A stretch of 36,264 bases of DNA from an uncultured Sphingomonas sp. (GTDB lineage: Bacteria > Pseudomonadota > Alphaproteobacteria > Sphingomonadales > Sphingomonadaceae): assembly GCA_913775025.1 (NCBI GenBank), contig CAJYJW010000227.1, forward strand, positions 1 through 36,264. The letters are read 5' to 3'. The position numbers were made by a program, and so were the translations under genes. Of this stretch, positions 1 to 36,264 are shown in pieces. The notes beneath the pieces were generated by a model. That model did not search any database. It saw only the letters and a program-made list of their open reading frames with translations, and had not been told where the DNA came from. Position 1 is the first letter of the stretch. Each line of letters starts with the position of its first letter.

Positions 1-868
1 GCTTGGCGTGCAGCGCGGCATCGAGGTCGTGTCGCGGATCAAGATGGTCGTGCTCACGGTCGTTCTGCTGGGCCTCGTCGCCTATAACGCGATCCATTTC
101 GGCCTCGGGCCGAGCGTTACCTTCCTGCTTTATCCCGATTTCGGCGCGCTGACCGGGGCCAGCATCCTGACGGCGCTCGGTCAGGCGCTATTCTCCACGG
201 CCATCGGCGCGGGGGTGCTGATGACATACAGCGCCTATCTGCCGGAGGGGGTTTCGATTCCGCGATCGACCGGGATCGTCTGCTGCTCGGTCATCGGTAT
301 CTCGCTGCTGGCCGGGCTCGCGATCTTTCCGATCGTGCTGTCGAGCGGGCTGACTCCGTCGGAAGGCCCGAACCTCGTCTTCGTAACGCTGCCGGTCGCG
401 TTCGGCACGATGCCGGGCGGGCGGATCGTGAGCCTCGTTTTCTTCACCATGATATCGCTCGGTGCGTTTACGACCGGCGTCGGCATGCTTGAACCGGTCG
501 TCTCCTGGCTGATCGAGGCGACGGGGCGTTCGCGGCGCACCATCGCGCTGATCGCGGCGGCGGCGGTGGGCGCGGTGGGCCTGCCGTCGGGCCTGTCGTT
601 CAACGCGCTGCGCGACGTGCATCCGCTCGCCGCCGTGCCGGGGGCCGCGAGCAAGACATTCTTCGATCTGCTCGATTTCGGCATCGCCGAACTGCTGCTG
701 CCGCTGAACGCGCTGCTGATCGCGCTGCTCGCGGCCTGGGCGTTGCGGCGTTCGCTGGTCGGGCGAACCGATCTGTCGCCGGCGCGCCATCGCGTCTGGC
801 AGGCGCTGACCGGTATCGGCGCGCCGGCGGCGATCGTCGTGCTCATGATCCATCTCCTCACCCATTGA
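1..868 (+). CDS. Sodium-dependent transporter of the NSS (SNF) family, 5'-truncated
   Basis: This is the C-terminal part of a neurotransmitter:sodium symporter family transporter, which couples solute uptake (typically amino acids in bacteria) to sodium entry across the inner membrane. Reading from base 2 gives an LGVQRGIE segment, which matches the loop before TM6 of bacterial NSS proteins, so the true start lies upstream of the window and the GTG at 8 is only internal. About 289 residues remain, with several hydrophobic helices, including a G-A-F-T-T-G-V-G-M segment where the family has its conserved TM8 region, and a final helix ending close to the TGA at 866-868. It reads in the same direction as the class V PLP enzyme 43 bases downstream, so the two could be co-transcribed. 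The substrate cannot be read from this fragment. Confidence 0.85.
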   Translation, partial: LGVQRGIEVVSRIKMVVLTVVLLGLVAYNAIHFGLGPSVTFLLYPDFGALTGASILTALGQALFSTAIGAGVLMTYSAYLPEGVSIPRSTGIVCCSVIGISLLAGLAIFPIVLSSGLTPSEGPNLVFVTLPVAFGTMPGGRIVSLVFFTMISLGAFTTGVGMLEPVVSWLIEATGRSRRTIALIAAAAVGAVGLPSGLSFNALRDVHPLAAVPGAASKTFFDLLDFGIAELLLPLNALLIALLAAWALRRSLVGRTDLSPARHRVWQALTGIGAPAAIVVLMIHLLTH

Positions 869-911
869 CGCGATCGCCGCCGGCGACGCGCGGCATCCTG
901 GAGCCCAAGCT

Positions 912-2069
912 ATGTCGACGTTCGATATTGACGCATTTCGGGCGCAATTCCGCTCCCTTCCCCGCCTCGTCTATCTGAACAGCGGCTCCTACGGGCTGCT
1001 CGCTGACAGCGTCGCGCAGGCGTTCAAAGACTATCTCGATCTGCGCATGCGGCGTGGCGCGGACTGGGGCGCTTGGGTGGGCGAGCTGGAGGCCGTGCGC
1101 GCCGGCATGGCGCGGCTGCTGGAGGTGGAGGCGGACGATGTGGCGATTACCGCCTCGGCCTCGGCCGGCCTCAATGCGCTCGCCAGCGCGATCGATTTCG
1201 GCGGCGCGCGAAACCGGATCCTCGTCACCGATGCGGATTTTCCGACCGGCGCGCAGATATGGCACGCGCAGGAGCGGGCGGGCGCGCAGGTGATTCACGT
1301 GCCCGAGAATGCCGATCACATGGTTTCCGCCGATGCGGTGACGGCGCTGATCGACGAACGGACCGCGCTCGTGGCGCTGTCCCACGTCTGCTACCGCCAT
1401 GGCGCGCGCCTGCCAGACGAGGCGATCCGGCGGATCTGCGATGTCGCCCATGCGCATGGCGCACTGGTGATGCTGGACAGCTATCAGGTCGTGGGCACCC
1501 GGCCGATCCGGCCGCGCGATCTGAATGTCGACATTCTGGTCGGCGGGATGCTCAAATATCTCCTCGGCACCGGCGGCATCGGCTTTCTCTATGTGCGGCC
1601 TGGATTGATTGACCGGCTGGTCCCCCGCACCTCCGGCTGGTTCGCCCAGGCCGATATCGATGCCATGAACATCTTCGCCAACGATCCCAGCCGCACCGCG
1701 CGCCGGTTCGAGGCGGGCACGCCGCCCGTGCCGAGCCTTGCGCCCGCGCGGGCCGGCATCGATCTGGTGATGGAAACAGGGCTCGACGCGATCGAGGCGC
1801 AGATCCGGCAGGTGACGCGGCACGCACTCGATGGGTTGGCGGCCGAAGGCATCCGGTACGACAATCCGACGGACGATGCGCGGCGGGGGCCGCTCATCTC
1901 GATCCCGACGCACGATCAACATGCGCTGGTCGCGGCCCTGGCGGGGCGGGACATCGTTACATCCAACCGCGACGGACGTCTGCGCGCCGGCTTCCATGCC
2001 TATAACAACGAGGCGGACGCCGACGCCTTCGTCGCGGCGCTGGTCGCGAACCGGGGGTTGCTGGCGTGA
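912..2069 (+). CDS. Class V aminotransferase-fold PLP-dependent enzyme
   Basis: The 385-residue protein has the class V PLP fold shared by cysteine desulfurases, isopenicillin N epimerases and kynureninases. Visible landmarks are N-S-G-S-Y-G near residue 22, the cofactor aspartate in LDSYQ (D189) and the Schiff-base lysine in GGMLKYLLG (K215), followed by a G-G-I-G-F-L-Y-V-R strand. It fits the broad isopenicillin-N-epimerase-like group better than true kynureninase, which is longer and has different active-site surroundings. The stop overlaps the start of the following M20 peptidase (GTGA), so the two are translationally coupled. A role in amino-acid or peptide breakdown is likely, but the substrate is unknown. 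Confidence 0.8.
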   Translation: MSTFDIDAFRAQFRSLPRLVYLNSGSYGLLADSVAQAFKDYLDLRMRRGADWGAWVGELEAVRAGMARLLEVEADDVAITASASAGLNALASAIDFGGARNRILVTDADFPTGAQIWHAQERAGAQVIHVPENADHMVSADAVTALIDERTALVALSHVCYRHGARLPDEAIRRICDVAHAHGALVMLDSYQVVGTRPIRPRDLNVDILVGGMLKYLLGTGGIGFLYVRPGLIDRLVPRTSGWFAQADIDAMNIFANDPSRTARRFEAGTPPVPSLAPARAGIDLVMETGLDAIEAQIRQVTRHALDGLAAEGIRYDNPTDDARRGPLISIPTHDQHALVAALAGRDIVTSNRDGRLRAGFHAYNNEADADAFVAALVANRGLLA

Positions 2070-3562
2070 GGGCGCTACGGCGGCTTGCCCTCGCGGGGCT
2101 GTTGGCCGCAGCGTCTGCGCTTCAGGCGGCCCCGCCGATCGATCCGGCCACGCGGGCCGGGTTGAACGAGCTCGTCACCTTCATCCGCCTGCCCAACGTC
2201 ACCACCCGATCCACCGTCGAGATCCGTCGCAATGCGGACTGGCTGGAGACGGCCTTCAGGCGATATGGCTGGACGACCCGGCAACTGGCGGACGGCGAGA
2301 CGCCGATGGTCTATGCCGAATGGGGCAAGGCGCGTCGTGGCGCGGGCACCATTCTGTTCTACGCGCATATGGACGGGCAACCCGCCCGGCCGGAGCAATG
2401 GGCGCAGCCGAACCCTTTCGAGCCGGTATTGAGGCAATGCGCCGATCCCGCAACCTGCCCTATGCTGCCGCTGGACAGGCTGGCGGAAGGCCCGATCGAT
2501 CCCGAATGGCGGCTGTTTGCGCGCTCGGCGGCGGACGACAAGGCGCCGATCCTGATGATGATCGCCGCGGTGAAGCGATTGCGCGCACGCGGGATCACCC
2601 CCGCCGTCCATATCAAGATGATCGTCGATTCCCATGAGGAGGGCGGGCCGCCGACGCTGAAGGACGTGGTGGCGCGCAATGCCGCGCTGCTGGGGGCCGA
2701 TGCGGTCGTGATGATGGACGGGCCGATGCATCCCTCCAACCGGCCGACGCTGGTGCTCGGCCATCGCGGCGGCGGCGTGATGCGGTTGACGATCTGGGGG
2801 CCGCGCACCGCGGTGCACAGCGGGCATTTCGGCAATTATGCGCCCAACCCCGCACAGAGGCTCGCCCGGCTGATCGCCCGGTTCAAGGACGATGCCGGGG
2901 GCGTGCTGATCCCCGGATATGAAGATGGCGTGGATCCGGTGTTTCTCGCCGCCGCCCGACGCTTCGCCGTACCGGACGACGAGCCCGCGATGCGGCGCAC
3001 GCTCGGCATCGGCGCGGCGGAGCGCGCGGGGGAGGGGTATCGCGCGGCGATGGCGCGGCCGTCGCTCAACATCATCGGGCTTGCCGCAGGATCGATGGGC
3101 GCACTGGATCAATCGATCGTGCCGGATCGGGCGATCGCCGCCTTCGACATCCGCACCGTGCCGGGGATCGGTTTCGATCGCGAGGTCGGCCTGGTGCGCC
3201 GAACGATCGAAGCGGCGGGCTATACGCTGGTGGACAAGGCGCCGACGGATGCCGAACGCGCCGCCCGCCCGATGCTGGCCACGCTGGAATCGCGATGGCT
3301 GTCCGACGCCTTGTTCACCGATCCGGCATCGCGCCCCGCGCGCTGGGCGCAGGCGGGTTTGGGCCCAGATATCGTCGTGATCCCGCTGATGGGCGGCAGC
3401 GTCCCCTCGGCGCCGTTAGTGACGGGAATGAAGGTGCCGGCGATCCTCCTGCCGCTGGTGAACGCGGACAACAATCAGCACGCGCCGGACGAGAATCTGC
3501 GGATCGGCAATTTCATGCGTGGCGTGGAAACTGTTGCGGAATTGCTACAGACCCCGCTCTGA
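2066..3562 (+). CDS. Secreted M20-family zinc metallopeptidase
   Basis: The 498-residue protein begins with GTG overlapping the preceding stop. Its N-terminus has arginines, a hydrophobic leucine/alanine run and an A-L-Q-A-A region typical of a Sec signal peptide, so it is probably periplasmic. M20 metal-site motifs are present in order: YAHMDGQ (H101, D103), RSAADDKAP (D157/D158), DSHEEGG (E191 general base, E192) and a final N-N-Q-H-A-P-D-E-N near the C-terminus. A V-H-S-G-H-F-G-N segment marks the lid domain. These enzymes are carboxypeptidases or dipeptidases. The order class V PLP enzyme then peptidase suggests peptide or acylated amino-acid scavenging. Confidence 0.85.
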   Translation: MRALRRLALAGLLAAASALQAAPPIDPATRAGLNELVTFIRLPNVTTRSTVEIRRNADWLETAFRRYGWTTRQLADGETPMVYAEWGKARRGAGTILFYAHMDGQPARPEQWAQPNPFEPVLRQCADPATCPMLPLDRLAEGPIDPEWRLFARSAADDKAPILMMIAAVKRLRARGITPAVHIKMIVDSHEEGGPPTLKDVVARNAALLGADAVVMMDGPMHPSNRPTLVLGHRGGGVMRLTIWGPRTAVHSGHFGNYAPNPAQRLARLIARFKDDAGGVLIPGYEDGVDPVFLAAARRFAVPDDEPAMRRTLGIGAAERAGEGYRAAMARPSLNIIGLAAGSMGALDQSIVPDRAIAAFDIRTVPGIGFDREVGLVRRTIEAAGYTLVDKAPTDAERAARPMLATLESRWLSDALFTDPASRPARWAQAGLGPDIVVIPLMGGSVPSAPLVTGMKVPAILLPLVNADNNQHAPDENLRIGNFMRGVETVAELLQTPL

Positions 3563-3573
3563 CCATGCAGGAA

Positions 3574-3595
3574 TATGAAAACGAGTATGAAAACG
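3574..3595 (+). repeat. Tandem direct repeat TATGAAAACG x2
   Basis: The 10-mer TATGAAAACG occurs at 3574-3583 and again at 3586-3595, a 12-base period, in the spacer before the TonB-dependent receptor. It directly abuts the GCTTTA/TAAAGC inverted repeat. It could be an activator site or part of the promoter, but no function is known and two copies may be chance. Confidence 0.45.
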
Positions 3596-3610
3596 CTTTA
3601 CAGTTAAAGC
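3595..3610. promoter_or_regulatory. Palindromic operator candidate GCTTTA-N4-TAAAGC
   Basis: A perfect inverted repeat, GCTTTA CAGT TAAAGC, lies 73 bases before the receptor start at 3684. It contains the TTTA-N4-TAAA core also seen at 18096 and, with one mismatch each, at 17495 and 23479, so I read it as a binding site for a shared (MarR-type) regulator. It could instead be a short terminator hairpin for the M20 gene ending at 3562, but no T-run follows. Confidence 0.5.
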
Positions 3611-3683
3611 AATCTGCGTTTCGATGAGGGCACAACAGAAAATTCGCAGGAACGACGCCACACTTTCTCGGGGGAGAGACCTT

Positions 3684-6098
3684 ATGCGCTCATCGTACCT
3701 GATTTCCGGTTCCGCTCTCGCCCTTGCGCTCGGCGTAAGCCCGGCCCTGGCGCAACCCACCGGCGTTTCTCCGGCGGACGCGCCCACGACCGCGACGTCG
3801 ATCGATACCAGCACGGAGGCGCGGGCGTCGGCAGACGTGACCGCCGACATCGTCGTGACCGCCCGCAAGCGCGGCGAGGAGCGTCTGCAGGATATTCCCG
3901 CCTCGATCAGCGCGATCAGCGGCGATGCGCTCGCCAAGCAGGGCGCGACCAACTTCACCGATTTCGCCTATCGCGTACCGGGCCTGACCTTCACCGATCA
4001 GGGGCCGGGCCAGAAGCGCTACACGCTGCGCGGCGTGCAGTCCGCCGGGCAGGAGCAGGTGGCGGTCTATTATGACGAGGTGCCGATCCCCGGCATCCAA
4101 AGCTCCACCGGCGACTCCGGTTCGCAGATCGGCGACCTCCAGCTTTACGATCTCGATCGCGTCGAGGTGTTGAAGGGGCCGCAGAGCACGACCTTCGGCG
4201 CCAATTCGCAGACGGGCGCGGTGCGCTATATCCTCAAGAAGCCGCAACTGACCGATTTCGGCGGCTCCGCTCAAGTGGAGCTGAACAATGTCGCGCATGG
4301 CGGCACAGGCGCGAACGCGCTCGGCATGGTCAACCTGCCGCTGGTCAACGGCAAGCTCGGCCTGCGCGTCGTCGGCTATTATGTGCTGACGCCGGGTTAT
4401 GTGGACAATGTGCGCCTCGGCCTGAAGGACGTGAACGAGGATCGCAACCGCGGCGTGCGCGCCATGCTGCGTTGGGAGGCGAACGACTGGCTGACCTTCG
4501 ATGCGATGGCCTGGTATCAGAAGCGCTTCACCAAGGGCGCGAGCGAAACCCAGCCCTATGACACGTTCCGGGAACGCGGCGATCCGAGCGATCAGGGCTA
4601 TAAGGATGTGGTGCCGAGCTTCGCCCGCTTCCAAACCGGCCCCTATAACGCCGGCTTCTATGTGCGCACGCCCCGCCCCGATGAGCAGCAGATCTATTCG
4701 CTGACCGGTACCGCCGATCTGGGCTTCGGCGTGCTCACCGCCACCGGATCGATCTATAAGCGCGATTTCCAATATTATCGCGAAAACAGCTTTTCGATCA
4801 TATCGCTGGGCGGCGGCCCGGCCGGGGCCATCTGCCTGCGTGGCGTCCCCTGCCGTCGGGCGGATCTGTTCCCGGAGCTTACCGATCAGACGCAGACACT
4901 GAACCAGAAGACCGCCGAGATACGGCTCAATTCCAGCGGCACCGGGCCCTTCCAGTGGCTCGTCGGTGCTTTCTACCGGGATCGCGCGTCCGATTTCCGC
5001 AGCTATTCGCCGATCGTCGACGCGCAGGGTTTCCCGATCGTCGCGACGACGCCGCCGACCGGCTTTTCGATCACGCCCGGCGCGGGGATCGAAGGGTGCA
5101 ACCCGTGCGGCTTCGCCCGCGTCAACACGCGCAGCATCAAGGAAAGCGCGCTCTTCGGCGAGGCGACCCTCGACCTGACCGACTGGCTGGAGGTGATGGG
5201 CGGCCTGCGCTATTTCGAGGCCAAGCAGACCGATTTCGGCTCGACGCTGTTCCAGTCGCCGCTGCTCGGCAGCACGCTGCCGGCCGATTATAATCGTCGC
5301 GTGAAGGAAAACCGCCTCATTAAGAAGGCGCAGATCTCGATCAAGCCTAGTGACGACATCACTTTTTACGTGCTCGCGTCCGAAGGCTATCGCCTGGGCG
5401 GCACCAACCAGTCCGCCTCGGTGCTGGTGCCGGACGGCTATGATTCTGACTCGCTGTGGAACTACGAGGCCGGCATCAAGACCACGTGGTTCGACCGGCG
5501 GCTGATCGTCAACGCATCCGTCTATCGCATCGACTGGTCGAACATCCAGGTGACGGGGCGCGACCCCACCGGCACGTTCGGCTTCATCGGTAACGCTGGC
5601 GACGCGCGTTTCGAGGGGCTGGAGCTGGAGGTGCAGGCGCGGCCGACCCAGCGCTGGAGCCTGTCCGGCGGCCTCAACTGGCTGCCCAAGCATGAGCTGA
5701 CCGAGGATCAGCGGTCCACCACGATCGTGGCGAACGGTCTGGCGGGCGACAAGATACCGCGCGTGCCCACGCTGACCGCGAACTTCTCCGGCCAATATAC
5801 CGTGCCGCTCAACGACAGCTGGTCTGCCTATGTGCGGGGCGATTACAGCTTCAAGGGCAAGGCCGGCACGGAGCTTCGCCCGACGCTGTCGACCTATCGC
5901 ATCCAGCGCTCCTTCAGCCTGGTCAACGTGCGGGTGGGCGCGGACGATGAGGACAGCAAGCTGGGCATCGCCCTCTTTGTCAACAATCTGTTCGACAAAC
6001 GCGCCGACGTGTACGTCGTCGCGGCGACCGCGCAGCCGACCTACCGCATCCTCGCCCAGCCGCGCACGATCGGTATCACCGCCACCAAGCAGTTCTGA
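3684..6098 (+). CDS. TonB-dependent outer-membrane receptor
   Basis: The 804-residue receptor transports a ligand across the outer membrane using TonB energy. I chose ATG 3684 because a GGGGAGAG ribosome site (3671-3678) precedes it and the protein then starts with a clear signal peptide ending A-L-A-Q; the reading frame is open further upstream without such support. A DIVVTARKRGEE TonB-box/plug entry lies around residue 55, then plug motifs (Y-R-V-P-G-L-T-F; L-R-G-V-Q; R-V-E-V-L-K-G-P-Q), a long beta-barrel with aromatic-rich strands, and an LFDKRADVY region near a C-terminal F. It is the first gene of a tight run with the CDGSH-bicupin (25 bases on) and the PrnB-like protein, which hints that its cargo is the aromatic substrate rather than a siderophore. 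Cargo is inferred only. Confidence 0.88.
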   Translation: MRSSYLISGSALALALGVSPALAQPTGVSPADAPTTATSIDTSTEARASADVTADIVVTARKRGEERLQDIPASISAISGDALAKQGATNFTDFAYRVPGLTFTDQGPGQKRYTLRGVQSAGQEQVAVYYDEVPIPGIQSSTGDSGSQIGDLQLYDLDRVEVLKGPQSTTFGANSQTGAVRYILKKPQLTDFGGSAQVELNNVAHGGTGANALGMVNLPLVNGKLGLRVVGYYVLTPGYVDNVRLGLKDVNEDRNRGVRAMLRWEANDWLTFDAMAWYQKRFTKGASETQPYDTFRERGDPSDQGYKDVVPSFARFQTGPYNAGFYVRTPRPDEQQIYSLTGTADLGFGVLTATGSIYKRDFQYYRENSFSIISLGGGPAGAICLRGVPCRRADLFPELTDQTQTLNQKTAEIRLNSSGTGPFQWLVGAFYRDRASDFRSYSPIVDAQGFPIVATTPPTGFSITPGAGIEGCNPCGFARVNTRSIKESALFGEATLDLTDWLEVMGGLRYFEAKQTDFGSTLFQSPLLGSTLPADYNRRVKENRLIKKAQISIKPSDDITFYVLASEGYRLGGTNQSASVLVPDGYDSDSLWNYEAGIKTTWFDRRLIVNASVYRIDWSNIQVTGRDPTGTFGFIGNAGDARFEGLELEVQARPTQRWSLSGGLNWLPKHELTEDQRSTTIVANGLAGDKIPRVPTLTANFSGQYTVPLNDSWSAYVRGDYSFKGKAGTELRPTLSTYRIQRSFSLVNVRVGADDEDSKLGIALFVNNLFDKRADVYVVAATAQPTYRILAQPRTIGITATKQF

Positions 6099-6123
6099 TA
6101 TCCCGCCACCGGAGCCTTCTGCC

Positions 6124-7185
6124 ATGACGATCGAAACGGAGAAACAGGCTGTCGTCGCCGCGCGCAAGCCCTTCTACAAGGAATTGCGCGCGGGGCAGAA
6201 GGTGCTGTGGTGTAGCTGCGGGCAATCGAAGCGGCAGCCCTATTGCGATGGCCGCTCGCATGCGGGCACCGGCTTCGAGCCGATGCAATATACCGCCCCG
6301 CGGGACGAGGAGGTTCTGTTCTGCGGCTGCAAGCAGACGGGCACGGCGCCCTTCTGCGACGGCGCGCACAGCAACCTGCCCGGCGGCTATCGCGACGAGG
6401 AGGCCGATCCGGCACAGCCGGAGGTCGCCTATTCCCAGCCGGACGAGAAGGGCTTTGCCCGCCTGAACGGCAACTGTTACGTCGTCACCCCCCCGCCCGC
6501 CGTGGCGGGGCAGGCATGGGCCTTGACGACCCTGGTGTCGCCCGCGCTGGGCGCGCGGCACCAGTCGCAAGTCCATCTGCGGCTGGCCTCGGGCGACTCC
6601 CCCGTTCTGGCGAGCGACGTGGGTGACGTGGCGCTGTGGATCCGGGCGGGGGAGGGCGAGATCGCGATCGGCGACCGACGCTTCCCGGCGCTTGGTGGGT
6701 CCGGCGTATCGATCCGCCGGGGCGAGACGTTCCGGCTGACGTGCACGGGCGCCCCGCTCGATATCTATGCCTCGGTCTGCCCCGGTGGCGACCGGCTGGA
6801 CGAACGTGCGGCGATGGCGGACGACTTCGACGCCGCCTGGCCAGATCGCGTCGTCGGCATCGATCAGGAAAGCCGCCACGCGATGGGACCGCGCTGGTTT
6901 CAGATGCTGGTCGACGAACGGCACGGCCTGAACAACACCGCGCAGTTCGTCGGCCATATTCCCAAATCGCGCGCCGAAATGCATCGCCACCTCTACGAAG
7001 AGGCGCTGATCATCCTTTCGGGCGGCGGCACGATCTGGAACGAAACGTCTCGCGCGCGGGTGAATCCCGGCGACGTGATCTTTTTCCCGCGCAAGCACGT
7101 CCATTCCCTGCAATGTACGGCGGACGAGGGTATGGACGTCGTCGGCCTGATCCACCCGGGCACCAATCCGGGGATCAACTACTGA
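6124..7185 (+). CDS. Double CDGSH iron-sulfur protein fused to a bicupin domain
   Basis: The 353-residue protein starts with two CDGSH-type [2Fe-2S] motifs. The first is C30-S-C32 ... P-Y-C41-D-G-R-S-H46. The second is C67-G-C69 ... P-F-C78-D-G-A-H82, which has canonical spacing. The first carries one extra residue (R44) before S-H. A divergent cupin-like region follows at roughly 130-215. A C-terminal cupin has metal-type ligands in MHRHLYEE (H287, H289, E292/E293) and a PGDVIFFPRKHVH strand (H325, H327). CDGSH proteins carry redox-active clusters, and metal cupins are often dioxygenases or isomerases, so the fusion may pair electron transfer with an oxidative or metal-dependent step. The start ATG lies 25 bases after the receptor stop, and the PrnB-like gene begins 28 bases after this one. 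The function is not known to me. Confidence 0.8.
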   Translation: MTIETEKQAVVAARKPFYKELRAGQKVLWCSCGQSKRQPYCDGRSHAGTGFEPMQYTAPRDEEVLFCGCKQTGTAPFCDGAHSNLPGGYRDEEADPAQPEVAYSQPDEKGFARLNGNCYVVTPPPAVAGQAWALTTLVSPALGARHQSQVHLRLASGDSPVLASDVGDVALWIRAGEGEIAIGDRRFPALGGSGVSIRRGETFRLTCTGAPLDIYASVCPGGDRLDERAAMADDFDAAWPDRVVGIDQESRHAMGPRWFQMLVDERHGLNNTAQFVGHIPKSRAEMHRHLYEEALIILSGGGTIWNETSRARVNPGDVIFFPRKHVHSLQCTADEGMDVVGLIHPGTNPGINY

Positions 7186-7213
7186 CGGAGCCGCCGGTAA
7201 CCGGGCGTTGACG

Positions 7214-8383
7214 ATGACCAATACCGACGCATTCGAGCATTGGATCCGTACGGCGTTCGTCGCGATGAATACCGAACTGGAGACGTTGTACTTCGCACAG
7301 GCGGATCGATCGAACGTCGCAGGGGTCGGCGATGCGATCAAGACGGCGCTGCACGACGAAGGCCGCGCGTTGATCGCGCCGCTGCTTGCGGAGGGTAGTA
7401 CCGACGAGGGGTTCGAGGCGGCGTTCGGGCTGCTTGGCAACGTCGGTTTCTACATCGGCGCGCTTCGTCGGCACGAGCTGACCAACCCGGATGTGGAGGA
7501 ACGCTCTCCGCTGGCCGAGGCATCGGCGCTGGCGCTGCACGTGGGCGCGGCGACCGGCATGGCGCCCCGTTTCGCCACCGCGCACCTGGCGACGCATAAT
7601 CTGGCGGTCGAGGGGGTGCGCAAAAGCTTCACGTCGCTCGCCGACGAATTCCTGTTCATCGATGAGAATACGCGCGGCATCCTCAGCCTGCAGCGCGCGG
7701 CGGACGCGCTACAGCGGATCCTGCCGCTCGGCGTATCCAGCCCGGTGATCGACGTCCTCTATGAGGATGCGAAGGGCGCGCTCAGCGATGTGATACGCTT
7801 CAACGCAAGGCTGTTCGACCAACTCGATATCGATCGCTTCTTCTACAGCGTGCGGCCCTATTACAAGCCATACCGCGTCGGCCGCACCGTCTACCGCGGG
7901 GCGAATGCGGGCGATTCCTCGGGCATCAACGAGATCGATCTGCTGCTCGGCCTGTGCCGGGCGAGCGACACCACCTATGCGCAGATGCTGCACGACAAGA
8001 TGGCGTACATGATGCCCGCCGACCAGCGCCGCCTACGCGACTGTATGCGGCGGCGTAGCCTGCTCGACGAACTGCTCGCGCTGGCGGACGCGCATGGGCG
8101 GGCGCCATGGTTCCGCGCCAGCGCCGCCGCCTTTCTCGACGTGTGCGATCTGTTCGCCACCACCGCGCGGCAGCACCACGATCAGCTGGTGAAGCGGTTC
8201 ATCGAGCAGCCGGCCGGGGCGTTGTCGCCGGTGCGCCTGAACGGCATCACCGCCAGTGGGCCGCCGCTCTCCGTGTTGCTGGCCAGTCTGGAACGGCTGC
8301 GCGATCTGCGCTGCGCCGCCCCGCGCAGCGACATCCCGAGCCGCCACGCCGATCTGGCGAAACTGCGCGCGCTGGCCGGCTGA
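7214..8383 (+). CDS. PrnB-like heme protein (tryptophan/indoleamine dioxygenase superfamily)
   Basis: The 389-residue protein resembles PrnB, the enzyme that rearranges 7-chlorotryptophan in pyrrolnitrin synthesis and belongs to the histidine-ligated heme-dependent aromatic oxygenase superfamily with TDO and IDO. Segments I align from memory are GNVGFYIGALRRHE (PrnB: an F-F-L-G-S-L-K-R-H run), KSFTSLADEFLF, and VRPYYKPYRVGRTVY, matching PrnB's R-P-F-Y-E-P-I-R-V-G. H321/H322 in A-R-Q-H-H-D-Q sit where PrnB has a P-H-L-K-L histidine and are the candidate axial heme ligands. I prefer ATG 7214 to the TTG at 7208; neither has a strong ribosome site. No pyrrolnitrin partners (prnA, C, D) are in the window. 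Its place behind the CDGSH-bicupin suggests indole or tryptophan ring oxidation, which is inference. Confidence 0.65.
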   Translation: MTNTDAFEHWIRTAFVAMNTELETLYFAQADRSNVAGVGDAIKTALHDEGRALIAPLLAEGSTDEGFEAAFGLLGNVGFYIGALRRHELTNPDVEERSPLAEASALALHVGAATGMAPRFATAHLATHNLAVEGVRKSFTSLADEFLFIDENTRGILSLQRAADALQRILPLGVSSPVIDVLYEDAKGALSDVIRFNARLFDQLDIDRFFYSVRPYYKPYRVGRTVYRGANAGDSSGINEIDLLLGLCRASDTTYAQMLHDKMAYMMPADQRRLRDCMRRRSLLDELLALADAHGRAPWFRASAAAFLDVCDLFATTARQHHDQLVKRFIEQPAGALSPVRLNGITASGPPLSVLLASLERLRDLRCAAPRSDIPSRHADLAKLRALAG

Positions 8384-8389
8384 ACCTCC

Positions 8390-9796
8390 TCAACGCGGCG
8401 TATAGCGGCGCTGCTGGCGGCCACCGGCAAGCGGCAGCGTGCTTTCATCGACGATCGCGCCGTTCTTCATCACCAGCGCGATCCGCTTGCTATTATTGAT
8501 ATCGGCGACAGGATCCGCGTCGAGCAGGACCAGATCGGCGAGCTTGCCTTCGGCGACGCTGCCCATCTCATCCTGCTTGCCCAGCAGGCGCGCGGCGTTG
8601 AACGTGGCGGCGCGGATGACGTGGAGGTTGGGCAGCCCCGCCTGCGCCAGCAGCTCCATCTCGCGGTGGAGGGCGGCGCCATTGGTCGCATCCGTTCCCG
8701 TCGCGATCACGCCGCCCGCCGCATCAATGCGGCGCAGATTGTCCTGCAGGATCGGCGTCTGCGTCTGCCAGTAGAGCCGCCAGCCGCGCCGGTAGAGCGG
8801 CGCGCTACCCTTGAGCGCGGTCTCGCCCCCCTCGGCGGCGATCTTCTTGAGGTCGGCGCGCGCGGCGGGCGTCATCGTGGCGACGTAAAGCGGCTGATCG
8901 AGATATTCGGGATGGTCGTGGACGCGCGCGTAATTGTCGCCGATCGTCATCGTGCTGGCGGCGGGCAACTGCTTGGCGGCCATCAGCTTGACGAACGCGT
9001 CCGTCACCGGACCTTGCGCGGGGGTGTGGGCGAGGGTGTCTACGCCCGAGAAGATCGCCTCGCGCGCGCGCATCTCGTTGGAGACGTGGACGGTCGTGCG
9101 CACGCCGTGGTCGGCATAGAATTCGATCACATGCTGCAAAAGATCCCGCGACATGATCGGGATCATCGGGCGCGATCCCCAGCCCTCGTCGTCATAGCTG
9201 ATCTTGAGCACGTCGGGCTTCTGGCTCTCCACCTGCGCTTCCAAGGCTGCCCGCCCTTGCGGCCAGCTGTCGATCAGCACGCCCATGCGCGCGCCATGGC
9301 TGCCGGGGTAGGTAACGAGGTTGCCGGTCGCGAAGATGCGGGGGGACTGGATGCGGCCCGCGCGCTCCTCGGCACGCAACGGCAGCGTGTTGGCAGGGTT
9401 GTTGCCCACGTCCAGCACGGTCGTCACGCCGGCATAGATGTAACTGGCGAGCGCCTGCATCGCCGCCGTCCGGTCCACGGTCGGCGCGCCCGCCGGCATC
9501 GCACCCGCCCCCGAGGCGGACCCTGCGAGGTGTATGTGAATATCCATCAGGCCGGGGATCAGATATTTACCGCGCCCGTCGATCCGCCGGCCCTGCACCG
9601 GGGCGGCGCGCGCGCTGGGCGAGACCTCGACGATGCGATCGCCGTCCACCGCCACGGTCATGTCGGGGCGGGCGGGGGCGCCGGTGCCGTCGATCAGCGT
9701 GACATGCTCGAACGTCCACCGCTCGGCCAGGCTTGGGGCGGAGAACAGCGCCGTCGCGACAAGCGCGGCGATACGGAGGGGCAGGCGTCGGGACAT
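8390..9796 (-). CDS. Secreted metal-dependent amidohydrolase
   Basis: The 468-residue protein belongs to the imidazolonepropionase/prolidase-like branch of the amidohydrolase superfamily. It has an N-terminal signal peptide (two arginines, a hydrophobic stretch, then P-S-L-A), a LIDGTGAP beta-sandwich entry, the metal motif MDIHIHL (H87, H89), a D-V-L-K-I-S strand whose lysine is the likely bridging residue, H-V-S-N and T-L-A-H-T histidines, and the final T-G-T-D-A. ATG 9796 is chosen because GGAG lies upstream and the signal peptide begins there; the frame is open further upstream. It lies 19 bases after the second amidohydrolase, so the pair form one minus-strand operon. Relatives hydrolyse dipeptides or N-acyl amino acids. 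It converges on the PrnB-like gene, with six bases between them. Confidence 0.82.
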   Translation of the reverse strand: MSRRLPLRIAALVATALFSAPSLAERWTFEHVTLIDGTGAPARPDMTVAVDGDRIVEVSPSARAAPVQGRRIDGRGKYLIPGLMDIHIHLAGSASGAGAMPAGAPTVDRTAAMQALASYIYAGVTTVLDVGNNPANTLPLRAEERAGRIQSPRIFATGNLVTYPGSHGARMGVLIDSWPQGRAALEAQVESQKPDVLKISYDDEGWGSRPMIPIMSRDLLQHVIEFYADHGVRTTVHVSNEMRAREAIFSGVDTLAHTPAQGPVTDAFVKLMAAKQLPAASTMTIGDNYARVHDHPEYLDQPLYVATMTPAARADLKKIAAEGGETALKGSAPLYRRGWRLYWQTQTPILQDNLRRIDAAGGVIATGTDATNGAALHREMELLAQAGLPNLHVIRAATFNAARLLGKQDEMGSVAEGKLADLVLLDADPVADINNSKRIALVMKNGAIVDESTLPLAGGRQQRRYTPR

Positions 9797-9815
9797 GGCG
9801 TCGGTCTCCGGGGGA

Positions 9816-11171
9816 TCAATGCGGGGCGGCGGGTGCCGCGGGGGAAGCAGGCGGCATGAAGGGGATCTCGCGGCCATCCATTTTGTAGACGGTGCCGCCA
9901 CGCATCACGAAGGCGACATCGAGAACGGCGGCCATGTCGTCGAGCGGGCTGCGCGCCATCGCCACCACGTCCGCCGGCATGCCGGGGCGGAGCGACCCCG
10001 CGCCCTTGATGCCGCCCGCCTCGGCGGCGCGCGTCGTGCCTGCCTCCAGCGCCTGCATCGGCGTCATGCCGGCCTCGACATATTCGAGGAATTCATGCGC
10101 GTTCTGGCCGTGCGGATAGATGGATGCGTCGGTGCCGAGCGCGATCTTCACCCCCATCGCCTGCGCCTGCCGCACCAGCTTTTTGGGCTGATCGCCAAGC
10201 GCGATCACCTTGGCGAGCGACACCGGCGGCAGATTGCGCAAAGGGCCGGCGCGGACCTGTTCGGGCGTGGTGCCGACATAGGTGATGGGGTAGACGGTGG
10301 GGATCAGCCAGACCCCCTTCGCCTTCATCTGCCGCAGCGTTTCGGCATCGGCCCACATGCCATGCTCGATCGAATCGAAGCCGGCGCGGATGCAGGCATC
10401 GATCGCGCCCTTGCCGTGCGCGTGCGCCGTCACCTTCCGGCCGAACGCGTGCGCCGTCTCGGCGATGGCGATAAGCTCCGCATCGCTGAACTGCTGATCG
10501 GTCGGCGCATCGGATTCATCGAGGGTGCCGCCGCTCGCCATCACCTTGATCACATCCGCGCCGCGGCGAACCGCCTCGCGCACCGCGCGGCGGCAATCGT
10601 CCGCCCCGTCGCACACGCCCCGGCGGGGGAGGGCGGCCATCACCTCCTCGCGATAGCCGTGATTGTCCGAATGGCCAGCGGTGGGGCTGATCGGATCGCC
10701 CGAAGCCAGGATGCGCGGGCCGGGCACGATCCCGTCGCGGATCGCATCCCGCAGGGCAAGCACCGCATAGCCGATCGATCCGAGATCGCACACCGTGGTG
10801 AAGCCAGCCATCAGCGTGGTGCGGGCGTTGGCGGCGGCGCGCAGCGCGGCATAGTCGGAGGGTTTGCGCAGATAGCTCTCGCCACCGGCGAAACTGGCGA
10901 GGTGGACGTGCAGGTCGATGAAGCCCGGCATCACGAAGGCCCGCGACAGATCGATCACCCGCGCGGCGGGCAGTCCGGCTTCCGCAGGGGTCGCGAAGCC
11001 GGGCCGGACGGCGCGCACCGTGCCATCGTCGATCACCAGCGTCGCCTGCCGCAGCGGCGCCTCTCCAGGCTGGACGAGCAACTGCCCCGCATGGACCAGT
11101 ACCGCCTCCGCAGCGGCAGCGGCCGGCAATGCCAGCGCGACGATCGCCGTCAGTATCGATCGCAGGATCAT
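9816..11171 (-). CDS. Secreted metal-dependent amidohydrolase (Xaa-Pro/Xaa-Arg dipeptidase-like)
   Basis: The 451-residue protein is a paralogue-like neighbour of the amidohydrolase downstream. It has a signal peptide (hydrophobic residues 2-15, then an alanine run), FIDLHVHL (H88, H90), VIKVMASGG carrying the predicted carboxylated lysine, T-A-H-A-H-G and S-I-E-H-G-M histidines, and the catalytic aspartate in A-L-G-T-D-A-S. This set is typical of binuclear-zinc amidohydrolases that cleave carboxy-terminal dipeptide bonds. Of several in-frame starts I prefer ATG 11171, since a GAGGGGG ribosome site precedes it and the signal peptide follows at once. It is the promoter-proximal gene of the pair. 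Confidence 0.82.
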   Translation of the reverse strand: MILRSILTAIVALALPAAAAAEAVLVHAGQLLVQPGEAPLRQATLVIDDGTVRAVRPGFATPAEAGLPAARVIDLSRAFVMPGFIDLHVHLASFAGGESYLRKPSDYAALRAAANARTTLMAGFTTVCDLGSIGYAVLALRDAIRDGIVPGPRILASGDPISPTAGHSDNHGYREEVMAALPRRGVCDGADDCRRAVREAVRRGADVIKVMASGGTLDESDAPTDQQFSDAELIAIAETAHAFGRKVTAHAHGKGAIDACIRAGFDSIEHGMWADAETLRQMKAKGVWLIPTVYPITYVGTTPEQVRAGPLRNLPPVSLAKVIALGDQPKKLVRQAQAMGVKIALGTDASIYPHGQNAHEFLEYVEAGMTPMQALEAGTTRAAEAGGIKGAGSLRPGMPADVVAMARSPLDDMAAVLDVAFVMRGGTVYKMDGREIPFMPPASPAAPAAPH

Positions 11172-11213
11172 CGTCCCATTCCCCCTCATGGCTGACGAGA
11201 TCAGCACATATGA

Positions 11214-11225
11214 TTACGAATGTAA
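11214..11225. promoter_or_regulatory. Short inverted repeat TTAC-GAAT-GTAA upstream of the amidohydrolase pair
   Basis: TTAC and GTAA flank a four-base spacer in the AT-richer stretch 43 bases before the amidohydrolase start at 11171. It has the same 4-4-4 geometry as the TTTA-N4-TAAA sites but a different half-site. It may be an operator or part of the promoter; it is short enough to be chance. Confidence 0.3.
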
Positions 11226-11300
11226 ACGGAGGACGTGGCACTACCAGTGGACGAATGACGGAGGGGTATGACGAACGGGTAAAAAGGCGCCATGGCGGCA

Positions 11301-11331
11301 ATCGGCCGCCCCCGGCGTGGGGGCGGCCGAT
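11301..11331 (-). terminator. Strong hairpin just after alanine dehydrogenase
   Basis: ATCGGCCGCCCCC (11301-11313) and its exact 13-base complement (11319-11331) flank a five-base loop. The hairpin begins three bases beyond the ald stop on the minus strand. No T-run follows immediately; a short T-stretch comes only about 15 bases further on, so it may act as an mRNA 3' stabiliser or inefficient terminator separating ald from the amidohydrolase promoter. Confidence 0.65.
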
Positions 11332-11334
11332 CGT

Positions 11335-12429
11335 TCAGTTGAGCGGCATGCCGAGTGCGTCGGCCACCGCCGCGTGGCGGATCCTGCCGCCCGACACGTT
11401 GAGCCCCGCGGCGAGATGCGGATCCGCCGCCATCGCCGCCTCCGCGCCCATATTCGCCAGCCGCAGCGCGAAAGGCAGCGTCGCATTGTTGAGTGCGAAG
11501 GCGGAAGTACGCGCCACCGCGCCCGGCATGTTGGCGACACAATAATGAAGCACGCCATCCACCTCGAACACCGGATTCTCATGCGTAGTCGCATGGCTCG
11601 TCTCGAAGCAGCCGCCCTGATCGATGGCGATATCGACCAGCACCGATCCGCGCTTCATCGTCTTCACCATCTCGGCGGTGACGAGCTTCGGCGCGGCGGC
11701 GCCCGGCACCAGCACCGCGCCGATCACCAGATGCGCCTGCTTCACCGCTGCCGCGATCGCGGCCTTGGAGGCGTAGGCCGTCTTGATCTGCGAGGAGAAG
11801 AACATGTCCAGCTCCGCCAGCCGGTCGTTATTGATGTCGTAGATGGTCACGTCGGCGCGCATGCCGACCGCCATCTGCGCGGCATTGATGCCCGATACGC
11901 CGCCGCCCAGGATCGCGACCTTCGCCGGCGCGACGCCCGGCACGCCGCCCAGCAATACGCCCCGTCCGCCTTGCTCCTTCTCCAGATAATGCGCGCCGAC
12001 CTGTACGGACATGCGGCCGGCCACCTCCGACATGGGCTTCAGCAGCGGCAGCCCGCCGCGCGGCGCCGTCACCGTTTCATAGGCGATGCAGGTCGCGCCC
12101 GAACGGACGAGGCCTTCCGCCTGTGGCTTGTCGGCGGCGAGGTGGAGGTAGGTGAAGAGCAGGTGATCGGGGCGGAGCAGCGCAATCTCGGAGGCCTGCG
12201 GCTCCTTGACCTTCACGATCATGTCGCTGCCGGCGAAGACGGCGGCGGCATCGGGCAGGATGGTGGCGCCTGCATCCACATAATCCTGATCCTCGAAATC
12301 GATGCCGCCGCCGGCCTTCGTCTCCACCACTACCTCATGCCCGGCGGCCACCAGCTCGGCGACCGAGGGGGGCGTCAGGCCGACGCGATATTCGTGGTTC
12401 TTGATTTCCTTTGGAACGCCGACGCGCAT
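11335..12429 (-). CDS. ald: Alanine dehydrogenase
   Basis: The 364-residue enzyme interconverts L-alanine with pyruvate and ammonia using NAD, in the cytoplasm. The N-terminal MRVGVPKEIKNHEYRVGL is the family signature, with the pyruvate-binding arginine. TYLHLAADK carries the catalytic histidine and the substrate region follows. GGGVSGINAA is the Rossmann nucleotide loop, and the length is normal for the family. ATG 12429 is preferred to in-frame starts seven codons upstream, because GGAGAGAC precedes it and homologues begin MxxGVPKE. It diverges from an Lrp/AsnC gene, the usual arrangement in which that regulator controls ald in response to alanine. In this setting it could return alanine released from peptides to pyruvate. 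Confidence 0.96.
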   Translation of the reverse strand: MRVGVPKEIKNHEYRVGLTPPSVAELVAAGHEVVVETKAGGGIDFEDQDYVDAGATILPDAAAVFAGSDMIVKVKEPQASEIALLRPDHLLFTYLHLAADKPQAEGLVRSGATCIAYETVTAPRGGLPLLKPMSEVAGRMSVQVGAHYLEKEQGGRGVLLGGVPGVAPAKVAILGGGVSGINAAQMAVGMRADVTIYDINNDRLAELDMFFSSQIKTAYASKAAIAAAVKQAHLVIGAVLVPGAAAPKLVTAEMVKTMKRGSVLVDIAIDQGGCFETSHATTHENPVFEVDGVLHYCVANMPGAVARTSAFALNNATLPFALRLANMGAEAAMAADPHLAAGLNVSGGRIRHAAVADALGMPLN

Positions 12430-12561
12430 CTGTCTCTCCATGTCCTGCAACCGGGCCGGGATAAACCGTATTTCGCGCCGCTAATTCCCGCATCGCGCTT
12501 CGTTCCGGGCGTTTTCGCAAATATTGTGCATACCAGCGATTTAGAGCAGGAGATTATCCCG
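12430..12561. promoter_or_regulatory. Divergent ald / Lrp-family promoter region
   Basis: The 132-base spacer holds an AT-rich core at 12512-12533 with a palindromic AATATT flanked by GCA and GTGC, a plausible Lrp/AsnC binding site. GAGCAGGAG before 12562 is the ribosome site for the regulator. The assignment rests on the divergent arrangement; the exact operator is a guess. Confidence 0.4.
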
Positions 12562-13002
12562 ATGGACGAGACGGACCGCAAAATTCTCGCGTCTCTAGCG
12601 GAGGACTCGGCGGGAACCAACGATGCCTTGGGCGCGCGCGTCGGCCTGTCTCCTTCGGCGGCCCATCGGCGCGTGAAGGCGCTGGAGGCGGCCGGGATGA
12701 TCCTGGGCTACCGCGCCCGGCTATCCGCTGCGGCGCGAGGCAATCCCTCCACGGTCTTCGTCCAGGTGACGCTCGTCGACCAGCGGCGGCAGACGATGGA
12801 GGCGTTCGAGGCGGCGCTGCGCCATACGCGTGAGGTGCGCGAGGCGCATCTGATGAGCGGTGTGTCCGACTATCTGCTCAAGGTGCTGGTGCCCGAGACG
12901 GACAGTTACGAGCGTATTCACCGCGTCATCCTGTCCGCCCTGCCGGGCGTCCACCGGCTCGTGTCTCAGTTCACCATCCGCACGCTGGAAGCCGGGGACT
13001 GA
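12562..13002 (+). CDS. Lrp/AsnC-family transcriptional regulator
   Basis: The 146-residue regulator begins MDETDRKILASL, the canonical start of the Lrp winged helix-turn-helix. A recognition-helix region (G-L-S-P-S-A-A-H-R-R-V) follows at about 29-40. A C-terminal RAM domain then holds A-H-L-M-S-G-V-S-D-Y-L-L-K-V, the effector-binding part. ATG 12562 has an AGGAG site upstream. The divergent alanine dehydrogenase is the probable target and alanine the probable effector. It ends 14 bases before the convergent stop of iorB. Confidence 0.93.
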   Translation: MDETDRKILASLAEDSAGTNDALGARVGLSPSAAHRRVKALEAAGMILGYRARLSAAARGNPSTVFVQVTLVDQRRQTMEAFEAALRHTREVREAHLMSGVSDYLLKVLVPETDSYERIHRVILSALPGVHRLVSQFTIRTLEAGD

Positions 13003-13006
13003 GGGT

Positions 13007-13034
13007 GGGGGCCAGATCAGGCGGCGCGGCCCCC
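13007..13034. terminator. Weak hairpin between the convergent Lrp gene and iorB
   Basis: GGGGGCC (13007-13013) and GGCCCCC (13028-13034) can pair as a seven-base GC stem with a 14-base loop that contains the iorB stop codon. There is no T-run in either direction. It could slow transcription arriving from both sides; confidence is low. Confidence 0.35.
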
Positions 13035-14537
13035 GCAGGCAAGCCCCTGCTGCAACGCCTCGCCACGATCGTCCTTCAACGCGGCCTCCCGCAGCGTACG
13101 CACCCGCTCCGCCGCGTCCGGCGTGCCGACCAGTCCGCGCGCCGCGCCGACGACGGCGTGGAAGTTGCGCAGGCCGCGCTCGAACGTGTCGCTATAGCCC
13201 TTGATGAGCGTCTGGGTCAGCGCGATTTCCGCCGCCAACGCGGCATCGCGCGGCGCGATCTCGCGGATCAGCGCCAGCCAGTCCTCGATCCTTGCCTGTT
13301 CCTCGGCGTAACGCAGCGTGGAACGGCGCATCCCCCGCATGCCGGCCAGCAGGCGCAGCAGCAGGAACCACCGTAGGCTGGTGGTCTCGACGTGCCGGCC
13401 CTTGGTAAAGAAGCGCTCCAGCCACGTGCGGAGCGCGGGCCGCGCGAGGATCGCGCCGCCGATCCCGCGCGGCAGCGTCTCGCACACCTCGCGCAGGCGG
13501 GGATGCATATATTCGGTGACGTGGAGCAGTTGCGCATCGTTCACGCGCACTTCCTTCGCCACTCGCACGCTGCGGGTCGCGCGCACTTTCAGGTCGGCGA
13601 CGCGGATCGTGTCCTCATAGGCCATCCACAGCGCCAGATGCCGCGCGACGGCGGCGGTGAGGCGATGCGCGTCCTGCCCATCGTCCACCGCCGCGATGGC
13701 GACAAGCCGATCAAGATAGACGCCGGCATAGGCCGCGTCCTGATAATCCATGAGCCGGCGCACGCCTTCCAGCGCGATCGCGTGCGCAGGGATGGGCAGG
13801 GTGGCGGCGATCCGATCGGCCAAGGCCCGGCCGGCCGGCGTCGTGGGCGCGGGCGGCATGGCCGCCGCCTCCACGGCCGTGCGCACCTCGACCGCGGATG
13901 CCTCGCCGGTGGCGAACCCCTTGAGGTTGGCGGGCACCGCCTTGCCGCCATGGCGGATCGCATTTTCGAATGCCTCGCGCGGGAAGGGGAGCGCGCCGCT
14001 GCCGGCCAGCGCGCCGAACATCACCGAGCTGATGACGCTGCCGGCGCGGTTGGCCGCCGCATCCATGTCGAACCCGACGAATCGCTTCGCCCGCCGCTCC
14101 GCTGCCGCGAGGATGCGATCGGATGCGCCGGTGCCGTCGCCGCGCGCGGACTTCTCGGAGATGGCGTAGATGCGGTGGGTGGAACCGATCAGCGTCGTCC
14201 TGTCGTCGGTCACGAAGCCGCGCAGGATCGCGCGGCCCGCCTCCATCAGCTCGGAGGCGATCACCACGTCCACGTCGCCCGGCACCGGGGTCAGCGCCAG
14301 CACCGGATCGGGCCGGTTCGCGCCCGCGTCACGCCGGCGCACCATCTCGATATAATAGACCGTCGAGCCGGTGCGTTGCGCCACGCCTGGCACCGACGTG
14401 CCTTGCGCCACATAGCCGTTGCTGTTTGCCAGATCGATGATCCAGTCCGCCAGCACGCCGCCGCCCTGCCCGCCGAGCGCGAGGATGGCGACAGTGATGC
14501 GGTCGCGGTCCGCCGGGATCGTCGCAAGCGTCGTCAT
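13017..14537 (-). CDS. iorB: Indolepyruvate-type 2-oxoacid:ferredoxin oxidoreductase, long beta subunit
   Basis: The 506-residue protein carries the gamma-type domain of 2-oxoacid:ferredoxin oxidoreductases at its N-terminus (I-L-A-L-G-G-Q-G-G-G-V-L-A-D; G-V-A-Q-R-T-G-S-T-V-Y-Y, about residues 14-60), which helps bind CoA and the thiamine intermediate. Archaeal IorB ends near 200 residues; this one continues with about 300 more, the long form seen in proteobacteria. Its ATG overlaps the iorA stop by one base (TGATG), so the subunits are coupled. Together they oxidatively decarboxylate an aryl 2-oxoacid to a CoA thioester with ferredoxin as acceptor. Context suggests isatinate to 2-aminobenzoyl-CoA instead of indolepyruvate. 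Confidence 0.88.
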   Translation of the reverse strand: MTTLATIPADRDRITVAILALGGQGGGVLADWIIDLANSNGYVAQGTSVPGVAQRTGSTVYYIEMVRRRDAGANRPDPVLALTPVPGDVDVVIASELMEAGRAILRGFVTDDRTTLIGSTHRIYAISEKSARGDGTGASDRILAAAERRAKRFVGFDMDAAANRAGSVISSVMFGALAGSGALPFPREAFENAIRHGGKAVPANLKGFATGEASAVEVRTAVEAAAMPPAPTTPAGRALADRIAATLPIPAHAIALEGVRRLMDYQDAAYAGVYLDRLVAIAAVDDGQDAHRLTAAVARHLALWMAYEDTIRVADLKVRATRSVRVAKEVRVNDAQLLHVTEYMHPRLREVCETLPRGIGGAILARPALRTWLERFFTKGRHVETTSLRWFLLLRLLAGMRGMRRSTLRYAEEQARIEDWLALIREIAPRDAALAAEIALTQTLIKGYSDTFERGLRNFHAVVGAARGLVGTPDAAERVRTLREAALKDDRGEALQQGLACGGRAA

Positions 14538-16675
14538 CAAAAGGCCCTCGCGGCGATGGATCGGCTGTGGCGGCGCTGCAACCACGCGATCGCGCCGCGC
14601 GACATGCGGGTGCGCCAGCGTTCCCACCGGCCGGGATTGGTGACGATCGCCGCCTTGTAGAAGGACGGGCAGAGGACGGCGGCATGCGCCACCTCGCCGC
14701 AGTTGCCGCAGCCCACGCAGCTGTTGTCGATATGTGTCACCGGATGCTGACGCAGCGGATCGGGATTGTCGCGAATGCTGAGCGAGGGGCAGCCCGACAG
14801 GCGGATGCAGGCATGATCGCCGGTGCACGTGTCCGGATCAACGCCGAACCGCTCGCGCACCACGCGCTTGCCCTCCTTGGCGGCCTTGGCCATCAGCGGC
14901 TTTACCCGGCGCTGCTTGTTGAGCATGCATTCGGATTGCGCGACGATGACCTTCGGCCCCTTCTCCGGGCTGGTCAGCGCCTCGCGCAGCGTGTCCCGCA
15001 TCCGCGCCACGTCGTAGGTATGAGTCAGCGTGCGCGCCCAGCCGACGCCCAGCCCCCGCGCCGCGCGCTCGATCGGGTTATTGGTCTTGCGCGTTGCGTT
15101 CTCGGCGCGCGACGAGAGAATGTCCTGCCCGCCGGTGGCGGCGGAATAGCCGTTGTCGACGATGATGGTGACGGTATCGTCCTGATTGAACACCGCATTG
15201 CCGATGCCGGAGGTGAGGCCGTTGTGCCAGAAGCCGCCGTCTCCCATCATCGCGACCGCGCGGCGGCTGCCCTCGCCTTCCTTGGGCTTGAAGGCGGATG
15301 CGGCAGCGGTGCCCAGGCCGTAGCCCATCGTGGTGTTGCCGATGTGGAACGGCGGCAGGATCGAGAAGAGGTGGCAGCCGATATCGGCGGAAACGTGCAG
15401 TTCGCCCAATTCCTCCTGCACCAGTTTCATGGCGGAGAAGATCGGTCGCTCGGGGCAACCGGTGCAGAAGCCGGCGGGGCGCTGCGGCACCTCGCGCGCC
15501 AGGTCTGGCTCGGCGGGCAGCGGCAGCACCGTCTCCGGCGCGCGGGCCGGCGCCCACGCCTTTAGAAAGGCGATCACGCCGTCGCGCAGCACTTCGCCGC
15601 TATATTCGCCGGCGCGCGGCAATATGTCCTTGCCGATCACGCGCGTCTGCAGATCGGCGCGGCGCAGCAGCGTGTTGAGTTCATGCTCGATGAATTCGGG
15701 TTGCCCCTCCTCGACGATCAGCACCGCTTTCTTACCCGCGCAAAAAGCGGTCACCTCATCCGGGATCAGCGGATAGGTGACGTTCAGGCAGTAGATCGGC
15801 ACCTGCGCGGCACCGTGCGCGTCTGACAGGCCGGCAAGCTCCAGCGCGCGGTTCAGCGTGTTGTAGAGCCCCCCCTGCACGATGATGCCGATATCGTCCC
15901 GCTCCGGCCCGAACCATTCGTTCAGCCGGTTCTCCGCCACGAAGCGGAGCGCGGCGGGCCAGCGGCGCTCGATCTTCTCGCGCTCGTGCAGGAAGTTGGC
16001 GGGCGGCAGCACGATGCGGCTCAGGTCGCGGCGGGGGGCGGCGGCGGCCTCCCCCACGGTGAGCGGCGGACGGCGGTTGTCGCGCGCGGTGAACTGGCCG
16101 GTGACGTGGCAGGCGCGCACGCGGAGCTCGATCATCACCGGCGTGTTCGACGCCTCGGACAGCTCGAACCCGCGCTCCACCATGTCGACGATGCTGGTGA
16201 GGTTGGGCCGCGGATCGAGCAGCCACATCTGCGACTTCATCGCAAAGGCGTGCGTCCGCTCCTGCATGATCGAGGAGCCTTCGCCATAATCCTCGCCCAC
16301 GATGATGAGCGCGCCGCCCGTCACGCCGCCGCTGGCGATGTTCGACAGCGCATCGGAGGCGACGTTGGTGCCGACCACCGATTTCCACGCCACCGCGCCA
16401 CGCAGCGGATAGTTGACCGAGGCGGCGAGCATAGCGCCCGCCGCCGCCTCGCTCGCGTTCGATTCGAAGTGGACGCCCAGTTCGCGCAGCAGCGGATCGG
16501 CGTCGGCGAACACGTCCATCAAGTGGCTGATCGGGGAGCCCTGATAGCCGCCGACATAGGCGACGCCGGCCTGCAGCAGTGCCTTGGTGACGGCGAGGAT
16601 GCCCTCGCCCTCGAACACCTCGCCCGCGCCCAGGCGAAGCTGCTCCACCTCTTTCTTGAACGAACGCTCCGCCAT
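14537..16675 (-). CDS. iorA: Indolepyruvate-type 2-oxoacid:ferredoxin oxidoreductase, alpha subunit
   Basis: The 712-residue catalytic subunit has a pyrimidine-binding domain (Y-V-G-G-Y-Q-G-S-P-I-S-H near 40), a thiamine diphosphate/Mg motif M-G-D-G-G-F-W-H-N-G (D479) with a downstream N-G-Y-S-A-A-T-G-G, and a C-terminal ferredoxin-like region. The last cluster set is C653-V-G-C656-G-N-C659 with C669. The first set is unusual: C617, C623 and C629 only, in a C-x5-C-x5-C-P layout. ATG 16675 has GGAG eight to nine bases upstream, and only four bases separate it from the stop of the isatin-hydrolase-like gene, so the three genes form one operon. The enzyme makes an acyl-CoA from a 2-oxoacid, CoA and oxidised ferredoxin. 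No ferredoxin gene is in the window. Confidence 0.92.
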   Translation of the reverse strand: MAERSFKKEVEQLRLGAGEVFEGEGILAVTKALLQAGVAYVGGYQGSPISHLMDVFADADPLLRELGVHFESNASEAAAGAMLAASVNYPLRGAVAWKSVVGTNVASDALSNIASGGVTGGALIIVGEDYGEGSSIMQERTHAFAMKSQMWLLDPRPNLTSIVDMVERGFELSEASNTPVMIELRVRACHVTGQFTARDNRRPPLTVGEAAAAPRRDLSRIVLPPANFLHEREKIERRWPAALRFVAENRLNEWFGPERDDIGIIVQGGLYNTLNRALELAGLSDAHGAAQVPIYCLNVTYPLIPDEVTAFCAGKKAVLIVEEGQPEFIEHELNTLLRRADLQTRVIGKDILPRAGEYSGEVLRDGVIAFLKAWAPARAPETVLPLPAEPDLAREVPQRPAGFCTGCPERPIFSAMKLVQEELGELHVSADIGCHLFSILPPFHIGNTTMGYGLGTAAASAFKPKEGEGSRRAVAMMGDGGFWHNGLTSGIGNAVFNQDDTVTIIVDNGYSAATGGQDILSSRAENATRKTNNPIERAARGLGVGWARTLTHTYDVARMRDTLREALTSPEKGPKVIVAQSECMLNKQRRVKPLMAKAAKEGKRVVRERFGVDPDTCTGDHACIRLSGCPSLSIRDNPDPLRQHPVTHIDNSCVGCGNCGEVAHAAVLCPSFYKAAIVTNPGRWERWRTRMSRGAIAWLQRRHSRSIAARAF

Positions 16676-16679
16676 GACC

Positions 16680-17459
16680 CTACTCCGAAACGAAGGCGAG
16701 GACGCGCAAGGGACTGCCCGAGCCGCCCTCGATCTTGAGCGGCGCCGAGACGAGGACAGCGCCCAACGGCGGCAGTTGATCGAGGTTGGTGAGGCATTGC
16801 AGGCCGTAGCGGCCGGCGCCGTGGAACAGCGTGTGCGCCGGATAGGCGGGCTCCAGCAGGTGCGCCTGCCCCGCATCGGTGCCGATCGTCTCCACGCCGA
16901 AACCATGCGCGTCGCGTTCCTCGATCAGGAAACGCACCGCCTCCGCCGAGGGGCCGGGGGTATGCGCGCCATCCTCGCGCCGGTTGGTGTAGCCCTCGGC
17001 GTCGCGCTTGGACCAGTCCGTGCGCAGCAGCACCCAATGGCGAGGCGGGATGCGACCGTGCTCGCCCTCCCACGCCTCGATATCGGCGACGGTCAGCAGA
17101 TAGTCCGGATCGGCGGCGGCCTTGGCCGACACGTCGATCACGACGGCGGGGGCTACGAAATCGGCGGGCGCGATCGCATCGACGGTGTTGGCGTCGAGGT
17201 CCCGCCCCGTCACCCAGTGGATCGGTGCGTCGAAGTGCGTGCCGGTATGCTCGCCGACGGTGAAGTTATTCCAGTACCAGGCGACGCCGCGATCGTCGTA
17301 GCGCGAGATTTCCTCGCGCTTGAAGCCCGATGTCTGACCGAAAGGCTCCGGCAGGACGAGGAGGGGCGTATCCTCCGAAAGCGTCATGGTGAGGTCGATC
17401 GTCCGTATCCGGCGGGCCGCGACGGCCTCGGCGAACTCGCGCAGCATCGTGGTGGACAT
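16680..17459 (-). CDS. Cyclase-family hydrolase, probable isatin hydrolase
   Basis: The 259-residue protein has the Mn/Zn motif of the cyclase/kynurenine-formamidase superfamily, H71-T-G-T-H75-F-D77-A-P-I-H81. I favour isatin hydrolase over KynB because long stretches match my memory of the Labrenzia enzyme: A-W-Y-W-N before the motif, A-A-D-P-D-Y-L-L-T, W-V-L-L-R-T-D-W-S-K-R, I-G-T-D-A-G-Q-A and a C-terminal S-A-P-L-K-I-E-G-G-S-G-S-P. Isatin hydrolase opens isatin to isatinate. ATG 17459 is chosen over ATG 17474 because GAGGAG lies seven bases before it and overlaps the other start. It is the first gene of the operon with iorA and iorB, diverges from a MarR gene, and has a palindrome 34 bases upstream. 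Confidence 0.75.
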   Translation of the reverse strand: MSTTMLREFAEAVAARRIRTIDLTMTLSEDTPLLVLPEPFGQTSGFKREEISRYDDRGVAWYWNNFTVGEHTGTHFDAPIHWVTGRDLDANTVDAIAPADFVAPAVVIDVSAKAAADPDYLLTVADIEAWEGEHGRIPPRHWVLLRTDWSKRDAEGYTNRREDGAHTPGPSAEAVRFLIEERDAHGFGVETIGTDAGQAHLLEPAYPAHTLFHGAGRYGLQCLTNLDQLPPLGAVLVSAPLKIEGGSGSPLRVLAFVSE

Positions 17460-17493
17460 GGGGATACTCCTCATCCTCGAACGTCGGCGGAAT

Positions 17494-17508
17494 GTTTAAG
17501 CTTGAAAC
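17494..17508. promoter_or_regulatory. Operator candidate GTTTA-AGCT-TGAAAC
   Basis: This is an imperfect palindrome with the TTTA-N4-TRAA form (core 17495-17506), placed 34 bases before the isatin-hydrolase-like start and about 70 before the divergent MarR gene. Only one base departs from the core seen at 3597 and 18096. It is well placed for repression of both directions by a MarR dimer. Confidence 0.5.
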
Positions 17509-17537
17509 GTGCATTTGCAACTTAGTCTTTCACGTTT
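17505..17537. repeat. Inverted repeat AAACGTG ... CACGTTT
   Basis: Perfect seven-base arms (17505-17511 and 17531-17537) are separated by 19 bases in the divergent spacer between the isatin-hydrolase-like gene and the MarR gene, and overlap the operator candidate on its right side. This may be a second operator or a bipartite regulator site. Confidence 0.35.
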
Positions 17538-17577
17538 TCGCATTGTCGGCAAGGGGGCGTGGCGCTAGGCGATCCGC

Positions 17578-18054
17578 GTGGAAGACACGCGCGACAATCG
17601 CCGGCTTGGCGATCCGGGGACCGACGACTTTCAGGTCGACCGTTACCCCTTCTATTTGCTCAACCGCCTCGTCGGCCGCTACAATGCGGTGATCGCGGCG
17701 CGTCTGCGCGGCATTGGGCTCGACGTGCCGGCATGGCGCGTATTGATGATCCTCGGCGAGCGCGCGCCGCGCGGCGTCCGCGAATTGGCCGATAATGCGG
17801 TGATCCCACTTTCCACGATGACGCGAATCGTCCAGCGGATGGCCGCCGCCGGTCTCGTGGCCGCCGCCGCCAGCGATGAGGATGCGCGGATCACGACGGT
17901 GTCGCTGCTCGCGCTGGGCAACGAAAAGCTGGCGGAGGCCAGGGCGATCACCGCGCCGGTCTATGCGAAGATCATCCGCGGAGTTTCCCGACGCGATTTC
18001 GATCAGCTGCTCAGGCTGCTCGGCCAGTTGCAGGCCAACCTCGACGGTTCCTGA
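17578..18054 (+). CDS. MarR-family transcriptional regulator (first copy)
   Basis: The 158-residue winged-helix regulator has the MarR pattern: an N-terminal dimer helix with F-Y-L-L-N-R-L-V, a helix-turn-helix around residues 60-90 (R-E-L-A-D-N-A-V-I-P-L-S-T-M-T-R-I-V) and the wing with D-E-D-A-R. MarR proteins usually repress catabolic genes and release DNA on binding a phenolic or aromatic-CoA ligand. GTG 17578 is the earliest possible start, since an in-frame TAG lies at 17566-17568; the ribosome site is weak. It sits between the isatin-hydrolase operon and the fused monooxygenase and is well placed to control both through the palindromes at 17494 and 18096. Confidence 0.88.
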   Translation: MEDTRDNRRLGDPGTDDFQVDRYPFYLLNRLVGRYNAVIAARLRGIGLDVPAWRVLMILGERAPRGVRELADNAVIPLSTMTRIVQRMAAAGLVAAAASDEDARITTVSLLALGNEKLAEARAITAPVYAKIIRGVSRRDFDQLLRLLGQLQANLDGS

Positions 18055-18095
18055 GGCGATCGATCACAGGACGCTTGCGCGCATCGCCCATTTAT

Positions 18096-18107
18096 TTTAG
18101 GCCTAAA
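18096..18107. promoter_or_regulatory. Perfect palindrome TTTAGGCCTAAA before the fused monooxygenase
   Basis: This exact 12-base palindrome lies 18 bases before ATG 18126 and just before the GGAGG ribosome site. A regulator bound here would block transcription or early elongation of the monooxygenase gene. It shares TTTA-N4-TAAA with the site at 3597. Confidence 0.6.
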
Positions 18108-18125
18108 CCATCGGAGGTAACGGTC

Positions 18126-20414
18126 ATGCGTGTAGCGTGTCTTGGTGGTGGCCCGGCCGGATTGTATTTCGCCATATCCATGAAGCGCCGCGATCCGGCG
18201 CACGACGTGGTGGTGGTGGAGCGCAACAAGGCCGGCGATACATTCGGCTGGGGCGTCGTCTTTTCGGATCAGACGCTGGCCAATCTGCGCGAGAACGACC
18301 CCGAGAGCGCCGAGACGATCGCCGCCGAATTCGCCCATTGGGACGATATCGAGGTGGCCGTCGGCGATCGATCGGTCCGTTCGGGCGGGCACGGTTTCAT
18401 CGGGATCGGCCGCAAGCGGCTGCTCAACATCCTGCAGGACCGGGCGCGCGAAGTGGGCGTCCGCTTGGAATTCGAGACCGAGATCGACGCGAACCTCGAT
18501 GCGTGGCGCGATTACGACCTGATCGTCGTGGCGGACGGGGTGAACAGCCGCATCCGCACCGAATATGCCGATCGCTTCGAGGTCGATATCGACACGCGCG
18601 CCAACAAGTTCATCTGGCTGGGCACGCCGCGCCTGTTCGAGGCCTTCGCCTTCCTCTTCGAGGAAACCGAGCACGGCTGGATCTGGGCGCACGCCTATCG
18701 CTTCGATGAAACGCGGTCGACCTTCATCGTCGAATGTTCGGAGGCGACGTGGCGGGGGCTGGGCTTCGACACGATGGAGCAGGCCGATACCATCGCCGCG
18801 TGCGAGCGCATCTTCGCACGCCACCTGAACGGGGAGCCGTTGCTGACCAACGCGGCGCACCTGCGCGGTTCGGCGGCGTGGATCAATTTTCGCCGCGTGC
18901 TGTGCCGCCGCTGGTCGTTCGACAATGTCGTGCTGCTGGGCGATGCCGCCCACACCGCGCATTTCTCGATCGGGTCGGGCACCAAGCTGGCGCTGGAGGA
19001 TGCGATCAAGCTGGCGCAGGTGATGGATCGCACCGCGCCCGACGATCGCGATGCGATGGCCGCCGCCCTCCAGGACTATCAGGAGGAACGCCACACCGAG
19101 GTGCTCAAGATCCAGAATTCGGCGCGTAACTCGACCGAATGGTTCGAGACGCTGGATCGCTACATCGGTTTCGAGCCGGAGCAGTTCGCCTACTCGCTGC
19201 TCACCCGATCGCAGCGGGTCAGCCACGAAAATCTGCGCCTGCGCGATCCCGACTGGCTCGGCCGCGTGGAGGACTGGTTCTCGCGCCGCGCGACGGGTGC
19301 GGAGGCATCGGGCGTGCGGCCGATGTTCGCGCCGTTCCGTATGCGCGACCTGACGCTCGCCAATCGCGTGGTGGTGGCGCCCGTGCTTACCTATGCGGCG
19401 GGGCCGGATGCGACGCCGACCGACTTTCACCTCGTCCACTATGGCGCGCGGGCGCTGGGCGGGGCGGGGCTCGTCATCACCGAGATGACCGCCGTGTCGG
19501 AGGACGGGCGCATCACGCTCGCCTGCCCGGGGCTCTATACCGATGCGCATGTAGCGGCGTGGCGACGCGTGACCGATTTCGTCCACGCCAACGGCGCGAC
19601 GCGGATCTGCGCGCAGATTGGCCATGCGGGCGCACGCGGCAGCACGCAGCCGGGCGATGTCGAGCCGGACCGGCCTCTCGTGGACGGCGGCTGGCAGACG
19701 CTCGCCGCCTCGGATCAGGCCTATCGCGATGGCGGGCAGGTGCCCCGTGCGATGGACGAGGCGGATATGGCGCGCGTGATCGAGGCGTTCGCCGCCGCCG
19801 CCCGACGTGCCGCCGATGCAGGCTTCGACATGATCGAGCTGATGGCCGGGCACGGCTTCCTGCTTTCAAGCTTCATCACGCCCGTGCTGAACCGTCGAAC
19901 GGACGACTATGGTGGCAGCCTGGAAAATCGCATGCGCTTCCCGCTTTCCGTGGTGCGCGCTGTACGGTCCACCTGGGCCGGGGATCGGCCGCTGGCGGTG
20001 CGCATCTCCGCCAACGACTGGGTAGGCGAGGCGGGGGTCACGCCGGCGGAGGCGGTGAAGATCGCCCGGATGCTGGCCGATGCGGGCGTGGACCTGATCG
20101 ACGTATCGGCGGGCGAGACCGCGCCCGGCGCCCGGCCCGTCTATGGCCGCATGTACCAGACGCCGTTCGCCGACCGCATCCGCAACGAGGCGGGATGCGC
20201 GGTGATGGCGGTGGGCAACATCTTCGAGGCGGATCACGTCAATTCGATCCTGGCGGGCGGGCGTGCCGATCTCGTCGCCCTTGGCCGGCCGCATCTGGCG
20301 GACCCGAACTGGACCCTGCGCGCCGCCGCGGAAACAGGGCACGAGGCGCTGGCGGTGCCCCCGGTCTATCGCTGGGGGATGGCGCAACTTGGGCAGATGT
20401 TGCATCGCCGATAG
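18126..20414 (+). CDS. Fused FAD aromatic acyl-CoA monooxygenase / old-yellow-enzyme oxidoreductase
   Basis: The 762-residue protein joins two flavoenzymes. Residues 1 to about 390 are a class A FAD monooxygenase with G7-G-G-P-A-G12, an A-D-G-V-N-S-R DG motif and V-L-L-G272-D273-A-A-H. Residues from M400 are an old-yellow-enzyme barrel (F-A-P-F-R-M-R-D; Q-I-G-H-A-G; N-R-R-T-D-D-Y-G-G-S). This length and order are those of 2-aminobenzoyl-CoA monooxygenase/reductase and of bifunctional salicylyl-CoA 5-hydroxylase, which hydroxylate C5 of the CoA-activated ring. Position 573 is Met, in MAGH576, where OYE relatives have the first of two catalytic histidines, so ring reduction may be weakened. A GGAGG site precedes ATG 18126. 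Next to iorAB, 2-aminobenzoyl-CoA is the favoured substrate; salicylyl-CoA is the alternative. Confidence 0.85.
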   Translation: MRVACLGGGPAGLYFAISMKRRDPAHDVVVVERNKAGDTFGWGVVFSDQTLANLRENDPESAETIAAEFAHWDDIEVAVGDRSVRSGGHGFIGIGRKRLLNILQDRAREVGVRLEFETEIDANLDAWRDYDLIVVADGVNSRIRTEYADRFEVDIDTRANKFIWLGTPRLFEAFAFLFEETEHGWIWAHAYRFDETRSTFIVECSEATWRGLGFDTMEQADTIAACERIFARHLNGEPLLTNAAHLRGSAAWINFRRVLCRRWSFDNVVLLGDAAHTAHFSIGSGTKLALEDAIKLAQVMDRTAPDDRDAMAAALQDYQEERHTEVLKIQNSARNSTEWFETLDRYIGFEPEQFAYSLLTRSQRVSHENLRLRDPDWLGRVEDWFSRRATGAEASGVRPMFAPFRMRDLTLANRVVVAPVLTYAAGPDATPTDFHLVHYGARALGGAGLVITEMTAVSEDGRITLACPGLYTDAHVAAWRRVTDFVHANGATRICAQIGHAGARGSTQPGDVEPDRPLVDGGWQTLAASDQAYRDGGQVPRAMDEADMARVIEAFAAAARRAADAGFDMIELMAGHGFLLSSFITPVLNRRTDDYGGSLENRMRFPLSVVRAVRSTWAGDRPLAVRISANDWVGEAGVTPAEAVKIARMLADAGVDLIDVSAGETAPGARPVYGRMYQTPFADRIRNEAGCAVMAVGNIFEADHVNSILAGGRADLVALGRPHLADPNWTLRAAAETGHEALAVPPVYRWGMAQLGQMLHRR

Positions 20415-20446
20415 CAGAGGCCGCAAGGCAGGCGACGGGGCAGAGG

Positions 20447-20941
20447 ATGACGGGCGCAGGGATACGCGAGAAGCATGACGGCGCGCTTGCGCGTCGGCTC
20501 GACGTGCGGGTGTGGCTGCGGCTGCTGAGCTGCTCGACGGTGATCGAGAAGACGTTGCGCCGGCAGTTCATCGAGCATCACGACACGACCTTGCCCCGTT
20601 TCGACGTGCTCGCCACGCTGGAGCGGCATCCCGACGGAATCGCGATGGGCGAGCTGTCGCGTACCTTGCTGGTGTCGAACGGCAACGTCACCGGCCTCGT
20701 CCGGCAGCTGGAGTCCTCGAATCTCGTCGTCACGCGGCCCGCGCCCGATGACCGGCGTTCCTCCATCGTCGCGCTGACCGAGACGGGGCGCGTCCATTTC
20801 GCCGAACTCGCGGCTGCCCATCATCGCCTGATCGGCGAGCTTCTGGGCGGGGTGGGGGAGGAGGAGCTGAAGGCGCTCTATCGCCTGCTCGCCACGGTCA
20901 AAACCTCGATCTTCGCCCGGACCAAGGATGCCGCCGAATGA
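20447..20941 (+). CDS. MarR-family transcriptional regulator (second copy)
   Basis: The 164-residue protein has an N-terminal dimerisation segment, a helix-turn-helix (G-E-L-S-R-T-L-L-V-S-N-G-N-V-T-G-L-V, about 65-85) and the MarR wing with the D-D-R-R-S signature. It lies 32 bases after the fused monooxygenase, and its stop overlaps the thioesterase start by four bases (ATGA), so all three genes read as one unit. A repressor inside the operon it controls would give autoregulation, with a pathway CoA ester as a possible ligand. Regulators of similar form sit in benzoyl-CoA-type and hydroxycinnamate gene clusters. Which of the two MarR proteins binds the palindromes cannot be told from sequence. 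Confidence 0.9.
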   Translation: MTGAGIREKHDGALARRLDVRVWLRLLSCSTVIEKTLRRQFIEHHDTTLPRFDVLATLERHPDGIAMGELSRTLLVSNGNVTGLVRQLESSNLVVTRPAPDDRRSSIVALTETGRVHFAELAAAHHRLIGELLGGVGEEELKALYRLLATVKTSIFARTKDAAE

Positions 20942-21360
20942 GTTTCGCCGTTCACCGGATCGTGCGCTTCGCCCATGTCGATGCCGCCGGGATCGTCTTC
21001 TATCCGCGCTATTTCGAGATGCTGAACGATGCGGTGGAGGATTATTTCGCCGCGCTCGGCGTGTCCTTCGCGGACATGCATCTCCGACGCGGGATCGGCG
21101 TGCCGACCGTGAAGCTGGACGTGGAGTTCAAGGCGCCGAGTCGGCTGGGCGACCGGCTGGAGTTCCGGCTGGACGTGGCGGCGGTGGGCCGCAGCTCCGC
21201 CACGCTCGATGTGGCCGTGCTGGGCGAGGATGGCGAACGCCTGCGCGCACGCGTGACGCTCGTCTGCATGGATCTGGAGAGCGGCCGCCCGAACGCTTGG
21301 CCCGACGATATGCGGCCCCGGCCCGATGCGCCGGCGGAGGAAGGCGTCCGGGCGGCCTGA
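20938..21360 (+). CDS. 4-hydroxybenzoyl-CoA thioesterase-type hotdog protein
   Basis: The 140-residue hotdog-fold acyl-CoA thioesterase carries the family active site F-A-H-V-D15-A-A-G-I-V-F-Y-P-R-Y-F, in which the aspartate is the catalytic carboxylate of the Pseudomonas 4-hydroxybenzoyl-CoA thioesterase group. It overlaps the preceding MarR gene by four bases. In this cluster it would release the hydroxylated aromatic acid (5-hydroxyanthranilate or gentisate) from its CoA thioester before ring cleavage. The stop codon at 21358-21360 sits in the loop of a strong hairpin that probably ends the operon. Confidence 0.88.
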   Translation: MSFAVHRIVRFAHVDAAGIVFYPRYFEMLNDAVEDYFAALGVSFADMHLRRGIGVPTVKLDVEFKAPSRLGDRLEFRLDVAAVGRSSATLDVAVLGEDGERLRARVTLVCMDLESGRPNAWPDDMRPRPDAPAEEGVRAA

Positions 21361-21373
21361 CCGCCCGGACGCC
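21343..21373. terminator. Bidirectional hairpin spanning the thioesterase stop codon
   Basis: GGCGTCCGGGCGG (21343-21355) pairs perfectly with 21361-21373 across the five-base loop CCTGA. The loop contains the thioesterase TGA, and the left arm encodes its last residues. Lying between convergent genes, it can end transcription from both sides. No clear T-run follows on either strand. Confidence 0.65.
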
Positions 21374-21380
21374 TCGGGCC

Positions 21381-22292
21381 TCACCCCGCGACGACGGGGT
21401 GGCGCAGACGGCCGATGCCGGCGACCTCACACTCGATCACGTCGCCCGGCCACACCCATTCCTGCGGCGAGCGACCGGCGCCCACGCCCTCCGGCGTGCC
21501 GGTAGCGATGATGTCGCCCGGCTCCAGCGTGATGCCCTGGCTGATATCGGCGATCAGCTCGTCCACCTTGAATAGCATGTGGCTGGTATTCGAACGCTGC
21601 TTCTCGACCCCGTTCACCGTCAGCCACAGATCCATCGTCTGCGGATCAGGAATTTCGTCGGCGGTGACGATGCACGGGCCCATCGGCGCGAACGTGTCCT
21701 GCCCCTTGGAATAGATCCACTGGCCGGCGCGGCGGCAATCGCGCGCGCTCATATCGATGATGACGGTATAACCGAACACGTGGGCGAGCGCCTGCTCGCG
21801 CGTCACGCGCTTGGCCTTGGTGCCGATGATCGCGGCCAGCTCCACCTCCCAATCGAGCTGCTGGGTGATCGCGGCGTTGTGCACGATGGCCTGGTTCGGC
21901 CCGATCACCGAGGTGGGCGGCTTGGAGAAGATCACCGGCTGCTTGGGCAGATCGGGCGACGTATCGAGCGCCGCCGCGCTTTCCGCCACATGATCGATAT
22001 AGTTAAGCCCGATGCCGAAGATATTCTTGCGCGGCCGCGGGATGGGAGCCAGCAAGGTGACGTTGGCGAGCGGCAGCGCGCCGCCGACCGGCCAACGCCC
22101 CTTCGCCTCCGCGATCAGGGCGGAGAGCGTGGCGATCGCCGCCGGCCCCAGATCGATCAGATCGAGCATGCGGTGCGGCAGCGCCTCGCCCGCACGCGCG
22201 CCAAGCTTCGCCACATCGATGACCAGATCGTCGACGAGGACGCCGACGCGGCCTTCCGTTTCGACGGTTGCACGGTAGGTCACGAGACGCAT
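21381..22292 (-). CDS. Fumarylacetoacetate hydrolase-family enzyme (acylpyruvate hydrolase)
   Basis: The 303-residue FAH-fold hydrolase has the metal ligands E149 and E151 in D-W-E-V-E-L and D180 in V-I-I-D-M-S, plus the catalytic-region histidine of G-L-N-Y-I-D-H (H101) and the T-G-T-P-E-G-V-G-A loop. Family members split acylpyruvates such as fumarylpyruvate or maleylpyruvate into pyruvate and a dicarboxylate, the last step after gentisate-type ring cleavage. ATG 22292 follows an AAAGG site. It lies 39 bases after the dioxygenase stop in the same operon. No maleylpyruvate isomerase gene is visible, so this enzyme may act directly on the maleyl isomer or on an amino-substituted equivalent. 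Confidence 0.88.
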   Translation of the reverse strand: MRLVTYRATVETEGRVGVLVDDLVIDVAKLGARAGEALPHRMLDLIDLGPAAIATLSALIAEAKGRWPVGGALPLANVTLLAPIPRPRKNIFGIGLNYIDHVAESAAALDTSPDLPKQPVIFSKPPTSVIGPNQAIVHNAAITQQLDWEVELAAIIGTKAKRVTREQALAHVFGYTVIIDMSARDCRRAGQWIYSKGQDTFAPMGPCIVTADEIPDPQTMDLWLTVNGVEKQRSNTSHMLFKVDELIADISQGITLEPGDIIATGTPEGVGAGRSPQEWVWPGDVIECEVAGIGRLRHPVVAG

Positions 22293-22331
22293 GGCAGGCC
22301 TTTCAGCAGAAATGGTAGGTAGAGACGGGGG

Positions 22332-23459
22332 TCAGGCGTAAAGCGGCTGATGCCCGCCGTTGTCCGCGAACCCTTCGGAACGATAGAGGCCGAGCGCCCG
22401 CATCGTCGGCAGATCGTGGAACGAGAACAGGCACGCGTCCTCGCTGGCCGAGGCATTCGCGTGCTCGTGCCACATCCAGGAGGGGACGACGAAGATGTCG
22501 CGCTCCTTCCAGTCGAGCCGGACGCCGCCGATGATCGAATAGCCGCTGCCCTTGGCGCATTGATAAACGAAATTACCCACCTCGCGGTGCGCCTTGGTAT
22601 GCTCGCCGGGGCGCAGCATCTGCATCGATGCGCCCATCGTCGACATCGGCGGGCCGCCCGTCGCCGGGTTCACATAGTCCATGTGAATGCCGTCGTACGG
22701 CGATCCATCGCTCGCGCCGGCATAGCGCAGCAGCGCTTCATAGGTCGGCGCCCACTCATATTTCAGCAGCGGGGAGTAGCGTTTGGACCATGTCTCGCCC
22801 GCCGGGCGCAACGCGGCATTGCCCCAAGTCGCGGTGGAATCGTCGATCGGGAAGCCGACCGCCTGATTGAGATCGGGATGCACCTCGTAGAAGTTCGCGT
22901 CGAGCGCGTTCATCAGCGGGATGTCGAGCCCGTCCTGCCAGGTGCAGATCGTACCCTCCTCCGCCACGCCATGCTCGTGCCAGGTGCCGTTGGGCGTCAG
23001 CACGAAATCATTGCGCCCCAGCGTCATCCTGTGGCCATCGACGTTGGTGAAAGCGCCGCTTCCTTCCATGATGAAGCGCAGCGCGGAGGCGGAGTGGCGG
23101 TGGCTCGACGCGCATTCGCCGGGCTTCATCACCTGGATGCCGGAATAGAGCCAGCCCACCGCCGCCGTCACGTCGCGCCGGCCGGGGTTGCCGAGATAGA
23201 CGACGCGGCGGCCCGCCTGTTCCGGCGTGACGAGATCGAGCGCGCGCATCACGTGCGGACGTAGCCGATCGTAGCGCCAGACGATGGGCACGGAGCCGGA
23301 CTGCGGCTCCCACGGCTCGATCTTGTTCGCCACCGTCCAGAGCGCGCCGGCGTGCTGATCCTCCAGATCGCGGTAGAAGGCGACGAGATCCTCGGTGTCC
23401 GCGACGTTGGCGCGGCCGGCCACATCCTCGCGATATTGGTCGTACTGCTCGGTCGCCAT
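22332..23459 (-). CDS. Gentisate/salicylate 1,2-dioxygenase-family bicupin ring-cleavage enzyme
   Basis: The 375-residue iron(II) extradiol dioxygenase has two cupin domains. Cupin 1 holds S-S-H120-R-H122-S-A-S-A-L-R-F and T-W-H161-E-H163. These match the three Fe-binding histidines I recall for Pseudaminobacter salicylate dioxygenase (119, 121, 160). Cupin 2 has E-H-T-K-A-H-R-E293-V-G-N, W-H-E-H and L-F-S-F-H-D-L-P-T-M-R-A-L-G. E293 stands where related enzymes usually have a histidine. The enzyme would open a ring bearing a carboxylate and an ortho OH or NH2. ATG 23459 is preferred to the GTG one codon upstream, given GGGAGGG just before it. A TATA-GACT-TAAA site lies 19 bases upstream. Whether it takes gentisate, 5-hydroxyanthranilate or salicylate is open. 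Confidence 0.9.
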   Translation of the reverse strand: MATEQYDQYREDVAGRANVADTEDLVAFYRDLEDQHAGALWTVANKIEPWEPQSGSVPIVWRYDRLRPHVMRALDLVTPEQAGRRVVYLGNPGRRDVTAAVGWLYSGIQVMKPGECASSHRHSASALRFIMEGSGAFTNVDGHRMTLGRNDFVLTPNGTWHEHGVAEEGTICTWQDGLDIPLMNALDANFYEVHPDLNQAVGFPIDDSTATWGNAALRPAGETWSKRYSPLLKYEWAPTYEALLRYAGASDGSPYDGIHMDYVNPATGGPPMSTMGASMQMLRPGEHTKAHREVGNFVYQCAKGSGYSIIGGVRLDWKERDIFVVPSWMWHEHANASASEDACLFSFHDLPTMRALGLYRSEGFADNGGHQPLYA

Positions 23460-23478
23460 CACGCCCTCCCGATGATGT

Positions 23479-23490
23479 TATAGACTTAAA
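23479..23490. promoter_or_regulatory. Operator candidate TATA-GACT-TAAA between dioxygenase and nitrilase genes
   Basis: It has one mismatch from the TTTA-N4-TAAA core and a second perfect nested repeat, ACTT-A-AAGT (23484-23492). It lies 19 bases before the dioxygenase start and 56 before the divergent nitrilase, so one bound regulator could serve both directions. Confidence 0.45.
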
Positions 23491-23546
23491 GTATCTTGCT
23501 TTCCCCGTCAACCTGCCTCACTGTCCCGGGCGACACGGAGACGAAC

Positions 23547-24476
23547 ATGACGCGGTACAAGGCGGCGGTGGTTCAGGCCGCATCCATTCCCTTCGATCCC
23601 GGCGCCACCGCCACGAAAACGGCGGCGCTGATCCGCGAGGCGGCGGCGGCCGGCGCGCGGCTGGCGGTGTTTCCCGAGGTGTTCATCGGCGGCTATCCCA
23701 AGGGCGCTTCGTTCGGCACGCCCGTGGGCATGCGCAAGCCGGAAGGGCGCGATGCCTTTCTCGCCTATCATGCAGGCGCGGTGGCGCTCGACGGGCCGGA
23801 ATTGGCGATCGTATTGGACGCCGCGCGCGAGACGGGGCTGTTCGTGGTGCTCGGCTGCCTGGAGCGGGACGGCGGGACGCTCTATTGCACGGCGCTGTTC
23901 CTCGACGGGGCGGCCGGAATCGTCGCCAAGCACCGTAAGCTGATGCCGACCGGCGCGGAGCGGCTGGTGTGGGGCTTCGGCGACGGATCGACGATGCCCG
24001 TGGTCGAAACCTCGCTCGGCCGCATCGGCGCGGTGATCTGCTGGGAAAACTATATGCCGGCGATGCGGCTGGCTATGTATGACAAGGGCGTGTCGATCTA
24101 CTGCGCCCCCACCGCCGACGATCGCGACACGTGGGTGCCCTCGATGCGCCACGTCGCGCTGGAGGGGCGCTGCTTCGTGCTTTCCGCCTGCCAGCACATC
24201 ACCCGCGCGGCCTATCCGGCGGACTATGAGTGTGCGCTGGGCGACGACCCGGATCTCGTGCTGATGCGGGGCGGCAGCGTGATCGTCAGTCCGCTCGGCC
24301 AGATTCTTGCCGGGCCGGATTTCGAAGGCGAGACGATCCTTTACGCGGACATCGATCTGGAAGAGGTGGTGCGCGGCAAATATGACTTCGACGTCGTCGG
24401 TCACTATGCCCGCCCCGACATATTCCGCCTGAGCGTGGACGAGGCGCCCAAAACCGCCGTTGTGCGGCAAGGCTGA
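23547..24476 (+). CDS. Nitrilase
   Basis: The 309-residue carbon-nitrogen hydrolase has the catalytic triad E44 (V-F-P-E-V-F), K131 (K-H-R-K-L-M-P-T-G-A-E-R) and C165 (V-I-C-W-E-N-Y-M-P). The K-L-M-P-T and C-W-E-N contexts are those of true nitrilases, including plant and bacterial arylacetonitrilases, which turn nitriles to acids plus ammonia. ATG 23547 follows GGAG at 23537-23540; the frame opens upstream without a ribosome site. It diverges from the ring-cleavage operon and is followed after five bases by a flavin reductase-like gene. Indole-3-acetonitrile or another arylacetonitrile would fit the setting, but that is inference. Confidence 0.92.
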   Translation: MTRYKAAVVQAASIPFDPGATATKTAALIREAAAAGARLAVFPEVFIGGYPKGASFGTPVGMRKPEGRDAFLAYHAGAVALDGPELAIVLDAARETGLFVVLGCLERDGGTLYCTALFLDGAAGIVAKHRKLMPTGAERLVWGFGDGSTMPVVETSLGRIGAVICWENYMPAMRLAMYDKGVSIYCAPTADDRDTWVPSMRHVALEGRCFVLSACQHITRAAYPADYECALGDDPDLVLMRGGSVIVSPLGQILAGPDFEGETILYADIDLEEVVRGKYDFDVVGHYARPDIFRLSVDEAPKTAVVRQG

Positions 24477-24481
24477 GCCCC

Positions 24482-25135
24482 TTGGAATTCGACCTTCGAC
24501 AGCTGGAAAAATCCGAGCGGTACAAGATCCTCGGCTCTTGCGTCACGCCACGGCCGATCGCCTGGGTCACGTCGCGTTCGGCGGATGGCGTGCTGAACGC
24601 CGCGCCCTACAGCTTCTTCAACGTCATGGGCGATACGCCGCCGACGATCGCGCTCGGTCTGCTCGCAAGCGCGGTGCCGGGGTTCAAGGACACCGCCGCC
24701 AACATCCGCGCCACGGGCGAATTCGTGGTGAACCTGGTGGACGAGGGCCATGCCGAGGCGATGAACCTCACCTGCATCGATGCCCCGCCCGAGGTGGACG
24801 AGATCGCGCTGGCCGGACTCGAAACCGCGCCCAGCCGCGTCGTCGGCCCGCCGCGTATCGTGGGCGTGCCCGCCAGTTTCGAATGCCGCACGCTGCATTT
24901 TCTGGAGACGGGGCCGGCGCAATCGGTCGTGATCGCCGAGGTGCTGGTGGCGCACGTCGCGGATGCCGTGATCCTCGATCCCGATCGGCTGCATTTTGAT
25001 ACGCCGGCGATGAAGCTGATCGCGCGCCTGCACGGCGCGGGCTGGTACAGCCGGCAGACCGATACCTTCCAGATGACGCGACCGACATGGGCCGAACGGA
25101 CGGCGACCGAAGCGGCAACGCGCGAACGCCGCTGA
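24482..25135 (+). CDS. Flavin reductase-like (DIM6/NTAB) FMN-binding protein
   Basis: The 217-residue protein has the split-barrel flavin reductase fold: C-V-T-P-R-P-I-A-W-V-T-S near residue 20, A-P-Y-S-F-F-N-V, and E-F-V-V-N-L-V-D around 80. These proteins bind FMN and either reduce it for a partner monooxygenase or act as small oxidoreductases. The C-R-P-I-A branch is often called conserved FMN-binding protein. The start is TTG 24482, five bases after the nitrilase stop, and an AAGG inside the nitrilase end serves as ribosome site. No FMN-dependent monooxygenase is nearby, so the partner is unclear. Confidence 0.8.
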   Translation: MEFDLRQLEKSERYKILGSCVTPRPIAWVTSRSADGVLNAAPYSFFNVMGDTPPTIALGLLASAVPGFKDTAANIRATGEFVVNLVDEGHAEAMNLTCIDAPPEVDEIALAGLETAPSRVVGPPRIVGVPASFECRTLHFLETGPAQSVVIAEVLVAHVADAVILDPDRLHFDTPAMKLIARLHGAGWYSRQTDTFQMTRPTWAERTATEAATRERR

Positions 25136-25158
25136 CGCGGCCAATCGGAGGCAAGCGT

Positions 25159-25326
25159 ATGGGCGGCAAAAGACATGGGCTCGAAGAGGGCGGCGAGAAC
25201 CCCAATGACCCGACCGGCGATCTCGCGCCGATCGCGCTCGACGGCGGCACAGACGATGCCGTCCGCGAGACGGAAGGCGGGGCGACGCCCGATACCGACG
25301 GCTCGGGCTCAACATCCGATCACTGA
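25159..25326 (+). CDS. Small acidic protein, 55 residues
   Basis: It starts at ATG 25159 with a GGAGG site seven bases upstream (25147-25151), which is why I consider it real. The product is hydrophilic, rich in Gly, Asp, Glu and Thr, has one basic patch (G-G-K-R-H-G) at the N-terminus and no hydrophobic segment or cysteine. It is probably disordered. It lies between the flavin reductase-like gene (23 bases) and the aminotransferase (48 bases) in the same direction. I do not recognise it. Low-complexity proteins of this form occur in many sphingomonad genomes as small hypotheticals. Confidence 0.5.
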   Translation: MGGKRHGLEEGGENPNDPTGDLAPIALDGGTDDAVRETEGGATPDTDGSGSTSDH

Positions 25327-25374
25327 CCCGACCGGGCGGACCCGTCCGAACATCGCATATCCGAGGACATGACC

Positions 25375-26544
25375 ATGGCACGTGCCGCGCAACGCATCAC
25401 CGGGGGCTCGAAGAAGAGCTTCGGCATGTTCGAGAAGGCGCTTGCCCTAGAGGCCAAGGGCGTCGACCTGATCCATCTCGAATTCGGTCGCCCTTGCCAT
25501 GACACGCCGGCCGAAGTGATCGAGGCGACGGTGCGCGCGATGCGCGACGGCCACGTGCATTATTCCGAGATGCGCGGCCTGACCCCGCTGCGCGAGGCGC
25601 TGGCGGCCAAGCTGCACGATTTCAACGCGATGCCCGCGACGCCCGACGACATCCTGATCGTCAACGGGCTGACGCACGGCTCGTTCGCGGCGATCATGGC
25701 GACGATCGATCCGGGGGACGAGGTCATCCTGCTGGAACCCTATTATCCGCAGCATATCGGCAAGATCGAGATGGCGGGCGGCCGCGTCGTGCTGGCGGCG
25801 CTCGACGCCGCGAACGATTACCGCATCGATGCGGTGGCGATCGAAGCGAAGGTGACCCCGCGCACGAAGGCCATCGTCCTCATCAATCCGGCGAACCCCA
25901 CCGGGCGGGTCTATTCCCGCGAGGAGCTGGAGGCGCTGGCCGGGGTGGCGATCCGCCACGATCTGTTCGTCATCTCCGATGAGGTGTACGAGTATATCAC
26001 CTTCGGATCGGCCCGGCATATCAGCATCGCCAGCCTGCCCGGCATGGCCGAACGCACCATCTCGCTGTTCGCCTTCACCAAGGCCTATGCCATGGACGGG
26101 TGGCGGATCGGCTATGCCGTCGCGTCGCGCCCGCTGGTGGATGCGATGCTGAAGGTCACGATGAACGATGTGACCCACGTCAACAGCTTCATCCAATATG
26201 GCGCGCTGGAGGCGGTTCGGAACGGGCTGCCCGCCGTCGAACGGATGGTGGCGGACGATCGGGCGAAGCGGGATCTGGTCGTCCAGCGGCTCAACCAGAT
26301 GCCGGGCATCCGCTGCACCGCGCCGGAGGGCACGATCTACGCCTTCCCCGACGCCTCCGAAACTGGCCTTTCCTCGGCGGCGCTGGCGGAGGCGCTGCTG
26401 CAGGAGGCGCATGTCGTGGTGGAAGCAGGCAGCTTCTACGGTGAGGCGGGCGAGGGGCGGCTTCGCATCTGTTTCGGTTCGGAGAGTACGGCCCGGATCG
26501 AGGAGGCGATGGGGCGGCTCTCGACCTGGTTCAACGCGCGCTGA
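25375..26544 (+). CDS. Class I/II PLP-dependent aminotransferase
   Basis: The 389-residue fold-type I aminotransferase shows N-P-A-N-P-T-G-R-V-Y near residue 175, the cofactor aspartate and tyrosine in V-I-S-D-E-V-Y-E-Y, the Schiff-base lysine K236 in A-F-T-K-A-Y-A-M-D-G-W-R-I-G-Y, and the carboxylate-binding arginine in G-R-L-R-I-C-F-G. It is near the aspartate/aromatic aminotransferase group; the substrate side chain cannot be read. ATG 25375 is preferred to ATG 25369 because GAGG at 25363-25366 is eight bases away rather than two. With IorAB in the neighbourhood, a role in making an aryl 2-oxoacid such as indolepyruvate is possible. Confidence 0.9.
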   Translation: MARAAQRITGGSKKSFGMFEKALALEAKGVDLIHLEFGRPCHDTPAEVIEATVRAMRDGHVHYSEMRGLTPLREALAAKLHDFNAMPATPDDILIVNGLTHGSFAAIMATIDPGDEVILLEPYYPQHIGKIEMAGGRVVLAALDAANDYRIDAVAIEAKVTPRTKAIVLINPANPTGRVYSREELEALAGVAIRHDLFVISDEVYEYITFGSARHISIASLPGMAERTISLFAFTKAYAMDGWRIGYAVASRPLVDAMLKVTMNDVTHVNSFIQYGALEAVRNGLPAVERMVADDRAKRDLVVQRLNQMPGIRCTAPEGTIYAFPDASETGLSSAALAEALLQEAHVVVEAGSFYGEAGEGRLRICFGSESTARIEEAMGRLSTWFNAR

Positions 26545-26665
26545 GCAGACGCGACCCGGCCGCCGGACCGACTGGCGGACCGGAAGGGGCGGGCGATGCT
26601 TGGCCACATATCCGCTCGACGTTTCGATCACTTGATGAGAATAGGACCATGACCCCGGGGGGATT

Positions 26666-29203
26666 ATGGTCAACCGTCTTTCGTCTGCCGCGCTGCTTTG
26701 CCTGATCGTGCCCGGCCCCGCGCTGGCGCAGTGCGGCGCGGGTGGCGAGCCCGCCGCGCCGCCGGCGGACATCGTCGTCACCGCGCAGTTGCGCCCGCAA
26801 AATCCCATCGACGTGCCGATCGCCCTCACCGTGACCAGCGGCGCGGATCTGGCGCGGCTGGGGGTGGACGATTTCGAGGCCTTCGCGCGGCTGGTGCCGG
26901 GCTTCACCGTGCAGAACGAATCGCCCAACAATCCCGGTTTCGTGCTGCGCGGCATCACCTCCGACAGCGGCGCTTCGTTCAGCGAGCAGCGCGTCTCGAT
27001 CTTTCAGGATGGCGTTTCGATCTCCAAGTCCCGCGGCAGCTATGTCGAGCTATTCGACATGGCGCGGATCGAGGTCGCCAAGGGGCCGCAATCGACGCTC
27101 TACGGGCGCGGCGCGCTGATCGGTGCGGTCAATCTGATCCAGAACAAGGCCGATCCCCGCGATTTCGCCGCCCGCGCCCGGGTGGAGTATGGCAATTACG
27201 ACAGCAAGCTGGCCGAGGGCATGGTCAACGTGCCGCTGTCCGCCAACACCGCGCTTCGCCTGTCGGGCCGCTTGCGCGAGCGGGACGGTTATGTGCCTTC
27301 GCTGCTCGGCGGGCGGGCGTTCAATTCTGTCGATACGCGCGCGGCCCGCGCCGCTTTTCGGGCGGAAAGCGGCGGCCTGACCTTCGACCTCATCGGCAAT
27401 TACGAACTGGACCGCCAAGCCGGCACGCCGTTCAAGTCGATCAGCTACCGCCCGACCGATCCGTTGACGGGCGCGGTGATCGGCGATGCCGGGCGGTACA
27501 GCGGGGCGTCGCTTGCCCCGGCGCAGGGATTCGAGGGCGGACGCCCGCTGGGCACCCGGCGCGAGGTGTGGGGGGTGACGGCGCTTGCCGCGTGGGAACT
27601 CTCCGATCGGTGGAAGATCGATTCGGTCAGCGCCTATCGCCGGTTCGACGCCTACGGGGTTTTCGATGCGGACGGCCTCTCGCTCCCAATCCTCACCGCC
27701 GCCGACGATGTGGTGGGCAGGCAGGCGAGCCAGGATCTACGCCTCACCTATCAGGCCGACCGCCTGACCGTCTTCATCGGCGCGAGCTATTTTCACGAGA
27801 GCGGATCGCAGCGCACGCCCGCCACCTTCGATGAGCGCGGGCTGATCGCGCGTCTGGCGGGCGCGCTGAACGGCGGCATCCCCGGCCGCCCGGCCACCGA
27901 CCCCGCGCCGATCGGCCTGTTCGCCAACCCGGCCTTCACCGGCGCGCTGTTGCAAGGGATCGCGGGGGCGACCGGCACCGCGCTGTCACCGGCTCAGGCG
28001 GCGGCGATCGGCGCGAACCTGCGCGCGGCCGGGGGCGAGGTTTCGACCAACGGCGCGCGGACCGATGCCATCGACGTCTTCGCCGACGCCACCTACAGGC
28101 TGACCGACCGGATCGAGATCGGCGGCGGCATCCGCTACGCGCATGACGACAAGCGCACCCGCTATGCCGCCAGCATCATCGGCGGGCGATCGGTGGCGGC
28201 GGGGTTCCTCGCGGCCCTTTCGCAACCGCCCGCCGTGCGCGATGCGTTGCTCGGTGCGCTGGCGGTGCCGGGGGCGGCCACGATCCCGCCGTCCGCTGCC
28301 TTTCCGGTGCCGCTGTTCGGCTTGAGCACGCAGCCGACGGCGAACAACGGCGATACCGAGAGCGCCACGCTCTCCAACGGCGGCTTTTCGTGGCGGGTGA
28401 CGGCGCGATACGCGCCGACGGCGGCGACCAGCCTGTACCTCAGCTATGCGCGCGGGCGGCGTCCGCAGATATTGTCCGGCACCAGCCCCGCCGTGCCCTT
28501 TGGCCCTGCCACCTTCGCGACGCTGCCCGCCGAACAAGTCGACAGCTATGAGGCGGGCGCGAAGACGGTGCTGGCGGGGCGCACCCTGTTTCTCGACGGC
28601 GCGACCTACCTCTACGAGTATCGCGATTTCCAGACGATCGTGCAGCAGGGCACGCAACTGGTGCCGACGAACGCGGGCCGCGCGCGCAGCTACGGCGCGG
28701 AGGTGCAGGCGCGCTGGATGCCCGATCGCTATCTCACCGCCTTCGCCGACTATGCCTATAACCACAGCCGCTTCCGCTCGGGCGTGCGCCGGGGCAACCG
28801 CTTCCGCCTCGCGCCCGATCATATGGCGTCGCTGGGGGTGATCGCATCGCTGCCCGTCGGCACGGGGGCCATCACCGTCACGCCGAGCCTGACCTACCAG
28901 AGCTGCATCTTCTTCGACGATGACAATGATCGCCCCGATCTTCAGCGTCCGCCCGCCAGCCTCGTCGCGGATACGGTGCAGGACGAGCGGCAGCGCGGCT
29001 ATGCGCTGGCCAACCTGCGCCTCGGCTACGCGCCGGAGGGGGGGCGTTGGCGGATCGAGGGCTATGTCGAGAATCTGTTCGATCGTCGCTACGTTCGCGA
29101 CGCGGGCAATACCGGCGACGCGATCGGCCTTGCGACCTTCGTGGCGGGCGATCCGCGCTTCTACGGGCTGAGCGCGACGGTGCGCTTCGGCCAGGGAAGC
29201 TGA
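26666..29203 (+). CDS. TonB-dependent outer-membrane receptor (second copy)
   Basis: The 845-residue receptor has a signal peptide ending A-L-A-Q, then the D-I-V-V-T-A-Q TonB-box region near residue 34, plug motifs (L-V-P-G-F-T-V; F-V-L-R-G-I; R-I-E-V-A-K-G-P-Q-S-T-L-Y-G-R) and a beta-barrel with an N-L-F-D-R-R-Y-V-R strand close to the C-terminus. ATG 26666 has a GGGGGG ribosome site. It differs clearly from the receptor at 3684 and is not a recent duplicate. Seven bases separate it from the membrane cyclase gene, so receptor and sensor are probably co-expressed. The ligand is unknown. Confidence 0.88.
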   Translation: MVNRLSSAALLCLIVPGPALAQCGAGGEPAAPPADIVVTAQLRPQNPIDVPIALTVTSGADLARLGVDDFEAFARLVPGFTVQNESPNNPGFVLRGITSDSGASFSEQRVSIFQDGVSISKSRGSYVELFDMARIEVAKGPQSTLYGRGALIGAVNLIQNKADPRDFAARARVEYGNYDSKLAEGMVNVPLSANTALRLSGRLRERDGYVPSLLGGRAFNSVDTRAARAAFRAESGGLTFDLIGNYELDRQAGTPFKSISYRPTDPLTGAVIGDAGRYSGASLAPAQGFEGGRPLGTRREVWGVTALAAWELSDRWKIDSVSAYRRFDAYGVFDADGLSLPILTAADDVVGRQASQDLRLTYQADRLTVFIGASYFHESGSQRTPATFDERGLIARLAGALNGGIPGRPATDPAPIGLFANPAFTGALLQGIAGATGTALSPAQAAAIGANLRAAGGEVSTNGARTDAIDVFADATYRLTDRIEIGGGIRYAHDDKRTRYAASIIGGRSVAAGFLAALSQPPAVRDALLGALAVPGAATIPPSAAFPVPLFGLSTQPTANNGDTESATLSNGGFSWRVTARYAPTAATSLYLSYARGRRPQILSGTSPAVPFGPATFATLPAEQVDSYEAGAKTVLAGRTLFLDGATYLYEYRDFQTIVQQGTQLVPTNAGRARSYGAEVQARWMPDRYLTAFADYAYNHSRFRSGVRRGNRFRLAPDHMASLGVIASLPVGTGAITVTPSLTYQSCIFFDDDNDRPDLQRPPASLVADTVQDERQRGYALANLRLGYAPEGGRWRIEGYVENLFDRRYVRDAGNTGDAIGLATFVAGDPRFYGLSATVRFGQGS

Positions 29204-29210
29204 CGCTACG

Positions 29211-32200
29211 ATGAGCCTCGCCGCGCCCGCCCGCACCGCCGCGCGCGCATCGCCGCGCATGCGGCTGCTGTTCGGCGTGCTGGTGCTGGCGCTGATGTTC
29301 GCGCTCGTCGCCCCAATGTTCCGCGATCTGATCGCGCATGATGCGCCGGTGCCCGAGGGCGGTCGCGTCTCCTATCGCGGACACGGGCCGCTCGATCGCC
29401 CGGTCGAGCTTGGCGGCACATGGCGGCTTGACTGGATTGGGGGCGGCGGTGTCAGGCCCGGCATCACCGCGATCGCGCCGGTGCCGGACGGGTGGGCGGG
29501 GCTTCGCACCGCCGGCGGGGCACCGCTCCCCGCCCTCGGTGCGGCCGCCTATACGCTGCGGCTGACCGATCTGCCCGCCGGGCGCTACACGCTCTACGTG
29601 CCGCTCGCCTATGCGGCGGATCGCGTGTTCGTCGACGGGCGGCTGGTGGAGACGCGCGGGCGCTTCGCCACGGACGCCGCCGGCACCCGCTACGACATGC
29701 GCAGCCATGAGATTCCGATCGTGGCGACGGGCGCGCCAGTGACGCTCCGGATCGAGCTCGCCGCCTTTCTCCACCGCGATACCGGCCTGTCCGGCGCGCC
29801 CGTCTTCGGCCTGTCGGAAGGGATGCGCCGCTGGAGTGCGCTGGAATGGATGCGCGGCCTGATCCTGCACAGCGCGCTCATCCTGCTCGGCCTCAACGCG
29901 CTCATCACCTATCTTTTCCGGCGGCAGGATCGCGCCTCGCTACTGCTGGCGCTCTCCTCTTTTTGCGGCATCCCGGGCACCGCGATATTAAGCTACGACA
30001 ACCTGTTGCTGTTGGCGCTGCCGGGCCTGCCGTTCAGGGCGATGCTGGCGTTGCAATATCTGGCGACGACGGCGGCGATCGGCTTCCTGTTCGCCTATAT
30101 CGCCACCCTCTATCCGCGCGAGACTCCGCGCTGGCTCGCCCGCATCGCGCTGGGGCTGGTGGGGAGCTATTTCCTCGCCTGCTCGGTCGCCTTCCTGATT
30201 TCCACCACCTATGCCGCCTCGCGGATCGCGATCGTCTGGCCGATCGTGTCGGGGATCGCGCTGTTGGCGGCGAGCGTGGTGGTGCTGCGCGCGGGGCGGC
30301 GCGGGCGGCCGGGCGCGCCGATCCTGCTCGTCGGCTTCGCGATCATGACGGCGTTCGTGCTGAACGCCACGCTCGGCTTTTCGGGCATCATTCCGCAACG
30401 GCTGCTGTTCGGCAACTATGCCTTGCCGCTCGGCTTGCTGATGTGGCTGTTCTCGCATTTCATCGTGCTGGCGGAACGGTGGACGCTGGCGATCGATTCG
30501 GCCGAGCGGATCAACGCCGACCTGCGCGAGCTGATCGAGGTCAATTCCGCGATCACCTCCGAGATGCAGCTCGATCAGTTGCTCGCGCGGATCGTCGAGG
30601 TGACGAGCCGCATCCTCGACGCCGACCGATCGACGCTGATGCTCTACGACGAGCGCACGGATGAACTCTGGTCGCTGGTCGCCGAGGGGCTGACGCTGCG
30701 CGAAATCCGCATGAAGGCGGACGAGGGGCTGGCGGGCCATGTGTTCCGCACCGGCGAGATCCTCAATATCGCCGACGCCTATGCCGATCCGCGTTTCAAC
30801 CGCGCGGTCGATACGGCGAGCGCCTACCGCACGCGCGGCATTCTGACGATGCCGGTCACCGCGCGCGACGGACGCCGGCTGGGCGTGATGCAGACGCTGA
30901 ACCGGCGTGACGGCAAGCCTTTCAGCGACGACGACGTGCGCCGCATGGTCGCCTTCGCGGCGCAGGCGGCGATCGCGATCGACAATGCGACGCTGTTCGC
31001 CGAGGTCGTCGCCTCGCGCAATTATAACGAGAGCATCCTCCGCTCGATGTCGACCGGCGTCGTCACGCTCGATCGCGAGGCGGAGATCGGCAAGCTGAAC
31101 GCGGCGGCGAGCCACATCCTGGGCGTGCCCGCCGACATGCTGGAGGGGGTCGATGCGCGCAAGCTGCTCAGCGACACGAACCCCTGGCTGCTCACCGAGA
31201 TCGAGGCGGTGCTGGAACGCGGCGAGCGCAAGTCACTGATCGACGTCGATCTGGTGACGATCGGCGATCGCGTCATCTCGACCAACATCCAGATTGTGCC
31301 GCTGATCGGCGAGAGCGGCCCGGCGGGCATCCTGCTGCTGATCGAGGACATCAGCGAGGGCAAACGGATGCAGGGGGCGATGCGCCGCTTCATGACGCAG
31401 AAGGTCGTCGACCAGGTGCTGGAGCGCGGCGACGAGCTGATGTTCGGCACCGCCTGCAACGCCAGCATCCTCTTCGCCGATATCCGCAACTTCACCACGA
31501 TGGCCGAGGCGCTGACCCCGCGCGAGACGGTGGACATGTTGAATGAAGCCTTCACCGAATTCGTCGAGGCGGTGGCGGCCAACGACGGCGTCCTCGACAA
31601 GTTCATCGGCGATGCGATCATGGCCGTCTACGGCGCGCCGCTGCCGACCGGGCGCGACCCGGAGAATGCCGTCGAAAGCGCGGTGCAGATGCTGCGCGCG
31701 CTCCGCCAGCTGAACGAGGCGCGGGCGGATCGCACTCTGCCCACGCTCCGCCTCGGCGTCGGCATCGCCAGCGGCGAGGTGGTGGCCGGCACCATCGGCA
31801 GCCCGAAGCGGATGGACTATACGGTGATCGGCGACAGCGTGAACCTCTCCTCGCGCTTGCAGGATCTGACCAAGGGCTACGGCGTCGAGATACTGGTGTG
31901 CGAGGCGACCGCCGCTGCCATCGGCACCCGCTTCCCGTTGCGCGAACTGGACCTGATCCTCGTGCGCGGGCGGCAGCGGCCCGCCAAGATCTTTCAGGTG
32001 ATGCTGGAGGACGTGCCCGGCCTGCGCGGTCATTATGCGCGCGGACGCGAACGGATGGCCGGGCGGGACTGGGCGGGAGCGGCGCAGGCGTTTCGCGCCG
32101 CGCTGCTGCGCGTGCCGGGCGATCGTCCGTCCGAACTGATGCTGGCGCGCGCCGAGGCCTATGTGGCCGAACCGCCCGCCGCCGACTGGAACGGCGTATG

Positions 32201-32219
32201 GCCCGCCGCCCCGAAATGA
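29211..32219 (+). CDS. Membrane-bound class III adenylate cyclase with 7TM, GAF and PAS sensor domains
   Basis: The 1002-residue protein has a first membrane helix (about 18-36), an exported domain to about 210 resembling 7TMR-DISM extracellular modules, seven or so membrane helices (215-425), a GAF domain (about 448-598), a PAS-like domain (605-720) and a class III cyclase domain (about 748-930). Metal aspartates are D757 (F-A-D-I-R-N-F-T-T) and D801 (K-F-I-G-D). K797 and D869 are consistent with ATP specificity, and N878/R882 in N-L-S-S-R are the transition-state pair, so it should be active. A short TPR-like tail follows. It would make cAMP in response to a periplasmic or intracellular signal. 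Its stop overlaps the start of the hydrolase (ATGA). Confidence 0.9.
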   Translation: MSLAAPARTAARASPRMRLLFGVLVLALMFALVAPMFRDLIAHDAPVPEGGRVSYRGHGPLDRPVELGGTWRLDWIGGGGVRPGITAIAPVPDGWAGLRTAGGAPLPALGAAAYTLRLTDLPAGRYTLYVPLAYAADRVFVDGRLVETRGRFATDAAGTRYDMRSHEIPIVATGAPVTLRIELAAFLHRDTGLSGAPVFGLSEGMRRWSALEWMRGLILHSALILLGLNALITYLFRRQDRASLLLALSSFCGIPGTAILSYDNLLLLALPGLPFRAMLALQYLATTAAIGFLFAYIATLYPRETPRWLARIALGLVGSYFLACSVAFLISTTYAASRIAIVWPIVSGIALLAASVVVLRAGRRGRPGAPILLVGFAIMTAFVLNATLGFSGIIPQRLLFGNYALPLGLLMWLFSHFIVLAERWTLAIDSAERINADLRELIEVNSAITSEMQLDQLLARIVEVTSRILDADRSTLMLYDERTDELWSLVAEGLTLREIRMKADEGLAGHVFRTGEILNIADAYADPRFNRAVDTASAYRTRGILTMPVTARDGRRLGVMQTLNRRDGKPFSDDDVRRMVAFAAQAAIAIDNATLFAEVVASRNYNESILRSMSTGVVTLDREAEIGKLNAAASHILGVPADMLEGVDARKLLSDTNPWLLTEIEAVLERGERKSLIDVDLVTIGDRVISTNIQIVPLIGESGPAGILLLIEDISEGKRMQGAMRRFMTQKVVDQVLERGDELMFGTACNASILFADIRNFTTMAEALTPRETVDMLNEAFTEFVEAVAANDGVLDKFIGDAIMAVYGAPLPTGRDPENAVESAVQMLRALRQLNEARADRTLPTLRLGVGIASGEVVAGTIGSPKRMDYTVIGDSVNLSSRLQDLTKGYGVEILVCEATAAAIGTRFPLRELDLILVRGRQRPAKIFQVMLEDVPGLRGHYARGRERMAGRDWAGAAQAFRAALLRVPGDRPSELMLARAEAYVAEPPAADWNGVWPAAPK

Positions 32220-33142
32220 CGCGCCCGCGCCGGCTTTTGCGGGGGCTGCTGATTGCTGCGGGGGTGGCGGCGGTGGCGATCGGCGGGGCGCTGGGCCTGC
32301 TCTACCTTCGTTCGCCGGTGCAGGCGCTCAACGTCGCGAACAGCCTGCTGCTGGCCGATACGGGGGCGGTGCGGGCGGCCACCGCCGTGCGATTCGCGCC
32401 GGGGACCGATCTCGCGCTCGATGTGTGGGTGCCGCCCGCGGACAGGCGCGGCCCGCATCCCGTGCTCCTGTTCTTCTACGGCGGATCGTGGATCGACGGG
32501 CGGCGGCAGGATTATGGCTTCGTCGCCAAGGCCTATGCGATGCGGGGGTTCGTGGTGGTGGTGCCCGATTACCGCAAGCTGCCGGACGGCCGCTTCCCCG
32601 CCTTCATGCAGGATGCGAGCGACGCGCTCGGCTGGACGGCGCGCAACATCGCCCGCTTCGGCGGGGATCCGGGGCGCCTGGCGGTGGGGGGGCATTCGGT
32701 CGGCGCCTATATCGCGGCGATGCTGGCGCTGGACAGGCGGTGGTCCTCGCGCGTGGGGCTCCCGCCCCACGTCGTTCGTGCGAGCATCGGGCTGGCGGGG
32801 CCGTATGATATATACCCCTTCCGCTGGCCGCCTGCCCGTGCCGCGCTCGGCGATGCCCGCGATCCACGCGACATCCAGCCGCTCGCCTTCGTGAGCCCGA
32901 CCGCGCCGCCGATGTGGCTGGCGACGGGAACGGCCGATACGGTGGTGAACCCCGCCGATACGCCCCGCCTCGCCGCAGGGCTGCGGGCGGCCGGTGCGCC
33001 GGACGTGGCTTTGCGCCGGTATCCGGGCCTCAGCCACAGCGGGATCGTGATGGCGCTGTCCCGTCCGTTCCGTGGCCTGGCGCCGGTGCTGGACGACAGC
33101 ACCGCCTTTCTTGCCAACCATCTGGCCGTGCAGCCCCACTAG
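32216..33142 (+). CDS. Alpha/beta hydrolase (esterase/lipase-like), membrane-anchored or secreted
   Basis: The 308-residue protein has an N-terminal arginine-rich stretch and a hydrophobic helix (about 8-30), then an alpha/beta-hydrolase fold of the BD-FAE/carboxylesterase type. Features are an oxyanion region F-F-Y-G-G-S-W, nucleophile G-G-H-S161-V-G-A, the acid in G-T-A-D-T-V-V-N and the base in G-L-S-H-S-G. The nucleophile elbow has V where relatives have A. It overlaps the cyclase gene by four bases, so it is translated with the receptor-cyclase operon. It may process a ligand imported by the TonB receptor; the substrate is unknown. Confidence 0.85.
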   Translation: MTRPRRLLRGLLIAAGVAAVAIGGALGLLYLRSPVQALNVANSLLLADTGAVRAATAVRFAPGTDLALDVWVPPADRRGPHPVLLFFYGGSWIDGRRQDYGFVAKAYAMRGFVVVVPDYRKLPDGRFPAFMQDASDALGWTARNIARFGGDPGRLAVGGHSVGAYIAAMLALDRRWSSRVGLPPHVVRASIGLAGPYDIYPFRWPPARAALGDARDPRDIQPLAFVSPTAPPMWLATGTADTVVNPADTPRLAAGLRAAGAPDVALRRYPGLSHSGIVMALSRPFRGLAPVLDDSTAFLANHLAVQPH

Positions 33143-33247
33143 GCGGTCGCGACAAATCGCCTCTCTGCAAGACGCGATCAGTTCACAGCACCTCTTGCCC
33201 TATGTTCCTTATTTGTTCTATCTCCGGGCGTAGGAGGTTCCAGCGTC

Positions 33248-33430
33248 ATGATCGATCAGCATGCCATCGCAGAAGCCATCGCCACGGCGCCGGGGTGGGC
33301 GCTGGTAGCGCTTACGGTGCCGCAGGACCGCCTGCGCGAGGCTGGCCAGCGCGAGGTGGCGGAGCACATCATGACCACCTTGGTCGGGCGCGTCAGGGAG
33401 GATGCGGAGCAGATCGCGCTCCCGCTCTAG
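33248..33430 (+). CDS. Small conserved-looking protein, 60 residues
   Basis: ATG 33248 is preceded by a strong AGGAGG site (about 33230-33236). The product begins M-I-D-Q-H-A-I-A-E-A-I-A-T-A-P-G-W-A and continues with an amphipathic helix. It resembles a small family I associate with sphingomonads (DUF6771-like), which is from memory and not certain. It stands alone, 105 bases after the hydrolase and 93 before arfB. No function can be given. Confidence 0.6.
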   Translation: MIDQHAIAEAIATAPGWALVALTVPQDRLREAGQREVAEHIMTTLVGRVREDAEQIALPL

Positions 33431-33523
33431 GCGCGGCCTCTCCAGATAGACCGGCCTCCGGTATCGGTACGCATCCATTTCACAGCGTTGGAGCGATGGC
33501 GGGACTTGGTGTAGTCGCGGCGG

Positions 33524-33946
33524 ATGGTCGCGATCCCCGTCACCCGTTCGATCTCCATCGATAGCGATGAACTGATCGAGTCGTTCACGCGATCGGGCGG
33601 GCCGGGCGGCCAGCATGTCAACACGACGGACAGCGCCGTGCTGCTGCGCTTCGACCTCGCCAACTCCCCGAACCTGCCCGATGCGGTCAAGCATCGGCTA
33701 GCCGTGCTCGCGGGTTCGCGGATGACGCGCGAGGGTGTCATCGTCCTGCGCAGCGAGGGCGCCAGATCGCAGCTCATGAACCGGCAGGAGGTGCGCGAGC
33801 GTCTGTTCGCCCTTATCCGGGAGGCGACCTTCATCCCCAAAAAGCGTAAGCCGACCAAACCGACGAAAGGCTCCCAGCTGCGCCGTGTCGAGGGAAAGGC
33901 GAAGCGATCCCTGGTCAAGGCCGGACGCGGGAAGGTGCGGGAGTGA
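33524..33946 (+). CDS. arfB: Alternative ribosome-rescue factor / peptidyl-tRNA hydrolase
   Basis: The 140-residue protein has the release-factor GGQ motif in S-G-G-P-G28-G29-Q30-H-V-N-T, which hydrolyses peptidyl-tRNA, and a basic C-terminal tail (K-K-R-K-P-T-K ... K-A-K-R-S-L-V-K) that in ArfB enters the empty mRNA channel. It lacks the codon-recognition domains of RF1/RF2. This is the size and shape of ArfB (YaeJ), which frees ribosomes stalled on non-stop mRNA. ATG 33524 starts at the M-V-A-I-P-V-T-R-S-I region typical of the family. A stand-alone housekeeping gene unrelated to the catabolic island. Confidence 0.95.
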   Translation: MVAIPVTRSISIDSDELIESFTRSGGPGGQHVNTTDSAVLLRFDLANSPNLPDAVKHRLAVLAGSRMTREGVIVLRSEGARSQLMNRQEVRERLFALIREATFIPKKRKPTKPTKGSQLRRVEGKAKRSLVKAGRGKVRE

Positions 33947-34065
33947 ACCGACCGTCCACGCCCATAGCGGCCCGCCACCTCGCGCCGTGCGGCGGTTGCG
34001 GGTAAGACACCGCGGGTTGTGTGGGGACGGGGCGCGGGTGGCCCTGACCGGAAGCAGGAGAGGCG

Positions 34066-34554
34066 ATGTTCGCGTTCGATATCGATACCGGAGACAAACG
34101 CTCGCTCTATCGCGACCTGCTGCAGGCCGCTGAGGCGCTGGTGGTGGACGAACCGGATGCCATCGCGAACATGGCCAATGTGGCCGCCCTGCTGTGGGAG
34201 TATCTGCCCGCGCTCAACTGGGCGGGCTTCTATCGGGCCAAGCCGGAAGGGTTGGTGCTGGGGCCGTTCCAGGGCAAGGCCGCCTGCATTCGCATTCCTT
34301 ATGGGAAGGGGGTTTGCGGCACGGCGGCGCAGACGCTTGCGGTGCAATGCATCGCCGATGTCCATGCCTTCCCCGGCCATATCGCCTGCGATGCCGCATC
34401 CGCCTCGGAACTGGTGGTGCCGGTGGTGCGGCATGGGCGGCTGGTGGCGGTGATCGACCTTGACAGCCCGACACCCGGCCGTTTCGATGCCGAGGATGTC
34501 GCGGGGTGCAGCCTGCTGGCGGAGCGGATCGCGGTGCATATCGACGAGGGCTGA
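34066..34554 (+). CDS. msrC: Free methionine-R-sulfoxide reductase (GAF fold)
   Basis: The 162-residue GAF-domain enzyme reduces free methionine-R-sulfoxide with thioredoxin. Cysteines C74 (K-A-A-C-I-R-I), C84 (G-V-C-G-T), C94 (V-Q-C-I) and C108 (H-I-A-C-D) are present. The 74/84/108 spacing equals that of the E. coli enzyme (84/94/118), and W-A-G-F-Y and E-L-V-V-P complete the pocket. It acts in repair of oxidative damage. It ends 56 bases before the secreted protein downstream. Confidence 0.95.
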   Translation: MFAFDIDTGDKRSLYRDLLQAAEALVVDEPDAIANMANVAALLWEYLPALNWAGFYRAKPEGLVLGPFQGKAACIRIPYGKGVCGTAAQTLAVQCIADVHAFPGHIACDAASASELVVPVVRHGRLVAVIDLDSPTPGRFDAEDVAGCSLLAERIAVHIDEG

Positions 34555-34610
34555 TCGTCCTGTCGCCCATATGGGCGATCGGGCGACCGTTCCGTCGGAC
34601 AGGGGGTGGG

Positions 34611-35282
34611 ATGCGGATCTACTGGATGGCGATAAGCGCCCTCATGCTGTCAGGCCCGGCCTTCGCCGACGCGCCACCCGGACCCGATGCGCCCACGCCC
34701 GCGCTCTCGGGTGGATGGACGCGGGACGGCTGGTCCGACACGGCGCCCGCCATTCGAGCCGTGCCCCGCCCGATCGACCCGGCCGACATGCCCCTGTTGC
34801 CGAGGCCGGGCGAGCCGGTCGCCGATCGCGATGCCGGCCCGAACGCCGATCAGGCAGACGGACCCGCGCGGCGTACCGCGTGGGACGGCGGGCGTGGCGC
34901 GGACTATCGCTATCGCCGGGGCGGGCGATTGCCGGCGGCGTTCACCAGCCCGGCCTATGGCGTAAGCGACTGGGCCGGCTACGGCCTGACCCCGCCGCCG
35001 GCCGGAGCGACATGGGTCCGCTATTACGACGATGCTGTCCTGATCGACGCGGAGGGGACGGTGATCGACGCCGCCCCCGACATCGGCTGGGCGCAGCCGC
35101 CCCGGCCTTATCAAGACGCGAGCGCATCCGATCCCGTAGTCGATCGATCCGCGCCGACCTACACCTATTCGGTCAGCCCCGGCACCGTCGTGACGCGGGG
35201 GCCGCCGGGGCAGATCACGATCACCACCGTCACCACGCCGCAAACCTCGACGACCACGACCGTGGTGGAGACCGAGCGCTGA
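34611..35282 (+). CDS. Secreted RcnB-like protein
   Basis: The 223-residue protein begins with a signal peptide (M-R-I-Y-W, hydrophobic run, P-A-F-A at about residue 19). It then has a proline/aspartate-rich spacer and a C-terminal RcnB-type block (Y-R-R-G-G-R-L-P; W-V-R-Y-Y-D-D-A-V-L-I-D). The tail is threonine-rich with T-T-T-T-T. RcnB was described as a periplasmic nickel/cobalt homeostasis protein, but sphingomonads carry many relatives and metal binding is not shown here; I see no histidine-rich segment. ATG 34611 follows a GGGGGTGGG site; the frame is open upstream into msrC. Confidence 0.75.
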   Translation: MRIYWMAISALMLSGPAFADAPPGPDAPTPALSGGWTRDGWSDTAPAIRAVPRPIDPADMPLLPRPGEPVADRDAGPNADQADGPARRTAWDGGRGADYRYRRGGRLPAAFTSPAYGVSDWAGYGLTPPPAGATWVRYYDDAVLIDAEGTVIDAAPDIGWAQPPRPYQDASASDPVVDRSAPTYTYSVSPGTVVTRGPPGQITITTVTTPQTSTTTTVVETER

Positions 35283-35294
35283 TCCTGCGGCCGC

Positions 35295-36264
35295 TCAGGG
35301 GCGGGGCGGCGCGCCGGCGAAGGTGATCGCGCTCTCCGATCCGTCCGCCGCACGGGCGGAGACGCCGAAGAAGGTATCGTCGATATTCACTCCCACCAGC
35401 GTTTGCGGGCCGGGGCCGGTGACGCAGCGGCGCTGCTCCCAGTCGTACCGGTCGGCCGGGCGGGTATGAATGCAATAGTCCGCAGCGCCCGCCACCGGCG
35501 ACCAGGAGATCACCGTATCCGGCGACAGCGCGCCGCGGATGGTCGCGATGGCGGGGGCGGCCGGGGCATTGGCGAGCTCGCGCAGCACCGCGATGTTCAG
35601 CGCCGTCACGCGCGCGAGATAGTCGAAATCGACGCCTTCGATCGTATCGCCGTAGCGGCGCCCATCGACGACGCGCAGATCCTGATGCTGGCGATCGTAG
35701 TTTTCGACCGCTTCGGAAAAACGGACGGCGGGATAGCCTGCCTCCAGAAACGGCGTCTGGTCGCCGCCGCGCCCGAAGCGATCCGGCCGCCGCACCGCCA
35801 TGACGGAGAGGCCGGGCGTCGCTGTCTTGGCCACGCGCGCGACGAGGCGGGCGAGCGCGCGCGAGGGGCCGTCGTCCTCGCCACCGATCGCACGGCGGGC
35901 GGCGACGGCAGCGGGCGTCTCGGCCGCGCCCACCCCTTCGCTAAACACGCGCACCCGATCGGTGACGTGGGCCGATGCGCCGCCGCCGTTCGTCTGGCCG
36001 TGCGTGTTGCCGACGATATCGTCGTTCAGCACCCCCGCCACCTGCCAGCCGCGCGCCTTGGCCGTCGCGGCGAGCAGCTTGCCGCCCCACAGGCCCTGCT
36101 CCTCGCCGGAGAGCAGCGCATAGATGACGGTGCCGGCCAGCTTCTCCCGCGAAAGGATGCGCGCCGCCTCGATCACCAACGCCACGCCCGATCCGTCGTC
36201 GTTCGCGCCGGGCGCGTCGGCGGTCGTGTTCATCACGTCGCTGACGCGGCTGTCGAGATGGCCT
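35295..36264 (-). CDS. M28-family zinc metallopeptidase, N-terminus beyond the window
   Basis: The gene reads from the right edge and its start is missing. The visible part opens with G-H-L-D-S, the first zinc histidine of M28, then A-P-G-A-N-D-D-G-S-G (bridging aspartate) and L-L-S-G-E-E-Q-G-L-W-G-G (general base and ligand), followed by an R-x-G-x-G-G-D-Q-T-P-F substrate region and a late histidine in Y-D-R-Q-H-Q-D. About 320 residues remain, including a C-terminal beta-rich extension (R-G-A-L-S-P-D-T-V-I-S-W) of fibronectin-like look. These are secreted aminopeptidases or dipeptidases. It is convergent with the RcnB-like gene, 12 bases away. Confidence 0.88.
   Translation of the reverse strand, partial: GHLDSRVSDVMNTTADAPGANDDGSGVALVIEAARILSREKLAGTVIYALLSGEEQGLWGGKLLAATAKARGWQVAGVLNDDIVGNTHGQTNGGGASAHVTDRVRVFSEGVGAAETPAAVAARRAIGGEDDGPSRALARLVARVAKTATPGLSVMAVRRPDRFGRGGDQTPFLEAGYPAVRFSEAVENYDRQHQDLRVVDGRRYGDTIEGVDFDYLARVTALNIAVLRELANAPAAPAIATIRGALSPDTVISWSPVAGAADYCIHTRPADRYDWEQRRCVTGPGPQTLVGVNIDDTFFGVSARAADGSESAITFAGAPPRP

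Follow-up and report, generated by a model that had tools for sequence, protein, structure and literature searches.

The gene cluster at positions 13017-23459 of the window, i.e. the whole 36,264-nucleotide stretch of an uncultured Sphingomonas sp. analysed here, probably degrades isatin without an acid:CoA ligase. Its sequences suggest a route via IorAB to 2-aminobenzoyl-CoA, followed by hydroxylation and ring opening. The window is the entire contig C227, and the neighbourhood of the cluster in its own genome is readable within this contig alone. Profile models and PDB matches recover all genes named in a preliminary description of this DNA: an isatin-hydrolase-type cyclase, iorA, iorB, a fused monooxygenase, a thioesterase, a gentisate-dioxygenase relative and an FAH hydrolase. 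The tight operon reported there for cyclase, iorA and iorB is confirmed, with 4 bp between cyclase and iorA and one base common to iorA and iorB. Its overall interpretation is supported in part; the route given there is incomplete, as it covers neither the C-N hydrolase nor the window's upstream half. The cluster and its flanks comprise:

12562..13002, + strand, Lrp/AsnC regulator (PF01037)
13017..14537, - strand, iorB-type subunit with POR domain and DUF6537 (NF006179 675.7 bits, cut-off 348; PF01558, PF20169)
14537..16675, - strand, iorA-type subunit with ThDP domain and C-terminal Cys clusters (TIGR03336 279 bits, below the cut-off of 651; PF02775)
16680..17459, - strand, predicted isatin hydrolase, A type (PDB 5nmp, E 4.7e-108; residues and GLQC motif)
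17578..18054, + strand, MarR-type regulator, divergent from cyclase-iorAB (HpaR model score under its cut-off)
18126..20414, + strand, fused FAD monooxygenase / old-yellow-enzyme-like protein (NF006101 1202 bits; reductase half altered, His to Met and Tyr to Phe)
20447..20941, + strand, second MarR-type regulator (profile model)
20938..21360, + strand, acyl-CoA thioesterase, 4HBT-like (PF13279 above cut-off)
21381..22292, - strand, FAH-family hydrolase, putatively for the ring-cleavage product (PF01557 E 3.8e-73)
22332..23459, - strand, gentisate-dioxygenase-like ring-cleavage cupin (3bu7 E 7.9e-168; TIGR02272 305 bits, cut-off 442)
23547..24476, + strand, C-N hydrolase of the nitrilase branch, proposed amidase (PF00795; 6i00 NIT4 E 4.8e-108)
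24482..25135, + strand, flavin-reductase-domain protein (PF01613)

In the proposed route the isatin hydrolase, for which homology is strong, would convert isatin, which derives from indole and from plant auxin, to isatinate. Isatinate, i.e. 2-aminophenylglyoxylate, is a 2-oxoacid, and gene context suggests that IorAB would decarboxylate it oxidatively with CoA to 2-aminobenzoyl-CoA; the iorB product is proposed to be the beta subunit of an arylglyoxylate (isatinate):acceptor oxidoreductase. The fused monooxygenase, judging by its family and residues, would hydroxylate C5 to 5-hydroxy-2-aminobenzoyl-CoA, a product that would stay aromatic because the reductase half appears disabled. The thioesterase would release 5-hydroxyanthranilate and the gentisate-type dioxygenase would cleave it between C1 and C2; since C2 carries an amino group instead of a hydroxyl, cleavage would leave a carboxamide there. 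The FAH enzyme would then split off pyruvate, and the C-N hydrolase would turn the resulting maleamate into maleate and ammonia. The MarR proteins are the likely regulators of the cluster.

The top four PDB matches of the cyclase are all isatin hydrolases (5nmp, 5nnb, 5nna and 4j0n). For LaIHA, the available text of PMC6117287 gives His69/His73/Asp75 for the metal, besides His79, Asp193, His207 and a GLQC motif. With an offset of two, determined by reading, the cyclase possesses H71/H75/D77, H81, D195, H209 and GLQC at 219-222, hence the metal and catalytic residues and the motif of the A type; His203, named in one passage of the same text, has no His counterpart at this offset. Matches and residues bear out the earlier assignment, and the cyclase is very probably an isatin hydrolase by homology. 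An arylformamidase identity was rejected because of the model score (27.5 bits, cut-off 223) and the GLQC motif shared with isatin hydrolase A.

Among 296 genomes of the order (Sphingomonadales, own genome counted), isatin hydrolase occurs in 56, IorB in 56 and both in 52, where 10.6 are expected (p 4e-48, with the genomes being related). The pair shares a contig in 43 of the 52 genomes, lies at most 2.5 kb apart in 41 and is mostly separated by one gene. Four genomes have isatin hydrolase but no IorB match: in three, iorA adjoins the cyclase at a contig end; in the fourth, G011, the same stretch encodes a ligase with an anthranilate-CoA ligase as best PDB match (4wv3, E 3e-85). A phylum-wide sample (n=254, own genome counted) contains IorB in 18 genomes, isatin hydrolase in 14 and both in 13, with 1.0 expected. 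The link between isatin hydrolase and IorAB proposed earlier thus holds in 52/56 and 13/14 of the isatin-hydrolase genomes, respectively. Of the 80 loci in an IorB-centred survey, 59 contain isatin hydrolase, as do 46 of the 54 that are at least 20 kb long. IorA (GDG at 478, Cys cluster at residues 617-669) scores below the equivalog cut-off for indolepyruvate:ferredoxin oxidoreductase; IorB exceeds the curated cut-off of its IorB-like subfamily. In Variovorax boronicumulans an alpha-hydroxyacid oxidase and an enolase-family protein lie near IorAB, a hint at arylglyoxylates. L107 possesses the module and IorAB, and its 19.7 kb lack the cyclase, which counts against the isatin route. Neither a conversion of isatinate by IorAB nor 2-aminobenzoyl-CoA formation from isatinate was found in the available text of open-access articles.

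The 2-aminobenzoyl-CoA monooxygenase/reductase consists of an FAD-monooxygenase half joined to an old-yellow-enzyme half. The window protein, whose family we take to be that of the Azoarcus evansii 2-aminobenzoyl-CoA enzyme, combines PF01494 and PF00724 in the same way and exceeds the cut-off (1078 bits) of NF006101, 'bifunctional salicylyl-CoA 5-hydroxylase/oxidoreductase'. Its reductase half does not keep the His/His/Tyr/Tyr of the beta-oxidation-type relatives. These residues are altered in 13/13 dioxygenase-type and intact in 23/23 beta-oxidation-type loci of the first set; in the later loci they are altered in 1/1 dioxygenase-type and intact in 28/28 beta-oxidation-type and 12/12 unclassified ones, with G011 counted in both sets and ORFs of at most 650 aa (first set) or 600 aa (later set) left out. 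Hence an active-site residue of the reductase half is missing from all 14 fused monooxygenases whose genes adjoin those for dioxygenase and FAH. In the tree the altered proteins fall into two clades (100/100 support), as expected if an aromatic product has to be delivered. L034 is also altered (Q/H/F/Y), in a stretch without dioxygenase; it is unclassified, and it stands outside the tree as it represents the same 110027-base contig as in G213. Monooxygenases with an intact reductase half neighbour a beta-oxidation module, mostly with a RidA protein as well, and by analogy they may lead 2-aminobenzoyl-CoA to an Azoarcus-type fate. The residue pattern argues for the aromatic C5-hydroxylation product suggested in the preliminary description.

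The gene order nit-gdo-fah-te-marR2-acmr-marR1-cyc-iorA-iorB is repeated in L033, L037 and G186, and in G213 with one additional SDR-like match between fah and te. The order is thus identical in other sphingomonads and shuffled in beta- and gammaproteobacteria, with a linked ligase mostly absent. A homologue of the MarR regulator at 17578..18054 adjoins cyc in L028, L030-L037, G186 and G213. The C-N hydrolase and flavin-reductase-domain genes at 23547-25135, absent from the preliminary description, travel with the module in relatives: the former adjoins gdo/fah in L033, L037, G186, G213, G178 and G065, and the latter adjoins nit in the last four of these.

The thioesterase scores slightly below the cut-off of TIGR00051 (61.6 bits, cut-off 68.7), and the cupin remains below the gentisate 1,2-dioxygenase equivalog cut-off despite its match to 3bu7. 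The C-N hydrolase may be the amidase for the carboxamide left after ring cleavage, a role that is a guess because its closest relative is the plant nitrilase NIT4 and its identity to the Caballeronia counterpart is 35%. A maleate-isomerase homologue lies next to the module in four relatives, i.e. Caballeronia (4fq7, E 6e-102), L048, L071 and L107, which fits maleate as a product; in the own genome none was found by a search without positive control. Maleate isomerase was discarded as proof of the amino route, as a gentisate route via maleate could use the same enzyme.

Twenty-one ligase queries against 14 dioxygenase-type stretches give zero matches in 11 of them. Some AMP ligase is present in the other three, iadF-like in G178 and L068 and with 39% identity to an own-genome ligase in G186. 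The stretches L062 and L077 stop inside an iad segment, and a ligase may therefore lie further out. The earlier claim of a missing ligase stands for the dioxygenase-type stretches of the order, with an anthranilate-CoA-type ligase in 0/5, and for the own genome: its 20 AMP-binding proteins reach at most 30% identity (168 bits) to the G011 ligase, without anthranilate-CoA-type similarity, whereas 28 other ligase-positive stretches score at least 443 bits in this comparison. The own-genome threshold of E 1e-110 against the benzoate-CoA ligase model is too strict, as the G011 ligase itself reaches E 2e-108, and seven of the 20 proteins yield no match at all. At E 1e-50, six of these seven (all but L021, a contig-end fragment of 103 aa) and L020 show no benzoate-CoA ligase match, for two proteins among the best 25 matches. 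Speaking against a strict rule, 7/18 IorAB-linked beta-oxidation-type loci, all seven of one genus, also possess an anthranilate-CoA-type ligase, compared with 21/27 unlinked ones (p 0.013, a weak, post hoc split of related loci). Two of the six unlinked ligase-free loci, G047 and G272, each contain a more distant ligase (32%). In the unsplit table of ligase versus IorB for 63 monooxygenase stretches there is no association (14/34 versus 17/29, p 0.21).

A salicylate route would assign the module to a salicylyl-CoA 5-hydroxylase, a thioesterase yielding gentisate, gentisate dioxygenase and FAH, with cyclase-iorAB as a separate unit. NF006101 is named for salicylyl-CoA, and the solved structure nearest to the cupin, 3bu7, carries the name gentisate dioxygenase, which counts against an amino route. 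In G065 the dioxygenase module and cyclase-iorAB lie on different contigs; this genome nevertheless owns both units, and module, cyclase and IorAB occur together in alpha-, beta- and gammaproteobacteria. The C-N hydrolase would be superfluous for gentisate, and an aromatic-acid ligase is absent from most module stretches and none is recognised in the own genome, so we consider this route unlikely. Quite unlikely, too, is that IorAB is true to its name and forms arylacetyl-CoA from indolepyruvate or phenylpyruvate that the aminotransferase at 25369-26544 supplies, with the isatin genes as mere neighbours. The model names TIGR03336/NF006179 and homologues of this aminotransferase (56-64%) near the module in G286, G214, G203 and G199 agree with it, but the remaining dioxygenase-type stretches contain no match to the aminotransferase, IorA lies far under its equivalog cut-off, and isatin hydrolase follows IorB in two samples; moreover, iorAB belong to iad loci with indoleacetate as substrate according to the available text of PMC9613470.

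A kynurenine route, with the cyclase as arylformamidase, at5 as kynureninase and anthranilate activated by an unlinked ligase, would account for two genes of the window, one PrnB-like (IDO superfamily) and one kynureninase-like, and for the alanine dehydrogenase gene close by. It is highly improbable: at5 reaches 58.6 bits with the kynureninase model (cut-off 246), the arylformamidase score is likewise under its cut-off, PF03301 tryptophan 2,3-dioxygenase is absent from the own genome, where no aromatic-acid ligase is recognised either, and IorAB would be left without a role.

The salicylyl-CoA/gentisyl-CoA pathway of Streptomyces comprises CoA-bound 5-hydroxylation, a thioesterase and a gentisate-type dioxygenase; the window lacks its ligase and adds isatin hydrolase, IorAB and the C-N hydrolase. 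Azoarcus evansii employs a ligase, the monooxygenase/reductase and beta-oxidation, whereas the window has IorAB, an altered reductase half and the gentisate-type dioxygenase. In A. evansii CoA-bound 2-aminobenzoate is hydroxylated by a flavoenzyme (PMC4539516, available text). The iad loci of Variovorax CL14 and Bradyrhizobium resemble the window in iorAB (iadAB) and the cyclase-type hydrolase iadI, annotated as kynurenine formamidase; the window adds monooxygenase, thioesterase, dioxygenase and FAH. The claim of a route undescribed as a whole is to be narrowed, as iorAB is already published as part of this isatin-forming auxin locus, with no reaction assigned to IorAB in the available text (PMC9613470). 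In the accessible parts of PMC9613470 and PMC12633357, isatin, isatinate and anthranilate are detected and the pathway as described ends at anthranilate. The window contains no match to the iadCDE oxygenase, hence no iadDE, or to the iadF ligase (A_iad queries, E 1e-12). The nine-gene Variovorax segment iadC-K2 leads to anthranilate in a locus-deletion strain (PMC12633357, available text); by its name it excludes iadAB (iorAB), and an isatin-type intermediate can therefore reach anthranilate without IorAB. The monooxygenase is present in the stretch of 3/27 IorB loci with an iadD relative, which counts against the route. In the Alcaligenaceae L062 and L077, cyclase, IorAB and the dioxygenase module adjoin iadC/iadD relatives. 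For Alcaligenes sp. In3, a 1983 pathway cited in PMC6221969 leads from indole through isatin and anthranilate to gentisate. As cited, its chemistry is similar in outline, it comes without genes and, unlike our proposal, it passes through free anthranilate; the available text of this 2018 review states that the gentisate-branch gene was not revealed.

If the proposed route is correct, isatinate is a natural substrate of this IorAB family, and the auxin iad pathway would be reread, with 2-aminobenzoyl-CoA as branch point and anthranilate possibly a spill product. The cluster may then provide genes for the indole-isatin-gentisate route of 1983, so far known mainly from chemistry, and the reductase-half residues would be a sequence rule separating hydroxylase-only from reductive fused monooxygenases.

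The upstream half of the window, absent from the preliminary description, is linked to the module in other genomes. It contains:

8..868, + strand, SNF-type sodium symporter, cut by the contig end (PF00209)
912..2069, + strand, at5, class V PLP enzyme, kynureninase-like (PDB 4w91 E 3.3e-23; 1qz9 kynureninase E 8.9e-23)
6112..7185, + strand, CDGSH-cupin protein (two PF09360, PF07883)
7208..8383, + strand, PrnB-like protein (IDO superfamily), SO4414 type (PF08933 E 2.6e-160; 2nwb/1zee E 4.6e-140)
11335..12429, - strand, alanine dehydrogenase (PF01262/PF05222)

It is conceivable, if doubtful, that the whole window forms a tryptophan-isatin-CoA pathway bypassing kynurenine. The symporter and a TonB receptor would import tryptophan or a derivative, and the CDGSH-cupin, a candidate indole-ring oxygenase, aided or replaced by the PrnB-like protein, would oxidise the indole ring to dioxindolylalanine. 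at5, a candidate isatin-releasing lyase, would cleave the side chain in retro-aldol fashion to isatin and L-alanine; alanine dehydrogenase would remove the latter and isatin would enter the IorAB route. The PDB ranking of at5 places 4w91 'aminotransferase' first, followed by kynureninase and desulfurases. In the opposite direction, PLP enzymes couple L-alanine with isatin, and KynU is said to generate the nucleophile this requires (PMC13397446, available text). No alanine dehydrogenase was found in the relatives' stretches, except for a 30% match in G013. Among the 27 CDGSH-cupin genomes, 24 possess isatin hydrolase (5.1 expected), and the CDGSH-cupin stretch contains a match to at5 in 20 (window included) and to the symporter in 6, with misses including short contigs. 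The symporter lies near at5/cdgsh in G006, G026, G036, G073 and G087, and in L023 relatives of prnB, cdgsh, at5, m20 and an amidohydrolase adjoin cyclase-iorAB.

The window comprises the entire contig CAJYJW010000227.1 (C227) of a draft genome of 3.57 Mb and 95.96% completeness. The cyclase gene, iorA and iorB form a single compact leftward unit. Divergent from this unit, a marR gene runs rightward, followed in the same direction by the genes of the fused monooxygenase, another MarR regulator and the thioesterase. The genes of the FAH-family hydrolase and the gentisate-type dioxygenase run leftward, and beyond them lie two rightward genes, one for a C-N hydrolase and one for a protein with a flavin-reductase domain (24482-25135). 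The latter adjoins the C-N hydrolase also in G186, G213, G178 and G065 of the order sample. The firmest assignment is that of the cyclase, predicted to be an isatin hydrolase: its top four PDB matches are all isatin hydrolases, and the LaIHA residues and GLQC motif, as listed in PMC6117287, are found with an offset of two.

Among 296 genomes of the order (cut-offs E 1e-60 for IorB, 1e-50 for the cyclase), IorB occurs in 56, the cyclase in 56 and both in 52. They share a contig in 43 of the 52, with a spacing within 2.5 kb in 41 of those 43. IorB is present and the cyclase absent in G010, G017, G036 and G069; the cyclase is present with no IorB match in G011, G040, G089 and G106. In the last three, iorA adjoins the cyclase at a contig end. 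G011 is an informative exception to the pairing: it retains the cyclase, monooxygenase and beta-oxidation genes, and the top PDB match of its ligase is an anthranilate-CoA ligase. A phylum-wide sample (254 genomes including our own) contains IorB in 18, the cyclase in 14 and both in 13. A search with IorB alone gave 80 loci, the best 80 of at least 475 relatives, with the cyclase in 59, an iadD relative in 27 and the monooxygenase in 18. Across these surveys, the IorAB family is thus wider than that of isatin hydrolase, which nearly always has IorAB with it. In the order sample, 97 of 296 genomes contain the monooxygenase; of the 56 that have IorB, 53 do so. In Variovorax boronicumulans (fetched locus L025, 13833-24409), IorAB has an alpha-hydroxyacid oxidase and a protein of the enolase family nearby, a context in which the same enzyme family possibly serves mandelate/phenylglyoxylate use. 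L072, on a contig titled Bifidobacterium breve MAG and probably misbinned, carries iorAB and a dioxygenase relative resembling proteobacterial ones.

Two downstream modules are distinguished. Module G, which combines dioxygenase and FAH genes with a thioesterase and a C-N hydrolase, is present in the window, L024, L033, L037, L048, L062, L071, L076, L077, L107, G186, G213, G178 and G065, joined by a maleate-isomerase homologue in four loci. L068 possesses dioxygenase, FAH and thioesterase, with no match to monooxygenase or C-N hydrolase. The cyclase lies within the stretch of all these loci, L068 included, except L107 and G065; in G065, cyclase-iorAB is located on a different contig. Module B (at least two of SDR, enoyl-CoA hydratase, acyl-CoA dehydrogenase and RidA, at 44% identity) fits an Azoarcus-type route, in which RidA would deaminate the enamine that reduction leaves.

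The modules differ in the old-yellow-enzyme half of the monooxygenase, where we take the roles of four active-site residues to be those in known old yellow enzymes. At least one is lost in 13 of 13 module G loci: the first His is replaced by Gln in ten and by Met in the window, and is retained in G178 (Tyr to Ser) and L037 (other Tyr to Gly). All four are present in 23 of 23 module B loci. Among four unclassified loci, three keep all four residues and one is altered, namely L034, whose contig is that of G213. Among loci fetched later, G065 is altered, and module B (28 of 28) and unclassified loci (12 of 12) are intact, G011 being counted in both surveys. Module G monooxygenases form two clades (support 100/100 each), each adjoining intact relatives, and the module label requires two changes on the tree. 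Most simply, the residue change would thus have occurred twice, each time together with the dioxygenase.

Cleavage of 5-hydroxyanthranilate between C1 and C2 by a gentisate-type dioxygenase would give a carboxamide, and hence a role for the conserved C-N hydrolase; in Caballeronia the gene next to it is a match to maleate cis-trans isomerase. On this reasoning we infer the amino rather than the hydroxy route. Alternatively, still with an amino substrate, deamination to gentisate may precede cleavage, as reported for Nocardia opaca in PMC4539516. The C-N hydrolase of the window shares 32-35% identity with those of seven beta/gamma loci, but 72-73% with L033 and L037, which suggests two groups, probably recruited independently.

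The proposed formation of 2-aminobenzoyl-CoA by IorAB would dispense with an acid:CoA ligase. Our own genome has 20 AMP-binding matches, none of which matches aromatic-acid ligase models at E 1e-110 (seven without any entry), a cut-off too strict to catch the G011 ligase itself (2e-108). In direct comparison with that ligase, the highest values of these proteins are 30% identity and 168 bits; the other stretches counted as ligase-positive score at least 443 bits. A laxer scan of seven of them gave no benzoate-CoA ligase among the matches listed. Beside these negative searches, a very distant aromatic ligase could still be encoded. Anthranilate-CoA-type ligases (at least 44% identity to the G011 ligase, within the monooxygenase stretch) accompany module B in 7 of 18 stretches linked to IorAB, all of genus g66, and in 21 of 27 unlinked ones, and module G in 0 of 5. 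Of the six unlinked module B loci without such a ligase, three (G013, G016 and G199) belong to genomes that encode IorB at another site.

The published auxin-degradation locus iad includes iorAB (PMC9613470), and work on that locus detected isatin, isatinate and anthranilate. PMC12633357 assigns steps to iadC-K2, a segment yielding anthranilate, and in its sections 5 and 6 gives IorAB no reaction. The gentisate-branch gene of the indole route had not been revealed, according to PMC6221969. Each part therefore belongs to a known type; no description of the joint pathway or of the IorAB step was found in the open-access literature searched.

Upstream, a SNF symporter (8-868), the kynureninase-like class V PLP enzyme at5 (912-2069) and a CDGSH-cupin (6112-7185) recur as a group, often with a TonB receptor. 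The CDGSH-cupin (cut-off E 1e-40) occurs in 27 of the 296 genomes. Of these, 24 also have the cyclase and 23 IorB; the three that lack the cyclase are G001, G036 and G037. The CDGSH-cupin stretches contain at5 in 20 of 27 and the symporter in 6. In several g66 genomes, as well as in G073, G087, G026 and G227, genes for the monooxygenase, beta-oxidation or the cyclase lie in one stretch with the group. A PrnB-like protein (7208-8383) belongs to the IDO superfamily, SO4414 type (2nwb/1zee, E 4.6e-140). PrnB is found in seven genomes, five of which also have cyclase and IorB, and lies on the same contig as these only in the window and G227, besides L023 and L052. The boldest reading, unproven, is that the upstream half provides a tryptophan-to-isatin entry. 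At5 retains the SGWF stretch of kynureninase. Its only Cys residues are 160 and 176, none in the C-terminal active-site region, which speaks against a desulfurase. In L206-L209 the PrnB-like protein adjoins a different class V PLP enzyme, and in G227 a second, divergent cyclase (36%; L158, 16739-17461) sits between at5 and prnB. Relatives of two amidohydrolases (8390-11171) adjoin cyclase-iorAB in L023 and lie near the CDGSH-cupin in L218.
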